64,000 bases of DNA from the NCBI GenBank assembly GCA_949949035.1, contig CATLHJ010000001.1, forward strand, positions 70,116 through 134,115, written 5' to 3'. The notes under the pieces were generated by a model. It was not told the origin of the DNA. It saw nothing but the letters and a program-made list of their open reading frames with translations, and searched no databases. This DNA comes from an uncultured Clostridia bacterium. Lineage in GTDB: Bacteria; Bacillota; Clostridia; Christensenellales; UBA1242. The translations under genes were made by a program, and so were the position numbers. Positions 1-64,000 of the stretch are shown here, piece by piece (position 1 is the stretch's first letter; each line of letters opens with the position of its first letter).

Positions 1-666
1 AATACGTGCCCCCATGTCAATGTATTTTTTCGGGTTGCGTAAGAAGTCAACAATTTCGGCAACCTGTTCTTTTTCTTCATCAATGCCGGCAACGTCGGTA
101 AAGCGCGTTGGGCCATTGAAAACCACGGTCGCCCGATTTTGGGTCATACCGGACAAACCATTTTTACCCGACATGCCGCGCCACAAAACGAAGATCACGC
201 CGCCAATCATAATTAAGTATAAGATGGGCATGACCCAATCCACCCACGAGGTCGGTGTTGCTCCGGAAGCCACTTTAATGCCTTGGCAGTCCGCCAAAAT
301 TTCGCGGACAATACCGGTCGAATCATACAAGGTCGCGGACGCGTATTTTTGCATCAACGACGGATTGTTGTTCAAGGCTTCGCGCACAGTTAAATCTTTC
401 ACTACGTCATTGTTAACGATATAGTAGGTGTAATCGACTTTATAAACACCGTAAATGGTGTTTTTGTCGGCATCTTGGTGCCAAACAAAAGTCCCGTCCG
501 TACTGTTCTCAATCTTTTCCATCCCGACCGCCGTGCGGAACGCGTCGACCGTCATGGTCGGTAACGATTTATTGGGCGTGGCCAGTTGTACTAATAAAAT
601 TACCAGTACAATCGCGACCAGCAACCACAGCCAATTAAACTTTTTCTTTTTAGGTTGTTGTTCCAT
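1..666 (-). CDS. ftsH: ATP-dependent zinc metalloprotease FtsH, N-terminal part (runs off window edge)
   Basis: Reverse-strand translation from ATG at 666: [29 protein letters not shown]...[36 protein letters not shown] helix plus FtsH AAA entry motif. Not in the ORF track because it is truncated by the window edge. Confidence 0.93.
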
Positions 667-695
667 AACTAATAGATTATACTATTTATAGCCAA

Positions 696-1820
696 ATGAC
701 AATGATAAATATTAAGGAAAAACTGAAAACTTTGCCGACCGACCCCGGGGTCTACGTAATGAAAGACGCAGGTGGCGGTATTATATATATCGGTAAGGCT
801 AAAAACCTGAAAAACCGCGTGTCGTCGTACTTCCGTGGGGCGCACGACGCCAAAGTGACCGCGATGGTGGCGCACATTGCCGATTTGGAATGGTTTACCG
901 TGGCGACCGAAAACGACGCATTGTTTTTGGAAGCCAATTTAATTCACAAGCATCAACCTAAATACAATATCTTATTGAAAGACGACAAAAAGTTCCCTTA
1001 TATCAATATTGACGGGGACCAAATCCGTGTTGTGCGGACCAACAAGGGTAGTGGTCAATTTTACGGGCCGTACTTCAACGGGATTTACGTTAAGTACTTA
1101 ATGGACATTATCCGCAGTGTTTACCATAATGACCCGCAACTGGCCGCCGAATTTTTGACCGGTAAACGTTACGACGAAGTGACCGCCATTTTTACCGACC
1201 GGATGCAAAAAGCCAGTGCCATGCAACAGTTTGAGTTGGCGATTGCTTACCGTAATGTGTTGGCGATGTTGCAACGTTTGCAAAACCGCGCCCGCGTGCA
1301 AGCCACCGCCGAAGACGCCAACGCTTTTACCTTGGGGGCGTGTCGGGAACTGGGAGAGTTGTTGGGACTGGCGAAAACGCCACGCCGCATCGAGTGTTAC
1401 GACATTTCGCACACGGCGGGAGAGTACGTGGTTGCGTCCATGGTCGTCTTTATTGACGGGGCGCCCGACAAAAGCCAGTACCGCCGTTTCCGCATTAAGC
1501 ACGGGCTGGGGAACAACGACTTTTTGTCTATGCACGAAGTTTTAGGGCGTCGCTTAAAACACCGCGAATGGGCGTACCCCGATATTATCGTGATTGATGG
1601 GGGCAAAGGACAATTAAGCGCGGTAGACAAAGTGGACGGTATTACCTTTATTTCGTTGGCTAAACGCTTTGAATTGGTTTATACCACCACCCAAGACGAA
1701 CCCATTGTGTTGCCGTTACGCAGTTACGCGTTGCGTTTATTGCAACGGATTCGTGACGAAGCCCACCGTTTCGCGATTACCTATCACCGCCACTTGCGCG
1801 ACAAAATCCGTACGGAATAA
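696..1820 (+). CDS. uvrC: Compact UvrC-like excinuclease subunit (GIY-YIG + UVR + RNase H-like; no Cys cluster, no C-terminal HhH)
   Basis: DPGVYVMKDAGGGIIYIGKAKNLKNRVSSYF (GIY-YIG), IECYDISHTAGEYVVASMVVF and PDIIVIDGGKGQLSA motifs; 374 aa. Confidence 0.9.
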   Translation: MTMINIKEKLKTLPTDPGVYVMKDAGGGIIYIGKAKNLKNRVSSYFRGAHDAKVTAMVAHIADLEWFTVATENDALFLEANLIHKHQPKYNILLKDDKKFPYINIDGDQIRVVRTNKGSGQFYGPYFNGIYVKYLMDIIRSVYHNDPQLAAEFLTGKRYDEVTAIFTDRMQKASAMQQFELAIAYRNVLAMLQRLQNRARVQATAEDANAFTLGACRELGELLGLAKTPRRIECYDISHTAGEYVVASMVVFIDGAPDKSQYRRFRIKHGLGNNDFLSMHEVLGRRLKHREWAYPDIIVIDGGKGQLSAVDKVDGITFISLAKRFELVYTTTQDEPIVLPLRSYALRLLQRIRDEAHRFAITYHRHLRDKIRTE

Positions 1821-1827
1821 ATAGGGC

Positions 1828-1856
1828 TTGTATTTTTGTGGTCTTTGTGCTATAAT
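1828..1856 (+). promoter_or_regulatory. Promoter of surface locus 1: TTGTAT-N17-TATAAT with TGTGC extended -10
   Basis: TTGTAT 1828-1833, TATAAT 1851-1856; same architecture as loci 2 and 3. Confidence 0.75.
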
Positions 1857-1863
1857 TTAACGT

Positions 1864-3605
1864 ATGGAACGAACGAACGAACGAACGAACGAACGAACGA
1901 ACGAACGAACGAACGAACGAACGAACGAACGAACGAACGAACGAACGAACGAACGAACGAACGAAGGCGTAAATTAACTATTTTTGGCAGTTTGTTAACT
2001 GCTGTTATTTTAATTGGCGTGGCGGTGATTACCGCGTGTGCCGTGAATATTAAACCCAGTAAGGCCGCGGACAAACCGACCGCTACACCGACCATTTTGG
2101 ACGGGGCAACACCTGAATATACGGGTACCGCACAAAAAATTGTCACGGATTTACCCGACGGCATGCGGTACTATATTACTACCGAACAAATCGACCCGAC
2201 CACAATTGACGCGGGCAAAATTGTGCCCAAAGGTTACACCGCGTTAGATTACCTAAAAAGTACTGGTACGCAATACATTGATACTGGGTTCAAAACCACA
2301 ACGGGTATGGTAGCGAGATTTGCGGCAGAGTGGCATGGCAGTAGTACTTCTGACTGTGTTATCGGTTCTAATTCAACTTTACGTAATTATGCTCTTTTAA
2401 GGCCAGAACACGGCAACTGGGAATTTGGGTTCGGTAATAAAATACTAACCGCTGGTTCCAATTATTCCGCCAATACTAAATATATGGTGCAATTTTCAAC
2501 TATCAGTCGTAATGGTTATTTGGAAGTAAATAATGAACGTTTAATTACGGATAACTCTGCGCAAAATACACCGGCTAATATCAATGTTTTATTATTTACT
2601 AGTGCAATGATGGAATCTATGGCCTGCAGGGCTAATGTGTACTACACAACCATCTGGGACAGTGCCGGTAAGTTAGTCCGTGATTTTGTCCCCGTAAGTA
2701 AAGACAACGGCGACGGTACGTTTACGTTAGGCATGTACGATGTTTATAATGATGTTTTTTACAAAAACGACGGCACGGATGAATTTATCCCTGGCGAAAC
2801 CGTTAACACCGCCATTAAAGATTGGGAATGGTCAGACAGTGTGGACGATGAGCAAAACAATGTAACCTTGCAAGCCAACACCAAATATTACGTGTATTAT
2901 TACACACCAAATACCGACACCACGACGGTCACCCCGTTGGCGGTGAAAGAGTTTTACGTAAATTGTACCAATCACGTTTACGGCGAGTGGACAACAACCA
3001 CGCCGGCGACATGTACCACCGACGGTGTTCGCGAACACACCTGTACGGGTTGTGGTCATACCGAAAACGAAGTTATCCCCGCCACGGGACACGATTACCA
3101 GATCGCCGACGATGTGCCCGCAACCTGTACGGAAGCCGGTTATACGCGTTACGAATGTACCCATTGCCACGACGATTACCAAACCAGCGGGGCAGAGCAA
3201 AAACCCTTGGGTCACCAATATTTACCCGAAAATGATACGGTAACGCAACCCAGTTGTACCGAGGCTGGGTATACTACTCACATTTGCGAACGGTGCCGAC
3301 ACACTTACCAAAGCGATTACGTACCGGCCACGGGTCACAATTACAGCACGTGGACAACCACTGAACCGGCGACCACGGAGCACGCCGGCGAACAAAAACG
3401 CACCTGCCACTGCGGCGCCGAACAAGTGCGTACCATACCGGCCTTGGCGGGTACCACTACCGACGGCGGTAAAGATAACACCGCCCCCTTGCTGTGGGGC
3501 ATTATCATTGGCGTAATCGCGGTACTGGCGGGCTGCGGTGGTCTGGCGTGGCTGCTGATCGTCTTGTTCAAACCCAAAAAGAAAGAGAAAGTCGCCGCGG
3601 CGTAA
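1864..3605 (+). CDS. Phase-variable surface protein (LamG-like ectodomain, Cys-pair repeats, C-terminal TM); ATG reading frame is OFF in this assembly
   Basis: ATG 1864 followed by 24 perfect GAAC units plus GAAG; ATG frame ends EGVN* at TAA 1975-1977, while the adjacent frame encodes ...NERRRKLTIFGSLLTAVILIGVAVITACAVNIKPSKAAD...YLKSTGTQYIDTGF...C..CG repeats...WGIIIGVIAVLAGCGGLAWLLIVLFKPKKKEK. Confidence 0.8.
1867..1966 (+). repeat. Tetranucleotide microsatellite (GAAC)24 + GAAG directly after the start codon
   Basis: Perfect 4-nt periodicity 1867-1965 by direct count. Confidence 0.98.
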
Positions 3606-3670
3606 GGCGTGTTACTTAATTAGTATAATAACCCCCGAACGGCAAATACTAGGTGCAAGGAGGGGAGCAA

Positions 3671-3904
3671 ATGAACAAGGTGATGAAAATTGTTGACGTG
3701 GTGGCGTTTGTCATTCTGTTAATTGGGGGACTGAACTATTTAATTGCGGGTTTGTTCGGTTGGGATTTGATGGCGATGATGTTCGGGGCTTCAATCAGTG
3801 TGATTGGCCGCATCGTTTACGCTTTGATTGGTGCCGCCGCGTTGCTATTGTTGGGTACCGTAATTGCCCGCACCATTATGAAAAGCAAAAAGCAAAACGC
3901 CTAA
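3671..3904 (+). CDS. DUF378-like small membrane protein
   Basis: MNKVMKIVDVVAFVILLIGGLNYLIAGLFGWDLMAMMFG; RBS AAGGAGG upstream. Confidence 0.8.
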   Translation: MNKVMKIVDVVAFVILLIGGLNYLIAGLFGWDLMAMMFGASISVIGRIVYALIGAAALLLLGTVIARTIMKSKKQNA

Positions 3905-3925
3905 CCGTCAAAAATAAAGTCAATT

Positions 3926-3953
3926 AACGCCTTGCCAAGTCAGGGCGTTTTTT
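3926..3953 (+). terminator. Rho-independent terminator
   Basis: ACGCCTTG-ccaagt-CAGGGCGT stem-loop followed by T-run. Confidence 0.75.
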
Positions 3954-3975
3954 GTTATACTGTTTACAGGTTCGT

Positions 3976-4052
3976 GCGTCGCTAGCTCAACTGGATAGAG
4001 TATTTGGCTTCGAACCAAACGGTTGGGGGTTCGACTCCCTCGCGACGCACCA
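3976..4052 (+). tRNA. tRNA-Arg(TCG)
   Basis: Acceptor GCGTCGC/GCGACGC, D-arm GCTC..GAGT, anticodon stem TTTGG/CCAAA with loop CTTCGAA, TTCGACT T-loop, encoded CCA. Confidence 0.93.
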
Positions 4053-4078
4053 ATTTTTATTAAAGGAGAAACCGCGAA

Positions 4079-4750
4079 ATGGAAAAAATCTTCAAAAGTT
4101 CTAAAAGCGAAAAGAGAGCCTTAAAATTATTAAACAAAAATATGCTCAATGTTTTGTCAATTGGGATCAGTACTGGTGGTTCGGCAGAAATCAATATCGC
4201 TCGTCGGTGCCCTAACGCTAAAATTATTGCTACCACCATTGACGAAAAGGGGTTGCAATTTTCTAACGAAAAGTTGAAAAATTACGCGGAAGCGAAAAGA
4301 ATTGTTACCAAACTTGAAGATGTTACCGAAAAGATGCCTTATGCCAATGACACCTTTGATTTTATTTATGCTCGATTAGTTCTGCATTATCTCAATAAGC
4401 AACAACTGGCAAAGGCACTTAGTGAAATTTATCGTGTGCTTAAACCGGCAGGAAAATTTTTCATTGTTGCCCGAAACAATAAAGAATGGGAACTAACTAA
4501 ACCAGAGTTTATTGTTAGCTATGATGAAGCAACGAATATGACCACTTACTACCAACAATGGAAGAAGGAAACAGTCAGAACGCGACAATTTTTGTCCAAA
4601 GAACAATTACAAGCAGTTTTAAGTAAGCAAGGTTTTAAGATTGAACGCTGCAAAGAATATCGCGAATACCTTTATACCGATTACGAACGAACCAAGCAAA
4701 ATAAATCAAGTAAACCGAACTATTTAACGGAAGTTGTGGCAACTAAATAA
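4079..4750 (+). CDS. Class I SAM-dependent methyltransferase
   Basis: VLSIGISTGGSAEINIARRCP... and FDFIYARLVLHYL...EIYRVLKPAGKFFIVAR. Confidence 0.85.
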   Translation: MEKIFKSSKSEKRALKLLNKNMLNVLSIGISTGGSAEINIARRCPNAKIIATTIDEKGLQFSNEKLKNYAEAKRIVTKLEDVTEKMPYANDTFDFIYARLVLHYLNKQQLAKALSEIYRVLKPAGKFFIVARNNKEWELTKPEFIVSYDEATNMTTYYQQWKKETVRTRQFLSKEQLQAVLSKQGFKIERCKEYREYLYTDYERTKQNKSSKPNYLTEVVATK

Positions 4751-5884
4751 TTATTCAGCAGCTGCTTGTTTTAGGGTAGTGCGTTTGAGACGAATAGCGT
4801 AACTGGCGACGATGATGGCAAGTATGACGAGTAATGTCGCGAAAGTTATGAATAACAGTGGCACGTCGAAAGTGTAACGGGGCATGTTGGCGACATTGCG
4901 AAAAATCAGGTTAACCATTAAGGTTAATAAGCCGTACTGGTAAACGGTGCCGGTGGCGAAGCCTAGCAACAGCCACGGCAAAAAGCCACCGAAGATCGCC
5001 CAAGTGCATTCGCTCCAGTAGTAACCAAAGGCGCGCATCAGGGTCAAGTTAGTGGTGTTAGCGTTGACCAGTGCGGTCAGCGCTAGCAAGAGACAAACCC
5101 CCGCCAGTACCAAGCCAATTAGTAAAATAATTAAGCCCATGCTGCTGGTGTCTAATTGCCGCCACATGGAAAAAGCCATTTGCACCATGGCGGCAAAGCA
5201 AAAAACGCCGAATACCACAAAAAAGGTTAGTGATTTTTTGGTACTGACACATTTGCTTTGCATTTCGCGTAAGAAAGAGCGTGCTTTGGTATGGCGGTCG
5301 GGTTTGACTTTTAGGTTAGCCACTCCGCCGCGGAACAGGTCGCTGACGGGTTGACGCAAGGTCAGTCCCGCGAACAGGCACGCCAGTCCCGCATACAACA
5401 TGGTGGGTAGGATTACCAGTACTACCAGCAAAGTGGGGTGAAAGGTAATCGCCACCTTAGGCAGTCCGTTGATCAATAAATTATCGTAAATGTACGGCAT
5501 GATTAGGTGTCCGCACCCGTAGCCCAAGGTGGTGCCGAGCAGGACACTGCCACCAAACACCCAAAATTGGCGGGCGATTTGCCAGTTACTGTAACCCATG
5601 GCTTGCAAAATGCCCAGTTCACGGGTGTGTTGGTTAATGTACAAGCGAATATAAAACAGCAACATAATCACCGCGATGACGGCCATAAAACCGCCGCTGA
5701 TGCCCGCGGTAAATTGGGCCATGGCCAGTTGAGCGTTATAGAGTGGCAGCAAATCAGCGGGTACGTGCGGCAAATTGATCACATCCCAATAAAAATTGAG
5801 AAAAAAAGTGCACACGAACACGGCACAAAAGGTGACAATACTAATGCCCAGCAGTTTTACCAAGTCTTTAAGCCTAATAATCAT
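4751..5884 (-). CDS. FtsX-like ABC transporter permease
   Basis: Multiple TM segments; YINQHTRELGILQAMGYSNWQIARQF motif typical of FtsX/MacB permeases; adjacent ATPase. Confidence 0.85.
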   Translation of the reverse strand: MIIRLKDLVKLLGISIVTFCAVFVCTFFLNFYWDVINLPHVPADLLPLYNAQLAMAQFTAGISGGFMAVIAVIMLLFYIRLYINQHTRELGILQAMGYSNWQIARQFWVFGGSVLLGTTLGYGCGHLIMPYIYDNLLINGLPKVAITFHPTLLVVLVILPTMLYAGLACLFAGLTLRQPVSDLFRGGVANLKVKPDRHTKARSFLREMQSKCVSTKKSLTFFVVFGVFCFAAMVQMAFSMWRQLDTSSMGLIILLIGLVLAGVCLLLALTALVNANTTNLTLMRAFGYYWSECTWAIFGGFLPWLLLGFATGTVYQYGLLTLMVNLIFRNVANMPRYTFDVPLLFITFATLLVILAIIVASYAIRLKRTTLKQAAAE

Positions 5885-5885
5885 C

Positions 5886-6572
5886 TTACCACCCAATTTC
5901 GCGGGCGGATTTCGGGTGGGCGTTATGGTAAGTCCCCACGATTTTGCCGCTGTTCATTTTAATGACGGTATTGGCGGTTTCCGCGATGTTTTGGTTATGG
6001 GTTACCATGATCATCGTTAAGCCCAAGGCGCGTTGTAGTTCTAACACGTACGCTAAAGCATTACGACCGGTCTCTTCGTCCAAGGCGCCCGTTGGTTCGT
6101 CAAGGAATAAAACTTTAGGCTTTTTGGCTAACGCGCGTGCCAAACAGACCCGTTGTTGCTCACCGCCCGACAGAGTGTACGGTTTGCTGTTTAGTTTATC
6201 CGTTAAACCCACCGCGGCGATAATCGCGGGGTAGTCACGGTTACCCGCCAAGTCGGCGCCCAGTTTAACGTTTTGGGCGACGGTTAAATGGGGTAGCAAG
6301 TAATACCTTTGCCACACGAAGCCCACATTCTGTCGGCGGAATTTGGTTAATGCGCGGTCATTTAACTGATAAATATCTTGCTCGTCGTATAGAACAGTGC
6401 CACGGTCGGGACGTTCTAAACCCGCCATGATGTTCAAGGCGGTGGATTTGCCCGAACCCGACGCCCCGAGAATGACGACAAACTGTCCGTCGTCAATGGT
6501 TAATGACAGGTCGTGCAGTACTTTGACTGCGCCGTGGTTAAAGGATTTATTGATGTTGGTTACTTTAATCAT
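5886..6572 (-). CDS. ABC transporter ATP-binding protein (LolD/MacB type)
   Basis: GASGSGKST Walker A, LSGGEQQRVCLARAL signature, VLFLDEPTGALD Walker B. Confidence 0.95.
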   Translation of the reverse strand: MIKVTNINKSFNHGAVKVLHDLSLTIDDGQFVVILGASGSGKSTALNIMAGLERPDRGTVLYDEQDIYQLNDRALTKFRRQNVGFVWQRYYLLPHLTVAQNVKLGADLAGNRDYPAIIAAVGLTDKLNSKPYTLSGGEQQRVCLARALAKKPKVLFLDEPTGALDEETGRNALAYVLELQRALGLTMIMVTHNQNIAETANTVIKMNSGKIVGTYHNAHPKSAREIGW

Positions 6573-7146
6573 TGTTTTTCTCCTTGTGGTGAGTAAGCAA
6601 TAGCCCAGTAAAGACTTCTGTCAATTTTTGGGAAATCTCGTCGGTGGTGAACACACAAACCTTAGTGGCAATCAAGGTCGCGATACCGTGAGTATACAAC
6701 CACAAATGCTGATACATGACCAAGGCGGCGTCGCGAGGCAGTCCGTAACTGGTGATAATTGATTGTAAAATTGTTTCATAATTATCTTCAATTAAGTTTA
6801 ACACCTGTGGCAGTTGTGGTATAACGTTCCGTTCTTGCATAAATAGTAACTGAAACAATTTGGGTTCGTCCGTAGCAAATTTAATGTAGGCAGTACCAAC
6901 ACTTTTGAAGGGTAGAGATTCCGTTAGTGCACGGTTAATGTAGGTATTGTATTTGGCCTGCGCGGCATCAAGCACCGCCTGTCGGACTTCGCCCATGTCG
7001 TTAAACAGGCTGAAAATTACCTTAGGTGAGGCACATAGTTCGCCGGCAATTGCCCGCGCGGTAACCGCGGTCAGTCCTTGTTCGCGGGCTAGGCCAAAGG
7101 CGACGGCAATAATCTGTTCACGGGTAAATTTGAATTTAGGTGGCAT
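6565..7146 (-). CDS. TetR/AcrR family transcriptional regulator
   Basis: N-terminal HTH FTREQIIAVAFGLAREQGLTAVTARAIAGELCASPKVIFSLF; first gene of the ABC transporter operon. Confidence 0.88.
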   Translation of the reverse strand: MPPKFKFTREQIIAVAFGLAREQGLTAVTARAIAGELCASPKVIFSLFNDMGEVRQAVLDAAQAKYNTYINRALTESLPFKSVGTAYIKFATDEPKLFQLLFMQERNVIPQLPQVLNLIEDNYETILQSIITSYGLPRDAALVMYQHLWLYTHGIATLIATKVCVFTTDEISQKLTEVFTGLLLTHHKEKNND

Positions 7147-7185
7147 GGCATTGTACTCCTTTGTTTGGTAGATAACACACGTTGC

Positions 7186-7199
7186 GCAACACGTGTTGC
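7186..7199. promoter_or_regulatory. Candidate operator of the TetR-family regulator
   Basis: Perfect 14-bp palindrome GCAACACGTGTTGC, overlapped by GTTGCGCAAC; just downstream of reverse-strand TTGACA-N18-TACAAT. Confidence 0.65.
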
Positions 7200-7314
7200 T
7201 TATTGTAACTTTTAACGTAGGACAATGTCAATTACTAATTTACGTACGGGAAATTTTAACTAATTTGGTGTGTAGTGATTGCCAAAGGGCAAGGTACTTT
7301 GCTATAATAACAAC

Positions 7315-9339
7315 ATGGCAAAACAACAAAACGTGGTGATTGAAAATTTAGTCGACATTTTGAAGTCGTTCGGGGCTTGTGATTTGGTTACGAACGAAGA
7401 ATTGGCTCGTGACCAAATTGAGCAAGCCATTGATCTAAACGATTCGGTGCAAATCCGTGAAAGTATACGCAAGGCCGTTTGGCGACAACTGGATCACGAC
7501 CGTAATAACGAGAACATGCAGGATCGAGAATTGGCTTACGATTTCCACGCCGCCAAGCAGGTTTTGTTAGACAACAACGTCTTTAAGCGATTGAACGTAC
7601 GTACCAAAGGCGGTAAAAACTTAACTGCGGAAGACTTGTGTACTAAACTTTTTGAACGCCAACGCCTGAATTACGATAACACTGTTGACACCTTGTTGGC
7701 GGGGGCAATTGCGGGTATTCCTGAACGCCAGCAAATTAAAGATGCCAGTACCACATTGTTTGCCGAAGATACCACCGAAACGGCCTTGGGGGGAATAATC
7801 AAGGTGACGCCCGGCACCAAAAACTTGAAACAAAAGGAAGCGGAAGCCACTGCCGAGAAATTGACGGCGGTGTTAGGTGATGTGGTGTTAGATGGTTACC
7901 AAGAATTCTTAAAAGCCCATCCCGATTTAACACCAGAAACTTTCTCGCCCGCGGATTATAAAGAAGTTAAAAATCAATTAAACGTCGCTCAAGCGATGAT
8001 TGATTTAATTGGTGACGAAAAAACGGCGATGCAAATCTTAAACCAACCACTGACAGCGGATAGCGCTGCGATGCACAACGCGGCATTAAGTGGTAACTAT
8101 GCGGCGGCCAGTCAAGCCCGGCAAGCCCGCGGGGCAAGGGGGGCTTTGGCTGGGGTAACTAATGACGGACAAGTGCGGGTATTAGATTTGTTGATGACGG
8201 TGTCACAAAATATCACCAAAGTTCAGGTACAAGCTTTTTGTGAGCAGCGAGCCACCGAACAAGATAAAGTCGGTGAACAACGCCTAGGGTTAGAAGATCC
8301 CACGCGCTTGACAAATACTTTTGGTCATGCCGGGCGCGAAACGGTCGAAAACCTAATCGACGGACAAATTACTAAAAAAATGGTGCCCGCTACCAAAGTT
8401 ACGGACGGGGCATCTTTGCCAGATCACGCGTGGAGAGGTTATACTAAATTGGCAAACTTAATTACGCAAACCGTTAAACGCATGTACGGTGCGGTGCAGA
8501 CAGGGGAATTTGTATCCCGCTTGCTGTCCAAAAAAACAGCCAGTGAAGGACGTGGCCCTAAAGACCTGCGATGGGAAATTAAAGATTATGCGGTAATGCC
8601 TGATGCTTATCGTGATAAGCAAGGCAACCTGAACGCGGCGGGTGAATTTTTTGAACGCACGCAAGCCCGTTTAATGGCGGACAAGGTTAAAATTGAAGAG
8701 TACAAATTAAAAGTGCAGGCCGCACCCAAAGACCAAGATGCCGCCGCGCAGTTACAATATTATACTTATCGGGCACGGCTAGCGGCGGACGCCTTGGATA
8801 ATGTGGCAGCGGCGACCAAGGGTGATAAGGACTTGTTAAATGACCAAGCCTACTTCCAACAACTGGACAACCAAATTGTAATGGTCGCCAGTCCTGATTA
8901 CCCGCACACCGAACAATTGTTGGACAACGATGCGGTCGCCGCCATGGCATTACAAGACGAAAACCGCACTAATGAAGAATACTGGGTCGACGCGTTACAG
9001 ACTTTCAAAAATCATAATGACCAAGCACCGGCTACGGCCGAAAATGATGCCAGTTACCGTATGTTGGCCGAAATGTTTAGTTTGGGTAATCGTTACGGTA
9101 AAGATATTACCAAGAGCGACTTGGCCAACTTGATGCAGAACGTGGCGAACGGTCCATTTAACCCCAAGAAGGTCGAACAATTTATTAAGGGATTGACCGC
9201 TAAACCGGGCAGCAAGTACGCGATTACGGCTACTGATTGCCGCAACGGTTTACATCAGGCCGCCACCGCTTTTTTGGCGAAGGTGAAATACCAAGATGCG
9301 TACGCCAATTATGAATTGTCGGCGCAGGCGACACAGTAA
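7315..9339 (+). CDS. Hypothetical protein, 674 aa, predicted soluble and helix-rich
   Basis: Long ORF; TGCTATAAT at 7301-7308 and ATG 7315; no family recognised. Confidence 0.8.
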   Translation: MAKQQNVVIENLVDILKSFGACDLVTNEELARDQIEQAIDLNDSVQIRESIRKAVWRQLDHDRNNENMQDRELAYDFHAAKQVLLDNNVFKRLNVRTKGGKNLTAEDLCTKLFERQRLNYDNTVDTLLAGAIAGIPERQQIKDASTTLFAEDTTETALGGIIKVTPGTKNLKQKEAEATAEKLTAVLGDVVLDGYQEFLKAHPDLTPETFSPADYKEVKNQLNVAQAMIDLIGDEKTAMQILNQPLTADSAAMHNAALSGNYAAASQARQARGARGALAGVTNDGQVRVLDLLMTVSQNITKVQVQAFCEQRATEQDKVGEQRLGLEDPTRLTNTFGHAGRETVENLIDGQITKKMVPATKVTDGASLPDHAWRGYTKLANLITQTVKRMYGAVQTGEFVSRLLSKKTASEGRGPKDLRWEIKDYAVMPDAYRDKQGNLNAAGEFFERTQARLMADKVKIEEYKLKVQAAPKDQDAAAQLQYYTYRARLAADALDNVAAATKGDKDLLNDQAYFQQLDNQIVMVASPDYPHTEQLLDNDAVAAMALQDENRTNEEYWVDALQTFKNHNDQAPATAENDASYRMLAEMFSLGNRYGKDITKSDLANLMQNVANGPFNPKKVEQFIKGLTAKPGSKYAITATDCRNGLHQAATAFLAKVKYQDAYANYELSAQATQ

Positions 9340-9388
9340 CACGAAAATATAAATTGTAAAGATTGAGTAAGTAGGTTATAATAAAAAC

Positions 9389-11215
9389 ATGCGTAAACAC
9401 GTGGTCAAATTTTTTGCTTTTGCGATGCTTTTTGTGGTAATGATTTCGTTTACTGCGTGTTCTTTATTTACTGATGATTTAGATCAGCGCTACAGTGCCT
9501 CCATTATGGTGGCTACCGCCAAAGATTCGGACATTACGGTTTCGCGTAAAGAGTTATATGATGTTTATCGGGAGTGGGGCTATCAATACAGCAGTCAAAT
9601 GGACGAAACTGAATTGTTAGAATACTTGACGGAATACATTTTGAACAACAAAATTCTGCGCCAATATTCGCAAGACAAGTTTGGTGATTTACGGGACAGT
9701 GAATTGGCTTTGGCCCATAAGAACGCTTACGCCACCTTGGATAAAGTATGGCGCCAATACGTTTACGAAATTTTGGCTTTAGATGATCCAGAAAGCGCAA
9801 CCAGTACGGACGACGACACGACGGTAACCTATACGCCGTACACAAAATCAATTTTGGTTGAACATCAGGGGACTACTCCGGTGTACACCTTGAACTTGGC
9901 GTCTTATCAAGAAGATGCCGAAATTTTAACCCTTACCGATTATCAAAAATACACGCCCACGGTGCCTGGTATTGCTAATGATAAAGTGGCGGGGCAGGCG
10001 TTAGCCAAAATTATCCGTAATTTGCAAAATGTGGAAAATGGTTTTACTAAATTGCCTAAACCGCAAACTAATTACTTAAATCTCGACAACAAATACTTGG
10101 CGGCTTTGTCAAGTGCGGAGCAGGACGTTTTGAATCGTGAATTGGCGCGGATTATTGAAAATAATTGTCTGTCCTTGATGGCAGGACGGCTGAGTACCGC
10201 GTACAATTTGGGTTTAATTAATTTGACAGGCACTGATGCGGTGCAGGCGTGGGACGCCTACTTAAACCGCAGTGCGGACTTTGATGCGTGGGCACAAAAA
10301 ATCAATTACGGCATCAGTGCGGACGCCGTGGAATATACCGCTGCTGACGCGTGGGCCAAGGATCGGGCAGTAGGACAAGCCGTAGCGACCAGTCGTGCCA
10401 ATAACGCTACTACCTACTATTTAGAATTGGTACGTAACGCAATGAACGATTATACTTATGCCGGCGATAACGATATGGAAAGTACTGTTTTGAACGGCAA
10501 ATTAGACGAATTATATTACGTACCGCAGGACGTGTCCCAAAACTTATTTACTGTCAGTCATATCTTAATTGGCTTTACCGATGAACAAAAAGCCGAGTAC
10601 ACCAAGATTACGGAGGAGGCCACGAAAAATCCGTCTTACAAAACCCAAGCGGATTTGAACGCGTTATACGCTGCGACCAGCAGTAACGGCAAAAGTGCCT
10701 ACGATATTTACAACGAAGTACAATCAACCTTAATGAACGTTAACCAATTAAGTGAACGTTACACTATTTTCCGTGATTTTATATACCAGTATAATACCGA
10801 CCCAGGTATGCAAAATCCAACCTATGAATACGTAATGAGTGTAAACAGTGATAAAAACATTATGGTTCCCGAATTTACCGCGGCCAGTATTGCTCTGCGG
10901 GAAAATACCGACGGTCGTGGTGGCAAAGGTGCTATTTCGGGACTGGTTTGGACCGAACACGGGGCCCACATTATTATGTACACGCGCGATTTGGCGGAAA
11001 TAATTTGGACGGGTGATGCCAGTATGTTAGACAGTTACTACGGGGATACCTTATTTGCAACCATGACCGCGTATGGTAATCAAACTCGTTTTGATACATT
11101 AGCCGAAAAGTTTACCCGCAGTTACAGCAGTTACCAAGCCCACTTATTGGCCGATTACAAAAGCGAACACACCATTACCATTGTTCAAAGTGAATTCAAA
11201 GATTTCTTAGGTTAA
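9389..11215 (+). CDS. Lipoprotein with PrsA/parvulin-like features (peptidyl-prolyl isomerase-like)
   Basis: Lipobox MISFTAC; N-terminal SurA/PrsA-like helices (VSRKELYDVYREW); VSHILIGFTDEQK resembles parvulin start. Confidence 0.6.
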   Translation: MRKHVVKFFAFAMLFVVMISFTACSLFTDDLDQRYSASIMVATAKDSDITVSRKELYDVYREWGYQYSSQMDETELLEYLTEYILNNKILRQYSQDKFGDLRDSELALAHKNAYATLDKVWRQYVYEILALDDPESATSTDDDTTVTYTPYTKSILVEHQGTTPVYTLNLASYQEDAEILTLTDYQKYTPTVPGIANDKVAGQALAKIIRNLQNVENGFTKLPKPQTNYLNLDNKYLAALSSAEQDVLNRELARIIENNCLSLMAGRLSTAYNLGLINLTGTDAVQAWDAYLNRSADFDAWAQKINYGISADAVEYTAADAWAKDRAVGQAVATSRANNATTYYLELVRNAMNDYTYAGDNDMESTVLNGKLDELYYVPQDVSQNLFTVSHILIGFTDEQKAEYTKITEEATKNPSYKTQADLNALYAATSSNGKSAYDIYNEVQSTLMNVNQLSERYTIFRDFIYQYNTDPGMQNPTYEYVMSVNSDKNIMVPEFTAASIALRENTDGRGGKGAISGLVWTEHGAHIIMYTRDLAEIIWTGDASMLDSYYGDTLFATMTAYGNQTRFDTLAEKFTRSYSSYQAHLLADYKSEHTITIVQSEFKDFLG

Positions 11216-11222
11216 TTATTAC

Positions 11223-12854
11223 TTACATTTTCTGCACGGTGTCGATTGCCAAGGTATGCAAGCCAAAAGCCAAGGCGGTTTTGGTCAACGCTGCCATAGA
11301 TAAGTACAATTCTTTTTTGGCAAAGTCGGTAATGGCGCTAATATTTTCGGTGGCGTAAAAAACGGCAAAACTGTTGGCCAAATTGTACAAAGCCTCGGCA
11401 ATCGGATGTAAGGATAATGTGTTAAGGGTTACAGTGTACGCTTCTGTTAAATGTAAAATTTTTATTAACAGGTCGCGTAACGCAGGAGTGGAGTATTGGG
11501 ACAGGTGCGTAAAGTCAAGGCGAAATTTACCAACCTTATTAAAAATTGAATTGATGCGAACGATGGTGTACAGCAGGTAAGGACCGGTTTTACCTTCAAA
11601 AGCAATACATTTTTGTAAATCAAAAACGTAATCTTTGCCTACGTTGTTAATCAAGTCAGCAAACTTGATGGCTGACAAACCTACCGCAAATTCGGTAGTG
11701 GCCGCACTGACTGTTTGTAGAATGTCTTCCAGTTTAATGGTGCCACCATCGCGCGTCTTAAATGGTTTGCCGTCGGTGCCGTTAATCGTCCCGTAGGGGA
11801 CGTGAGTTAGTACGGTGTCGGCGGGAACCAAGTCCCCCAAACGGGCGGTACGAAATACTTGCTCGAAATGCAGGGTTTGGCGGGCGTCCGCAATGTAAAT
11901 GAATTGGTCGGGGTGGTAGGTCTGGGCACGGGTGTACAACGCCGCGACGTCGGTAGTGGCGTACAAGTAGCCACCGTTTTGTTTTTGCAAAATAATGGGT
12001 GGCATCGGCTTTTGGTCAGTTGGTTGGGCCACGTCCACAATTAACGCGCCTTGCGAAGTTTGCAACACACCAGTTTGCCTTAATTTGTCTAACACCACGG
12101 GGATGTTCTTTTGGTAGGTGCTTTCACCGTCGTAAAGGTCAAAAGTGCAATTCAATCGTTCGTAATTACGACGAATCTGGGTAACCGACAGGTCGCGTAA
12201 TTTTTGCCAAGTGGTGTAGTATGGGTCGGTATAGTTTTGTAATTGGGTTGTAATGGTGGCGGCGCGGGCGTAAAATTCGGGGTCGGTCTTTTTACGTAAG
12301 GAAGCCGCGGGGTACAATTCGCCCAACATCGGCAACGTCACTTGTCCGGCAGTCAGTCCTTGGTCGGCCATCGCCGCCATGACTAACCCCATTTGCAGAC
12401 CCCAATCGCCTAAATATGCTCCCGCGATGGTGCGGTGACCGAAGGCTTGGTGTACCCTTTTCAATGCTTCGCCGATAATCGGGGAACGTAAATGACCAAT
12501 GTGTAGTTCCTTGGCGATGTTGGCACCGCCGTAGTCAAAAAAAATCGTGCGCGGTTTAACGGTCGGCAAAGGCAGTTTTTCTTGTTGGGTAATAAATTCG
12601 GCAGTTTTAATCAATAAATCGTCACTGACGGTAAAGTTCAAGAAACCATTAACTGCCGTAACGGTAGCGGTGGCAGCATACTTATTTTGCCATTGGTTGG
12701 CGATTGCGGTGGCGATAAGTACAGGACTGTCGTGGCGTTGTTTTGCCAATCCGAACGCAACATTACATTGGAAATCGGCTTTGTCGCTGACCGACAGGGT
12801 AGCGGTCGGCTCGATAGTCTGTAACTGTTGTTCCAGTAGTTGTTTCACGTTCAT
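11223..12854 (-). CDS. argS: Arginyl-tRNA synthetase
   Basis: FFDYGGANIAKELHIGHLRSPIIGEALKR and GYLYATTDVAALYTRA. Confidence 0.95.
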   Translation of the reverse strand: MNVKQLLEQQLQTIEPTATLSVSDKADFQCNVAFGLAKQRHDSPVLIATAIANQWQNKYAATATVTAVNGFLNFTVSDDLLIKTAEFITQQEKLPLPTVKPRTIFFDYGGANIAKELHIGHLRSPIIGEALKRVHQAFGHRTIAGAYLGDWGLQMGLVMAAMADQGLTAGQVTLPMLGELYPAASLRKKTDPEFYARAATITTQLQNYTDPYYTTWQKLRDLSVTQIRRNYERLNCTFDLYDGESTYQKNIPVVLDKLRQTGVLQTSQGALIVDVAQPTDQKPMPPIILQKQNGGYLYATTDVAALYTRAQTYHPDQFIYIADARQTLHFEQVFRTARLGDLVPADTVLTHVPYGTINGTDGKPFKTRDGGTIKLEDILQTVSAATTEFAVGLSAIKFADLINNVGKDYVFDLQKCIAFEGKTGPYLLYTIVRINSIFNKVGKFRLDFTHLSQYSTPALRDLLIKILHLTEAYTVTLNTLSLHPIAEALYNLANSFAVFYATENISAITDFAKKELYLSMAALTKTALAFGLHTLAIDTVQKM

Positions 12855-12957
12855 GATGGTACATTATAAAGTAGATTGCGGAAAAACCCAAGCATAATTG
12901 TGGTCAGGGAATTTGGTTGACGGTCTGGTTGCTGCGTCGGTATAATTTAGTCAAATA

Positions 12958-14079
12958 ATGGCCAATCATTACGATTATTTAATTGTTGGTGCCGGTTTGT
13001 TCGGGGCGGTTTGTGCCTATGAATTAGGCAAGAAAGGTAAAACTTGTTTAGTAATTGATAAACGCAGTCACGTTGGCGGGAATTTATATACTGAGTTATT
13101 GGCTGTGACGCACGTCCACCGCTATGGTGCGCACGTTTTTCATACCGACAATAAAAAGATTTGGGATTACCTTAACAAGTTCGGTGAATTCAATAACTTT
13201 ATTAACGCACCTATTGCACGTTACCACGACGAATTGTATAATCTGCCATTTAACATGAACACGTTTACCAAACTATGGCCGGACGTGTTGACGCCCGCCG
13301 ATGCCCAAAGGCGGATTGCTGCCGAACGCGAAGCCGCCAAAATTGACCAACCGCAAAATTTGCAAGAGCAGGCCATTAGCATGGTCGGTACCACTATTTT
13401 TGAGAAACTGATTAAGGGTTATACCGAAAAGCAATGGGGCCGTCCGTGTACCGAGTTGTCGCCGGCGATTATTGCGCGCTTACCCGTGCGCTATACTTTT
13501 AATAATAACTATTATCATGACCGCTACCAAGGTGTGCCGGTGGCGGGTTATACGGATATTATCGAAAAAATGCTGGCGCAGGCAACCGTACGTTTGCAAT
13601 GTGACTTTTTCCAACAACGGGAAAGGTTAACCGCACTGGCGGACAAAATTATTTATACGGGGCCGATTGACCAATTTTACAATTACCGCTTCGGCGTGTT
13701 AGAGTACCGCAGTTTGCGTTTTGAAACAGAAATTTTGAATCAACAATCTTTTCAAGGAAACGCGGTAGTTAATTACACGGCAGCCGATGTGCCCTATACC
13801 CGAATTATTGAACACAAGCATTTTTACGGAACGCAACAACCACAAACGGTAATTACGCGCGAATACCCCTTGGCTTGGCAAAAAGGGCGGGAGCCGTATT
13901 ATCCCATCAACGACGCAACCAACAACGCTTTGTACGAACGTTATCGTCAATTAGCCGACCAAGAAACCACAGTTTATTTTGGCGGGCGGTTGGCGCAATA
14001 CCAATATCTAGATATGGCTACGGTAATTGAAGAAGCACTGAATTTAACGGCGACATTGCTGAAAAACAAAAAGACTTAA
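12958..14079 (+). CDS. glf: UDP-galactopyranose mutase
   Basis: YDYLIVGAGLFGAVCAYELGKKGKTCLVIDKRSHVGGNLYTE and RYGAHVFHTDNKKIWDY. Confidence 0.96.
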   Translation: MANHYDYLIVGAGLFGAVCAYELGKKGKTCLVIDKRSHVGGNLYTELLAVTHVHRYGAHVFHTDNKKIWDYLNKFGEFNNFINAPIARYHDELYNLPFNMNTFTKLWPDVLTPADAQRRIAAEREAAKIDQPQNLQEQAISMVGTTIFEKLIKGYTEKQWGRPCTELSPAIIARLPVRYTFNNNYYHDRYQGVPVAGYTDIIEKMLAQATVRLQCDFFQQRERLTALADKIIYTGPIDQFYNYRFGVLEYRSLRFETEILNQQSFQGNAVVNYTAADVPYTRIIEHKHFYGTQQPQTVITREYPLAWQKGREPYYPINDATNNALYERYRQLADQETTVYFGGRLAQYQYLDMATVIEEALNLTATLLKNKKT

Positions 14080-14669
14080 TCGACATTAGTCAAAGCGAAA
14101 CAGTAGTCATAGGCAGTTTGGTTAAGCGTCTGATTTAGGTAAGTTAACGGTAGGGGACTGCCCGTTTCGCCGGCAGTGGTAAGGTTGACTGTGGTCGCAC
14201 TTAATTTCCAAGTGCCTTGGTCAATAATTGTTTCGTCCGTAACCGTACCGTTGGTAATGGCCAGGCGCACAATTTGGTAGTTATTCTTTTTGGCGTTGAA
14301 AGTTAAACGCCATTGCCGGTTGGCATCATACCAAATCGTACCGCGTAAGTTCTCAATCGTTAAAGTAAACACTGGTGTCGGTTCGGGTTCGGTTGGTTCG
14401 GGATCGGTGGGTTCGGTCGGCGTAGTCGGTTCGTCGGGCAACACGGGGGATACCGGTTGGAGTTCGGGCGCGGGGTTCGTTTCCTCCGTGGGGCGGTCGT
14501 CGAGCCCTAAATCTGTATCAATCGTGCCGCGGTTGTCTTCAATCACCTGTTTGTTGTCGTTGGGCTGGGCTTTGGTATCCGGTATGCTGGGTAAAATAAC
14601 CAGTAGCATAACCGCCGCGATAACGCAAATACCCAAGGTCGTTAACCACGGCCAAACTTTTTTCATCAT
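14076..14669 (-). CDS. Hypothetical membrane-anchored/secreted protein with Pro/Thr/Glu-rich linker
   Basis: MMKKVWPWLTTLGICVIAAVMLLVILP TM plus EPTTPTEPTDPEPTEPEPTP linker; RBS-like GGGGG before ATG. Confidence 0.7.
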   Translation of the reverse strand: MMKKVWPWLTTLGICVIAAVMLLVILPSIPDTKAQPNDNKQVIEDNRGTIDTDLGLDDRPTEETNPAPELQPVSPVLPDEPTTPTEPTDPEPTEPEPTPVFTLTIENLRGTIWYDANRQWRLTFNAKKNNYQIVRLAITNGTVTDETIIDQGTWKLSATTVNLTTAGETGSPLPLTYLNQTLNQTAYDYCFALTNVD

Positions 14670-14817
14670 TGATCCCCCAATTAAAAATATCATCAGTTTT
14701 CCATACCGCCGACTTTTCGTCAAGCGAAATTTGTCGAAATTTGGAGTATTGCTAAATTTGGCTAGGTGCCTGGAAGTGTAGTAAACAATTCCCGTCACGA
14801 CTTACAAAAAAAATTAT

Positions 14818-14892
14818 TGGTCGGGGTGGCGGGAATTGAACCCACTGCCTCTTGCACCCGAAACAAGCGCGATACCGATTCGCTACACCCCG
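14818..14892 (-). tRNA. tRNA-Pro(CGG)
   Basis: Reverse strand CGGGGTGTAGCGAATCGGTATCGC...CTTGTTTCGGGTGCAAG...CACCCCGACCA cloverleaf. Confidence 0.92.
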
Positions 14893-14972
14893 TCGGTAAC
14901 AGTAATATAACACACTTTCCGGCAGAATACAAGACAATTTACCAAACGGACATTACCGCGTAAAAATACATT

Positions 14973-15001
14973 TTGTATTTATGACGAAGTTGTGCTATAA
15001 T
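14973..15001 (+). promoter_or_regulatory. Promoter of surface locus 2: TTGTAT-N17-TATAAT, TGTGC extended -10
   Basis: TTGTAT 14973-14978, TATAAT 14996-15001. Confidence 0.75.
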
Positions 15002-15008
15002 TTTATAT

Positions 15009-16778
15009 ATGGAACGAACGAACGAACGAACGAACGAACGAACGAACGAACGAACGAACGAACGAACGAACGAACGAACGAACGAACGAACGCGTAAATT
15101 AACTATTTTTGGCAGTTTGTTAACTGCTGTTATTTTAATAGGCGTCGCGGTGATTACCGCGTGTGCCGTGAATATTAAACCGAATAAAGCAACGGGTGGC
15201 AACACCACGCCCGTGGTGGTTGACGTCGGCGAAAAGGTGGGCGACGTCACTTTTGATTGTAATAACACACAACAACTTTTTAATATTCTCGCTGGTAAAA
15301 CGAATACAACTTACGACCAAATTTTGACATTGGCCGCCAACCCGCAAAATGCTACCACTTTCAAAGCGAACAACGCCGACCAAGATTTGGTGGTTACTTT
15401 CGGCGATAAAGAATGGTACGCGGTTTATTTGTCACGCACCAACGAAAGCAGGCCGCGAGCGATTTTAACCTTGTGGCTATGTGAATCGTTTAGACCGTGT
15501 GCGTGGAATATTGCGACTGCCTATGACGCCAATACCGCTTACCCTAATGATATGTATAGTACCAGTTATGTCCGTACTAACGGCTTGAATAATACGGGTA
15601 ATTTTTCGTTTGATAATGGTGAGAGCCTAGATAACTCTTATACCGCCAATAACGCCCATGCCATGGCAAAATTTACCATGCCGACGGTCAGTGATGCTGT
15701 AACGGATTTTATTGTTACTCCCGCTACGGTTGGTTGGCAACGAGCGGGGCAGTCGGCGGTGGCTCTTTGCAATTACAACTTAAAAAACGAAAACTGGGGT
15801 GAAGAAACCACGACGGGTTGGTTTAATAATGATGTGCAATATAATTACAGTAGTAAGGGTCACTATGGCGATTGGCGAAACGATTACCTATGGTTACCGT
15901 CAATTACCGAACTTTACCAATATTGGGGTGTGGAAAATATTAACGAAGTAAACCCCGAAGTAACTACCTATTGGAGCCGTTCGGGGGCGTATAACAAACA
16001 CGGTTACATTGGTGGTAGACCGACCGAGGGTCTTAATGAAGTCAATAAAACTCGTGAACTTCGTCCCGCCTTGCATTTGGATTTAAGTCAATTACATGCC
16101 GAACATTACTACGTGGCAGACTTTAATCCCAACAATGGCACAACGACCGCCACCTGCTCGTATTGTGGCGAAGTCAAGGTTTATGAATGTACTGACGAAG
16201 CCCACGGGCATCTTTTTAAGGAAAACGAAGTACGGCCAACTTGTACCACGGATGGGCACAGCGATTTTGTGTGCGAACATTGCCATTACTCCTACCGCGT
16301 GGAAAAACCCGCCTTGGGACACAGTTTCACCCCGTGGACACAAGTAACTGGTCAAGCCGAAGGTGTTCAACAACGTACTTGTGCAACCTGTAGAGAGTTG
16401 GAAAAACGTACGGTTACCGCGTGTACTCACAATATAACGATTCGCAGCAACTATCCCGACCGTTTAACTTTAACGTTCAAAATTGGTTCGCAAAAAAGTT
16501 TCACCGAACCATATACTATGACGGAATTTATGACCTACTTTAACGGTTTAAGCAGCAGTGCGTCGCTGGGGTACAGCGGTGCAGTGCGTTATTACAATTA
16601 CAACCAAAGCACGCAGACGGGCATTTGGGTTGATACTGTCGTTACCGCTTGGGAAAAGGGCGACAAGAATACCTTTATTTATTATTACGCAGACAGCAAT
16701 TACCCAACCCCCGTTAAGGTTGTAACCACGTTGGATCATTTTACCCTAATTGATGATGTGGAAGTTATTACCGCCTAA
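15009..16778 (+). CDS. Phase-variable surface protein, DUF6273-like ectodomain and Cys-pair repeats; frame ON
   Basis: MERTNERT...RTRKLTIFGSLLTAVILIGVAVITACAVNIKPNKATGG; YWSRSGAYN...ELRPALHLDLS; C..CG/C..C repeats. Confidence 0.88.
   Translation: MERTNERTNERTNERTNERTNERTNERTRKLTIFGSLLTAVILIGVAVITACAVNIKPNKATGGNTTPVVVDVGEKVGDVTFDCNNTQQLFNILAGKTNTTYDQILTLAANPQNATTFKANNADQDLVVTFGDKEWYAVYLSRTNESRPRAILTLWLCESFRPCAWNIATAYDANTAYPNDMYSTSYVRTNGLNNTGNFSFDNGESLDNSYTANNAHAMAKFTMPTVSDAVTDFIVTPATVGWQRAGQSAVALCNYNLKNENWGEETTTGWFNNDVQYNYSSKGHYGDWRNDYLWLPSITELYQYWGVENINEVNPEVTTYWSRSGAYNKHGYIGGRPTEGLNEVNKTRELRPALHLDLSQLHAEHYYVADFNPNNGTTTATCSYCGEVKVYECTDEAHGHLFKENEVRPTCTTDGHSDFVCEHCHYSYRVEKPALGHSFTPWTQVTGQAEGVQQRTCATCRELEKRTVTACTHNITIRSNYPDRLTLTFKIGSQKSFTEPYTMTEFMTYFNGLSSSASLGYSGAVRYYNYNQSTQTGIWVDTVVTAWEKGDKNTFIYYYADSNYPTPVKVVTTLDHFTLIDDVEVITA
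15012..15091 (+). repeat. Tetranucleotide microsatellite (GAAC)20 directly after the start codon
   Basis: 20 perfect units by direct count. Confidence 0.98.
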
Positions 16779-16818
16779 AACTATTTACCAAATAGTGGTA
16801 CTTGCGGTATAATACCCT

Positions 16819-17541
16819 ATGTTACAGTTGCAAGATATTGTTTACAGTGTTCCCGACGGTAAAGGACGCAAGACCATTTTGGACGGCGTTAATTTAACCT
16901 TTAACGACGGCGAGCGTATTGTCATTACCGGCCATAATGGTTCGGGTAAAACGACGTTGGCCAAAATTATCATGGGCATTATTCAGCCTGACCGTGGGCG
17001 TATTATCTTAAACGGGGAAGACATTACCAAGTTGGACGTTACCGCTCGGGCGAAAAAGGGCATGGCTTTTGCTTTTCAACAGCCTGTACGTTTCAAAGGG
17101 TTAACCGTAGGTGACTTGTTGCAGGTGGCGCACGGAAGGTTTGCTTTGCGTTCGGAATTGTGCGAGTATCTGTCGGCGGTGGGCTTGTGTGCCGCGGACT
17201 ATTTGGACCGCGAACTATCCGGGGAGTTATCGGGTGGCGAGTTAAAGCGCATTGAAATTGCGATGGCGTTACTGCGCGATGGTGCGGTAACTGTATTTGA
17301 CGAGCCAGAAGCGGGTATCGATTTATGGAGTTTTGACAATTTAATCGATGCCTTTGACACCTTAAAAGATGGTAAAAAAATTACCATTATCATTTCACAC
17401 CAAGAGCGGGTCATGCGCAGTGCTGACCAATTAGTGGTTATGCAGTCAGGACAAGTGCAACAGGTGGGTACCCCCGCGGAAGTCTTAAAAGTAATTCGTC
17501 CCGCCACTCCGTGTGCCAAGTTACAAAGGAGCCAAAAATGA
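16819..17541 (+). CDS. sufC: SufC-like Fe-S cluster assembly ATPase
   Basis: GHNGSGKTTLAKIIMG, ELSGGELKRIEIAMALL, FDEPEAGIDLWSF (SufC-type Walker B). Confidence 0.93.
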   Translation: MLQLQDIVYSVPDGKGRKTILDGVNLTFNDGERIVITGHNGSGKTTLAKIIMGIIQPDRGRIILNGEDITKLDVTARAKKGMAFAFQQPVRFKGLTVGDLLQVAHGRFALRSELCEYLSAVGLCAADYLDRELSGELSGGELKRIEIAMALLRDGAVTVFDEPEAGIDLWSFDNLIDAFDTLKDGKKITIIISHQERVMRSADQLVVMQSGQVQQVGTPAEVLKVIRPATPCAKLQRSQK

Positions 17542-18467
17542 GTTTAGAATTTAGTGCTTTGGAACAACAGATGTTGGCGCAAATTGCCGACCTAGAGGGC
17601 GACCCGACGGGGGCGTATAACGTTCGCATTAACGGCGAATCGTACGCGCGGATGTCGACCGATAACGTAAAGATCACGCCCAAAAAAGGCCAAGCGGGGA
17701 TTGACGTGGTGGTTAAACCGAACGTGAAAGGCGAAAGCGTGCATATCCCTGTCATCATTACCGATAGCGGACGCAAAGAATTGGTTTACAATGATTTTTA
17801 CATTGGCAAGGGCGCCGACGTCACGATTGTGGCGGGTTGTGGTATTGATAACTGTGGCGGTGAAGATGCACAACACGACGGCGTACATGCTTTCCATTTA
17901 GGCAAAGGCAGTCGCGTGAAGTACGTGGAAAAACACTTGGGTAGTGGTGCGGGTTCGGGCGGGCGCATTTTGAATCCCGTAACCAAGATTGAACAAGATG
18001 CTGGCAGTAATTTCGAATTGTCAACGGTGCAGTTGGGTGGTGTAACGCGTGCGGTACGAACCACGACCGCCAAATTAGGGGCGGGGGCGAAGTTGCACAT
18101 TACCGAACGTATTTTAACCAGTGACCGCCAAACGGCGAAAACCCAATTTGATGTGACTTTGGCGGGCAAAGGCAGTGCGGTAGAGGTGGTCAGTCGTGCC
18201 GTGGCTCGTAATCACAGTCAGCAAGAATTTATTTCTCACGTGCGAGGTACCACTCAATGTTACGGGCGGGTCGAGTGTGACGGTATCATGTTGGATAAGG
18301 CAGTAATTCGTTCTACCCCACAAATCAGTGCCGAAAACGTGGACGCGACCTTAACCCACGAAGCCACGATCGGTAAAATTGCGGGGGAACAGTTAATCAA
18401 ATTGCAGACTTTGGGCTTGACGGTGGAAGATGCCGAAAATATGATTATTCAAGGTTTTTTAGCATAA
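17538..18467 (+). CDS. sufB: SufB/SufD-family scaffold protein
   Basis: IVAGCGIDNCGG...HDGVHAFHLG...CYGRVECDGIMLDKA...LTHEATIGKIAGEQLIKLQTLGLTVEDAENMIIQGFL; ATGA overlap with sufC. Confidence 0.92.
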   Translation: MSLEFSALEQQMLAQIADLEGDPTGAYNVRINGESYARMSTDNVKITPKKGQAGIDVVVKPNVKGESVHIPVIITDSGRKELVYNDFYIGKGADVTIVAGCGIDNCGGEDAQHDGVHAFHLGKGSRVKYVEKHLGSGAGSGGRILNPVTKIEQDAGSNFELSTVQLGGVTRAVRTTTAKLGAGAKLHITERILTSDRQTAKTQFDVTLAGKGSAVEVVSRAVARNHSQQEFISHVRGTTQCYGRVECDGIMLDKAVIRSTPQISAENVDATLTHEATIGKIAGEQLIKLQTLGLTVEDAENMIIQGFLA

Positions 18468-18509
18468 ATATAGTTTGCCGTTATTAAGCGGCTTTAGTAT
18501 AATTAAAAT

Positions 18510-19106
18510 ATGGCAGAGATTAAGGAAAATGCAACACCGGCCAACGACGCGCCCTTATATTCGGTAACGGTCCCGTACAACAATTCGTTTTTGGTGGCGG
18601 CGCGCAAAAAGTCCCACATCGCAGGTGGCCTGATTTGTTTGGTCGCCGCGTTGGCGATGGCTGCGTTAGCGATTGCGTCGGTGATTACGGCGGACGGTGG
18701 CGATATGACCATTTTGGTGATTATTTTGGCGGTTTTAGGCGTGGTCATGTTGGCTGGGGCGGTTTATAACTTCTTACACCTGAAACCCAGCGACCGCGAT
18801 AATAACAAAGACGTGATTTTACAATTTTTTGACTACGGCATGAGCGTGGTGCGTAATGACCAAACGACGGGTAAAAACAAGTCCTTGGAAAGATGCTTGT
18901 ACCGTTCCGCACACAACAAACAATATGTGGCCAAAATCTACGATTACGAAAACCGTTTGGAATTTAAGATTCGTACGGGGTCCTACAACGGGGCACCGCA
19001 ATACAGCGTGCAAATTTTACCCAAGGACGTATTGGACGCCGCGCAAAGCAGTGCACTATTGGCCTTTTTGCAAGAACAAGTCGGTAAAGACTACGTCCGT
19101 AAGTAA
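18510..19106 (+). CDS. Hypothetical protein with two TM helices
   Basis: HIAGGLICLVAALAMAALAIASVI...MTILVIILAVLGVVMLAGAVYNFL; TATAAT 18498-18503. Confidence 0.75.
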   Translation: MAEIKENATPANDAPLYSVTVPYNNSFLVAARKKSHIAGGLICLVAALAMAALAIASVITADGGDMTILVIILAVLGVVMLAGAVYNFLHLKPSDRDNNKDVILQFFDYGMSVVRNDQTTGKNKSLERCLYRSAHNKQYVAKIYDYENRLEFKIRTGSYNGAPQYSVQILPKDVLDAAQSSALLAFLQEQVGKDYVRK

Positions 19107-19320
19107 TTAAAAATCAACACTTTTATGGTTCCGTGTTGTTCCGTACTTAATCGGAATGGTTGTAACTTAAAACTGTTCGATATATTAAACACCGTTGTTA
19201 ATGGAGCAGGGCCTCGCGGGTGACGAATTGACAAAAAATGACAAAATTTGACCAAAATTGGCAAATTTTTTTGGTAATTTGTCTTGCATTGGCGATGTTA
19301 AAAGTGTTATGCTAATCGTT

Positions 19321-20172
19321 ATGGTTTTGAATAACGGATTGGTTAAACAAGCGGCAGTAGTACCGGCGGCAGCGGAAGTAACGGTACCGGATTACCGTGT
19401 GTTCAAAGCCGACCCTGTAAGTTACGAATTAACTGATTACGCCTTAGATATCGGTGCCCGCGTGATTGACGCTTATACTGATGAGCAAGGACAGCGCCAC
19501 GCGATTGGTGAAACTTGGGTTCGTGGTACTCAAGGTCACCATTTCGATGCTTTGACCTATTGGGATACTTATTCTTTACCTTGTGAGCAAATTTTTGCCC
19601 GTGAGATACGCGCGGCAGGTGACGGACAGGTGGGGGTAGCGCCGTGCTTTGTTAATCCCGATGAGTTAGGTATCGCGACGCAAGAAATTGGTGGTCAAAG
19701 CGTGGTAACCATTTACAATCGCTTCCCTTATTACCCGCAAGTACGGGTTAGAGACCGTCATCTGCGCAACGAATTGGCCAGACACAAAAAGTTAATGGAT
19801 GCCAAAGATAATGTTGTCAGCGATGTTTACGCTTTGCCGCACTACCAACGCGATATTGGTAGTGAGCATGGGGAAGTAGGTGTGTCGCCAGTATGCTGTT
19901 ATCACTACCAAGGCAACAGTTATGTCTACGTAAATGGTGAATGGTATCGGTCTGAACCGATTAAGGCTAGGTACCAAGCCGACGGCAGTATCCAGTGCGA
20001 TAACTTGTTATTCCCGTCACCGCGCGGTAATGGCCGTGGCGATAAAACCCTGTATTCGTTTTTGAATAACCAATTTATTAGCGATTTAGTAAAGCACAGT
20101 CGCGCCAAGTTATCCCAGTTGCAAATTGACACTACCAAGGGCTTGTTAGCGACGGCAGAAAATTCCAAATAA
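19321..20172 (+). CDS. Hypothetical protein
   Basis: ORF; ATG 19321 preceded by TGTTATGCT; no family recognised. Confidence 0.65.
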   Translation: MVLNNGLVKQAAVVPAAAEVTVPDYRVFKADPVSYELTDYALDIGARVIDAYTDEQGQRHAIGETWVRGTQGHHFDALTYWDTYSLPCEQIFAREIRAAGDGQVGVAPCFVNPDELGIATQEIGGQSVVTIYNRFPYYPQVRVRDRHLRNELARHKKLMDAKDNVVSDVYALPHYQRDIGSEHGEVGVSPVCCYHYQGNSYVYVNGEWYRSEPIKARYQADGSIQCDNLLFPSPRGNGRGDKTLYSFLNNQFISDLVKHSRAKLSQLQIDTTKGLLATAENSK

Positions 20173-20201
20173 AACGCTATAAAAAAAATTCAAAAAAAGT
20201 G

Positions 20202-20228
20202 TTGACAAAGAAAATTTTTGCGTATAAT
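20202..20228 (+). promoter_or_regulatory. Sigma-A-type promoter of hrcA-grpE-dnaK-dnaJ operon
   Basis: TTGACA 20202-20207, TATAAT 20223-20228. Confidence 0.65.
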
Positions 20229-20229
20229 A

Positions 20230-20256
20230 TTAGCAGTACAAGGAGGCGAGTGCTAG
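20230..20256 (+). promoter_or_regulatory. Degenerate CIRCE operator (HrcA binding site)
   Basis: TTAGCAGTA-N9-GAGTGCTAG versus consensus TTAGCACTC-N9-GAGTGCTAA; immediately upstream of hrcA. Confidence 0.85.
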
Positions 20257-20259
20257 CAA

Positions 20260-21300
20260 ATGGCAGAGTTATCAAGTAGACTGCAAGCGTTGTTAATGGT
20301 CAGTGTGGAAGACTACATCCGTAACGCGGTACCAATCGCTTCGGGTGCTTTGGCCAGCCACAGCAACATTGCCAAGTCTTCGGCAACGATTCGCAACGAT
20401 TTGAAGACCTTGGAACAAATGGGCTACTTGCGACAAGTGCACACCAGTGGCGGTCGCGTGCCGACGACCATGGGCTATCGGGCCTACGTTAATCAGGTAT
20501 TAGGCGAAATGAACATCAAGTCGGGTGAGTTGTCGTTTGCGGCGAATACGGTGTCAGGGCGGGTGCAAAGTCTGCCCGCCATCATTGAGGACTTGACCCA
20601 AAAAATCAGCGTGGCGTTTAATTTCCCCGTGGTGGTTAAAACCAAGTTTGACCAACTGCACGTTAACGAAGTAATGATTGTCCCGTTGGTGGAAGGGAAC
20701 ACAATGATCCTTATTAAAACCAACGCGGGTAGTTTGAATGGCACGTTACAGACGGCCGAACCGTTAACTGACAAACAGGCCGAAGACGCCAGTGCGGCCT
20801 TGAATACCAAAGTTCGTGGTTTGACTTTGCAGGCAATGTTGGAAAATTTACCTGCCATTGCCCAAACGATTAAAAAAGATTTGAGTTTCTTTGATGACCT
20901 GTGCTCGGGAATCAGCAAGCAGTTAGAAAAGTTCATTGACGCGAACATCAGTCGTAATTTGAACACGGTGAAACTGCTAGAAATTCCGGAATACAACGAC
21001 ATTCAAAAGATTCGTCAAATCAGTAAGGCAGTCAGCGACGACGCCACGATGAGTAAAGCCTTGGACGCAGAAGACACGGTGGTAATTGGTGCCGAGATTG
21101 ACAATAATATTTTAGCGGACAGTTCCATCGTGAAGTTTAATTATAATGTCTGTGGAGAAAACATCGCCAGCATCGGTCTGGTTGGGCCGGATCGCATTGA
21201 CTATAAACAGTTGATTATCGCCTTGTATGCGTTGTTGTCGCAAACGAAGGAACAACGACTACTGACCGATAATAAAGGAGGTAAAAATGAAGGAAAATAA
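20260..21300 (+). CDS. hrcA: Heat-inducible transcription repressor HrcA
   Basis: LMVSVEDYIRNAVPIASGALASHSNIAKSSATIRNDLKTLEQMGYLRQVHTSGGRVPTTMGYRAYV. Confidence 0.97.
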   Translation: MAELSSRLQALLMVSVEDYIRNAVPIASGALASHSNIAKSSATIRNDLKTLEQMGYLRQVHTSGGRVPTTMGYRAYVNQVLGEMNIKSGELSFAANTVSGRVQSLPAIIEDLTQKISVAFNFPVVVKTKFDQLHVNEVMIVPLVEGNTMILIKTNAGSLNGTLQTAEPLTDKQAEDASAALNTKVRGLTLQAMLENLPAIAQTIKKDLSFFDDLCSGISKQLEKFIDANISRNLNTVKLLEIPEYNDIQKIRQISKAVSDDATMSKALDAEDTVVIGAEIDNNILADSSIVKFNYNVCGENIASIGLVGPDRIDYKQLIIALYALLSQTKEQRLLTDNKGGKNEGK

Positions 21301-21820
21301 AGACACTACCAAAACCGAAACGAAAACCAATGTTAAGGCCACAGCCAAAGCGGCAGAGACAGCGGTGGCGGATACCGAAAAGGTAATTGCGGATTTGCAA
21401 GCCAAAGTACAAGAAAATTTGAATTTGGCTAAATATCAAAAAGCCGAATTTGAAAATTTCAAACGCCGTAACAAAGATGCGGTGACTAATGCTTTTGCGG
21501 ATGGTCAAGCCTACGTCATTAACCAATTATTACCCGTCTATGACGGGGTAGTAGAAGCCAGCAAGAAAATTGCTGATCCGGCGGACTTGGCGGGGTTTGC
21601 TATCATTCGTAAGAAATTGGACGACTTGTTTACGCAATTAGGTATTGAAGCGATTGCCACGGAAAACCAACCGTTTGACCCGAAATTACATAACGCGGCG
21701 GCGGTGGAAAAGGTTGACGGCAAAGCACCGAACCTAATCTTGGAAGAATGGCAAAAAGGTTTCACTTTCCACGGGCATGTGTTACGTCCGGCGATGGTGA
21801 AAGTATCGGGGGGAGCGTAG
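21287..21820 (+). CDS. grpE: Nucleotide exchange factor GrpE
   Basis: KYQKAEFENFKRRNKDA...LLPVYDGVVEA...FDPKLHNAA...GFTFHGHVLRPAMVKVS. Confidence 0.95.
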   Translation: MKENKDTTKTETKTNVKATAKAAETAVADTEKVIADLQAKVQENLNLAKYQKAEFENFKRRNKDAVTNAFADGQAYVINQLLPVYDGVVEASKKIADPADLAGFAIIRKKLDDLFTQLGIEAIATENQPFDPKLHNAAAVEKVDGKAPNLILEEWQKGFTFHGHVLRPAMVKVSGGA

Positions 21821-21849
21821 TATGTAGACGGGTAAGTAATCAGCAGTAA

Positions 21850-23744
<1,895 letters not shown>

Positions 23745-23745
<1 letters not shown>

Positions 23746-24899
23746 TGAAAAACCCATACGAATCATTAGGGGTCAGCAAAAACGCGAGTGCCGACGAAAT
23801 AAAGTCGGCATATCGCCGTTTAGCGAAAAAGTATCACCCCGACGCTAACCCGAACAACAAGGAAGCGGAAGAAAAGTTTAAGGAAATTAATGGGGCTTAT
23901 GAAATATTAAGTGACCCCAAAAAGAAAGCCAATTTTGACCGCTTCGGTTCGGCGGACGGCCCCAGTTTTGGTGGCGGCGCCAATGGCGCGAACGGTGGCT
24001 TTGGGGGCTTTAACTTCGGTGGTTTCGGTGGCTTTAGTGATATTTTTGAAAACATCTTTGACGGTGGTATGGATGGCCTATTCGGTGGACGTCGTGGGCA
24101 AACGAAAACGCAACGTGGCAGTGATATTGTCTTGGATATGAACATTACCTTTGAAGAAAGTTGCAACGGCGTTGCCAAGAATGTCACTTTTAACCGTAAC
24201 GAACGTTGTTCGTCCTGTAATGGTACGGGGGCCAAAGATGCCGGCAGTTTGCACGTGTGCAGTTACTGTAACGGTGCGGGGCATGTTAAACAAACCCAAC
24301 GGTTGGGCGCGTTTGGTGTAATTGAAAACGTTGTTACTTGTTCCGTTTGCGGTGGTACAGGGAAAGTGGTAACCGACAAGTGTCGCCAATGTAACGGCAA
24401 GGGCAGTTTGAAAAAACAGGTTGCCTATACCGTCAATGTACCAGCTGGGATTGATGACGGTCAAACCTTAACCATTAACGGGGAAGGCAACATGACCACT
24501 TCGGGAACGGGCATCCCCGGTGATTTACACATTCGAATCCACGTAGAACAACACCCGATTTTGGTACGGGAAGGTTTTGATTTGTACATGGAATTGCCAA
24601 TTACCTTTACCCAAGCCATTCTAGGTACCAAAGTACAAATTCCGGTGATTGGTGGTACTACGCTGTTGGAAATACCACCGAACACGCAAAACGGCACGAT
24701 TCACCGTTTGCGCGGTAAAGGGATTAAACGTTTACGCTCGTTAGGTAATGGCGATTTGGTGGTTAAGATTTTTGTGGAAATGCCGAAAACCATTGATAAA
24801 CGCACTGCCCAATTACTGACGGCGTTGGACAACGATTTACGGTTGGATAGTTACAAAAAAGTTGCGTCTTACCGTAATCGCGTCTACAATAAAAATTGA
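23745..24899 (+). CDS. dnaJ: Chaperone DnaJ
   Basis: J-domain [14 protein letters not shown] and four CxxCxGxG Zn motifs. Confidence 0.98.
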
Positions 24900-25843
24900 T
24901 GAGTCAACCCGCTGTACCCGCTTTTCAGCACGTACCCGTTTTACTGAACGAATGTTTACAGGGCTTGAACCTAAAGCCCAAAATGGTGGTAGTGGACGCC
25001 ACGTTGGGCGGGGCGGGGCACAGTCGTGAAATTGTTAAGCAAATCCGTGGCGGTACCTTGGTCGGCTTCGACCGTGATACCGCTGCTTTGCGTTATAGTG
25101 CCGACGTGTTAAAAGCGGTGGACGGCGTGGCTATTCGTTTAGTAAAAGCCAATTTTGCCGATCTTGCCGACAATTTACACAGTATGGGTATTGACGGTGT
25201 GGACGCGATTTTGGCGGACTTTGGGGTTTCCTCTTACCAAATCGACACCCCCGAGCGCGGTTTTTCTTACACCAAAGATGCCCCGTTAGATATGCGCATG
25301 GACACAGACGCGGAACTGACTGCCGCGCAGGTTGTTAATGGATATTCGTTAAAACATTTGACCGATATTATCAGTCAGTACGGGGAGGAACGTTACGCGG
25401 GGCGAATTGCGGCGGCGATAGTGGCGGCTCGGCCAATTCGCAGTACGGGACATTTAACCCAAGTGATTACTAACGCGGTGCCGGCGGGTTATGGCAAAAC
25501 GGGAGGACATCCGGCCAAACGAACCTTTCAAGCCATCCGCATTGAAGTTAATCAAGAATTAGCCAGTATCGAAAAATTTATTGAGGGGGCGTTGTCGGTT
25601 TTGAAGCCGCATGGCCGTTTAGCGGTGATCAGTTTCCACAGTTTGGAAGACCGCATTGTTAAACAAAAATTCAAATTGGCGGCGACGGACTGCCTTTGCC
25701 CACCCAAGATTCCGCAGTGTATTTGCGGTCACCACGCGACGATAAAATGGTTGACAAAAAAGCCGCTTTGCCCGACAATACAAGAGACAAAGTCTAATCC
25801 GCGAAGTGCTTCGGCCAAATTACGGATCATTGAAAAATTATAG
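24899..25843 (+). CDS. rsmH: 16S rRNA (cytosine-N4) methyltransferase RsmH
   Basis: HVPVLLNECLQGL...VVDATLGGAGHSREI...LAVISFHSLEDRIVKQKF. Confidence 0.97.
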   Translation: MSQPAVPAFQHVPVLLNECLQGLNLKPKMVVVDATLGGAGHSREIVKQIRGGTLVGFDRDTAALRYSADVLKAVDGVAIRLVKANFADLADNLHSMGIDGVDAILADFGVSSYQIDTPERGFSYTKDAPLDMRMDTDAELTAAQVVNGYSLKHLTDIISQYGEERYAGRIAAAIVAARPIRSTGHLTQVITNAVPAGYGKTGGHPAKRTFQAIRIEVNQELASIEKFIEGALSVLKPHGRLAVISFHSLEDRIVKQKFKLAATDCLCPPKIPQCICGHHATIKWLTKKPLCPTIQETKSNPRSASAKLRIIEKL

Positions 25844-25850
25844 GAGGAAA

Positions 25851-26591
25851 ATGGCAACAGCAGTAGAAAGTCCCAGTATTGCTTCGGCCAAAGAAAGAGC
25901 AGCCTCCATTTTGTATGGTAACGAAAAGCCGGTTGAACCGGTAATTGTTGAATACCAGTCGCCGGTAAAGGAAGAACCGAAAACCGAACCTAAATTTAAC
26001 AGTTATTATCGAGCCGAACCGGTGCGGGCTAAACGTCCGACCGCTTACCGCAGTTACGAACCCGTTTACGAACCAACCGTTACGCAAGAGCCACGGGTAG
26101 TACGTCCGTTTTTGGACGCTAATGAAGTAGTAGCAAAAGTGGAAGTGCCGGTCCCGACGGTGGAGACCGCACCGGTAGCGGTGGCCAGCAAAACAGTGGC
26201 CAGTGAACTTGATACTGAATTGGAAACCGGTACCCAATACGTCGTCAAGTTCAAAAAATCGACGGTAGTGGCGGCGGTAGCAGTCGCAACCGTGTTTTTG
26301 TTGTTAACGGTGTTATTTATTGTCAATATCGTGACGCTGTGCACGACAGCGAGTGAAATTAACAATTTAATGCAAGAAGAACAAACCTTACAGCAAGAAC
26401 TTGACCAAGCCCTGCGGGACAGTGAGGCAGCGCGTCGGCAAGTGATTGCCCAAGCGGGAAATAGTACCTCGGGCGGTACGCGTTACGTGGTGTCGACACC
26501 GGTTACTGAGTACACCGCGCCTACGGAAGCCAATATTAACGGCGGCTTTTTTGATTGGTTATGTAAAGCGTTAAGCGGTCTTTTCGGTTAA
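25851..26591 (+). CDS. FtsL-like cell-division protein by position (single TM followed by coiled coil)
   Basis: Between rsmH and a PBP; TM VAAVAVATVFLLLTVLFIVNIVTL then Q/E-rich helix; RBS aggagg. Confidence 0.6.
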   Translation: MATAVESPSIASAKERAASILYGNEKPVEPVIVEYQSPVKEEPKTEPKFNSYYRAEPVRAKRPTAYRSYEPVYEPTVTQEPRVVRPFLDANEVVAKVEVPVPTVETAPVAVASKTVASELDTELETGTQYVVKFKKSTVVAAVAVATVFLLLTVLFIVNIVTLCTTASEINNLMQEEQTLQQELDQALRDSEAARRQVIAQAGNSTSGGTRYVVSTPVTEYTAPTEANINGGFFDWLCKALSGLFG

Positions 26592-26623
26592 TAACAAATT
26601 TGACTGGGCCATATACATAAAAC

Positions 26624-28516
26624 ATGCGATTGTATACGGCAACCAGCGAGCGGCGACGGTTGGTTACTTTTTTGGCGGTGGCACTAGCGGTAGTTGCCGT
26701 TTTAAGCGGCCGTTTATTATGGTTGCAAATTTTTACGGGTCAGGCGTTGCAAGTGCGGGCGGCGGAACAATGGTACCGTGATTTACCACTTATGGCGGAA
26801 CGGGGCACCATCTACGACAGCAACGGCGCGGTTTTGGCTACTTCGACCCTAACGTACAGCGTTTACTTGCGCCCCGTGGCGATTAAGGATAAAGAAGGTA
26901 CCGCCCGTACGGTCGCCGATCTTTTGGGACTGGCGTACGAAAATGTGCTGCGTAAAGCCAGCAGTACTACGGTTAGCGAATGGTTAATTAAAATGCAGGT
27001 CGATAAAACCACGGCTATGCAATTAGCGGGCCAACAGTTACCGGGGGTCTATTTAAGTCAAACATACCAGCGTAATTATCCGGTCGGCAGTGTTGGTGCC
27101 CAGGTTTTGGGTTTGGTGAGCGTCGACAATCACGGGCAGGAAGGGTTAGAAGCCTATTACGATGATTACTTGCGGGGACAGGACGGCAAAGTCGCTACGC
27201 AAAGCGATTTGCGCGGTATTAAAATTGAAAACGGTGTGGAGTATTATTTACCGTCAATTGCCGGGGATGATTTAGTGCTGCATCTGGACGCTGGTATTCA
27301 AAATTTGGTGCAAAATATTATCAGTCGGGCCTATACCGAACACCAAACCAAATCGGTAGCGGCTTTGGTGGTTGATGTTCGTGACGGTGGCATTGTGGCT
27401 TCGGCGGCGGCACCGTATTACGACCTTAACGAACAACCCCGCGATGACGTAGCAACATTATTAGCGCAAATTAAAAATTCACCCATGATTAACGTGTTGG
27501 AACCAGGGTCGACGTTCAAAATTATTACCTTGGCTGCGGCCTTGGAAGAAGGTGTAGTCAGTCTAGATGATAAGTTCATGTGCGCGGGCAGTCGTACGAT
27601 TGCGGGCGAACGCATTAAGTGCTGGAAAACCAAAGGGCACGGCGTACAAACTTTGGCGGAAGGCGTCAACAACTCGTGTAACTGTGTGTTTATGGATTTG
27701 GCGTTACGGTTAGGCGTGGATAAATACTATGACTATCTGGCGAAATTTGGCATTGGTCAAAAATCCGGTGTCGATTTTTACGGGGAGCCCAGTGGGCTGT
27801 TATTGAACAAAAAATACGTGCGCGATGTGGATTTAGCGCGTATTGGTTTTGGACAAGCGATCGCGGTATCACCGGTGCAGTTTATCGCCACGGTTTCGGC
27901 ACTGGTGGGAGATGGTAATTTACGTTCGCCACGTTTTGTTGACCGGATTGGCGAACAAACTTTGCCCAGTAATGTGAAACGGCAGATTTTGTCGTCACAA
28001 ACCAGTGCAACGTTAAGCAATCTACTGTACGGGGTGGTTAGTGCCGGCAGTGGTAAAAAGGCCGCGGTGGCGGGCTATCAAATTGGTGGTAAGACCGGTA
28101 CAGCGCAAAAATACCAAAATGGTATTATCGCCCCCGGTAAATACGTGTCTTCTTTCTTGGGCTATCTGTCGGTGGCGGGGGAACCACGTTACGCGTGTTA
28201 CCTGTACGTTGACGAACCCAGTACGGGCGTGTATTACGGTAGTATTGTGGCGGCACCGTACGTCGGCGAAATCTTCGCCGCGTTAGCGCAATATAAAAAA
28301 TTGCCGTACGACCCGCAATACGCTAACGGCATAGATAATACTTTGGTAGCGGTACCCGATGTGCGGGGCTTAACCGTGGTGGCTGCCGAAAAAGCGTTAA
28401 CGGCGGCAGGTTGTTTCGTGGAAGTAGACGGTGACGGTGATACGGTAACCGGCTCTTTCCCCGTTTATGATACGCAAATCAAAAAAGGTGAACCCGTCGT
28501 ATTGTTTACTGCTTAA
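26624..28516 (+). CDS. Class B penicillin-binding protein (FtsI/SpoVD-like) with C-terminal PASTA domain
   Basis: EPGSTFKI (SxxK), NNSCN (SxN), GGKTGTAQ (KTG); VPDVRGLTVVAAEKALTAAGC PASTA. Confidence 0.93.
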   Translation: MRLYTATSERRRLVTFLAVALAVVAVLSGRLLWLQIFTGQALQVRAAEQWYRDLPLMAERGTIYDSNGAVLATSTLTYSVYLRPVAIKDKEGTARTVADLLGLAYENVLRKASSTTVSEWLIKMQVDKTTAMQLAGQQLPGVYLSQTYQRNYPVGSVGAQVLGLVSVDNHGQEGLEAYYDDYLRGQDGKVATQSDLRGIKIENGVEYYLPSIAGDDLVLHLDAGIQNLVQNIISRAYTEHQTKSVAALVVDVRDGGIVASAAAPYYDLNEQPRDDVATLLAQIKNSPMINVLEPGSTFKIITLAAALEEGVVSLDDKFMCAGSRTIAGERIKCWKTKGHGVQTLAEGVNNSCNCVFMDLALRLGVDKYYDYLAKFGIGQKSGVDFYGEPSGLLLNKKYVRDVDLARIGFGQAIAVSPVQFIATVSALVGDGNLRSPRFVDRIGEQTLPSNVKRQILSSQTSATLSNLLYGVVSAGSGKKAAVAGYQIGGKTGTAQKYQNGIIAPGKYVSSFLGYLSVAGEPRYACYLYVDEPSTGVYYGSIVAAPYVGEIFAALAQYKKLPYDPQYANGIDNTLVAVPDVRGLTVVAAEKALTAAGCFVEVDGDGDTVTGSFPVYDTQIKKGEPVVLFTA

Positions 28517-28528
28517 GTGGCAATAATT
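28499..28528 (+). promoter_or_regulatory. Candidate SigF/SigG-type promoter of spoVA operon
   Basis: GTATT-N15-GGCAATAATT versus GYATA-N15-GGnnAnAnTw; 5 nt before ATG. Confidence 0.5.
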
Positions 28529-28533
28529 GGAGT

Positions 28534-28980
28534 ATGAATAAGCAGGAGTACGCCGAGTACATTAAAAAGATTACCCCGAAAAGTAAGATGTGGGGCTCTT
28601 TGGCGCGAGCGTTTTTGGTTGGTGGGCTGATTTGCCTGTTGGGTGAAGGAATTGGTGCGTTATATAAAATGTGGTTACCCCAGTACGATCAAACCCAAAT
28701 TGGTTCACTGGTGTCATGCACGCTCATCTTTTTAGCAGCATTTTTGACCGGTATTGGGGTCTACGATAAAATTGGTTACTTTGCGGGTGGTGGCTCCATT
28801 GTCCCGATTACGGGGTTTTCCAACAGTATTACCAGTGCGGCCATGGAATATCGTAAAGAGGGTATAATTTTTGGTACTTGCGCCAATATGTTCAAAATTG
28901 CGGGGCCAGTCATTGTGGTGGGGGTAGCGGTAGCTATGTTGTGCGGTCTGGGCTACTTCATAGTGGGGTTGTTCTTATGA
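28534..28980 (+). CDS. spoVAC: Stage V sporulation protein AC
   Basis: Start of spoVAC-D-E cluster; four TM segments, FAGGGSIVPITGFSNSITSAAMEYRKEGIIFG. Confidence 0.93.
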   Translation: MNKQEYAEYIKKITPKSKMWGSLARAFLVGGLICLLGEGIGALYKMWLPQYDQTQIGSLVSCTLIFLAAFLTGIGVYDKIGYFAGGGSIVPITGFSNSITSAAMEYRKEGIIFGTCANMFKIAGPVIVVGVAVAMLCGLGYFIVGLFL

Positions 28981-29987
28981 GTACTATTGTTTTCAAAAAT
29001 AAACCGCGAGTGGTCGGTTGGTATTCGGTAGCCGGTAAAAAAGAAAGTGAAGGACCATTGGGTAACACTTTTTCGCGGGTCGTTAAAGACGAATACTACG
29101 GGGAAAAAACGCACGAAGCCGCCGAACGTAAGTTGTTCGTAACGGCGATTCAGGGTGTAATTCGTGACGCGTCTGTAACCCCCGACGCGGTATTCGCGGG
29201 GGACTTATTAAACCAAATTGTTTCGGCGTCTTTTGCGATGCGGGATATTGGGTTACCTTATGTGGGAATTTATGGGGCTTGTTCGACCATGGCTTTGTCG
29301 TTAATTGTGGCGGCGTCGTACGTGGATGCGGGCTTATTAAAAACCACCGTCGCGGCGGCGGGGTCACATTTCGCTACCGCCGAACGGCAGTACCGTACGC
29401 CGTTGGAATTTGGTAACCAACGTCCGCCCAGTGCCCAATGGACGGTTACGGGCGCCGGAGCGACCATGTTAACCCATAATCAAACTTCGCCGATTGTGGT
29501 CACCAGTGCCACGATTGGTCGAGTTATCGATTACGGGATTAAAGATGTCAACAATATGGGTGCGGCGATGGCTCCCGCAGCGGCGGATACCTTGGCGCGA
29601 CATTTCAAGAATACCAAAACCAAACCGTCTGATTACGACGCCATTTTTACGGGTGATTTAGGTCGAATTGGGGAAGAAGCGTTGCGTGACTTGTTAAAAG
29701 ATGAAGGTTACACTCTCGGTGATAACTATTACGATTGTGGTAAGTTAGTGTATTCTGGTAAACAGAAAGTCGACATGGGCGGTTCTGGTTGTGGGTGCAG
29801 TGCGATTACCTTAAACGGTTTTATTTTTAGTAAATTACAAACCGGCGAATATAAACGCGTATTGTTTATGGCGACGGGGGCGTTACTGTCACCAACTACC
29901 AGTTATCAAGGGGAAACAATCCCGTCAGTCGCCAATGCGGTAGTTTTTGAACACCAAACTATTAAAACGGAGGGAACAACGAAATGA
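28977..29987 (+). CDS. spoVAD: Stage V sporulation protein AD
   Basis: Thiolase-like fold: IYGACSTMALSLIVAASYVDAGLLKTTVAAAGSHFATAERQYR; ATGA overlap with spoVAC. Confidence 0.95.
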   Translation: MSTIVFKNKPRVVGWYSVAGKKESEGPLGNTFSRVVKDEYYGEKTHEAAERKLFVTAIQGVIRDASVTPDAVFAGDLLNQIVSASFAMRDIGLPYVGIYGACSTMALSLIVAASYVDAGLLKTTVAAAGSHFATAERQYRTPLEFGNQRPPSAQWTVTGAGATMLTHNQTSPIVVTSATIGRVIDYGIKDVNNMGAAMAPAAADTLARHFKNTKTKPSDYDAIFTGDLGRIGEEALRDLLKDEGYTLGDNYYDCGKLVYSGKQKVDMGGSGCGCSAITLNGFIFSKLQTGEYKRVLFMATGALLSPTTSYQGETIPSVANAVVFEHQTIKTEGTTK

Positions 29988-30337
29988 CCTTTTTATGGGC
30001 TTTTTTGGTCGGTGGCTTTGTCTGTATGTTGGGGCAGCTGTTGATTTTGAAAACTAACTGGACGCCGGCACGGATTCTGGTATCTTTTGTAGTATTGGGG
30101 GCAATCTTGCAAGTGTGCCAAGTCTTTGAACCGATTAAGCAATTCGCGGGTGCCGGTATCACCACCCCGATCACGGGCTTTGGGGCGGGTTTGGTTAAAG
30201 GGACTTTTGAAGCCATTGATCAGTTCGGGTTCTTGGGTATTTTCGCGGGGGGCCTAACTGCTATGGCGGCGGGGATTGGGGTGGCGATTGTGTCGGGCTT
30301 GATTATTGGTATGATTTTTAAGTCGCGTTCGAAATGA
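29984..30337 (+). CDS. spoVAE: Stage V sporulation protein AE
   Basis: FAGAGITTPITGFGAGLVKGTFEAIDQFGFLGIFAGGLTA. Confidence 0.93.
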   Translation: MTFLWAFLVGGFVCMLGQLLILKTNWTPARILVSFVVLGAILQVCQVFEPIKQFAGAGITTPITGFGAGLVKGTFEAIDQFGFLGIFAGGLTAMAAGIGVAIVSGLIIGMIFKSRSK

Positions 30338-31724
30338 TGGCTCCCGTCGTTAACAAAATGGCGGCAGCGGAAACAGCGTTTTTAATTACGCTTTTAATGA
30401 CTGTAGCGGCATCAATGACGTGGCAATCGCGAGCCGTGAAATGGCAGTTGCGCTTGATCTGGCGGTAAATCGCGGGCAACGATTTTTTCAAAATACGGGT
30501 GCCAATGTCGTGTCCCGTTAATTGCTTGGCAATTTTACAGTAAGTTAAACCACCACCTTGCACCACGCCGTCGCGCATCGCGTTGGCGGTTGCGGCAATC
30601 GCGTCTTCGATGCGCAGTCGTTTTTCCATGGTTGCGGCTTCGGTTGGGCAACCGACGGTAATTACGGCGGCGGTGGCAGTTAGGTTGGCGATACGTTCTT
30701 TCAGTCGTGTTTTATGATAGTCATCAGGAGCCTCGGCCATGGCCTGTTTAATACGGTCAAGATGTTCAGCCAGTTGGGGACTGGTTTGATCGGTGATTAC
30801 AACCAAGTTGTCGGGGTGTAGGAATACTTGCCCAGCCAAGCCACAATGTTCAATAGTGGCCCGGGACAGGGGCAGGTCGTTTTGCGGGCTGACTAATGTG
30901 GCGTTCGTGATTACTGCGATGTCTTCCCACGCGTCAGAGCGTAGTGCCACGACGGGTAACCCCGCCTTGACGCGGTTCAATACCAAGGCGTTGATGACCT
31001 CGTCCGCGTAGTCAGGAGCCACCAACACCAATGGTACTTGGTCACGCACGCTGGCCTCCAACACGGGGATCAGTTCCTTGATGGATTTAACCGTTTGGTC
31101 GGTTACCAAAAAGCGGGCGTCTAACATTTCGCGGTCGTTAAAGTAGGGCGACGCTACCGTGGCGGGTAACTTGACGCCGTTAGTAAATTGCAGTTCGGTA
31201 ATGCCCAATTTGTTAGTGGTCAAAGAAACCAAACCGTCCGCCCCAACTTTGGTTAAGGCTTTGGCAACCATGGCTCCGTCGTCGGCGTTAGCACAACTGT
31301 TGGTTGCCACGGCGGTGAGGTCGTCGTAGTGGTGAATGTGTTGGGTATGTTCGGGTAGGTAGTCCAAGGCGCGGCTGGCCGCCGACAGTAGGGCGTCTTT
31401 GATAGCCATGGGTTGATGTCCCCAAGTTATGGCGTGGCGGGCGTGGTTGATAATCGCGGTGGCCAAGACAATAGCAGAAGTAGTGCCGTCACCTGCCTCC
31501 TCGTTCGTTTTGATACTGGCCTGCTTGATAACGTCGGCACCCAATTTTTCGTGGCGGTCCGGTAACTCCACTTGGCGCGCAATGGTGACGCCGTCGTTAG
31601 TGATTAGGGGACTGCCGTTATGGCGGTCGATAATTACGTTATGCCCGTTAGGACCAATCGTGATTTTGACGATGTCGTTTAATTTGTTGACACCGCGGTA
31701 CAAAGAACGTTGGGCTTTATTCAT
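30318..31724 (-). CDS. groEL: Divergent compact GroEL chaperonin
   Basis: RGVNKLNDIVKITIGPNGHNVIID...NEEAGDGTTSAIVLA...RIEDAIAATANAMRDGVVQGGG; 468 aa, no GGM tail. Confidence 0.93.
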   Translation of the reverse strand: MNKAQRSLYRGVNKLNDIVKITIGPNGHNVIIDRHNGSPLITNDGVTIARQVELPDRHEKLGADVIKQASIKTNEEAGDGTTSAIVLATAIINHARHAITWGHQPMAIKDALLSAASRALDYLPEHTQHIHHYDDLTAVATNSCANADDGAMVAKALTKVGADGLVSLTTNKLGITELQFTNGVKLPATVASPYFNDREMLDARFLVTDQTVKSIKELIPVLEASVRDQVPLVLVAPDYADEVINALVLNRVKAGLPVVALRSDAWEDIAVITNATLVSPQNDLPLSRATIEHCGLAGQVFLHPDNLVVITDQTSPQLAEHLDRIKQAMAEAPDDYHKTRLKERIANLTATAAVITVGCPTEAATMEKRLRIEDAIAATANAMRDGVVQGGGLTYCKIAKQLTGHDIGTRILKKSLPAIYRQIKRNCHFTARDCHVIDAATVIKSVIKNAVSAAAILLTTGAIISNAT

Positions 31725-31974
31725 AAATCACCCCGATAATGTCGATATTTTGCACCAAGTACAATTTGCGGTTTTCGTACATAACTTCCGCACCGGCGTA
31801 TTTGTTGATGATGATTTTATCACCAACCGCGACGGGTGACGCGTTACCAACTTCGACGACAGACATGATTTGGCTGCGTTCTGCGCCCGTGGTGGGAATG
31901 TAGATACCACCCGCGGTAGTTTGTTCCGTGACCGGTTCACATAGCACGCGGTCAAACAAAGGTTTAATGCTCAT
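31717..31974 (-). CDS. groES: Co-chaperonin GroES
   Basis: IKPLFDRVLCEPVTEQTTAGGIYIPTTG...VEVGNASPVAVGDKIIINKYAGAEV; RBS aaggag. Confidence 0.95.
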   Translation of the reverse strand: MSIKPLFDRVLCEPVTEQTTAGGIYIPTTGAERSQIMSVVEVGNASPVAVGDKIIINKYAGAEVMYENRKLYLVQNIDIIGVIYE

Positions 31975-32060
31975 AATTTTTTCTCCTTGCCGGTACCATA
32001 ACACGGATTTTGGCGAAACAATGGTTTTACTGCCACCCAATTTGTTGCTATAATTAAGGT

Positions 32061-32486
32061 ATGGATTATATGCAAATGGCGGAAGATTTAGCAAAAAAGT
32101 CGTATTGCCACCGTACTCATGTTGGTTGCGTGATGGTACGCGACGATAAAGTGTTGGTGTCGGCATTTTGTGGACAAATGAGAGGCATCGCAAATTGTGA
32201 CGAAGTCGGTGGTTGCTTGCGTGAAAATAACCATATCCCCAGTGGTAAATGGCCCGGATTTTGTAATGGGGTTTGTGCTGAAACGCGTTGCGTTTGCGAA
32301 GCCGCCCGCGACGGGATTTCGTTAAAAGGGGCGACCGTTTATTGCACGCATAAGCCGTGCTTGATTTGCATGAAAAACTTAGTAGTCGCGGAAGTGGCCA
32401 AAGTATACTATAAGCACGGCTATCCCGACCAGAACAGTGACTTAATTGCCCAGGCGGCGGGCTTACCGGTGGTGCAAGTTGACTAA
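32061..32486 (+). CDS. Cytidine/deoxycytidylate deaminase family protein
   Basis: CAETRCVCEAARDGI...PCLICMKNLVVAEVAKVYY (CxE..PCxxC zinc motif). Confidence 0.88.
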   Translation: MDYMQMAEDLAKKSYCHRTHVGCVMVRDDKVLVSAFCGQMRGIANCDEVGGCLRENNHIPSGKWPGFCNGVCAETRCVCEAARDGISLKGATVYCTHKPCLICMKNLVVAEVAKVYYKHGYPDQNSDLIAQAAGLPVVQVD

Positions 32487-33810
32487 GGTACCGGTAGTGG
32501 CGATTGTCGGTCGCCCGAATGTTGGTAAATCGACACTGTTTAATACCTTGTCTGCGAACGGGCAGAGTATTATCGACGACAGCCCTGGGGTAACGCGTGA
32601 CCGCATTTATGCCGACTGCGAATGGGCGGGCAACAATTTTTCGTTGGTCGATACGGGTGGGGTCGATTTTGAAAGTACGGCTTTCGGTATCCACATTAAA
32701 GAGCAGGTCGAGATTGCGCTTGGCATTGCCGACGTGGTGATTTTTGTGGTCGACGGTATGGTGGGGTTAACCACTGATGACGAACGGGTTGTCAAGTTAT
32801 TACGGGGCTACAACAAGCCGTTAGTCTTGGCGGTCAACAAAATGGATAACCAAACTTTACGGGACACTTCGTTGGCTGAATTTTACAAGTTAGGTATTGG
32901 TGACCCGTTGCCAGTTTCGTGCAGTCAAAAAACAGGCTTGGGTGATCTATTGGACGCGGTGGTAATGAAGTTACGGGTTAAAAATTTACTGACCAACGCT
33001 GAGCCCGCTGACACTAAACGTATCGCGATTATTGGTAAACCTAACGCGGGTAAAAGTTCGATTGTTAATGCGTTGCTGGGGGAAAAGCGGGTGATGGTTA
33101 GTGACATTGCGGGGACCACGCGTGATGCGGTGGATACCCCGTTCAATTATCACGGTAAGCGTTACATCTTGACCGATACGGCGGGAATTCGGCGTAAACG
33201 TAGTGTGGAAATTGAAACTGTTGAATATTACAGTGTCATTCGCGCGATAAACTGTATTAAAAACAGTGACGTGGTGGTTTTGGTGGTGGACGCCACCCAA
33301 GGTTTAACCGAACAAGACGTGCGTTTGGCGGGCTATATTCACGAAGCAGGGCGGCCGTCCGTTATCGCCATTAACAAATGGGACTTGGTCAAAAAAGACA
33401 GTTACACGCAGTTAGAATTTGACAAAAAATTGGCGGCGGATTTAGCCTTTATGCCGTATTTTCAAGCCCTCTATATCTCGGCCTTAACGGGGCAACGGAT
33501 TGGTGAAATTATGACGACGGTTGAACGTGTGCTCACGACGACGCAAAAACGCATCACAACGGGGCAATTAAACGATATTGTTTTGAACGCGGTCGCCATG
33601 ACGCCGCCGCCGTTTAAGGCGGGAGTGCGACCAAAATTCTTATACGCTACCCAAGTGTCCGTGGCCCCACCGACATTTGCTTTGTTTGTGAATAATAAAA
33701 ACGCGGTAGGTAAAACTTATTTACGTTATTTAGAAAATACGTTGCGTAAATCAGTTGACTTTGCAGGGACACCGCTTAAACTCTTATTAAGAAATCGGGA
33801 GAAAAATTGA
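32479..33810 (+). CDS. der: Ribosome biogenesis GTPase Der (EngA)
   Basis: Tandem GTPase domains: VGRPNVGKSTLFNTL and IGKPNAGKSSIVNALLGEKRVMVSDIAGTTRD; TTG start. Confidence 0.97.
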   Translation: MTKVPVVAIVGRPNVGKSTLFNTLSANGQSIIDDSPGVTRDRIYADCEWAGNNFSLVDTGGVDFESTAFGIHIKEQVEIALGIADVVIFVVDGMVGLTTDDERVVKLLRGYNKPLVLAVNKMDNQTLRDTSLAEFYKLGIGDPLPVSCSQKTGLGDLLDAVVMKLRVKNLLTNAEPADTKRIAIIGKPNAGKSSIVNALLGEKRVMVSDIAGTTRDAVDTPFNYHGKRYILTDTAGIRRKRSVEIETVEYYSVIRAINCIKNSDVVVLVVDATQGLTEQDVRLAGYIHEAGRPSVIAINKWDLVKKDSYTQLEFDKKLAADLAFMPYFQALYISALTGQRIGEIMTTVERVLTTTQKRITTGQLNDIVLNAVAMTPPPFKAGVRPKFLYATQVSVAPPTFALFVNNKNAVGKTYLRYLENTLRKSVDFAGTPLKLLLRNREKN

Positions 33811-34463
33811 TGTATTGGTGGTTATTTTTATTGTGTCCAATTGCTTACCTGTGGGGTGGCCTTAATTTTTCCAAGATTATTGCCCGTTTGCGACACGTTG
33901 ATTTGACCGCTGTCGGGTCCGGTAACGCGGGAGCCACCAATGTGGGACGCGCCTTGGGTTTCGGTTGGTTTTTGGTGGTTACTATCTTGGAATTGTTAAA
34001 GGGTGCCATGATTGTTGCCATGGGGTATTTGTTTGGCAGTGTTTGGCAGGGTAATTATAACTATTTAGGTTCAGTTGACCATTACGTGATGATGTTGGCG
34101 GTCGGCATAGCGGGGCTGTTGGGTGACATTTTCCCCGTGTGGTATCATTTCCGTGGCGGTAAAGGCATTGCTACCTGGATCGGCATGGGCTTTTTTTTGA
34201 ACCCAATTATGATGTTAATTGACGCGGTGGTCTTCATCCCGTTATTGTGCTTAACGCGCATTATGTCAATTTCGACATTACTAGGGGCAGTGTGTTGGGC
34301 ACTGTTAACCTTTACGCCGGTATCGTGGATTTTTCAGGCACCGTTTACTTGGTACTTGGCGGTACTGTACGGCGTGATTGTCGTACTGTTATTTTTCTCA
34401 CACCGTAAAAACTTGGTACGCTTATTTACGGGGCAAGAAAAAAAAGTGTCTTTCAAAAAATAA
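33807..34463 (+). CDS. plsY: Glycerol-3-phosphate acyltransferase PlsY
   Basis: GSGNAGATNVGRALG and HFRGGKGIATWIG. Confidence 0.96.
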   Translation: MMYWWLFLLCPIAYLWGGLNFSKIIARLRHVDLTAVGSGNAGATNVGRALGFGWFLVVTILELLKGAMIVAMGYLFGSVWQGNYNYLGSVDHYVMMLAVGIAGLLGDIFPVWYHFRGGKGIATWIGMGFFLNPIMMLIDAVVFIPLLCLTRIMSISTLLGAVCWALLTFTPVSWIFQAPFTWYLAVLYGVIVVLLFFSHRKNLVRLFTGQEKKVSFKK

Positions 34464-34464
34464 A

Positions 34465-34494
34465 GTTATATTAAAAAATCTTGCTTCATAGTTA
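34465..34494 (+). promoter_or_regulatory. Candidate SigE-type promoter of spoIVA
   Basis: GTTATATT-N14-CATAGTTA; TSS expected near the second in-frame ATG (34500). Confidence 0.5.
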
Positions 34495-35969
34495 TGACTA
34501 TGAACAATAGCGTTTTTGAAAGCATTGCGACCCGTACCAACGGGGACATTTACTTGGGAGTAGTCGGACCGGTGCGCTGTGGTAAATCGACCTTTATCAC
34601 TAAATTTATGCAACAACTGGCCATTCCCAACATCGCGAACAGTTACGAACAACAGCGGGTCATCGATGAGTTGCCACAATCGGCCGACGGGACGGCGGTC
34701 ATGACGACCCAGCCAAAATTTGTGCCCAGTCGGGCGGTTGGCATTAAAGTTGGTGACGCTACCATGCGGGTACGTATGATTGATTGTGTCGGCTACATGG
34801 TCGACGGTGTCAGTGGTTTGGCGGATGACGGGCATATTCGCAACGTTAAAACGCCATGGAGTGACGTCGAAATGCCCTTTGACCAAGCCGCCGAAATTGG
34901 CACCCGCAAAGTCATTGTTGACCACAGTACTATTGCGGTAGTCGTCACTACGGACGGAACCATTACCGACTTGCCACGCGAAAACTATGTCGCTGCGGAA
35001 GAAAAAGTTATTTACGAATTAAAACAATATGGCAAGCCGTTCGTGGTGGTGGTTAACAGCCGCAATCCACAAAGTACTGCCTGTCAAGCCATTTGCCAGT
35101 CGTTAACCGACAAATTCAGCGTGCAAGTTTTACCAATGGATTTGGCAAATTTGAATACGGACGACATTACCCAAATCTTTGACGGTATTTTGGCCGAGTT
35201 CCCCGTAACCGGCTTCAAAGTTAACATGCCGAAGTGGTTACAAGTCATGCCGGCCGATCATCCCGTGATTGTTGACGCCATTGAACGTTTGCGACAATAT
35301 ACGAAAACGGTACGGCGGATTGCCGACAATCATACGGACGCGGTTTTTGTCGATAGCCAATATTTCACCAAAGTGGAAACCAGTGAAGTCGACGTGGCTA
35401 CCGGTACTGTGATTTACAATTTGATCCCCAAAGCGGATTTGTATTTCCGTCTAATCGCCCAAGAAAGTGGCTTACCGATTCAAAACGAACAACACTTAAT
35501 GGCGTACATTCAACAAGTGGCCGGCAAAGCCAAAGAATACGACAAGTTAAAAGACGCCATTGACGCGGCAGAGACTAACGGTTACGGGGTGGTTGTACCG
35601 ACCTTGGACAGTTACCGTTTGGATACACCACGTTTGTACAAGCACGGCAAGAACTATGGTTTGAAATTGCGCGCTATTGCTCCCAGTCTGCACATCATTA
35701 AGGTTGACGTTGGCAGTGAAGTCACGCCAACCATCGGTACCCAAGAACAATCCAAGGAAATGTTAGAATTTTTGAAACGCGAATACGAAACCAACAAAGA
35801 AGCTGTTTGGCAGACGCCAATCTTTGGCAAATCGTTAGACGAAATAATGCAGGAAGGTGTGGGTGCCAAATTGGCCAACATGCCCGCCAACGCGATGAAG
35901 CAGATGAAGCGCACGATTGGTAAAGTGGTTAACAATGGTAAAGGCGGCATCATTTGTATTATGTTGTAA
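34494..35969 (+). CDS. spoIVA: Stage IV sporulation protein A
   Basis: RTNGDIYLGVVGPVRCGKSTFITKFMQ...VRMIDCVGYMVDGVSG; order der-plsY-spoIVA. Confidence 0.97.
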   Translation: MTMNNSVFESIATRTNGDIYLGVVGPVRCGKSTFITKFMQQLAIPNIANSYEQQRVIDELPQSADGTAVMTTQPKFVPSRAVGIKVGDATMRVRMIDCVGYMVDGVSGLADDGHIRNVKTPWSDVEMPFDQAAEIGTRKVIVDHSTIAVVVTTDGTITDLPRENYVAAEEKVIYELKQYGKPFVVVVNSRNPQSTACQAICQSLTDKFSVQVLPMDLANLNTDDITQIFDGILAEFPVTGFKVNMPKWLQVMPADHPVIVDAIERLRQYTKTVRRIADNHTDAVFVDSQYFTKVETSEVDVATGTVIYNLIPKADLYFRLIAQESGLPIQNEQHLMAYIQQVAGKAKEYDKLKDAIDAAETNGYGVVVPTLDSYRLDTPRLYKHGKNYGLKLRAIAPSLHIIKVDVGSEVTPTIGTQEQSKEMLEFLKREYETNKEAVWQTPIFGKSLDEIMQEGVGAKLANMPANAMKQMKRTIGKVVNNGKGGIICIML

Positions 35970-36005
35970 GCACAAATTTCATCGGTGTGGCATATAGAGT
36001 GCAAT

Positions 36006-36716
36006 ATGATTTTTGAAAATTTTCTTACCTTTTTGGGCAAAGTGTTGTTCTTCTCGGGCTTGGTTAACGACAAAAATTCTTTCCCCAAACCCTTATCCAA
36101 AAAGGACGAAGAAGCCTATTTTCAAAAGTTCTGGCAAGGTGATCAGCAGGCTAAGGACATTTTGATTCGCCATAACTTGCGTTTAGTAGCCCACGTGGTG
36201 AAAAAGTACAACGGTGCGGCCGAAGCCGACGACTTAATCTCTTGTGGTACGATTGGCTTAATTAAAGCCATCAACTCGTTTAAGCCGGACAAGGGTACGC
36301 AAATTTCGACCTACGCGTCACGCTGTATTGAAAACGAGATTTTAATGTTTTTACGGGTCAGCAAGAAACACCAACAAGTAGGCTCCTTGAACGAAAGTTT
36401 AGGCGACGACCGTGATGGTAACGAAATCTCTTTGGTTGACATTGTCACCGACGAGCGTGAACAGTCCGACATTGATTTAGCACTGCATGGTCAGTTAATG
36501 CAAAAATTGGTAACGGCGATGCGGGAACGTCTAAGCGAACGTGAGTTCAAGATTATTAATTTACGTTATGGTATTGATAACCAAATTGCTTTACCGCAAC
36601 GTGAAGTGGCCGAAAAATTGAACATCAGTCGCAGTTATATTTCCCGTATTGAAAAACACGCCATTAGTGTAATCCAGCAAATTGTTAACGAACCTAATTT
36701 TCGCGACTTTCAATAA
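36006..36716 (+). CDS. sigK: RNA polymerase sigma-K factor with hydrophobic pro-sequence, not interrupted
   Basis: MIFENFLTFLGKVLFFSGLVNDKNSFPKPLS pro-region; NLRLVAHVVKKYNGAAEADDLISCGTIGLIKAINSF; C-terminal region 4. Confidence 0.92.
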   Translation: MIFENFLTFLGKVLFFSGLVNDKNSFPKPLSKKDEEAYFQKFWQGDQQAKDILIRHNLRLVAHVVKKYNGAAEADDLISCGTIGLIKAINSFKPDKGTQISTYASRCIENEILMFLRVSKKHQQVGSLNESLGDDRDGNEISLVDIVTDEREQSDIDLALHGQLMQKLVTAMRERLSEREFKIINLRYGIDNQIALPQREVAEKLNISRSYISRIEKHAISVIQQIVNEPNFRDFQ

Positions 36717-36731
36717 GTCGGTGGCAGTAAG

Positions 36732-36752
36732 ACGGCGGGTACGCCGTTTTTT
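36732..36752 (+). terminator. Rho-independent terminator after sigK
   Basis: ACGGCG-ggta-CGCCGT followed by T6. Confidence 0.8.
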
Positions 36753-36761
36753 GTGTTAAGG

Positions 36762-36968
36762 TTAAAGGTCGTCTTCGTCGTCGTCCCAATCGTCTGTGAT
36801 TACGGTAGGGGAACGCGTCGGGCTGCGTGCCTTGCGGGGGCGTACCTTGGGTTTGGTTTGGGTAACGGGTGTTAGCGGTAATTTGATAGGAAACACTGCT
36901 AACAGAATTAGGCCGACCACCAAAATAACGGACGCCACTAGACAAAGGTAAAAGTGTATTGGATACAT
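36762..36968 (-). CDS. Small hypothetical membrane protein with acidic tail (68 aa)
   Basis: MYPIHFYLCLVASVILVVGLILLAVFPIKLP TM then TDDWDDDEDDL; fills the sigK-terL gap. Confidence 0.45.
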   Translation of the reverse strand: MYPIHFYLCLVASVILVVGLILLAVFPIKLPLTPVTQTKPKVRPRKARSPTRSPTVITDDWDDDEDDL

Positions 36969-37001
36969 ATTCCCAGCCTAAATGGTCGACAGGAGAAAAT
37001 T

Positions 37002-38498
37002 ATGGAAAATGATGTCATAAAAGTGGCGGATTTGTCGACGGACGTGCCGTTACTGCATTACAACAACTGGACGCAAATTGACGTTCCGAAACAAGTACGC
37101 GCGGGCACAGCGGCCGCGGTAACCGTGGCGTCGGTACCCAAAGTTCACCACAAGCAAATGCAGTTTCATCAGTCTTTGGCTAAAAGCCGATTCGTCTTTG
37201 GCGGTAATCGTACGGGGAAAAGTGTGTGTGGGGCGTTAGAAACCATTTGGTACGCTACCGGATTACACCCGTATACCAAAATCGACCACGCTTGTGACGG
37301 GTGGGTAGTTAGTTTGACGCGACAAGTACAGCGTGATGTGGCCCAAGCCAAAATTTTACAGTACTTACCGCCCGAATGGATCGTTAAGGTAGTCATGGTG
37401 TCGGGCAGTGCTTTTGCCCCCGCCCATGGGGTCATTGATTTTATAATTGTGCGCAATGTCTTTGGTGCGCACAGTAAAATTGGTTTCCGTAACTGCGAGC
37501 AAGGGCGGGAACGGTTTCAAGGTGTATCATTGGACTTTGTGTGGTTCGACGAGGAACCACCCGTTGAGGTCTATGATGAATGCTTATTGCGCTTACTCGA
37601 TCGTGGCGGTGTGCATTGGGTAACCATGACCCCGTTGAAGGGGCGTAGTTGGGTCTATGAGCGCATTTATTTACAGCAACACCGTACTCCCGACTTAGCG
37701 TGTTTTTTTATGACCTGGGACGATAATCCGTATCTGTCGGACGGTGAAAAACGCTATTTAGAAGCCACTTTGCCACCCGATGTGTTAGCCAGTCGTAAGT
37801 ATGGCCAATTCGTAGCGGGGGAAGGTTTGGTCTTTCCAAACTTTGACCGCGCTAACATTATTGAGCCGTGTACTTTTGACCACGTTGACCATTATTATTT
37901 GAGTATTGACCCCGGTTATCGCAACCCAACGGCAGCGGTGTGGTTGGCGGGAGTCGGGGAAAAGTTATTTGTTGTTGCCGATTACGAGGTTGCTGGCTTA
38001 ACCGTGGCGGAGCACAGCCAAGCCATCTTGGCGCGTACGCGGTCATTAGGTTGGGATGTACGACAAGTGAAAATTTTGATTGACAGTGCCGCCGCCCAGA
38101 AAACATCGGCCTGTGAAGTATCAACCGCAGAACAGTACCGACAGCATGGTTTGGCGGTAGATACCAACGTTAACAAAAATTTAGCGCAGGGTTTATTGCA
38201 AATGAAAACTTTGTTTGGTAACGCAGCGGGTGTACGCAGTTTGTTTGTGTTCCAAAATTGCGTGAACTTATTGGACGAGTTGCAAAGTTATTATTGGGGC
38301 GATGGTGAACAACCCAAAAAATTGAATGACCACACGATTGATGCCTTGCGATACGCAGTAATGGCGTGGGTACAACAGTTAACGCCACCCAAAGCCCCGT
38401 TAGGGATTTTAGGGCAGGCCAAACAACAAATGTTAAAAAAAGTGGCAGTTAAACGCTTTGCTCCCGAAAATCTGTGCTTTAATGCCAACAGGAGGTAA
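37002..38498 (+). CDS. Phage terminase large subunit (ATPase + nuclease motifs intact)
   Basis: FGGNRTGKS Walker A, FVWFDEEP Walker B, SIDPGYRNPTA, ILIDSAA, NDHTIDALRYAV. Confidence 0.92.
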   Translation: MENDVIKVADLSTDVPLLHYNNWTQIDVPKQVRAGTAAAVTVASVPKVHHKQMQFHQSLAKSRFVFGGNRTGKSVCGALETIWYATGLHPYTKIDHACDGWVVSLTRQVQRDVAQAKILQYLPPEWIVKVVMVSGSAFAPAHGVIDFIIVRNVFGAHSKIGFRNCEQGRERFQGVSLDFVWFDEEPPVEVYDECLLRLLDRGGVHWVTMTPLKGRSWVYERIYLQQHRTPDLACFFMTWDDNPYLSDGEKRYLEATLPPDVLASRKYGQFVAGEGLVFPNFDRANIIEPCTFDHVDHYYLSIDPGYRNPTAAVWLAGVGEKLFVVADYEVAGLTVAEHSQAILARTRSLGWDVRQVKILIDSAAAQKTSACEVSTAEQYRQHGLAVDTNVNKNLAQGLLQMKTLFGNAAGVRSLFVFQNCVNLLDELQSYYWGDGEQPKKLNDHTIDALRYAVMAWVQQLTPPKAPLGILGQAKQQMLKKVAVKRFAPENLCFNANRR

Positions 38499-38501
38499 AA
38501 G

Positions 38502-39554
38502 ATGCAAAGTAAAAAACAAATTGTTGATGAAGTGTTAGCGGACTACGAACAACGTAAAAATGCTCGCAAGCACTTAGAGAGTAAATGGCGAACCAATCTG
38601 GATTTTTATCACGGTGATCAATACCAAGGGGTCAATAAACAATATTTTTGGCAAATGACCGAAAGTTTTAATCACGTGGGACCGTTAGTGGAAAGTCGGC
38701 TAGCAATCTTGGCAGAGGTGCAACCGGACATTAAGGATGATTTAGTGCGGGCGGTATTTGACAAATTACGGTTTCACCGCTTGGTTGAAGAAGGTAATTT
38801 TTGGCAGGAAGTCACGGGTACTGTCTTTTACAAAGTGACCAAGCAAAATGGGCAGCCGGTAATTACCGTTTGTTCACCATTTGAGATTTATCCTGACCGG
38901 TTGGACGTAGCCAATTTCGCCGAGATTAAGTCTTTAATTCACGCGAAAAACGTGGATGGTGAATTGGTGGTTGAACGCTGGTCGCGTGACCGTTTAACTA
39001 TCATCAAGGGTAATACCTTGACTTACGACGGTAAATTACCGTACCCGTTCCCGTTTGTGCGGGGCACCAGTGAATTGGCGGCAGGGCAGTTCTTCGGTAA
39101 GTCGGTAGTTGACCGTGTGATTCCGGTACAACGGGCTTATAACGCCATTAAAAACCGCCGTGCTGAATTTATGAGCCGGATGGCGTGCGGGGTGGTAGCG
39201 GTAGAAGACGGTAGTGTTGATTTAGACAGCCTTGAAATTGACGGCTTATGCCCCGGTAAAATTATTGTCTATAAACAAGGTTATCAGCAGCCAAAGTTCA
39301 TGGAAGCGGGGGTAATCCCTGACGAATTGACCAAGGAAGAAGACCGTTTATTAAACGAATTTAACACAATCAGTTGTGGTGGTGATCTAATGTCCTTACT
39401 TACCGCCCGCGCGTCAGTGGGCGAAGGTACTTTGACCTTAATTAACGAACAAATGAAACGGCAGTTACGTCGACCAATTCAAAGCATTGAAGACGTATAC
39501 GAGCAAGTAGCCGACAAAATTTTAACCTTATTAGGAGTAGAAAATGGCAAATAA
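38502..39554 (+). CDS. Phage portal protein (350 aa)
   Basis: Position after TerL; RKHLESKWRTNLDFYHGDQY...PFPFVRGTSELAAGQFFGKSVVDRVIPVQRAYNAIKNRRAEFM. Confidence 0.82.
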   Translation: MQSKKQIVDEVLADYEQRKNARKHLESKWRTNLDFYHGDQYQGVNKQYFWQMTESFNHVGPLVESRLAILAEVQPDIKDDLVRAVFDKLRFHRLVEEGNFWQEVTGTVFYKVTKQNGQPVITVCSPFEIYPDRLDVANFAEIKSLIHAKNVDGELVVERWSRDRLTIIKGNTLTYDGKLPYPFPFVRGTSELAAGQFFGKSVVDRVIPVQRAYNAIKNRRAEFMSRMACGVVAVEDGSVDLDSLEIDGLCPGKIIVYKQGYQQPKFMEAGVIPDELTKEEDRLLNEFNTISCGGDLMSLLTARASVGEGTLTLINEQMKRQLRRPIQSIEDVYEQVADKILTLLGVENGK

Positions 39555-39876
39555 CGAAGAGCAAACTATAGTCGAACCTTTGGAACAAGCGGCGATACAA
39601 CCCACAGTGGATATCAAAGCACTCCAAAAATCGTACAGTGAATTGCAAAGTGCGTTCACTAAAAAGTCACAAGCGTACAAAGAACTGGAACAAAAAATAA
39701 ACTCCATGCCCAGTCGGGAGGAAATAATTCGGGAGTATTTATTGCAGAACAATACCACCCAGCCGGCGGTGATGACCAGTTCTTCGTCCGCTTTTGATTT
39801 CGCCAAAGAAAACAAGCCAACCACTTTGGTGGAAGCCGAACGGTTGGCACGAGAATATTTCAAAAAAGGAGTATAA
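39544..39876 (+). CDS. Putative capsid scaffolding protein
   Basis: Coiled-coil ALQKSYSELQSAFTKKSQAYKELEQKINSMPS between portal and MCP. Confidence 0.6.
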   Translation: MANNEEQTIVEPLEQAAIQPTVDIKALQKSYSELQSAFTKKSQAYKELEQKINSMPSREEIIREYLLQNNTTQPAVMTSSSSAFDFAKENKPTTLVEAERLAREYFKKGV

Positions 39877-39878
39877 AA

Positions 39879-41078
39879 ATGATTACAGTAGCAACAGCCG
39901 AAAATGCCTTAAAAAACATTTATTTAGAAACGGTGATTAATGATATTAACAAAAAGACCAACCCGTTCTTGACGATGGTGGAAGCCAATGCCCGTATTGT
40001 CAGCGGTAAAGACGCCAAGTTTACTTTGCGTTACGGACAGGCTGCCGTGGGCGTGGGTACCGAAACGGGTGATTTGCCCGCGGCCGGTAACGAAAAAGCG
40101 TTAGAAGTTTCAACGCCGTTAAAAAATCTGTACGGTACTTTTCAAGTCAGTGACAAGGCTTTGAAAGCCGCGTCGTTAGATCCGAACGCGTTTGCTTCCT
40201 TGTTGGGGGGTGAAATGCAAAATTTGGTAGCGGCAGCACAAAGCAACTTGACTACCATGCTCTACGGTAACGGTAAAAAATTGTTGGCCGTTTTTGGTGC
40301 CGATGATTTGGACGAGACCCGCAAAATTATTACCATCAGAGACGAAGATTTGTCTAATTTCCGTACGGGTATGGAAATTGTAGTCTTTAACAATGGAGGT
40401 ATGCAGGTTACCAATGCCTTGGAAAAAAACACCATCACGGTGGACGAAGACAACGGTGAAATTACGGTTAGTGCGGCGTTAAAGGCGGATAAATCAGACC
40501 GTTTCTATATTTACGATCGTAACGATGATGGTACCAGTATGAACGGTATTGACAGCATCTTTATGGACAATGTTTACGGAATTGACACCACGCGGTATAC
40601 CGAAATTCGCCCGTGTAACTATCGCGACAATGGTGCAACGCTTAATATCTTGAACGAAGATGCGGCGTTGGATTTCTTGGACGCCTATGAAGAGCATTGT
40701 CAAAGTATGCCGGCGGACATTATTTTAACGCACCCGCGGGTAAAAAAGTCTATCTTTGAATCCTTGCGTGATACGCGCTCAAACATTGCGACTACCGAAT
40801 TAGCCGGCGGTTTCCGTGGCTTCTCGTTCAACGGTATTCCGATGTACAGCGATATTAAATGTAAGGCAGGTACTTTGTACGCTTTGAACAGCAAATCGTT
40901 TGCGATGCATCAACTGTGTGATTGGACTTGGTTAGCAAACGAAGACGGCAGCATTTTGAAACAATTACCCGGTAAGGCCACCTACATGGCAACCTTGGTT
41001 AAGTACGCGGATTTGATCTGTGACAAACCCTTCTTGCAAGGTCGTTGCAGTCGCTATTCGTGCCTGAAGTGGAAGTAA
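39879..41078 (+). CDS. Phage major capsid protein, HK97-fold-like
   Basis: Synteny TerL-portal-scaffold-MCP; VSDKALKAASLDPNAFASLLGGEMQNLVAAAQSNLTTMLYGNG; 399 aa. Confidence 0.8.
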   Translation: MITVATAENALKNIYLETVINDINKKTNPFLTMVEANARIVSGKDAKFTLRYGQAAVGVGTETGDLPAAGNEKALEVSTPLKNLYGTFQVSDKALKAASLDPNAFASLLGGEMQNLVAAAQSNLTTMLYGNGKKLLAVFGADDLDETRKIITIRDEDLSNFRTGMEIVVFNNGGMQVTNALEKNTITVDEDNGEITVSAALKADKSDRFYIYDRNDDGTSMNGIDSIFMDNVYGIDTTRYTEIRPCNYRDNGATLNILNEDAALDFLDAYEEHCQSMPADIILTHPRVKKSIFESLRDTRSNIATTELAGGFRGFSFNGIPMYSDIKCKAGTLYALNSKSFAMHQLCDWTWLANEDGSILKQLPGKATYMATLVKYADLICDKPFLQGRCSRYSCLKWK

Positions 41079-41084
41079 CCCCCG

Positions 41085-41408
41085 ATGAAACCAATTAGTC
41101 ACGACCTTTTCAATATTGCGGAACGGTTACGGCAAATTGATCCGGATTATCTGCTGTATCGCGATTACGCCAAAAATCGTTTCGTAGTTTACTGGCGTGG
41201 CAAATTGGCCTTTGTCGTCCCGTTCGAGCATTTGGATGAACGCACCTTGGTGTATGCCCAAAAAACCCGTCGCGAAAATGCCGATGAACTCGAACGGGAA
41301 ATTGACGAAGGTAATGCTGCCGTATGGCGAGAGCAGAGTAAGATGCTGGCAAAAATGAAAGAGCAAATAAAGGATTATGTGCAATATGATTTTGAAAGAT
41401 TTAATTAA
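41085..41408 (+). CDS. Hypothetical phage-cassette protein (107 aa)
   Basis: ORF packed between MCP and connector-like gene; C-terminal helical EELE/K-rich segment. Confidence 0.6.
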   Translation: MKPISHDLFNIAERLRQIDPDYLLYRDYAKNRFVVYWRGKLAFVVPFEHLDERTLVYAQKTRRENADELEREIDEGNAAVWREQSKMLAKMKEQIKDYVQYDFERFN

Positions 41409-41715
41409 AAGCGCTAATGATATTTTGGGGTTGCCCATTGATTGGGAGAATCATGCCAATGATGACAATTATCGTCAACTGTTCGCTTGTGCCAAGTTAG
41501 TACTGAACTCGGTAATGGGACTGTGGACGATGTCGGATTCTACCCGCATTAACGCCGGTGATTATCATTTAGACAACGCAACCTTGGTGTACGGCATTTT
41601 GGCCGAGTACGCTTTTGTGGCGGGAATGTTTAACGAATGGAAGGTATGGCAAGACAAATACCAAACTGGCTTATTGAAGGCAAAAAATGGCCACCCGCGC
41701 ATTATACCGGTTTAA
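41386..41715 (+). CDS. Putative head-tail connector/adaptor protein
   Basis: Position and size; small helical protein SANDILGLPIDWENHANDDNYRQLFACAKLVLNSV. Confidence 0.5.
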   Translation: MILKDLIKSANDILGLPIDWENHANDDNYRQLFACAKLVLNSVMGLWTMSDSTRINAGDYHLDNATLVYGILAEYAFVAGMFNEWKVWQDKYQTGLLKAKNGHPRIIPV

Positions 41716-42541
41716 TAACACGCACAGTGTGCGGTTTAACTTGGACAGTTTCGCCTTGCCCGTAACTGCCACGAAAAAGAAAAACAGTATCTATGCCGAT
41801 TACGTCAGTGGCCTACTGGCGACTAAACGCCAGTTACTGGCGGCGCCGGCACCGATAGAAAAGTACGGCTATCTACACGCCGCGAAGTGGCGGGATATTA
41901 TTTTTGTCTCTGACGATAAAGGTGTGTATTACCGCAAGTACAACCAAACTGAATTTTATAAGGGAACGGCGGAAACACTTTTCCCACAACAATTATTAGT
42001 TACTAACGACCGGTTGTTTATTATTTCGGGCGATCGTTTACGTATTGTTTATTCGGTGCCATTAAGTGGCGGTTGGTCGGAAAATAGTTTATTAAGTGCG
42101 GCCTTGTACATTCCCGAAGTTTACGGTAAATGTCGCCAATTGACCGTTTACCGTAATAAGTTACTGGCGGTCTGTGATTACGGTTTGATTACCGTGGATC
42201 GGCACTTAAACTTGCAGCATTTATCGGACGATAGCGCAGCGTGGCAAAACAGTTTAGCCAGTGGTAATGACCCCGCGTGGGTTAGCGATTGGTTCTCGTT
42301 GGGTTATGCTACCGACACCCAAAACTTGCGGGAAGTGTTTTTGAAAACTGATGTACCATTGACGTTAGTGGTGGAGTCTAACCGTACCCAGCACACGATT
42401 CAGTTGACCGCCAGCCGGCAAGTACAAAAAATCAAAATTAACTTAAATGGTGACCAGTTCAAAATTGGCCTGTATCCCAGTTCCGCCAGTTGTAACATCA
42501 GTGATCTGTCAGCGGTCGTGGTGTACGGGCAAAGGGGGTAA
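41687..42541 (+). CDS. Hypothetical beta-rich virion or tail-nozzle-like protein (284 aa)
   Basis: Beta-strand/turn-rich repeats (AAKWRDIIFVSDDKGVYYRKY, RLFIISGDRLRIVYSV, KLLAVCDYGLITVDR). Confidence 0.5.
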   Translation: MATRALYRFNNTHSVRFNLDSFALPVTATKKKNSIYADYVSGLLATKRQLLAAPAPIEKYGYLHAAKWRDIIFVSDDKGVYYRKYNQTEFYKGTAETLFPQQLLVTNDRLFIISGDRLRIVYSVPLSGGWSENSLLSAALYIPEVYGKCRQLTVYRNKLLAVCDYGLITVDRHLNLQHLSDDSAAWQNSLASGNDPAWVSDWFSLGYATDTQNLREVFLKTDVPLTLVVESNRTQHTIQLTASRQVQKIKINLNGDQFKIGLYPSSASCNISDLSAVVVYGQRG

Positions 42542-42542
42542 C

Positions 42543-42776
42543 ATGTGGCAAGAAATTATCAGTGTTGCGATTAACTACGGGTTGATGTCGGCTTTGTTTG
42601 TGGGCTTGTTGGTATGGGTATTGCGCGACAGTAAAGCCCGGGAAGCCAAATACCAAGCCATGGTGAATAAACTACACGACGCATTAGCCGTAGTCCACGA
42701 CATTCAAAAAGAGACCAAAGAAATTCACGCCTTAATTAAAAAGGAGGTCAAAGTGCAAGATGAAAAAGTGGCTTAA
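42543..42776 (+). CDS. BhlA/UviB-like holin or holin-like membrane protein
   Basis: MWQEIISVAINYGLMSALFVGLLVWVLRDSKAREAKYQAMVNKLHDAL: one TM then charged helix. Confidence 0.7.
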   Translation: MWQEIISVAINYGLMSALFVGLLVWVLRDSKAREAKYQAMVNKLHDALAVVHDIQKETKEIHALIKKEVKVQDEKVA

Positions 42777-42873
42777 AAAACTGTGGGCAATCCTAAAACA
42801 TCTGCTGACTTGTACGCATTGTCGGCAAGAAATTGCGGACGAAACTGTGGCACAGGGGGATGACGAATATTGA
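42760..42873 (+). CDS. 37-aa cationic CxxC micropeptide
   Basis: MKKWLKKLWAILKHLLTCTHCRQEIADETVAQGDDEY*; aaggagg upstream; overlaps holin-like gene; missing from ORF track (too short). Confidence 0.55.
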   Translation: MKKWLKKLWAILKHLLTCTHCRQEIADETVAQGDDEY

Positions 42874-42910
42874 ATTGCCTTATTAAAGAATAAGTGGTAA
42901 CATATTGGTT

Positions 42911-45070
42911 ATGGAAAATAATAAAAAATGGACTTTGACTGTTGGTAATAAAACAGTAACTGTGGAAACGGGAGCGTTGTGTGGGTTAGCACACGGTACG
43001 TGTTTAGTTTCCTGTGGCGATACGGTCATCATGGCTAACGTCACGATGGCGGATCAACCGCGGGAAGGGATTGACTTTTTCCCGTTAGGTGTAGACTTTC
43101 AAGAAAAATTGTATTCGGTAGGGAAAATTCCCGGTGGTTTTACTCGACGTGAAGGGCGGGGTGGCGACAAGGCTATTTTAACTAGTCGTCTAATCGACCG
43201 TCCTTTGCGTCCTTTGTTTAATAAGGCGTTGCACAACGACGTTGCCGTGGTGGTTACTACCTTGTCGGTTGACCCCGATGTTGCGCCCGAGCCGTTAGGC
43301 ATGTTGGCGTCGTCGGTGGCGTTGACCATCAGTGATATTCCGTGGAACGGCCCAACGGGAGCGGTGCAAGTGGCACGGGTAAATGGTCAGTTTATCTGTA
43401 ACCCGACCGCAGCGGAACAAGACGCCAGTGACTTACATTTGACAGTTAGTGGTACCAGTGAAGCCGTGTTGATGGTGGAGGCAGGGGCCAAAGAAGTTAA
43501 CGAAGCGGACATGGTTGACGCGATTATGTTCGCCCACGAGGAAATTAAAAAACAATGCGAGTTCCAAGTTAATTTGGCCAAAAAAATTGGTAAAGAAAAA
43601 CGAAAAGTACAACTACATGTTGTGGATTCGGGGTTGGAAGAACGAGTGCGTTCTTTCGCGACCAGTTTTATTGAAACAGCCTTAAAAGAAACCGACACCA
43701 TTAAACGTCGGGTTGAAGAGGACAAAGTGGCGGCTATTTTGGCAGACAATTTTGCCGATATTTGGGAAGACAACAAGGCCGACATTACCGAAATTGCCAA
43801 TAAAATCAAAAAAGAGATTGTGCGTGATAAAATCATCAACCAAGGCATTCGTCCCGATGGGCGGGGAACCAAAGACATTCGTCCGATTTGGGTGGCTACA
43901 GGCTTGTTGCCGCGTACGCACGGGTCGGCGGTCTTTACTCGCGGGAATACGCAAGTTTTGAATGTTTGTACCTTGGGTATGTTAAGCGATGCCCAGAAGT
44001 TGGACGGTATTGATGATGAAGAAGCCAAACGTTACATGCACCAATACAACATGCCACCGTACGCGACCGGTGAAGCGCGGCAATTACGTGCGCCCAGTCG
44101 CCGCGAAGTTGGCCACGGGGCGTTGGCCGAACGGGCGTTGTTACCGGTTTTGCCCAGTGAAGAGGAATTCCCTTACGCCATCCGCACGGTCAGTGAAGTG
44201 CTGTCCAGTAATGGCAGTTCATCTATGGCGTCAGTCTGCGGCAGTTCTTTGTCGTTAATGAACGCTGGTGTGCCGATTAAAGCGGCGGTGGCGGGGATTG
44301 CAATGGGGTTAATTAAGGATGCCACCACGGGGAAGGTCGCGGTCTTGACCGACATTCAGGGTACGGAAGATTTCTACGGCGATATGGATTTCAAAGTAGC
44401 TGGTACGGAAAAAGGTATTACCGCGATTCAAATGGACATTAAAATTGCGGGTATTGATAAAGACATCATTACGACCGCGCTGGCGCAAGCCCGCGAAGGC
44501 CGTTTGAAAATCTTAAAAATCATGAACGCGGATACCAAAGTCCCGGCAGCGGAAGTTTCGCCTTACGCACCCAAGATTATCACCTTCAAAATTAATCCGG
44601 ATAAAATTAAAGATGTTATCGGCAGTGGTGGTAAGGTTATTAACAAAATCATTGAACAAACCGGCGTTAAGATAGATATTGAAGATGATGGCAGTGTCTT
44701 TGTCGGTGGCGCGGACGCGGCAATGGTTAATAAAGCAAAACAGATTATTGATGGTATTGTTACGGACCCCGAAGTTGGGCAAGTATTTGACGGTACGGTA
44801 GTGCGGATCGCGGATTTTGGTTGTTTCGTCAAATTGACGGAAAACTGGGAAGGCATGGTTCACATTTCTAAATTGGCTCGTGAACGGGTTAATAAAGTGG
44901 AAGATGTGGTTAAGGTGGGCGATCCTATTAAAGTTAAGATTATCAAGATTGACGATAAGGGACGTATCGATTTACAACGTATTGTGCCGGCCAACGTAAC
45001 GACCGCTACCACGGCGCCTAAAACAACCGCCAAGCCAGTAGTTAAGCCAACAACTGACTTAAAGAAGTAA
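42911..45070 (+). CDS. pnp: Polyribonucleotide nucleotidyltransferase
   Basis: GGFTRREGRGGDKAILTSRLIDRPLRPLF; KH and S1 domains at C-terminus. Confidence 0.98.
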   Translation: MENNKKWTLTVGNKTVTVETGALCGLAHGTCLVSCGDTVIMANVTMADQPREGIDFFPLGVDFQEKLYSVGKIPGGFTRREGRGGDKAILTSRLIDRPLRPLFNKALHNDVAVVVTTLSVDPDVAPEPLGMLASSVALTISDIPWNGPTGAVQVARVNGQFICNPTAAEQDASDLHLTVSGTSEAVLMVEAGAKEVNEADMVDAIMFAHEEIKKQCEFQVNLAKKIGKEKRKVQLHVVDSGLEERVRSFATSFIETALKETDTIKRRVEEDKVAAILADNFADIWEDNKADITEIANKIKKEIVRDKIINQGIRPDGRGTKDIRPIWVATGLLPRTHGSAVFTRGNTQVLNVCTLGMLSDAQKLDGIDDEEAKRYMHQYNMPPYATGEARQLRAPSRREVGHGALAERALLPVLPSEEEFPYAIRTVSEVLSSNGSSSMASVCGSSLSLMNAGVPIKAAVAGIAMGLIKDATTGKVAVLTDIQGTEDFYGDMDFKVAGTEKGITAIQMDIKIAGIDKDIITTALAQAREGRLKILKIMNADTKVPAAEVSPYAPKIITFKINPDKIKDVIGSGGKVINKIIEQTGVKIDIEDDGSVFVGGADAAMVNKAKQIIDGIVTDPEVGQVFDGTVVRIADFGCFVKLTENWEGMVHISKLARERVNKVEDVVKVGDPIKVKIIKIDDKGRIDLQRIVPANVTTATTAPKTTAKPVVKPTTDLKK

Positions 45071-45746
45071 GTACTAAATTACGCTCTAAAAAATTGGCAA
45101 TGATGGCTGCCAAGCTCTGTTGGGTGGCCGCATTAGCCTTTAAGAAAATGATGTCACCCGCTTGGGTCTGATTGGTGGCGTAGGCTTGCACCAAATTACT
45201 GTCGGCGGTCGCCCAGTCGATGCTGACGGGGCGGTCGGTGGGCAGTACGGTGCGGTAACCTAAATTACTGGCCATGGCCAAGGTGTTTTTATTGAACAAA
45301 CCGTTGGGTGGGGTAAAGAAGGCCGGGGCTTTCCCCGTTAAGTTACGTAATAAAGAGCCACCCAAGTTAATTTCGTCACGGATGGTATTTTTGTCGGCGA
45401 TATTTAGGGCAGTGTGACTGAAGCCGTAATTGCCCAGTTCGCACTGTTCCGCTAGGGTATTAAGGGTGGCTAAATTGCGGGCCGCCGTGGCTCCCGTAAG
45501 AAAAAACGTAGCATTGGCCCGGGCGTTGGCAAGTGTTGGTAACATCTGCGCGGCGCAATCGGCGGCAGTGTCGTCGTCAATCAAAAGCACCAAGGCTACT
45601 GCTTGCCCGTGGCGGTCGCCGTTTGATAGTGGGGCATCTACCCGCAGATAAGTGTTACCCACGTCAAGGTTAAAAACTAAAAAACTGATGACCAATAAGG
45701 TACAGCCAATAATGCTGTTGGTAATAATGGTGCGTTTGGTCGGCAT
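45042..45746 (-). CDS. Polysaccharide-deacetylase-like protein, catalytic residues apparently degenerate
   Basis: NodB-like ATFFLTGATAARN...QCELGNYGFSHTALN...FFTPPNGLFN. Confidence 0.7.
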   Translation of the reverse strand: MPTKRTIITNSIIGCTLLVISFLVFNLDVGNTYLRVDAPLSNGDRHGQAVALVLLIDDDTAADCAAQMLPTLANARANATFFLTGATAARNLATLNTLAEQCELGNYGFSHTALNIADKNTIRDEINLGGSLLRNLTGKAPAFFTPPNGLFNKNTLAMASNLGYRTVLPTDRPVSIDWATADSNLVQAYATNQTQAGDIIFLKANAATQQSLAAIIANFLERNLVLTSLSQLLA

Positions 45747-45801
45747 ATTTTATACATATTATAAGTTGATTATTTTTATGTTTTCAAGGTATGCTATTAC
45801 T

Positions 45802-47037
45802 ATGGAACCGATTATTAAACAATACGAAAACGGCTTGCGCTTGGTAGTGCAGCCGATGGCCAATTACCGCAGTGTGGCCCTGAATGTTCAAGTGTTGGTG
45901 GGCAGCGGGGACGAATTACCGAACGAACAGGGCCTGTCGCATTTTTGTGAACACATGTTGTTCAAGGGTACTAAACGGCGTACGGGACAACAAATTATTG
46001 ACGAATTATCAATGTTGAGCGTGGACTACAACGCGTGGACCAGTGAGTCCGCAACCTGTTATCATACCAAAGGAGTGGCGGATAATTTGGAACAGTGCGT
46101 GGACATTCTGTCTGATATGTACTTTAATCTGCAATTTACGCCCGAAGATTTTGATAAAGAAGGGGACGTCATTGTGCAAGAAATTGCCATGCACGAAGAC
46201 CGACCGAAATCGGTGTTATTCGATCTATTAAACAGTACTTTTTTCCATGGTACCAAATACGAACACCCCGTGGCGGGTTTCGCCAAGGCGATTAAAAAGT
46301 ACCAACCGGATGATATTTATCAATACATCAAAAAACACTATATTGCGCCGAACACCGTCATTGCCATGGCGGGGGACGTAACTTTGGCGCGGGCCGAAGC
46401 GTTAGTGGCTAAATATTTCTTGCCGTTTTACCCACAAGGTAAAGCCCAACCTAAAATGCGGGTTAACACGCCCGCGATTGTGCCGGTACCCAGCCAAGTG
46501 AAGAAAAAGAAAAACACCGAACAACAACACGTGGCGTTGGTTTTTCCGGTCGGTAACCAATTTGCTGACGATCGTTACGCACTGGGTTTGTTAACCTTGA
46601 TTTTAGGTGGTGATATGAGCAGTCGCCTGTTTATTAACGTGCGCGAAAAATTAGGATTGGTTTATTCCATTCACGCCGAAAGGGAACTGTGTGATTTAGG
46701 TGGTTATTTCGCTGTGGTCTTTTCCTGTACTCCGAAAAATACCGCTAAGGTAATTGAAGTGGTCAGTCACGAAATTGCCAAATTACGACAGGAAGGGGTG
46801 ACCGCAACCGAATTGACCAAAGCACGTAACTTTCGTCACGTTAACGTGTTATTCCAAAGTGAAAGTACGGTAGCGGTAAACAATGGTAACACCGACCAGT
46901 TAATGGAATATGGACGTATTGATAGTACGGATGCTTACTTGCGTAAGATTGATCAAATTACGGTGGCCGATTTGCAAGCGGTAATCGACCAGTACCTACG
47001 GTTGGACCGCATGTCTATCTTTACTGTTGGTAAATAA
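45802..47037 (+). CDS. M16 family zinc peptidase
   Basis: GLSHFCEHMLFKGTKRRTGQQIIDEL (HxxEH) and downstream EDFDKEGDVIVQEIAMHEDRP. Confidence 0.95.
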   Translation: MEPIIKQYENGLRLVVQPMANYRSVALNVQVLVGSGDELPNEQGLSHFCEHMLFKGTKRRTGQQIIDELSMLSVDYNAWTSESATCYHTKGVADNLEQCVDILSDMYFNLQFTPEDFDKEGDVIVQEIAMHEDRPKSVLFDLLNSTFFHGTKYEHPVAGFAKAIKKYQPDDIYQYIKKHYIAPNTVIAMAGDVTLARAEALVAKYFLPFYPQGKAQPKMRVNTPAIVPVPSQVKKKKNTEQQHVALVFPVGNQFADDRYALGLLTLILGGDMSSRLFINVREKLGLVYSIHAERELCDLGGYFAVVFSCTPKNTAKVIEVVSHEIAKLRQEGVTATELTKARNFRHVNVLFQSESTVAVNNGNTDQLMEYGRIDSTDAYLRKIDQITVADLQAVIDQYLRLDRMSIFTVGK

Positions 47038-47077
47038 TATTTTACTAAAAGTACAATTTTGTTTATAATTTATGGTA

Positions 47078-49789
47078 ATGGATGGTATTGTCCACAGAAC
47101 CAAAAAACCGAACGCTAAACGTCCCTTCCCGTGGGGTGACGTTATTATTTGGGTGGCCGGTATTTTGGCGTTACTGGTATTATTTCGGGTGTGTGGACCG
47201 GTTTCCGATTTTTTGTACGGCATTATGGGCGTCTATGTCTTTACCGTTTTCATCTTCCTTGCGGTTTTCGGTCTTGTTGTTAAAACGGGAAAACGGGTGC
47301 ACGTTCGACGGCAATATTTAATTGGCTCTATGCTTATGGTGCTGTCGTTTTTTATTGCCTTGCACATTGGGTTTACGCAGGCGGTAATTCAAGGCGGTAA
47401 AAGTGCCTACTTTGGCCAATACTTGGCGTATTGTTTCGCCGCGCAGCCGATTACGCCCGGCGGAGTGTTGTTCGCATTGCCGTCGTACTTGCTTATGGTG
47501 GTGGCGGGAGCGCTGGGCGCTTATTTGTTGTTGGCGGCATTTTTCTTGGTTGGTTTGATTCTGGTAATTAACTGTGCTGTTTCGCGTCAGCGAGAAAAAC
47601 GGATTTTAACTATGGCCGATAAACCTGTTAAGGAAGTCAATACCGCCGCTGACTTTGACGCCAAAACCGCTGAACTGTACGAAAAACTGCAAACCACCAA
47701 CAAAGAATTGTTGCGCGAGAACCGTCGTCGTTTCGAAAGTCATAAAAGTTTATTGGGGCTTGGCGCAATTAAGAACGATCCGGTCAGCAAGTCAACTCCC
47801 GCCGCACCAGTCCCGTTGAGCCAATTAAATACTCCCGAAGGCATTAACCAAGCTTCGGTGGCCGAAGCCGAAGCCTTGATGAGCGGTTTGAAAATGTATA
47901 ACGACGGCAAGGTAATTCCGTGGCAGGGTATGGATAGTAATACTTGGGCGGCAGTGAACCCTTTGTCCACGCCGACACCACAACCGACGATGCCGACCAT
48001 GGGACCGATACCATTTGGTGGTATGTCGGGGATGAATTACCAAAATTCAATGCCGCCGGCACCACAACCGACCACCCCCACCCATGGCAATGGCTGGGAT
48101 GAACTGAACGGTCGCCAATGGCAAGGGGCGAATAGCACTTGGACGCCACCCGCCGCGCCCAGTAATACGGCCGGTACGGGGGTGGGTTTTGGTGCCACCA
48201 TTACGCCGCGGACTGACCGACGAAAAAATGCAGCAGTACTACAAAATATCAGTAACCAAACGTCCTTGCCACTGGATACGCCACCCGCAACACCGGCGGG
48301 CGATACTTTCAAAAATAAACGTTATATTAAACCTTCGTTGGATTTAATCCATACCCAGAGTATGGACTTATCGCAGTTTAATGCGGAAGCCAGCGAGAAA
48401 GAAGCCAAACTGAACGAACTGTTCCAACAATATAACGTGCGCGCCAAAGTTGCTAGTTTCAATGTGGCGCCTGCCGTTACGCGTTTTGAAATTGTTCCCG
48501 AAATCGGTACGCGGGTGGCGCAGATCGAAAACTTGCGCGATGATATGAACTTCGTTTTGAAGACCAACAACACGCGTATGGAAAGTCCGATTGAAGGTAA
48601 AAACGCGATTGGTATTGAGGTGCCCAACCACACGATTGGGACTGTGTCCATTAAGGACTTATTGGCTTCGCGCGAATTTATCAATCACCCCAGTCCTCTG
48701 GCCATTTGCGTTGGTAAAAACATTAACGACGAACCCGTCATTGCTGACTTGGCGGAGATGCCACACTTACTGGTGGCGGGAACTACTGGTTCGGGTAAAT
48801 CAGTCTGCATTAACACCATTTTAACCAGTTTGATTTATAAGACCAGCCCTGAAGAATTGAAGTTGTTGTTGATTGATATGAAGGGCGGGGTCGAACTAGG
48901 TATGTACAATGGCTTACCGCATATGTTGGTGGAAAGGTGCATCAGTAATGTTACGCACGCGGTTAACGCTTTTAAGTGGTTAATCAAAGAAATGGATCAC
49001 CGTTACGACTTATTACAGGGACAACACGTTAACAACATTGCGCTGTATCAGGCATTGCCTGCTTATAAGGAAGGACAAATCCCGGCAATGCCGTACATCG
49101 TGATGGTGGTGGACGAAACTGCTGACTTGATGTCGCGTAACAAAAAAGAAGTGGAAGACTGCATTCAAAATCTGGCGCAAAAATCGCGCGCGGCGGGTAT
49201 TCACATCGTATTGGCGACTCAACGTCCCAGTGTTGACGTGATCAGTGGGGTGATTAAAGCCAACATTGGTACTCGGATTGCGTTCCGCGTGTTAAGCGGG
49301 GTAGACAGTCGTACTATTTTGGATTCCATCGGTGCTGAAACTTTGATGGGACGGGGTGATATGTTGTTTATGACCGCCAAAGGTGTTGAGCGGGTACAAG
49401 GTTGTTACTTGGCGAACGATGAATTACACCGCATCGTCGGGGTAGTACGAGAAAAGAACGAAGCCGATTTCAATTTGGAATTAGAAGACATTATTCTTAA
49501 CGGTATTCCCGAAGGCGGTGGGGGAGATTTCGGCAGTGATAGCGGCGAGGTTGGTGAACAAGACCCGAAATTAGTGGCGGTTTTGCGGTACGCCGTGCGC
49601 GAAAACAACGTACGGCAAACACTGTCAATTTCGGAAATCCAGCGTAAATTCTCGGTTGGTTTTGGTCGAGCGGGGCGCATTATGGACCAATTAGAACAAA
49701 AAGGTTTTGTGGGGGCGGACTTCGGTAATGGTAAACCACGAGAAGTTTTGGTAACGCGGGAACAAGTTGCAGAACTTTACGGGTTATAG
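47078..49789 (+). CDS. ftsK: DNA translocase FtsK/SpoIIIE
   Basis: N-terminal TM helices; LVAGTTGSGKSVCINTILTSL; C-terminal gamma winged-helix domain. Confidence 0.96.
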   Translation: MDGIVHRTKKPNAKRPFPWGDVIIWVAGILALLVLFRVCGPVSDFLYGIMGVYVFTVFIFLAVFGLVVKTGKRVHVRRQYLIGSMLMVLSFFIALHIGFTQAVIQGGKSAYFGQYLAYCFAAQPITPGGVLFALPSYLLMVVAGALGAYLLLAAFFLVGLILVINCAVSRQREKRILTMADKPVKEVNTAADFDAKTAELYEKLQTTNKELLRENRRRFESHKSLLGLGAIKNDPVSKSTPAAPVPLSQLNTPEGINQASVAEAEALMSGLKMYNDGKVIPWQGMDSNTWAAVNPLSTPTPQPTMPTMGPIPFGGMSGMNYQNSMPPAPQPTTPTHGNGWDELNGRQWQGANSTWTPPAAPSNTAGTGVGFGATITPRTDRRKNAAVLQNISNQTSLPLDTPPATPAGDTFKNKRYIKPSLDLIHTQSMDLSQFNAEASEKEAKLNELFQQYNVRAKVASFNVAPAVTRFEIVPEIGTRVAQIENLRDDMNFVLKTNNTRMESPIEGKNAIGIEVPNHTIGTVSIKDLLASREFINHPSPLAICVGKNINDEPVIADLAEMPHLLVAGTTGSGKSVCINTILTSLIYKTSPEELKLLLIDMKGGVELGMYNGLPHMLVERCISNVTHAVNAFKWLIKEMDHRYDLLQGQHVNNIALYQALPAYKEGQIPAMPYIVMVVDETADLMSRNKKEVEDCIQNLAQKSRAAGIHIVLATQRPSVDVISGVIKANIGTRIAFRVLSGVDSRTILDSIGAETLMGRGDMLFMTAKGVERVQGCYLANDELHRIVGVVREKNEADFNLELEDIILNGIPEGGGGDFGSDSGEVGEQDPKLVAVLRYAVRENNVRQTLSISEIQRKFSVGFGRAGRIMDQLEQKGFVGADFGNGKPREVLVTREQVAELYGL

Positions 49790-49803
49790 TAAACTGGTAA
49801 ACA

Positions 49804-51957
49804 ATGGATAAAATTTTTGACTTCAAGACCTGTGAGCAACATTATAATGATTATTGGTACAACCAAAAGGTTTTTGTCGCGCACGTTAACCGCGACAAAA
49901 AGCCGTTTACGGTCATTATGCCACCACCCAATGTGACCAGTAAATTGCACATTGGTCACGCGTTTGATGATACGATTATTGATGTTTTGATTCGTTTCAA
50001 ACGCATGCAAGGTTACGAAGTGTTAATGTTGCCGGGAGCCGACCACGCGGCGATTGCTACCGAAGCCAAGGTTGTCAGTGAACTGGCCAAGGAAGGTTTG
50101 ACCAAGAAGGATTTAACCCGTGCTCAATTTATGGAGCGCATTGAAGCGTGGTACGTTAAATATCAAGGTGAAATCTGTAACCAGTTTCGCCGCTTGGGCT
50201 TGTCCTGTGATTGGACGCGGTTTACTTTTACCATGGATGAACATTGTCAAAAAGAAGTAGTTAAGGCCTTTAATCGTTTGTATCAGGACGGCTACATTTA
50301 CCGTGGTGAACGGATGATTAATTGGTGTCAAAATTGTCACACCGCTTTATCTGATGACGAGGTTGAATATCACGAAGTTAAACGTTCAATTTGGACCATT
50401 AAGTACGGACCGTTGAAAGTGGCGACGACGCGTCCTGAAACTTTGTTCGGTGATGTGGCGGTGGCGGTGCATCCCGACGATCCGCGTTACCAAGATCTGA
50501 TTGGTAAAGAAGTGCCATTGCCATTAACTGGCCGCACGATCCCCGTGATTGCCGACGCGTCGGTTGACCGCAAGTTCGGTACGGGAGTCGTTAAAATTAC
50601 GCCCGCCCACGACCACAACGACTATGTGGTGGGCGAACGACACCACTTAACCCCGTTAAAAGTTATTGACGAAATCGGGCATTTATGTGGTGAAGCGGTG
50701 GGTACTTATGCGGGGTTATCTGTGGCGGAAGCCCGTGCCAAAGTGGTGGCCGATTTGCGCGCGCAAGGCGTATTAGTTAACGAAAAACCGCACGTATCTA
50801 ACATTGGTCAATGCTACCGTTGCCACCAAACGGTTGAACCGATGATTTCGCAACAATGGTTTGTTAAAATGCACGATTTGGCACAACCCGCGATAGCGGC
50901 ATTAAACAACGGTCTAACTATTGTACCGAAGAAGTTTCAAAAAATCTATTTGCATTGGCTGAATAACATTAAGGACTGGTGTATTTCGCGGCAACTAATT
51001 TCGGGGCATCGCATCCCGTTAGACGGCGAAACCGACGTGTTAGACACGTGGTTTTCGGCGGCCTTGTGGCCCTTTATCACTTTGAACAAAAATCCGGACG
51101 ACTTTAATTACTTTTACCCGACTAATGTTTTGGTGACGGCGTACGATATTATTTTCTTCTGGGTAATCCGCATGGTTTTTTCGGGGTTATACCATACTCA
51201 ACAATTACCATTTAATACCGTGTTAATGCATGGTTTGGTTCGCGATAGCCAAGGGCGTAAAATGAGTAAATCATTGGGCAATGGTATTGACCCAATTGAA
51301 GTCATTGACGAATATGGTGCGGATGTGTTGCGGTATTCGTTATTGGCCGGTTCCCGTTTGGACCGTGATCCAAGTTACGGACAGGAAAAAATCACCAAAG
51401 CCCGTAATTTCATGAATAAGATTTGGAATGCTACCAAGTTCGTATTGGCACACCAAGACAACCAATTATTGGTTACGGCTTTGGAAACTTTTATTAAAAT
51501 GCTGAACCCCATTTGTCCGTACATTACCGAACAACTGTGGCGCGAACTGGGACATAACACCGATTTGGCGTTTGAGCCGTTTCCAACCCCCATCAAAGGC
51601 CCCAAGCACTGGCTGGTAACCAGTCTAAATAAGATGGTACGGACAATCACTCGGCGTTACGAAAAGTATGAGTTTGGGGTAGCGGCTAATGAATTGCAAC
51701 AATTTTTCTGGTCGGAATTTTGCGACCGTTACATTGAAGAATGCAAGGGTAAACCAGTGGACAAGGCCACCAAAACGGTGGCGGTGGAAGACCCGCAGGT
51801 AAAAATCAACTTTTATCGTGCCGAAATCGCCCGTTGCGAAAAAATGCTTGGTAATCCCAATTTTGTACAAAAAGCACCAGCCGCATTGGTGCAACAAGAA
51901 CAACAGAAACTTGCCAAGTTTAAGGAACTGTTATACAATTTAAGCGGTGAACAATAA
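49804..51957 (+). CDS. valS: Valyl-tRNA synthetase, compact (717 aa)
   Basis: PPPNVTSKLHIGHAFDDTIIDVLIRFKRMQGYEVLMLPGADHAAIATEAKV; KMSKSLGNGIDP. Confidence 0.95.
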   Translation: MDKIFDFKTCEQHYNDYWYNQKVFVAHVNRDKKPFTVIMPPPNVTSKLHIGHAFDDTIIDVLIRFKRMQGYEVLMLPGADHAAIATEAKVVSELAKEGLTKKDLTRAQFMERIEAWYVKYQGEICNQFRRLGLSCDWTRFTFTMDEHCQKEVVKAFNRLYQDGYIYRGERMINWCQNCHTALSDDEVEYHEVKRSIWTIKYGPLKVATTRPETLFGDVAVAVHPDDPRYQDLIGKEVPLPLTGRTIPVIADASVDRKFGTGVVKITPAHDHNDYVVGERHHLTPLKVIDEIGHLCGEAVGTYAGLSVAEARAKVVADLRAQGVLVNEKPHVSNIGQCYRCHQTVEPMISQQWFVKMHDLAQPAIAALNNGLTIVPKKFQKIYLHWLNNIKDWCISRQLISGHRIPLDGETDVLDTWFSAALWPFITLNKNPDDFNYFYPTNVLVTAYDIIFFWVIRMVFSGLYHTQQLPFNTVLMHGLVRDSQGRKMSKSLGNGIDPIEVIDEYGADVLRYSLLAGSRLDRDPSYGQEKITKARNFMNKIWNATKFVLAHQDNQLLVTALETFIKMLNPICPYITEQLWRELGHNTDLAFEPFPTPIKGPKHWLVTSLNKMVRTITRRYEKYEFGVAANELQQFFWSEFCDRYIEECKGKPVDKATKTVAVEDPQVKINFYRAEIARCEKMLGNPNFVQKAPAALVQQEQQKLAKFKELLYNLSGEQ

Positions 51958-52504
51958 TCGCTCCACTTATTTTGTGCCCGATGAAATGACCCGCAAAATT
52001 ATTTTGCTGTTCATTTTTGAGAAGATGGAAATCCCATTATCGGAAACAACGTTGTCGGAAATTATTATGTCCAATCCTGACTTGATGACCTATATGGACT
52101 ACCGCGATGCTTTGGCCAAGATTATGGATGTCCACTTTGTGGTGGCAAAAAACATTGGTGGGGATACGATGTATCTGTTGACCAAAGACGGGCGCGACTG
52201 TCTAACGCACTTTTGGAAGAAGATTCCTGCTTCGGTACGCGAAATGATTATTAAGTATACCGAAGAAAACAAGTTGCGCATGAAACGCAGTCAAGAGTAC
52301 CGAATTGACTACTACAAAAACGGTGACGGTACCTATACAGCGGTCTTTGCCATTAAGGACTATACTGCTTCGGCGAACTTAATGGAACTTAAAATGCGGG
52401 TACCATCGCGGGCCGATGCAATGCGGGCGGCGTCCCGTTGGAAAGATAAAGCCCCCGAAGTGTTTGACTTCGTGTATAATGGGCTGGTAGAGGAGGAAAG
52501 ATAA
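51947..52504 (+). CDS. DUF4364 family protein
   Basis: Start-region and length typical of the family (MTRKIILLFIFEKMEIPLSETTLSEIIM); GTG start. Confidence 0.75.
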   Translation: MNNNRSTYFVPDEMTRKIILLFIFEKMEIPLSETTLSEIIMSNPDLMTYMDYRDALAKIMDVHFVVAKNIGGDTMYLLTKDGRDCLTHFWKKIPASVREMIIKYTEENKLRMKRSQEYRIDYYKNGDGTYTAVFAIKDYTASANLMELKMRVPSRADAMRAASRWKDKAPEVFDFVYNGLVEEER

Positions 52505-52505
52505 A

Positions 52506-52772
52506 ATGCGACAATTTACTTATCAACCGCGTGGCGTGTGTAGCCAACGTTTGTCCTTTGAATTGGACGAAAACGAAGTGGTACATAACGTTCGTTTCTT
52601 GGGCGGTTGCCCAGGCAACACGGTGGGGGTAGCCACTTTGGCCGAAGGACACAAGGCTACCGAGTTAATTAAAATGTTAAAGAACATTGACTGTGGTGGT
52701 CGGGGTACCAGTTGCCCTGACCAGTTGGCGATTGCCTTGCAACAGGCGTTAACGCAAGCGTTAGGTAAATAA
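52506..52772 (+). CDS. TSCPD domain protein (TIGR03905-like)
   Basis: FLGGCPGNTVGVATLAEGHKATELIKMLKNIDCGGRGTSCPDQLAIAL. Confidence 0.9.
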   Translation: MRQFTYQPRGVCSQRLSFELDENEVVHNVRFLGGCPGNTVGVATLAEGHKATELIKMLKNIDCGGRGTSCPDQLAIALQQALTQALGK

Positions 52773-52775
52773 GCC

Positions 52776-53861
52776 ATGGCAAAAACCGCACCAAGGCGTC
52801 ATCACCCGCGCCGTTCGTTATTCAGTTTCTCGGTCACGCGCTTAGTGATTTGTTTGGTGCTATTAGCGGTACTGGTCGGTGCGTATTTTGTTTTACCACG
52901 GTTTGTTAACCTTGGTGGTAATACTGCCAGTGACGCCCAAGCCTTGGTTTGGCATACAGTAGACGTAGGGCAAGGCGATTGTACTATTGTGCAATTCCCC
53001 GACGACAAAGTGTTAATGGTTGATACGGGAAAGCCCGACGCTTATACCACCATCGTTAAGTATTTACAAAATTTACACATTACCACTATTGATTGGTTGG
53101 TAATTTCGCACCCCGATGATGATCATTACGGGGCAGCCCCTAAACTGCTGGCTAATGACAGTTTGACCTTTAAGCAAAATTATTGTGCCAATTACCCCGA
53201 TGGTACGGACAAAAAGACCTACCGTGCGATGATTGGTAATGCCGATTACCACTTTCGGGTGCCTAACGATGGGGAACAAATTGTCGCTGAGACGGGTTAT
53301 ACCATCACCTTTGTCAGTCCCTACGTCGCCGACCAAATCAGCAGTACCAATCGTTCCAACAATTCGTCGCTGATGATGACGATAGAATATTGTAACAAGG
53401 TTTTCGTCTTAACGGGTTATGCCAGTTACGGGAACGGTACCGATGTGGAACACTTGTTTGTGGAACACGCGACCGATTTAGGTTTGTTTACGGCCACGGC
53501 CAGTCAACAAATAATTTTGAAGGTCGGCCACCACGGCAGTGCTAGCAGTTCGGGGGAGGAGTTCCTGTCCTTCATCTTTGGGCCTAACCCGCAAAACAAT
53601 TTTGCTTTGATTTCATGTGGGGAGGGTAACAAATACGGACACCCGACCGCCGAAGCCTTGGCGCGACTGGGTAATTATTGTGCTGCGGACAACATTTTGG
53701 TGACCAAAGACGTGGGTGACATAGTCGTGACGGCGAGCGAAAGTACCTTGACCATAAATGGTAAGGATTACCATTGGTCGTACACCATGATTTTTGTGGG
53801 CATTGGCGTCGCGGTGGTTGTGCTTTGCTTTTTTAATTACGGAATACGCGAAAGGAGATAA
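52776..53861 (+). CDS. ComEC-like MBL-fold hydrolase with N- and C-terminal TM helices
   Basis: WHTVDVGQGDCTIVQFPDDKVLMVDTGK...DWLVISHPDDDHYGA. Confidence 0.88.
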   Translation: MAKTAPRRHHPRRSLFSFSVTRLVICLVLLAVLVGAYFVLPRFVNLGGNTASDAQALVWHTVDVGQGDCTIVQFPDDKVLMVDTGKPDAYTTIVKYLQNLHITTIDWLVISHPDDDHYGAAPKLLANDSLTFKQNYCANYPDGTDKKTYRAMIGNADYHFRVPNDGEQIVAETGYTITFVSPYVADQISSTNRSNNSSLMMTIEYCNKVFVLTGYASYGNGTDVEHLFVEHATDLGLFTATASQQIILKVGHHGSASSSGEEFLSFIFGPNPQNNFALISCGEGNKYGHPTAEALARLGNYCAADNILVTKDVGDIVVTASESTLTINGKDYHWSYTMIFVGIGVAVVVLCFFNYGIRERR

Positions 53862-53866
53862 CCGCA

Positions 53867-55681
53867 ATGAATTACGAACAAAAAGTCGTAACGCTGTTCG
53901 ACCAATATTTGGACGGCGACGATTACAGTGTGAAAAATAATGCCAATATGCAAAAGTCAGTCAGCGGACTGAACAACTTTGTGCGGGAAGAAATTACCAA
54001 AACCTATTGGTTAGAAAAAATTTATCCCGCCGCCATTGCTGACGCTCACCGGCAAGGTGCTTTCCATTTACACGATTTAGGCTTTTTCGGGCCTTATTGC
54101 GTGGGGTGGGATTTACGGCAATTATTGGTGCTTGGTTTTACGGGGGTAACCGGTAAAGTGTCCGCTGCTCCTGCCAACAATTTACGGGCGGCGTTAAACC
54201 AAATTGTTAACGCCACGTTTACCTTGCAAGGCGAAGCTGCGGGTGCTCAAGCTTGGTCGTCATTTGATACTTATTTAGCACCCTTTATTCGCCACGACCA
54301 ACTTGACTATGCCGCCGTGCGGGAACATTTGGCCGAATTTATTTTTAATATGAACGTGGCTACGCGAGTTGGTTTTCAATGTCCGTTTTCTAACATTACC
54401 TTGGATTTACGTTGTCCGCGAACGTTACGTGACGAGTACGTGGTCATGGGTGGCACATTGCAAGAAAGCACTTATGGTGAATATCAGGCCGAAATGGATT
54501 TGTTTAATTTAGCCTTTTGCGACGTGATGTTGGCGGGCGACGCGGCGGGGCGGGTCTTTTCTTTCCCGATTCCAACCATCAACATTACCAAGGACACGGA
54601 CTGGAATAGTCCCGTCATGACGCAAGTTTTGGCTATGACGGCGAAGTACGGCATTCCGTATTTTGCTAATTACGTAAATTCCGATTTGAATCCGGAAGAT
54701 GCGGTATCCATGTGTTGTCGCTTGCGTTTAGACGTTCGTGAATTGCGTAAACGGGGCGGTGGGCTGTTCGGTTCTAACCCTTTAACGGGTAGTATCGGCG
54801 TAGTAACCATCAATTTGCCACGCTTGGGTTATGAATGCCGCAGTGAAAAAGAATTCTTTGCACGCTTGGGAACTTTGGCCGATTTAGCCAAGGACAGTTT
54901 AGAAATAAAACGGCAAGTCGTCGAGGCACAAACCGATGCGGGATTATACCCGTACAGTGCTTTCTATTTGCAAAGTGTCAAAGAACGTACCGGACAATAT
55001 TGGTCCAACCACTTCAATACGATTGGCATTATTGGTATGCACGAATGCTTGTTAAACCTGAAAAAAGTAGGCTTAGCGACCGCGACGGGACAAAAATTTG
55101 CTTTGCGCGTCATGCACTTCTTACGGGAAAAATTGCAGTCTTACCAAGCGACGACAGGACACATTTATAACTTGGAAGCCACACCCGCCGAGGGCGTCAG
55201 TTACCGTTTGGCAAAACTGGACCGCACAACTTACCCCGACCTTATTACCGCGGGTACGGCCGAGGCTCCGTATTATACTAACAGTACTCAATTACCCGTT
55301 GGTTTTACCGACGATGTTTTCACCATGATTAAATGGCAGGACCAGTTACAGGCACTATATACGGGGGGTACGGTGGTGCATCTGTATACAGGTGAAAAAT
55401 TGGATGATCCGGCGGCAATTAAATCGTTATTGCAAAAAATCTTTAATCACTACCAAATGCCGTACCTGTCGGTTACGCCCACCTTTTCGCTTTGCCCGAC
55501 GCACGGTTATTTGGCGGGTGAGTATTGGCAGTGCCCAACCTGTGGGGCGGATACCGAAGTGTGGAGTCGGGTGGTTGGTTTCTTGCGTCCGGTGGCGAAT
55601 TTCAACGCAGGCAAGCGCCAAGAATACCATGAACGGCGTAAATATAACCTGACTAAAAGTTTGGCGCGTAATGAAAAGTGA
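53867..55681 (+). CDS. nrdD: Anaerobic ribonucleoside-triphosphate reductase (short form, no obvious ATP-cone)
   Basis: AHRQGAFHLHDLGFFGPYCVGWDL...CPTHGYLAGEYWQCPTCG; followed by nrdG. Confidence 0.95.
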   Translation: MNYEQKVVTLFDQYLDGDDYSVKNNANMQKSVSGLNNFVREEITKTYWLEKIYPAAIADAHRQGAFHLHDLGFFGPYCVGWDLRQLLVLGFTGVTGKVSAAPANNLRAALNQIVNATFTLQGEAAGAQAWSSFDTYLAPFIRHDQLDYAAVREHLAEFIFNMNVATRVGFQCPFSNITLDLRCPRTLRDEYVVMGGTLQESTYGEYQAEMDLFNLAFCDVMLAGDAAGRVFSFPIPTINITKDTDWNSPVMTQVLAMTAKYGIPYFANYVNSDLNPEDAVSMCCRLRLDVRELRKRGGGLFGSNPLTGSIGVVTINLPRLGYECRSEKEFFARLGTLADLAKDSLEIKRQVVEAQTDAGLYPYSAFYLQSVKERTGQYWSNHFNTIGIIGMHECLLNLKKVGLATATGQKFALRVMHFLREKLQSYQATTGHIYNLEATPAEGVSYRLAKLDRTTYPDLITAGTAEAPYYTNSTQLPVGFTDDVFTMIKWQDQLQALYTGGTVVHLYTGEKLDDPAAIKSLLQKIFNHYQMPYLSVTPTFSLCPTHGYLAGEYWQCPTCGADTEVWSRVVGFLRPVANFNAGKRQEYHERRKYNLTKSLARNEK

Positions 55682-56339
55682 TTGGCGAATTGCGGGGTGG
55701 CAACCCGTCTCCTTAATTGATTATCCCGGTAAAGCGGCAACCGTAATTTTCATGGCGGGGTGTAATTGGCGTTGTCATTATTGCCATAACCCCCAGTTAT
55801 GGTATAGTCAGGCTAATAACCTGCCGTTTAGTAATGTCTTGCATTATTTACGTACTAATCGTTCTTTACTGGATGGTGTAGTAATCAGCGGTGGCGAACC
55901 AACTCTATGCCCTTATTTACCATCCATATTACGAGCAATCAAGCAGTTAAATTTGGCGGTTAAGTTGGATACGAATGGCTCGCGCCCCGCAGTAGTGCGC
56001 CGCTTGGTGCGCGCTAAACTGGTTGATTTTGTGGCCTTGGACCTTAAAGCGCCCGCCAGTAAACATGTGGCGTTAACGGGGCGACCAATGGCTGCGGTTC
56101 TGCTGACTGCCCGTTGGTTGAAAGCGCAAACCGCGGTACCGTACTTGTTCCGTACCACGTTAAGCCCACGTCTAACGCTGTCCGACCTGCATACCATTGG
56201 GACCGAAATGGTTAACGGTGCCACAACTTGGCAAATTCAGCAATGTCGTTGCCCCGGGGCTTATTCAGCGCAAAAAGTCTGTGAATTCGCCACTTTGTTG
56301 AAAAAATACGCCCAAGATGTTGTGGTGCGCGGACTCTGA
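55671..56339 (+). CDS. nrdG: Anaerobic RNR-activating radical SAM protein
   Basis: MAGCNWRCHYCHNPQLW (CxxxCxxC) adjacent to nrdD. Confidence 0.93.
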   Translation: MKSDWRIAGWQPVSLIDYPGKAATVIFMAGCNWRCHYCHNPQLWYSQANNLPFSNVLHYLRTNRSLLDGVVISGGEPTLCPYLPSILRAIKQLNLAVKLDTNGSRPAVVRRLVRAKLVDFVALDLKAPASKHVALTGRPMAAVLLTARWLKAQTAVPYLFRTTLSPRLTLSDLHTIGTEMVNGATTWQIQQCRCPGAYSAQKVCEFATLLKKYAQDVVVRGL

Positions 56340-56403
56340 CTATACTACATAATGTATAAAATAACTATTTTGAGCGGTTTTTGAGTTATGCTATAATAAA
56401 TGT

Positions 56404-58416
56404 ATGGCAAATGAAAAAAATTCGTATCAGGCCAGTGATTTGCAATTACTGAAAGGACTGGATGCGGTGCGCAAACGCCCGGGGATGTATATCGGTACCA
56501 CGGGCTCCAAGGGAATGCACCATTTACTGTGGGAAATTGTTGATAATGGTATTGATGAAATTGCTAACGGTTACGGTAATAAGTTGGTAGTGACCATTCA
56601 CCCAGATAATTCCGTCACGGTAGAAGACGACGGACGGGGCATTCCGGTCGATTTGCATAAAGAACTGCAAATTTCGGGTGTAGAAATGGTCTTTACCGAA
56701 CTGCACGCGGGCGGAAAGTTCGATAACAACAATTATAGTTTCTCGGGGGGGCTGCACGGCGTTGGTGCGTCGGTCGTTAACGCCTTATCCGAATATTGTG
56801 AAGTTACGGTTTATAAAAATGGTAAAGAACATTACGTACGTTTCTCGCCACATTTGGACGTGAACGACGGCAAAATGCATTGGGGAGTGGCGGACGAGCC
56901 ATTGAAGGTGGTTGGCCGTACCTTAAAGAACGGAACGCGAGTTCATTTTTTACCTGACGCTGAAATGTTCAACCATGCGGAATTTGACTACAAAGTAATT
57001 AGTAAACGTTTGGAAGAATTGGCGTTTTTGAACCAAGGCATTGAAATTACTTTGATCGACGAACGCATTACAACGGATGATGCGGAATATCCGCGCGAAT
57101 GCACCTATAAATACGATGGTGGTGTAGCGGACTTCGTTGCCTATTTGAACGAAGGTAAAAACACCTTATATAAGCAACCGTTAATTATTGCAGGGGCGAC
57201 GGAAAAAATGCCCATTACTTTTGCTATCCAACATACTGACGGCTTTGTCGAAAGTATTTTCTCCTACGTTAACAATATTCCAACTTCGGAAGGTGGAACG
57301 CACGAAACCGGTTTCAAAACCGCCATTACGCGGGCCTTTAATCAGTTAGGTAAACAGTACGGCTACTTGAAAGAAAAAGATGGAATTTTACAGGGCGAAG
57401 ATTACCGCGAAGGGGTAACCGCTGTCTTGTCGGTTAAGATGAAAGAAGTGCAATTTGAAGGCCAAACCAAAACCAAGTTGGGTAATCCCGAAGCCAAAAG
57501 TGAAGTGGAAACTTTTACCTATAACGGCCTGATTGATTATTTCAAAGATGCTGATAAAAATGCCGACAAGAAAAGTTTGTTGGAAGTCATTATTAACAAA
57601 GCCAAGGCGGCTGCCCGCGTGCGGGAAGCCGCGCGCAAGGCCAAGGATATTGCCCGCAGCAAAAACAGCATTGACGGCAACGTCTTAATTGGCAAGTTAG
57701 CCAGTTGTAGTGGCCGTCGCCCCGAACTAAACGAGATCTTTATTGTTGAAGGGGATAGCGCGGGCGGTACGGCGAAACAGGGACGTGACCGCAGCACCCA
57801 GGCTATTTTACCATTACGCGGTAAACCGTTAAACGCCGAGAAAAAGCGCATTGACCAAGTTTTGGAAAACGAAGAATTTCGCACTTTAATTGGAGCGTTA
57901 GGCACGGGTATTGGTGAGGATTTTAATATAGACAATCTACGTTATCACAAGGTTATCATAATGGCGGATGCGGATCAAGACGGTGGACACATTCGTTGCA
58001 TCTTGCTGACGTTCTTTTACCGTTATATGAAAGACTTAATCGCCCAAGGGCATGTTTACACGGCTATGCCACCATTATTCAAGGTAACGAAGAAAGACGC
58101 ACACCGTTATTGTTACGACGATAACGAATTAAAGGAAGTAACCAAGGTGATTAAAGGTGGTACAATTCAACGCTATAAAGGGTTAGGGGAGATGAACGCC
58201 GACCAGTTATGGGAAACAACTATGAACCCCAAAACTCGTAAATTGTGCCGTATTACCTTGGACGACGCGGCGGAGGCTGAAAAGTTAATAACAACCTTGA
58301 TGGGGGACGATATTGAAAGTCGTCGTAATTACATTAGTAAGCACGCTAATTTTAATAAGCAAGACGATACCGCTACCAAAGCCGTAAAGAGTAAATTAGG
58401 AGGTTTGAATGGGTGA
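56404..58416 (+). CDS. gyrB: Type IIA topoisomerase ATPase subunit (GyrB/ParE)
   Basis: [33 protein letters not shown]...[29 protein letters not shown]. Confidence 0.93.
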
Positions 58417-61400
58417 GTTTGATGATTTGTTGGATACTGAAAATTCAATTAGTTTTGATGAGACAAAACCGGCAGTGGCGGCCGAATTGAGTTTACAAAA
58501 GCCAACTTCGACGCCAACGATAGAACCGGTTGCACCTGCAACGCCAGAACTGGCGGATGAAACCCCCGCGGAATTGACGCCGGTGACCAGTGAGTCCATC
58601 TTTGAAGCCGAATCCGCCCCCGTAGTGGTAGTAACAACAGAACAACCACCAGTGGTTGCGGACGAGTCCAGCGATGAACAACTCGCATCGGAATCAGTAG
58701 ATGAAACAGTTGTCACGGAACCGGTTGTGGTGGCCGAAGCAGCGGTGGACGTAACGCCGATGGACGAGCCAATAAGGGAAACGACAACACCGCCCGAAGC
58801 GGCATTAGAGCCAGAAGCGGTGGTCAAAAGTGGACCAGTTGGGGAGCCGGTGGCATTGGGTCCCGTTGACGATTTAGTAATTGAACATGAACCGGAAAGT
58901 GCAACCCCAGTCGAGACCGAACCAACAACAGTAACCGAACCGGAAATTATAACGGTGGCTAACCAAGCGGTAACCTTGGATGCGGTACCTAATGAAGTTG
59001 CCAAAATGGTCGCGGACGCGGGTAGCACGGTAGGTATTGCCAATATTGACAGCATTGTACAAATGTCGGAAGCCGATTTGGCGGCAGAAGCAATCGCCCG
59101 CCAACAAGCAGCCGCGATGAAACCTATCTTGGAAAAAGAAAACCGCCGCCAAAAATTATTGGCGGAGAAAGAACTGAATAAAATTAATGGTGCTGTAGAA
59201 AACGTCAACGACAATGGTGGCGATAACGGCGAAGGAGATAGTGGTGATGGTGGCGATGGCATTATCGAAAAGTCGGTAGCCGCCATTATGCACGAAAGCA
59301 TGATCCCGTACAGCGAGTTCGTTATTTTGGACCGTGCTTTACCACGGGTGGAAGATGGCTTGAAACCGGTTCAGCGTCGCATTTTGTACGCAATGAATGA
59401 CATGGGGTTGACGCCCGACAAACCGTTCCGCAAGTCGGCAGCGATTGTTGGTGAATGTTTGGGAAAGTACCACCCGCACGGGGATACTTCGGTGTACGAC
59501 GCGATGGTGCGTTTGGCGCAACCGTTTAATATGAATATGCCGTTGGTCTCGGGGCAGGGTAACTTCGGTTCGGAAGACGGTGACCCGCCGGCGGCAATGC
59601 GTTATACCGAAGCCAAACTGGCCCCGTTGGCCTTGGAATTGATGCGGGATATTGAAAAAGACACCGTACCGTATTCGTTAACTTACGACGACCGCAACAC
59701 AGAGCCCGATATTTTACCGGCTCGTTTCCCTAACTTGCTGACAAATGGAACCAGTGGTATTGCCGTTGGTTTGGCAACCAATATTCCGCCACATAATTTA
59801 GGTGAAGTAATTGACGCTCACGTAGCCTTTATTGAAAATAATAAAATTTCGTTGAAGCAGGTTCTGAAAATTATTAAGGGGCCAGATTTCCCGACCGCGG
59901 GCTGGATAACTTCGGATGACGAAATGGTGCGGGCGTACGAAACGGGACGTGGCAAAGTTGTAATGTCGGGTAAGGTGCACATTGAAGTGGATGGTGACAA
60001 GCGTAATATCGTAATTACCGAATTGCCGTACCAAGTTAACAAGGTGCAATTGCAAAAAAACATTGCCGATTTGCGCGAAAACAAGAAAGGTGATTTGCAA
60101 AACATTACCGAGATTCGCGACGAATCCGACCGTAACGGCATGCGTATTATTATTAAGTTAAAGAAAGACACCGACGCGCACAAGATTGTGGAGCAGTTGT
60201 ATAAATATACGCAACTGCGGTGTAACTTTAATTTCAATATGGTGGCGATTTCGGACGGCAAACCCAAACAAATGAGTTTGTTGCAAATCATCGAGTCCTA
60301 CGTTAATTACCAACGTCAAGTTATCTATAAGCGTTCAGTGTTTGAACTTAACCAAGCCAAGGAACGGGCGCACATTTTGGAAGGCTTATTGGTGGCGATT
60401 AAAAATATTGACGAAGTCATTAAAATCATTAAAACCAGTAAACACACCAGTGAAGCCCGCGAACGTTTGCAAAAACGCTTTAATTTGTCCGAACGCCAAG
60501 CCCAAGCCATTTTGGATTTACGATTGGCACGCTTAACCAATTTGGAAGTATTGAAGGTCGAAGAAGAACTGGCTGAACTGAAAAAATTGATTGAACGTTT
60601 AACCGCTATTATCGGTAGCAAAAAATTGCAATTTGAAGTGGTTAAAGACGAATTATTGGCCATTAAAAAACGCTTCAAGGTCGATCGGCGTACCAAGGTG
60701 GTCAGCAAGACCGAAGACGTGTTGGTTACCGCCGACGATGACGCGGTGCCGGTCGAAGACGTTGTGATGGCGATTACCGCCGCCGGCAACATTAAGCGCT
60801 TGGCGAAAAAACATTTTAATATGAGTAACACCGCCGCCACCAGTGGTATGCGGGAAAACGACATCAATATCGTGGCGGTGCAAACGCAAACTGATAAGTT
60901 ACTGCACATCTTTACTAACTTGGGTAAATGCTATAAGTTGTATGGTGCCGATGTGCCGGAATGCCGCCTGAAAGACCGCGGTATCAGTCTGCATAAATTG
61001 TTCCCCAGCGCGGGCGAAAACGAACGTCCGATTGCCATTTATCCGGCAGTAGCCGACGCTTTACCTGAATACGATTTAGTTTGGTTGTCGAAAACAGGTA
61101 TGATTAAACGCTCCAAATTTAACGACGCGTGTGGCGTAATTAAGTCGGTCTTTGACGTTTACAAGATTCGAGAAGACCGCCAAGATGAAATCGTCAACGT
61201 CCAACGCTTGCCGAAAGAACGTACCATTTTGATGATCAGTAACGTTGGTAATGTGTTGAACGCCACGACTGGCGATGTGCCGGTCCAAGGCCGTATTGCG
61301 TCGGGGGTCAAAGGTATGCAATTAGACGACAATGCGTATCTAGCGGGCATCTCGACCGCCGAAAATAGCGGTTTCGCTGTGATGATTACTAACCATGGTA

Positions 61401-61684
61401 ATGCCAAAAAGGTTGCGATGAAAGACATCGATAAGATGGTGCGCTACCGTAAAGGCTTAACGATTGCTAACAATCTAGCCAAAGGTGAAGAAATTGTGTT
61501 CGCTGGCTTCGCGCGGGCGGGTGAAGATATTATTGTTAAAACTGCGTCCGACGAAATTCTGGTACAACCGCTGGATAAATTACCTACCACTAATCGTATG
61601 GGTAAAATGAAAAATGTTTTCGGTAAACAGGAAATTGTTGGCGGTTGGGTCCACCGTACCAACGCGGTTATGGCAGAGTGCTAA
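58409..61684 (+). CDS. gyrA: Type IIA topoisomerase cleavage subunit (GyrA/ParC) with acidic N-terminal extension of about 280 aa
   Basis: Core starts near [55 protein letters not shown] catalytic Tyr; start has RBS AGGAGG inside the gyrB 3' end. Confidence 0.92.
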
Positions 61685-62393
61685 TTGCCGTGGCGACGAC
61701 CATTGCGCAATCGTCAATAACAAGGTCGATGTCTTTAGGCACAACGTGGTAAATTGGACGGTGCGGTTTAGTCAGTAAAGTACAAACGGGAATCCCGACC
61801 GCAATCACGGGAACGCCAAGTAAGGCTTGGTTAAGGCACGGGTTATCGCGCCCCAAGCCGCTGCCGGGAGTAATTCCGCTGGTACAAATTTGGTAATTAG
61901 TGCCAATCCGGTCTGGTTCGGCACTAACTAAACTGTCGATGACGATAACGGCGGTGGGGTGGACCAGGTCACTGATTGCTTTAATGGCATCGACCGAGTT
62001 AATTCCCGTTACACCACGAACGTTAGGCTCGAAGGTCAGTAAGTGTGGCGTAGGGGTCAACTGCCGCAGTACCTGTGGTCCCAAACTGTCGGCAACGAAA
62101 CGGTCATTGCCCAAACCCACCACCAATAACCGTTCGCGGTTGGGTAATAGTGGGCGTAACGCTTTCGCCAGTTGACCAACTAGCGGGGTGTCGTCAAGGT
62201 TAGTATCGGGTTCGACGGCAAAATTTACGTAGGTGCCAACGGGCTTGCCAATCGCTTTCGCGGCAGTGGCGGTTTCTATGACCGTGGTGTGGATTGTTAA
62301 ATGCGGTAAATGGCGGGTGGTTACGTGTACGCCGTCGGTGTTGGCGGGACGCCGCCGTAATAATTCGCACGCCAAATCGGAAATAATGGTCAT
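61668..62393 (-). CDS. gpr: GPR germination/spore protease
   Basis: [25 protein letters not shown]...[17 protein letters not shown]...[33 protein letters not shown]. Confidence 0.95.
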
Positions 62394-62399
62394 TACGCT

Positions 62400-62429
62400 A
62401 ATTATCGCCCAAAACAAGTACTTGTATTT
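62400..62429 (-). promoter_or_regulatory. Candidate SigF/SigG-type promoter of gpr
   Basis: Reverse strand AAATA-N15-GGCGATAATT matching GGnnAnAnTw, 6 nt before the gpr ATG. Confidence 0.5.
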
Positions 62430-62450
62430 AGCGAATAAGTGTGCTATAAT
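62422..62450 (+). promoter_or_regulatory. Promoter of surface locus 3: TTGTAT-N17-TATAAT, TGTGC extended -10
   Basis: TTGTAT 62422-62427, TATAAT 62445-62450. Confidence 0.72.
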
Positions 62451-62458
62451 AAATTATT

Positions 62459-64000
<1,542 letters not shown>

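Follow-up and report, generated by a model that had tools for sequence, protein, structure and literature searches.

A small podovirus-type head and packaging cassette in an uncultured Clostridia lineage, likely a domesticated gene-transfer-agent-like particle

The window analysed in this study is a 64,000-nucleotide stretch from the genome of an uncultured Clostridia bacterium, in which seven to nine phage-type genes, all intact, occupy ~5.9 kb and could build a small virus-like shell and fill it with DNA (Table 1). The cassette encodes the large terminase subunit (TerL), a portal, a scaffold, a major capsid protein (MCP) of podovirus type, two small connector-like proteins, a nozzle-like protein and a BhlA holin, and two further small genes encode a divergent membrane protein and a conserved amphipathic peptide. 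An earlier note on this DNA had described the listed ORFs as intact and tightly packed between sigK and pnp, and our inspection of the ORFs in the window agreed with this description: all of them exist, without interruptions and with close spacing. The start of the cassette at position 37002 was also placed correctly, as the ATG found there opens the conserved TerL motif 'MENDVI'. The end at 42873 is a real stop codon, but it belongs to the 37-aa peptide gene, which had not been listed.

Table 1. Features of the cassette and its upstream border in the window.
Feature	Positions	Strand	Basis
Terminator-like hairpin and T run after sigK	36729..36750	+	scan match, 9 pairs
Divergent small membrane protein, 68 aa	36762..36968	-	position of SH3-membrane gene in relatives
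TerL, terminase large subunit, 498 aa, ATPase and RNase H-like nuclease	37002..38498	+	Pfam/PHROG
Portal, short form, 350 aa (relatives ~620)	38502..39554	+	phrog_156, 1.8e-13
Scaffold-like protein, short form, 110 aa (relatives ~200)	39544..39876	+	lies between portal and MCP; homologue of larger proteins at the scaffold position in relatives
MCP, podovirus type, 399 aa	39879..41078	+	NCBIfam NF033394
g5, small protein, 107 aa	41085..41408	+	conserved in genus and family cluster; after capsid gene
g6, probable head-tail adaptor, short form, 112 aa (relatives ~190)	41377..41715	+	position
g7, probable short-tail nozzle/hub, reduced, 284 aa (relatives ~500)	41687..42541	+	Foldseek
BhlA-family holin-like membrane protein, 77 aa	42543..42776	+	PF10960, 3.8e-11
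Cationic amphipathic peptide, 37 aa (MKKWLKKLWAILKHLL...), candidate lysis peptide	42760..42873	+	genus conservation as type

Of the proposed gene set, TerL, portal, MCP and holin were recovered by profile matches, and the MCP turned out to belong to a podovirus-type family, scoring 168 bits against NF033394 (podovirus capsid; cut-off 80). TerL matched Pfam Terminase_6N (2.6e-12) and 6C (2.1e-6) as well as phrog_2 (9e-38), and its Walker A and B motifs and nuclease aspartates are invariant or nearly so across 39 genomes. The shortening of the portal appeared, in the alignment with relatives, to consist of internal and C-terminal losses. The AlphaFold model of the short form (pLDDT 80) matched solved portals with E values from 3.6e-10 to 1e-7 and TM scores of up to 0.71.

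Downstream of the capsid gene, g5 had no family match in the Pfam, PHROG and NCBIfam profile searches. The putative role of g6 as an adaptor is taken from its position, as a sequence search of the PDB gave no match for it (nor was any match useful for g7); the gene lies between MCP/g5 and the nozzle-like g7 in all 69 loci scored, and its start in the genus relatives corresponds to a downstream ATG. The best 20 PDB matches of g7 in Foldseek were mostly parts of phage tails, chiefly those of short-tailed phages, including P22 gp10, Sf6, T7 gp12, the Pan3 tail complex, Pa223, Kp9 and E1004. The match is a weak one, with a best E value of 7.8e-6 but a TM score of only ~0.3, and a larger homologue matched phrog_3287, a virion structural protein. 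The word "tail-less", which the earlier note had applied to the cassette, is thus too strong and probably wrong, since a short connector or nozzle appears to remain. With a portal, adaptor and nozzle this short, packaging or injection might fail.

The BhlA holin is present in the window, in a divergent member of the same genus (G003) and in many family clusters outside the genus; it was not found in the remaining five complete loci of the genus. Similar short peptides occupy the place of the 37-aa peptide in the other genus loci and in G003. This peptide has a hydrophobic moment of 0.50, a value reached by 0.65% of shuffles, and had no match in PHROG. The 68-aa protein on the opposite strand, which combines one predicted hydrophobic segment with a basic middle and an acidic tail, is kept in eight genus loci, with diverged forms in three further genomes (G012, G015 and G023). 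Its identification as a homologue of the SH3-membrane protein was not supported (hhalign probability 8.8), as only position and general make-up agree. Elsewhere in the genus genomes, the SH3-membrane gene was not found except for one weak partial match in G005, and DUF7934 was not found.

In the window genus, the cassette lies upstream of pnp, and the order SpoIVA-SigK-[cassette]-Pnp with identical ORF order recurs in the five other complete genus loci (L021, L022, L025, L026 and L027), which is more than chance would give. A GGCAG...CTGC(C) hairpin followed by a T run stands after sigK at the same site in seven other genus loci. Because of this conserved terminator-like element, the cassette is probably outside the sigK transcription unit; a sigK-driven operon was rejected as the default, and a link to sporulation through sigK is unsupported. 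No Rfam element was found in the cassette region, and the repeats flanking the cassette were short and chance-like rather than att-like. Family-profile searches recognised no integrase or replication ORF in the cassette or among the neighbouring ORFs, nor was any att site or lysogeny gene, as a temperate prophage would carry, recognised there. Neither an endolysin, nor a receptor-binding or tail-fibre protein, nor a small terminase subunit (TerS) was recognised in the window cassette, the host genome being 90% complete; the endolysin, the receptor-binding protein and TerS may have been lost, be encoded elsewhere or have escaped recognition.

The MCP gene was detected in 41 of the 42 sampled genomes of the host family (35/35 in one set and 6/7 in a further set), which represent at least 26 genera, and also in at least nine other families of the host order; the family genome lacking it, G063, is fully complete. 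Both MCP and TerL are single-copy in most genomes. In 68 of the 69 loci scored, the order TerL-TerS remnant-portal-scaffold-MCP-g6-g7 and the strand are kept. The cluster adjoins the same host genes in several genera, those for RNase J and an O-methyltransferase, and within the window clade its place is near pnp, both in the genus loci and in G012, G015 and G023.

Trees of the cassette and of pnp have 13 splits in common, against a mean of 0.2 and a maximum of 3 in 1000 random comparisons. The common splits include the nested ones that define the 12-genome window clade, indicating that the cassette tree follows the host pnp tree there. Deeper in the family, 16 strong conflicts between the two trees imply either that pnp is a poor marker or that some exchange occurred. 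The pN/pS values across six genus loci (0.13-0.33) point to purifying selection comparable with that on neighbouring host genes, so that the relaxation of selection considered in the earlier note did not show up; pN/pS was preferred to dN/dS, which is rough here because dS is almost saturated within the genus. As fuller versions of the cluster exist in other genera, the cassette in the window is a reduced one. All of the complete genus loci carry the same reduced set, which speaks against the recent deletion of phage genes that had also been considered: the cassette was reduced before the genus arose and has stayed in this form.

The reduction extends to TerS. In an outgroup genome (G046) TerS is of full length (173 aa), including an HTH-like part, in most relatives only the C-terminal part of ~90-110 aa (phrog_309 positions 196-263) is left, and the window cassette has none. 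Known GTAs have likewise been described as having lost the DNA-binding part of TerS. Parts of the system also occur apart from one another. TerL is separated from the rest of the cluster in five genomes (G019, G023, G025, G039 and G041), and a late-regulator-like gene with a sigma-region-4-like sequence, a candidate regulator of the cassette, is unlinked and retained in nine of the ten genus genomes; in G000 it lies on contig 3.

We consider it likely that the cassette is a vertically inherited, domesticated particle derived from a podovirus, most probably a DNA-packaging system resembling gene transfer agents (GTAs), in the most reduced form found in the family. The sequences support this by intact genes under selection, the catalytic residues of TerL, the portal fold, synteny, host-like inheritance, the reduction of TerS and the retention of the regulator-like gene. 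Features by which GTAs can be recognised were present: phage-type head and packaging genes are intact, among the ORFs in and beside the cassette, none was recognised by which it could replicate autonomously or integrate, inheritance in the host lineage is stable and vertical apart from the deeper tree conflicts, and, as regards a TerS that has no DNA-binding domain or is missing, the cassette itself has none. We infer that such a system would be expressed, would form particles that package host DNA non-specifically, and would deliver this DNA to recipients after lysis. A fraction of the cells may turn the operon on, perhaps via the unlinked sigma-region-4-like regulator, and a small prohead could then be built on the portal from MCP and scaffold. 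TerL, if acting without a sequence-specific TerS, would start non-selectively on host DNA, pack until the head is full and then cut; g6 and g7 would seal the portal as a short nozzle. The particles might be released through lysis, brought about by BhlA, the small amphipathic peptide or both.

A domesticated particle need not transfer genes. It may package DNA or be released without delivering DNA, acting as a killing particle, persisting as a PBSX-like remnant or serving another use such as the removal of host DNA during lysis. We hold this to be unlikely, albeit deserving some weight: no receptor-binding or tail-fibre protein was recognised in the cassette, the nozzle-like protein is cut down to little more than half the length in relatives, and a PBSX-like role was not excluded for FpGTA, the GTA-like element of Faecalibacterium prausnitzii, by its own authors (PMC12946183). 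Nevertheless, the ATPase and nuclease residues of TerL are kept under selection, and DNA packaging thus appears to matter; moreover, the absence of fibres was judged from the cassette ORFs, and fibre genes may lie elsewhere in the genome. Readings that leave out domestication fare far worse. The number of genes missing relative to relatives, and the related true prophages found elsewhere (G113; L298 in other orders), would suit a decaying or strongly reduced prophage not yet lost, to which we attach very little credence given the intact ORFs, the low pN/pS over the six genus loci, the host-congruent tree within the window clade, the near-universal occurrence in the family and the identical reduced set in every complete locus of the genus.

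A satellite, or a capsid-forming phage-inducible island (cf-PICI) dependent on a helper phage, would share the small packaging gene set and the lack of replication genes, but is highly improbable here. Such islands have an integrase/excision module and move between strains, whereas the cassette sits at one fixed host locus across the genus and no integrase, excisionase or flanking repeats were recognised; in addition, an exact-pattern scan of IMG/VR with peptides of the window-type portal gave no match, a weak negative. Among the candidates named in the earlier note, the domesticated capsid or GTA-like particle survives, and the satellite and the recently reduced prophage do not fit. Just as hard to credit is the possibility that the near-universality stems from repeated infection, with real phages of the host order integrating or recombining time and again. 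IMG/VR does hold contigs of 4-17 kb with the same cluster (L101-L129), and the deep conflicts between the cassette and pnp trees could be read in the same way. Against this, most genomes have one copy, the flanking host genes are fixed in several genera, and the trees agree within the window clade; the IMG/VR contigs probably represent pieces of the host-genome cluster, which they resemble. In the loci read, no circular or terminally repeated contig of the lineage was seen with replication, integrase and lysis genes.

Alphaproteobacterial GTAs are long-tailed, with genes for a tape measure and a baseplate, whereas the window cassette has podovirus-type genes, none of which was recognised as a long-tail gene. 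RcGTA and other alphaproteobacterial GTAs resemble the cassette in vertical inheritance, host-fixed loci, a TerS without DNA-binding domain and unlinked accessory genes (PMC11841831). PBSX of Bacillus subtilis, a defective, phage-like particle into which host DNA is packaged (PMC12946183), is similar in its Gram-positive host and in the type of particle, but is large and long-tailed and acts as a tailocin; the window cassette has no sheath or long-tail genes. The podovirus-like FpGTA has a TerS without DNA-binding domain and 40-nm particles with ~8.5-9 kb of DNA (PMC12946183). Compared by gene content, FpGTA and the cassette are alike in (i) a podovirus-like operon with TerL, portal, scaffold and MCP, (ii) a TerS without obvious DNA-binding domain (absent in the window), (iii) the lack of replication genes, (iv) a host among the gut Clostridia and (v) parts at two loci. 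They differ in that FpGTA I is 10.5 kb long and is joined by a second operon of 5.5 kb (baseplate, fibre, holin and endolysin), that its particles have been seen, and that the window cassette has no TerS and a much shorter portal, adaptor and nozzle.

Few GTAs are known beyond Alphaproteobacteria; a podovirus-like one associated with the gut was first reported as recently as 2026. GTA-like packaging has been described in the Christensenellaceae genera HGM11616 and QANA01, with no locus given in the main text (PMC12946183). We see about even chances that the cassette represents an undescribed podovirus-type GTA of uncultured gut Clostridia that is core to the family and partly order-wide, that it is a possible, hitherto unknown source of the GTA-like packaging in Christensenellaceae viromes, and that the window form, with ~5.9 kb, no TerS and a 350-aa portal, is among the smallest operons known for DNA-packaging particles. 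If so, gut bacteria that are common and for the most part uncultured would seem to have a means of exchanging genes. A near-family-wide cluster whose forms grade from full to stripped would let the evolution from phage to GTA be traced gene by gene, through the loss of the DNA-binding part of TerS, the detachment of the regulator and the shrinkage of portal and nozzle, and the cassette genes named here are targets in existing VLP sequence data. In a collection of 50,697 phage records, the closest phage in TerL reached no more than ~30% identity. The Arthrobacter phages Jasmine and Adat have homologous TerL (~29% identity) and MCP (~23%), but are free phages of ~45 kb.

The cassette forms a compact plus-strand operon between two host genes, sigK and pnp, in a genome of 1.09 Mb (42 contigs, 90% complete), which agrees with the tightly packed, open gene block described at this site in the earlier note.

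Features of the sigK-pnp interval
Feature	Position (nt)	Strand	Basis or remark
sigK	35985-36716		host gene bounding cassette on left
68-aa membrane protein	36762-36968		oriented divergently to operon
TerL	37002-38498	+	family searches
Portal	38502-39554	+	PHROG, AlphaFold model
Scaffold-like	39544-39876	+	
MCP, podovirus type	39879-41078	+	NF033394
g5	41085-41408	+	
g6	41377-41715	+	putative adaptor
g7	41687-42541	+	structure matches to nozzle/hub proteins
BhlA holin	42543-42776	+	family search
37-aa amphipathic peptide	42760-42873	+	putative lysis factor
pnp	42905-45070		host gene bounding cassette on right

TerL, portal, podovirus-type MCP and BhlA were backed by family searches, the MCP scoring 168 bits against NF033394 of NCBIfam (cut-off 80). 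As the Pfam portal and capsid models were matched by the window proteins only under their cut-offs, the evidence for these two names comes from PHROG, NCBIfam and structure. The AlphaFold model of the portal (pLDDT 80) aligned with solved portals at TM-scores up to 0.71, and that of g7 (pLDDT 76) matched mostly nozzle/hub proteins of short-tailed phages, with good E-values and low TM-scores (~0.3). We infer that g6 acts as the adaptor and the 37-aa peptide as a lysis factor.

Selection and conservation at the sigK-pnp locus, which the earlier note had proposed to check, were both borne out. Five other complete genus loci carry a matching gene set and order with all ORFs open, likewise arranged as SpoIVA-SigK-[cassette]-Pnp. 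Among the genus loci, pN/pS was 0.13-0.33 for cassette genes vs 0.08-0.32 for neighbouring host genes, an estimate safe only in its direction since dS is near saturation, and third-position changes prevailed in all genes compared. The Walker and nuclease residues of TerL are invariant or almost so in 39 genomes. Judged by sequence comparison, the cassette is a conserved feature of the genus that selection maintains. The scaffold-like gene of the window and relatives has a pS of 0.44, clearly under its neighbours' 0.58-0.79, which could reflect an overlapping signal or reading frame.

Cassette and pnp distances were correlated (Mantel r 0.71-0.89), and the two trees had 13 splits in common (random mean 0.2, maximum 3), among them the nested series defining the 12-genome window clade. 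The 16 strong conflicts lie deeper in the family and, pnp being one gene, may reflect a weak marker or some exchange. Within the window clade, the cluster is near pnp in the genus loci, G012, G015 and G023; in G003, placed in the window genus, it occupies a different site, without g7, and TerL was not found for it. No full-length pnp match was obtained from the genomes G010, G024, G030 and G034.

Among the genomes compared, all fragmented MAGs, one search detected the MCP in 35/35 from the family and a separate search in six of seven further ones; the exception, G063, is a complete family genome. Beyond the family, nine of 24 families in the order also have it (in one, represented by G048, as a fragment only), and the distribution of TerL is almost equal. 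On this pattern, the cassette belongs to a family-wide system.

Other genera and families have a larger cluster. It starts with a sigma-region-4-like gene, a divergent SH3-membrane gene, TerL, a C-terminal TerS remnant and a zinc-finger-like small protein, continues with portal (~620 aa), scaffold, MCP, g5, g6 and g7 (~500 aa), and ends with a further ~380-aa protein, a DUF7934 coiled-coil protein, BhlA and a second holin; the host genes behind it, RNase J and an O-methyltransferase, are shared by several genera. Order and strand are kept in 68 of the 69 loci that contain TerL, portal, MCP and g7. A large related GLUG-motif surface-type protein lies between TerL and the TerS remnant in L188 (G021, 6118-9495) and L192 (G028, 5795), and two diverged MCP genes stand in tandem in L181 (G010, 8035-10370), L209 (G024, 3275-5622) and L090-L092.

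Compared with relatives, three window proteins are shortened: the portal has 350 vs ~620 aa, g6 112 vs 190 aa and g7 284 vs ~500 aa. TerS has 173 aa in the outgroup G046, with its HTH-like part, before TerL; in most relatives only its C-terminal part (~90-110 aa) is left, after TerL, and it is absent from the ORFs of the window cassette. The genus cassette no longer has the sigma-region-4-like gene, which is retained elsewhere in 9/10 genus genomes. The host of the window carries it unlinked (L282, contig 3, 10906-11418), ~4 kb from RNase J, a gene that usually adjoins the full cluster, although the orientation differs here. TerL lies apart from the rest of the cluster in five other genomes. 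Such a separated TerL and unlinked putative regulator fit the pattern typical of dispersed, host-owned elements.

The key step of the mechanism would be non-specific headful packaging, which we infer because TerL is intact and both a sequence-specific TerS and replication genes are missing from the cassette. A review describes known GTAs as sharing the absence of the TerS DNA-binding domain and considers a complete loss of TerS possible (PMC11841831). FpGTA of gut Clostridia forms podovirus-type particles with ~8.5-9 kb DNA (PMC12946183). GTA-like packaging was also seen in Christensenellaceae genera, for which the main text reports no locus (PMC12946183), and we hypothesize that the present cluster is its source.

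Related loci also occur elsewhere. L295 (G119, 8237-12993) and L297 (G404, 9511-11550), from other orders of the class, have MCP and scaffold among host genes within ~10 kb of serC, with no TerL or portal alongside, and are possibly another dispersed particle system. L298 (G113) is an apparent true prophage that has a replication-type gene in addition to related versions of TerL, portal, scaffold, MCP and g5, and it may be a free relative of the ancestor. In L299 (G254, 8875-18785), a related cluster with portal and MCP spans ~10 kb and is flanked by host genes, with an SLH-domain amidase in its setting; it is a candidate for another GTA-like system.
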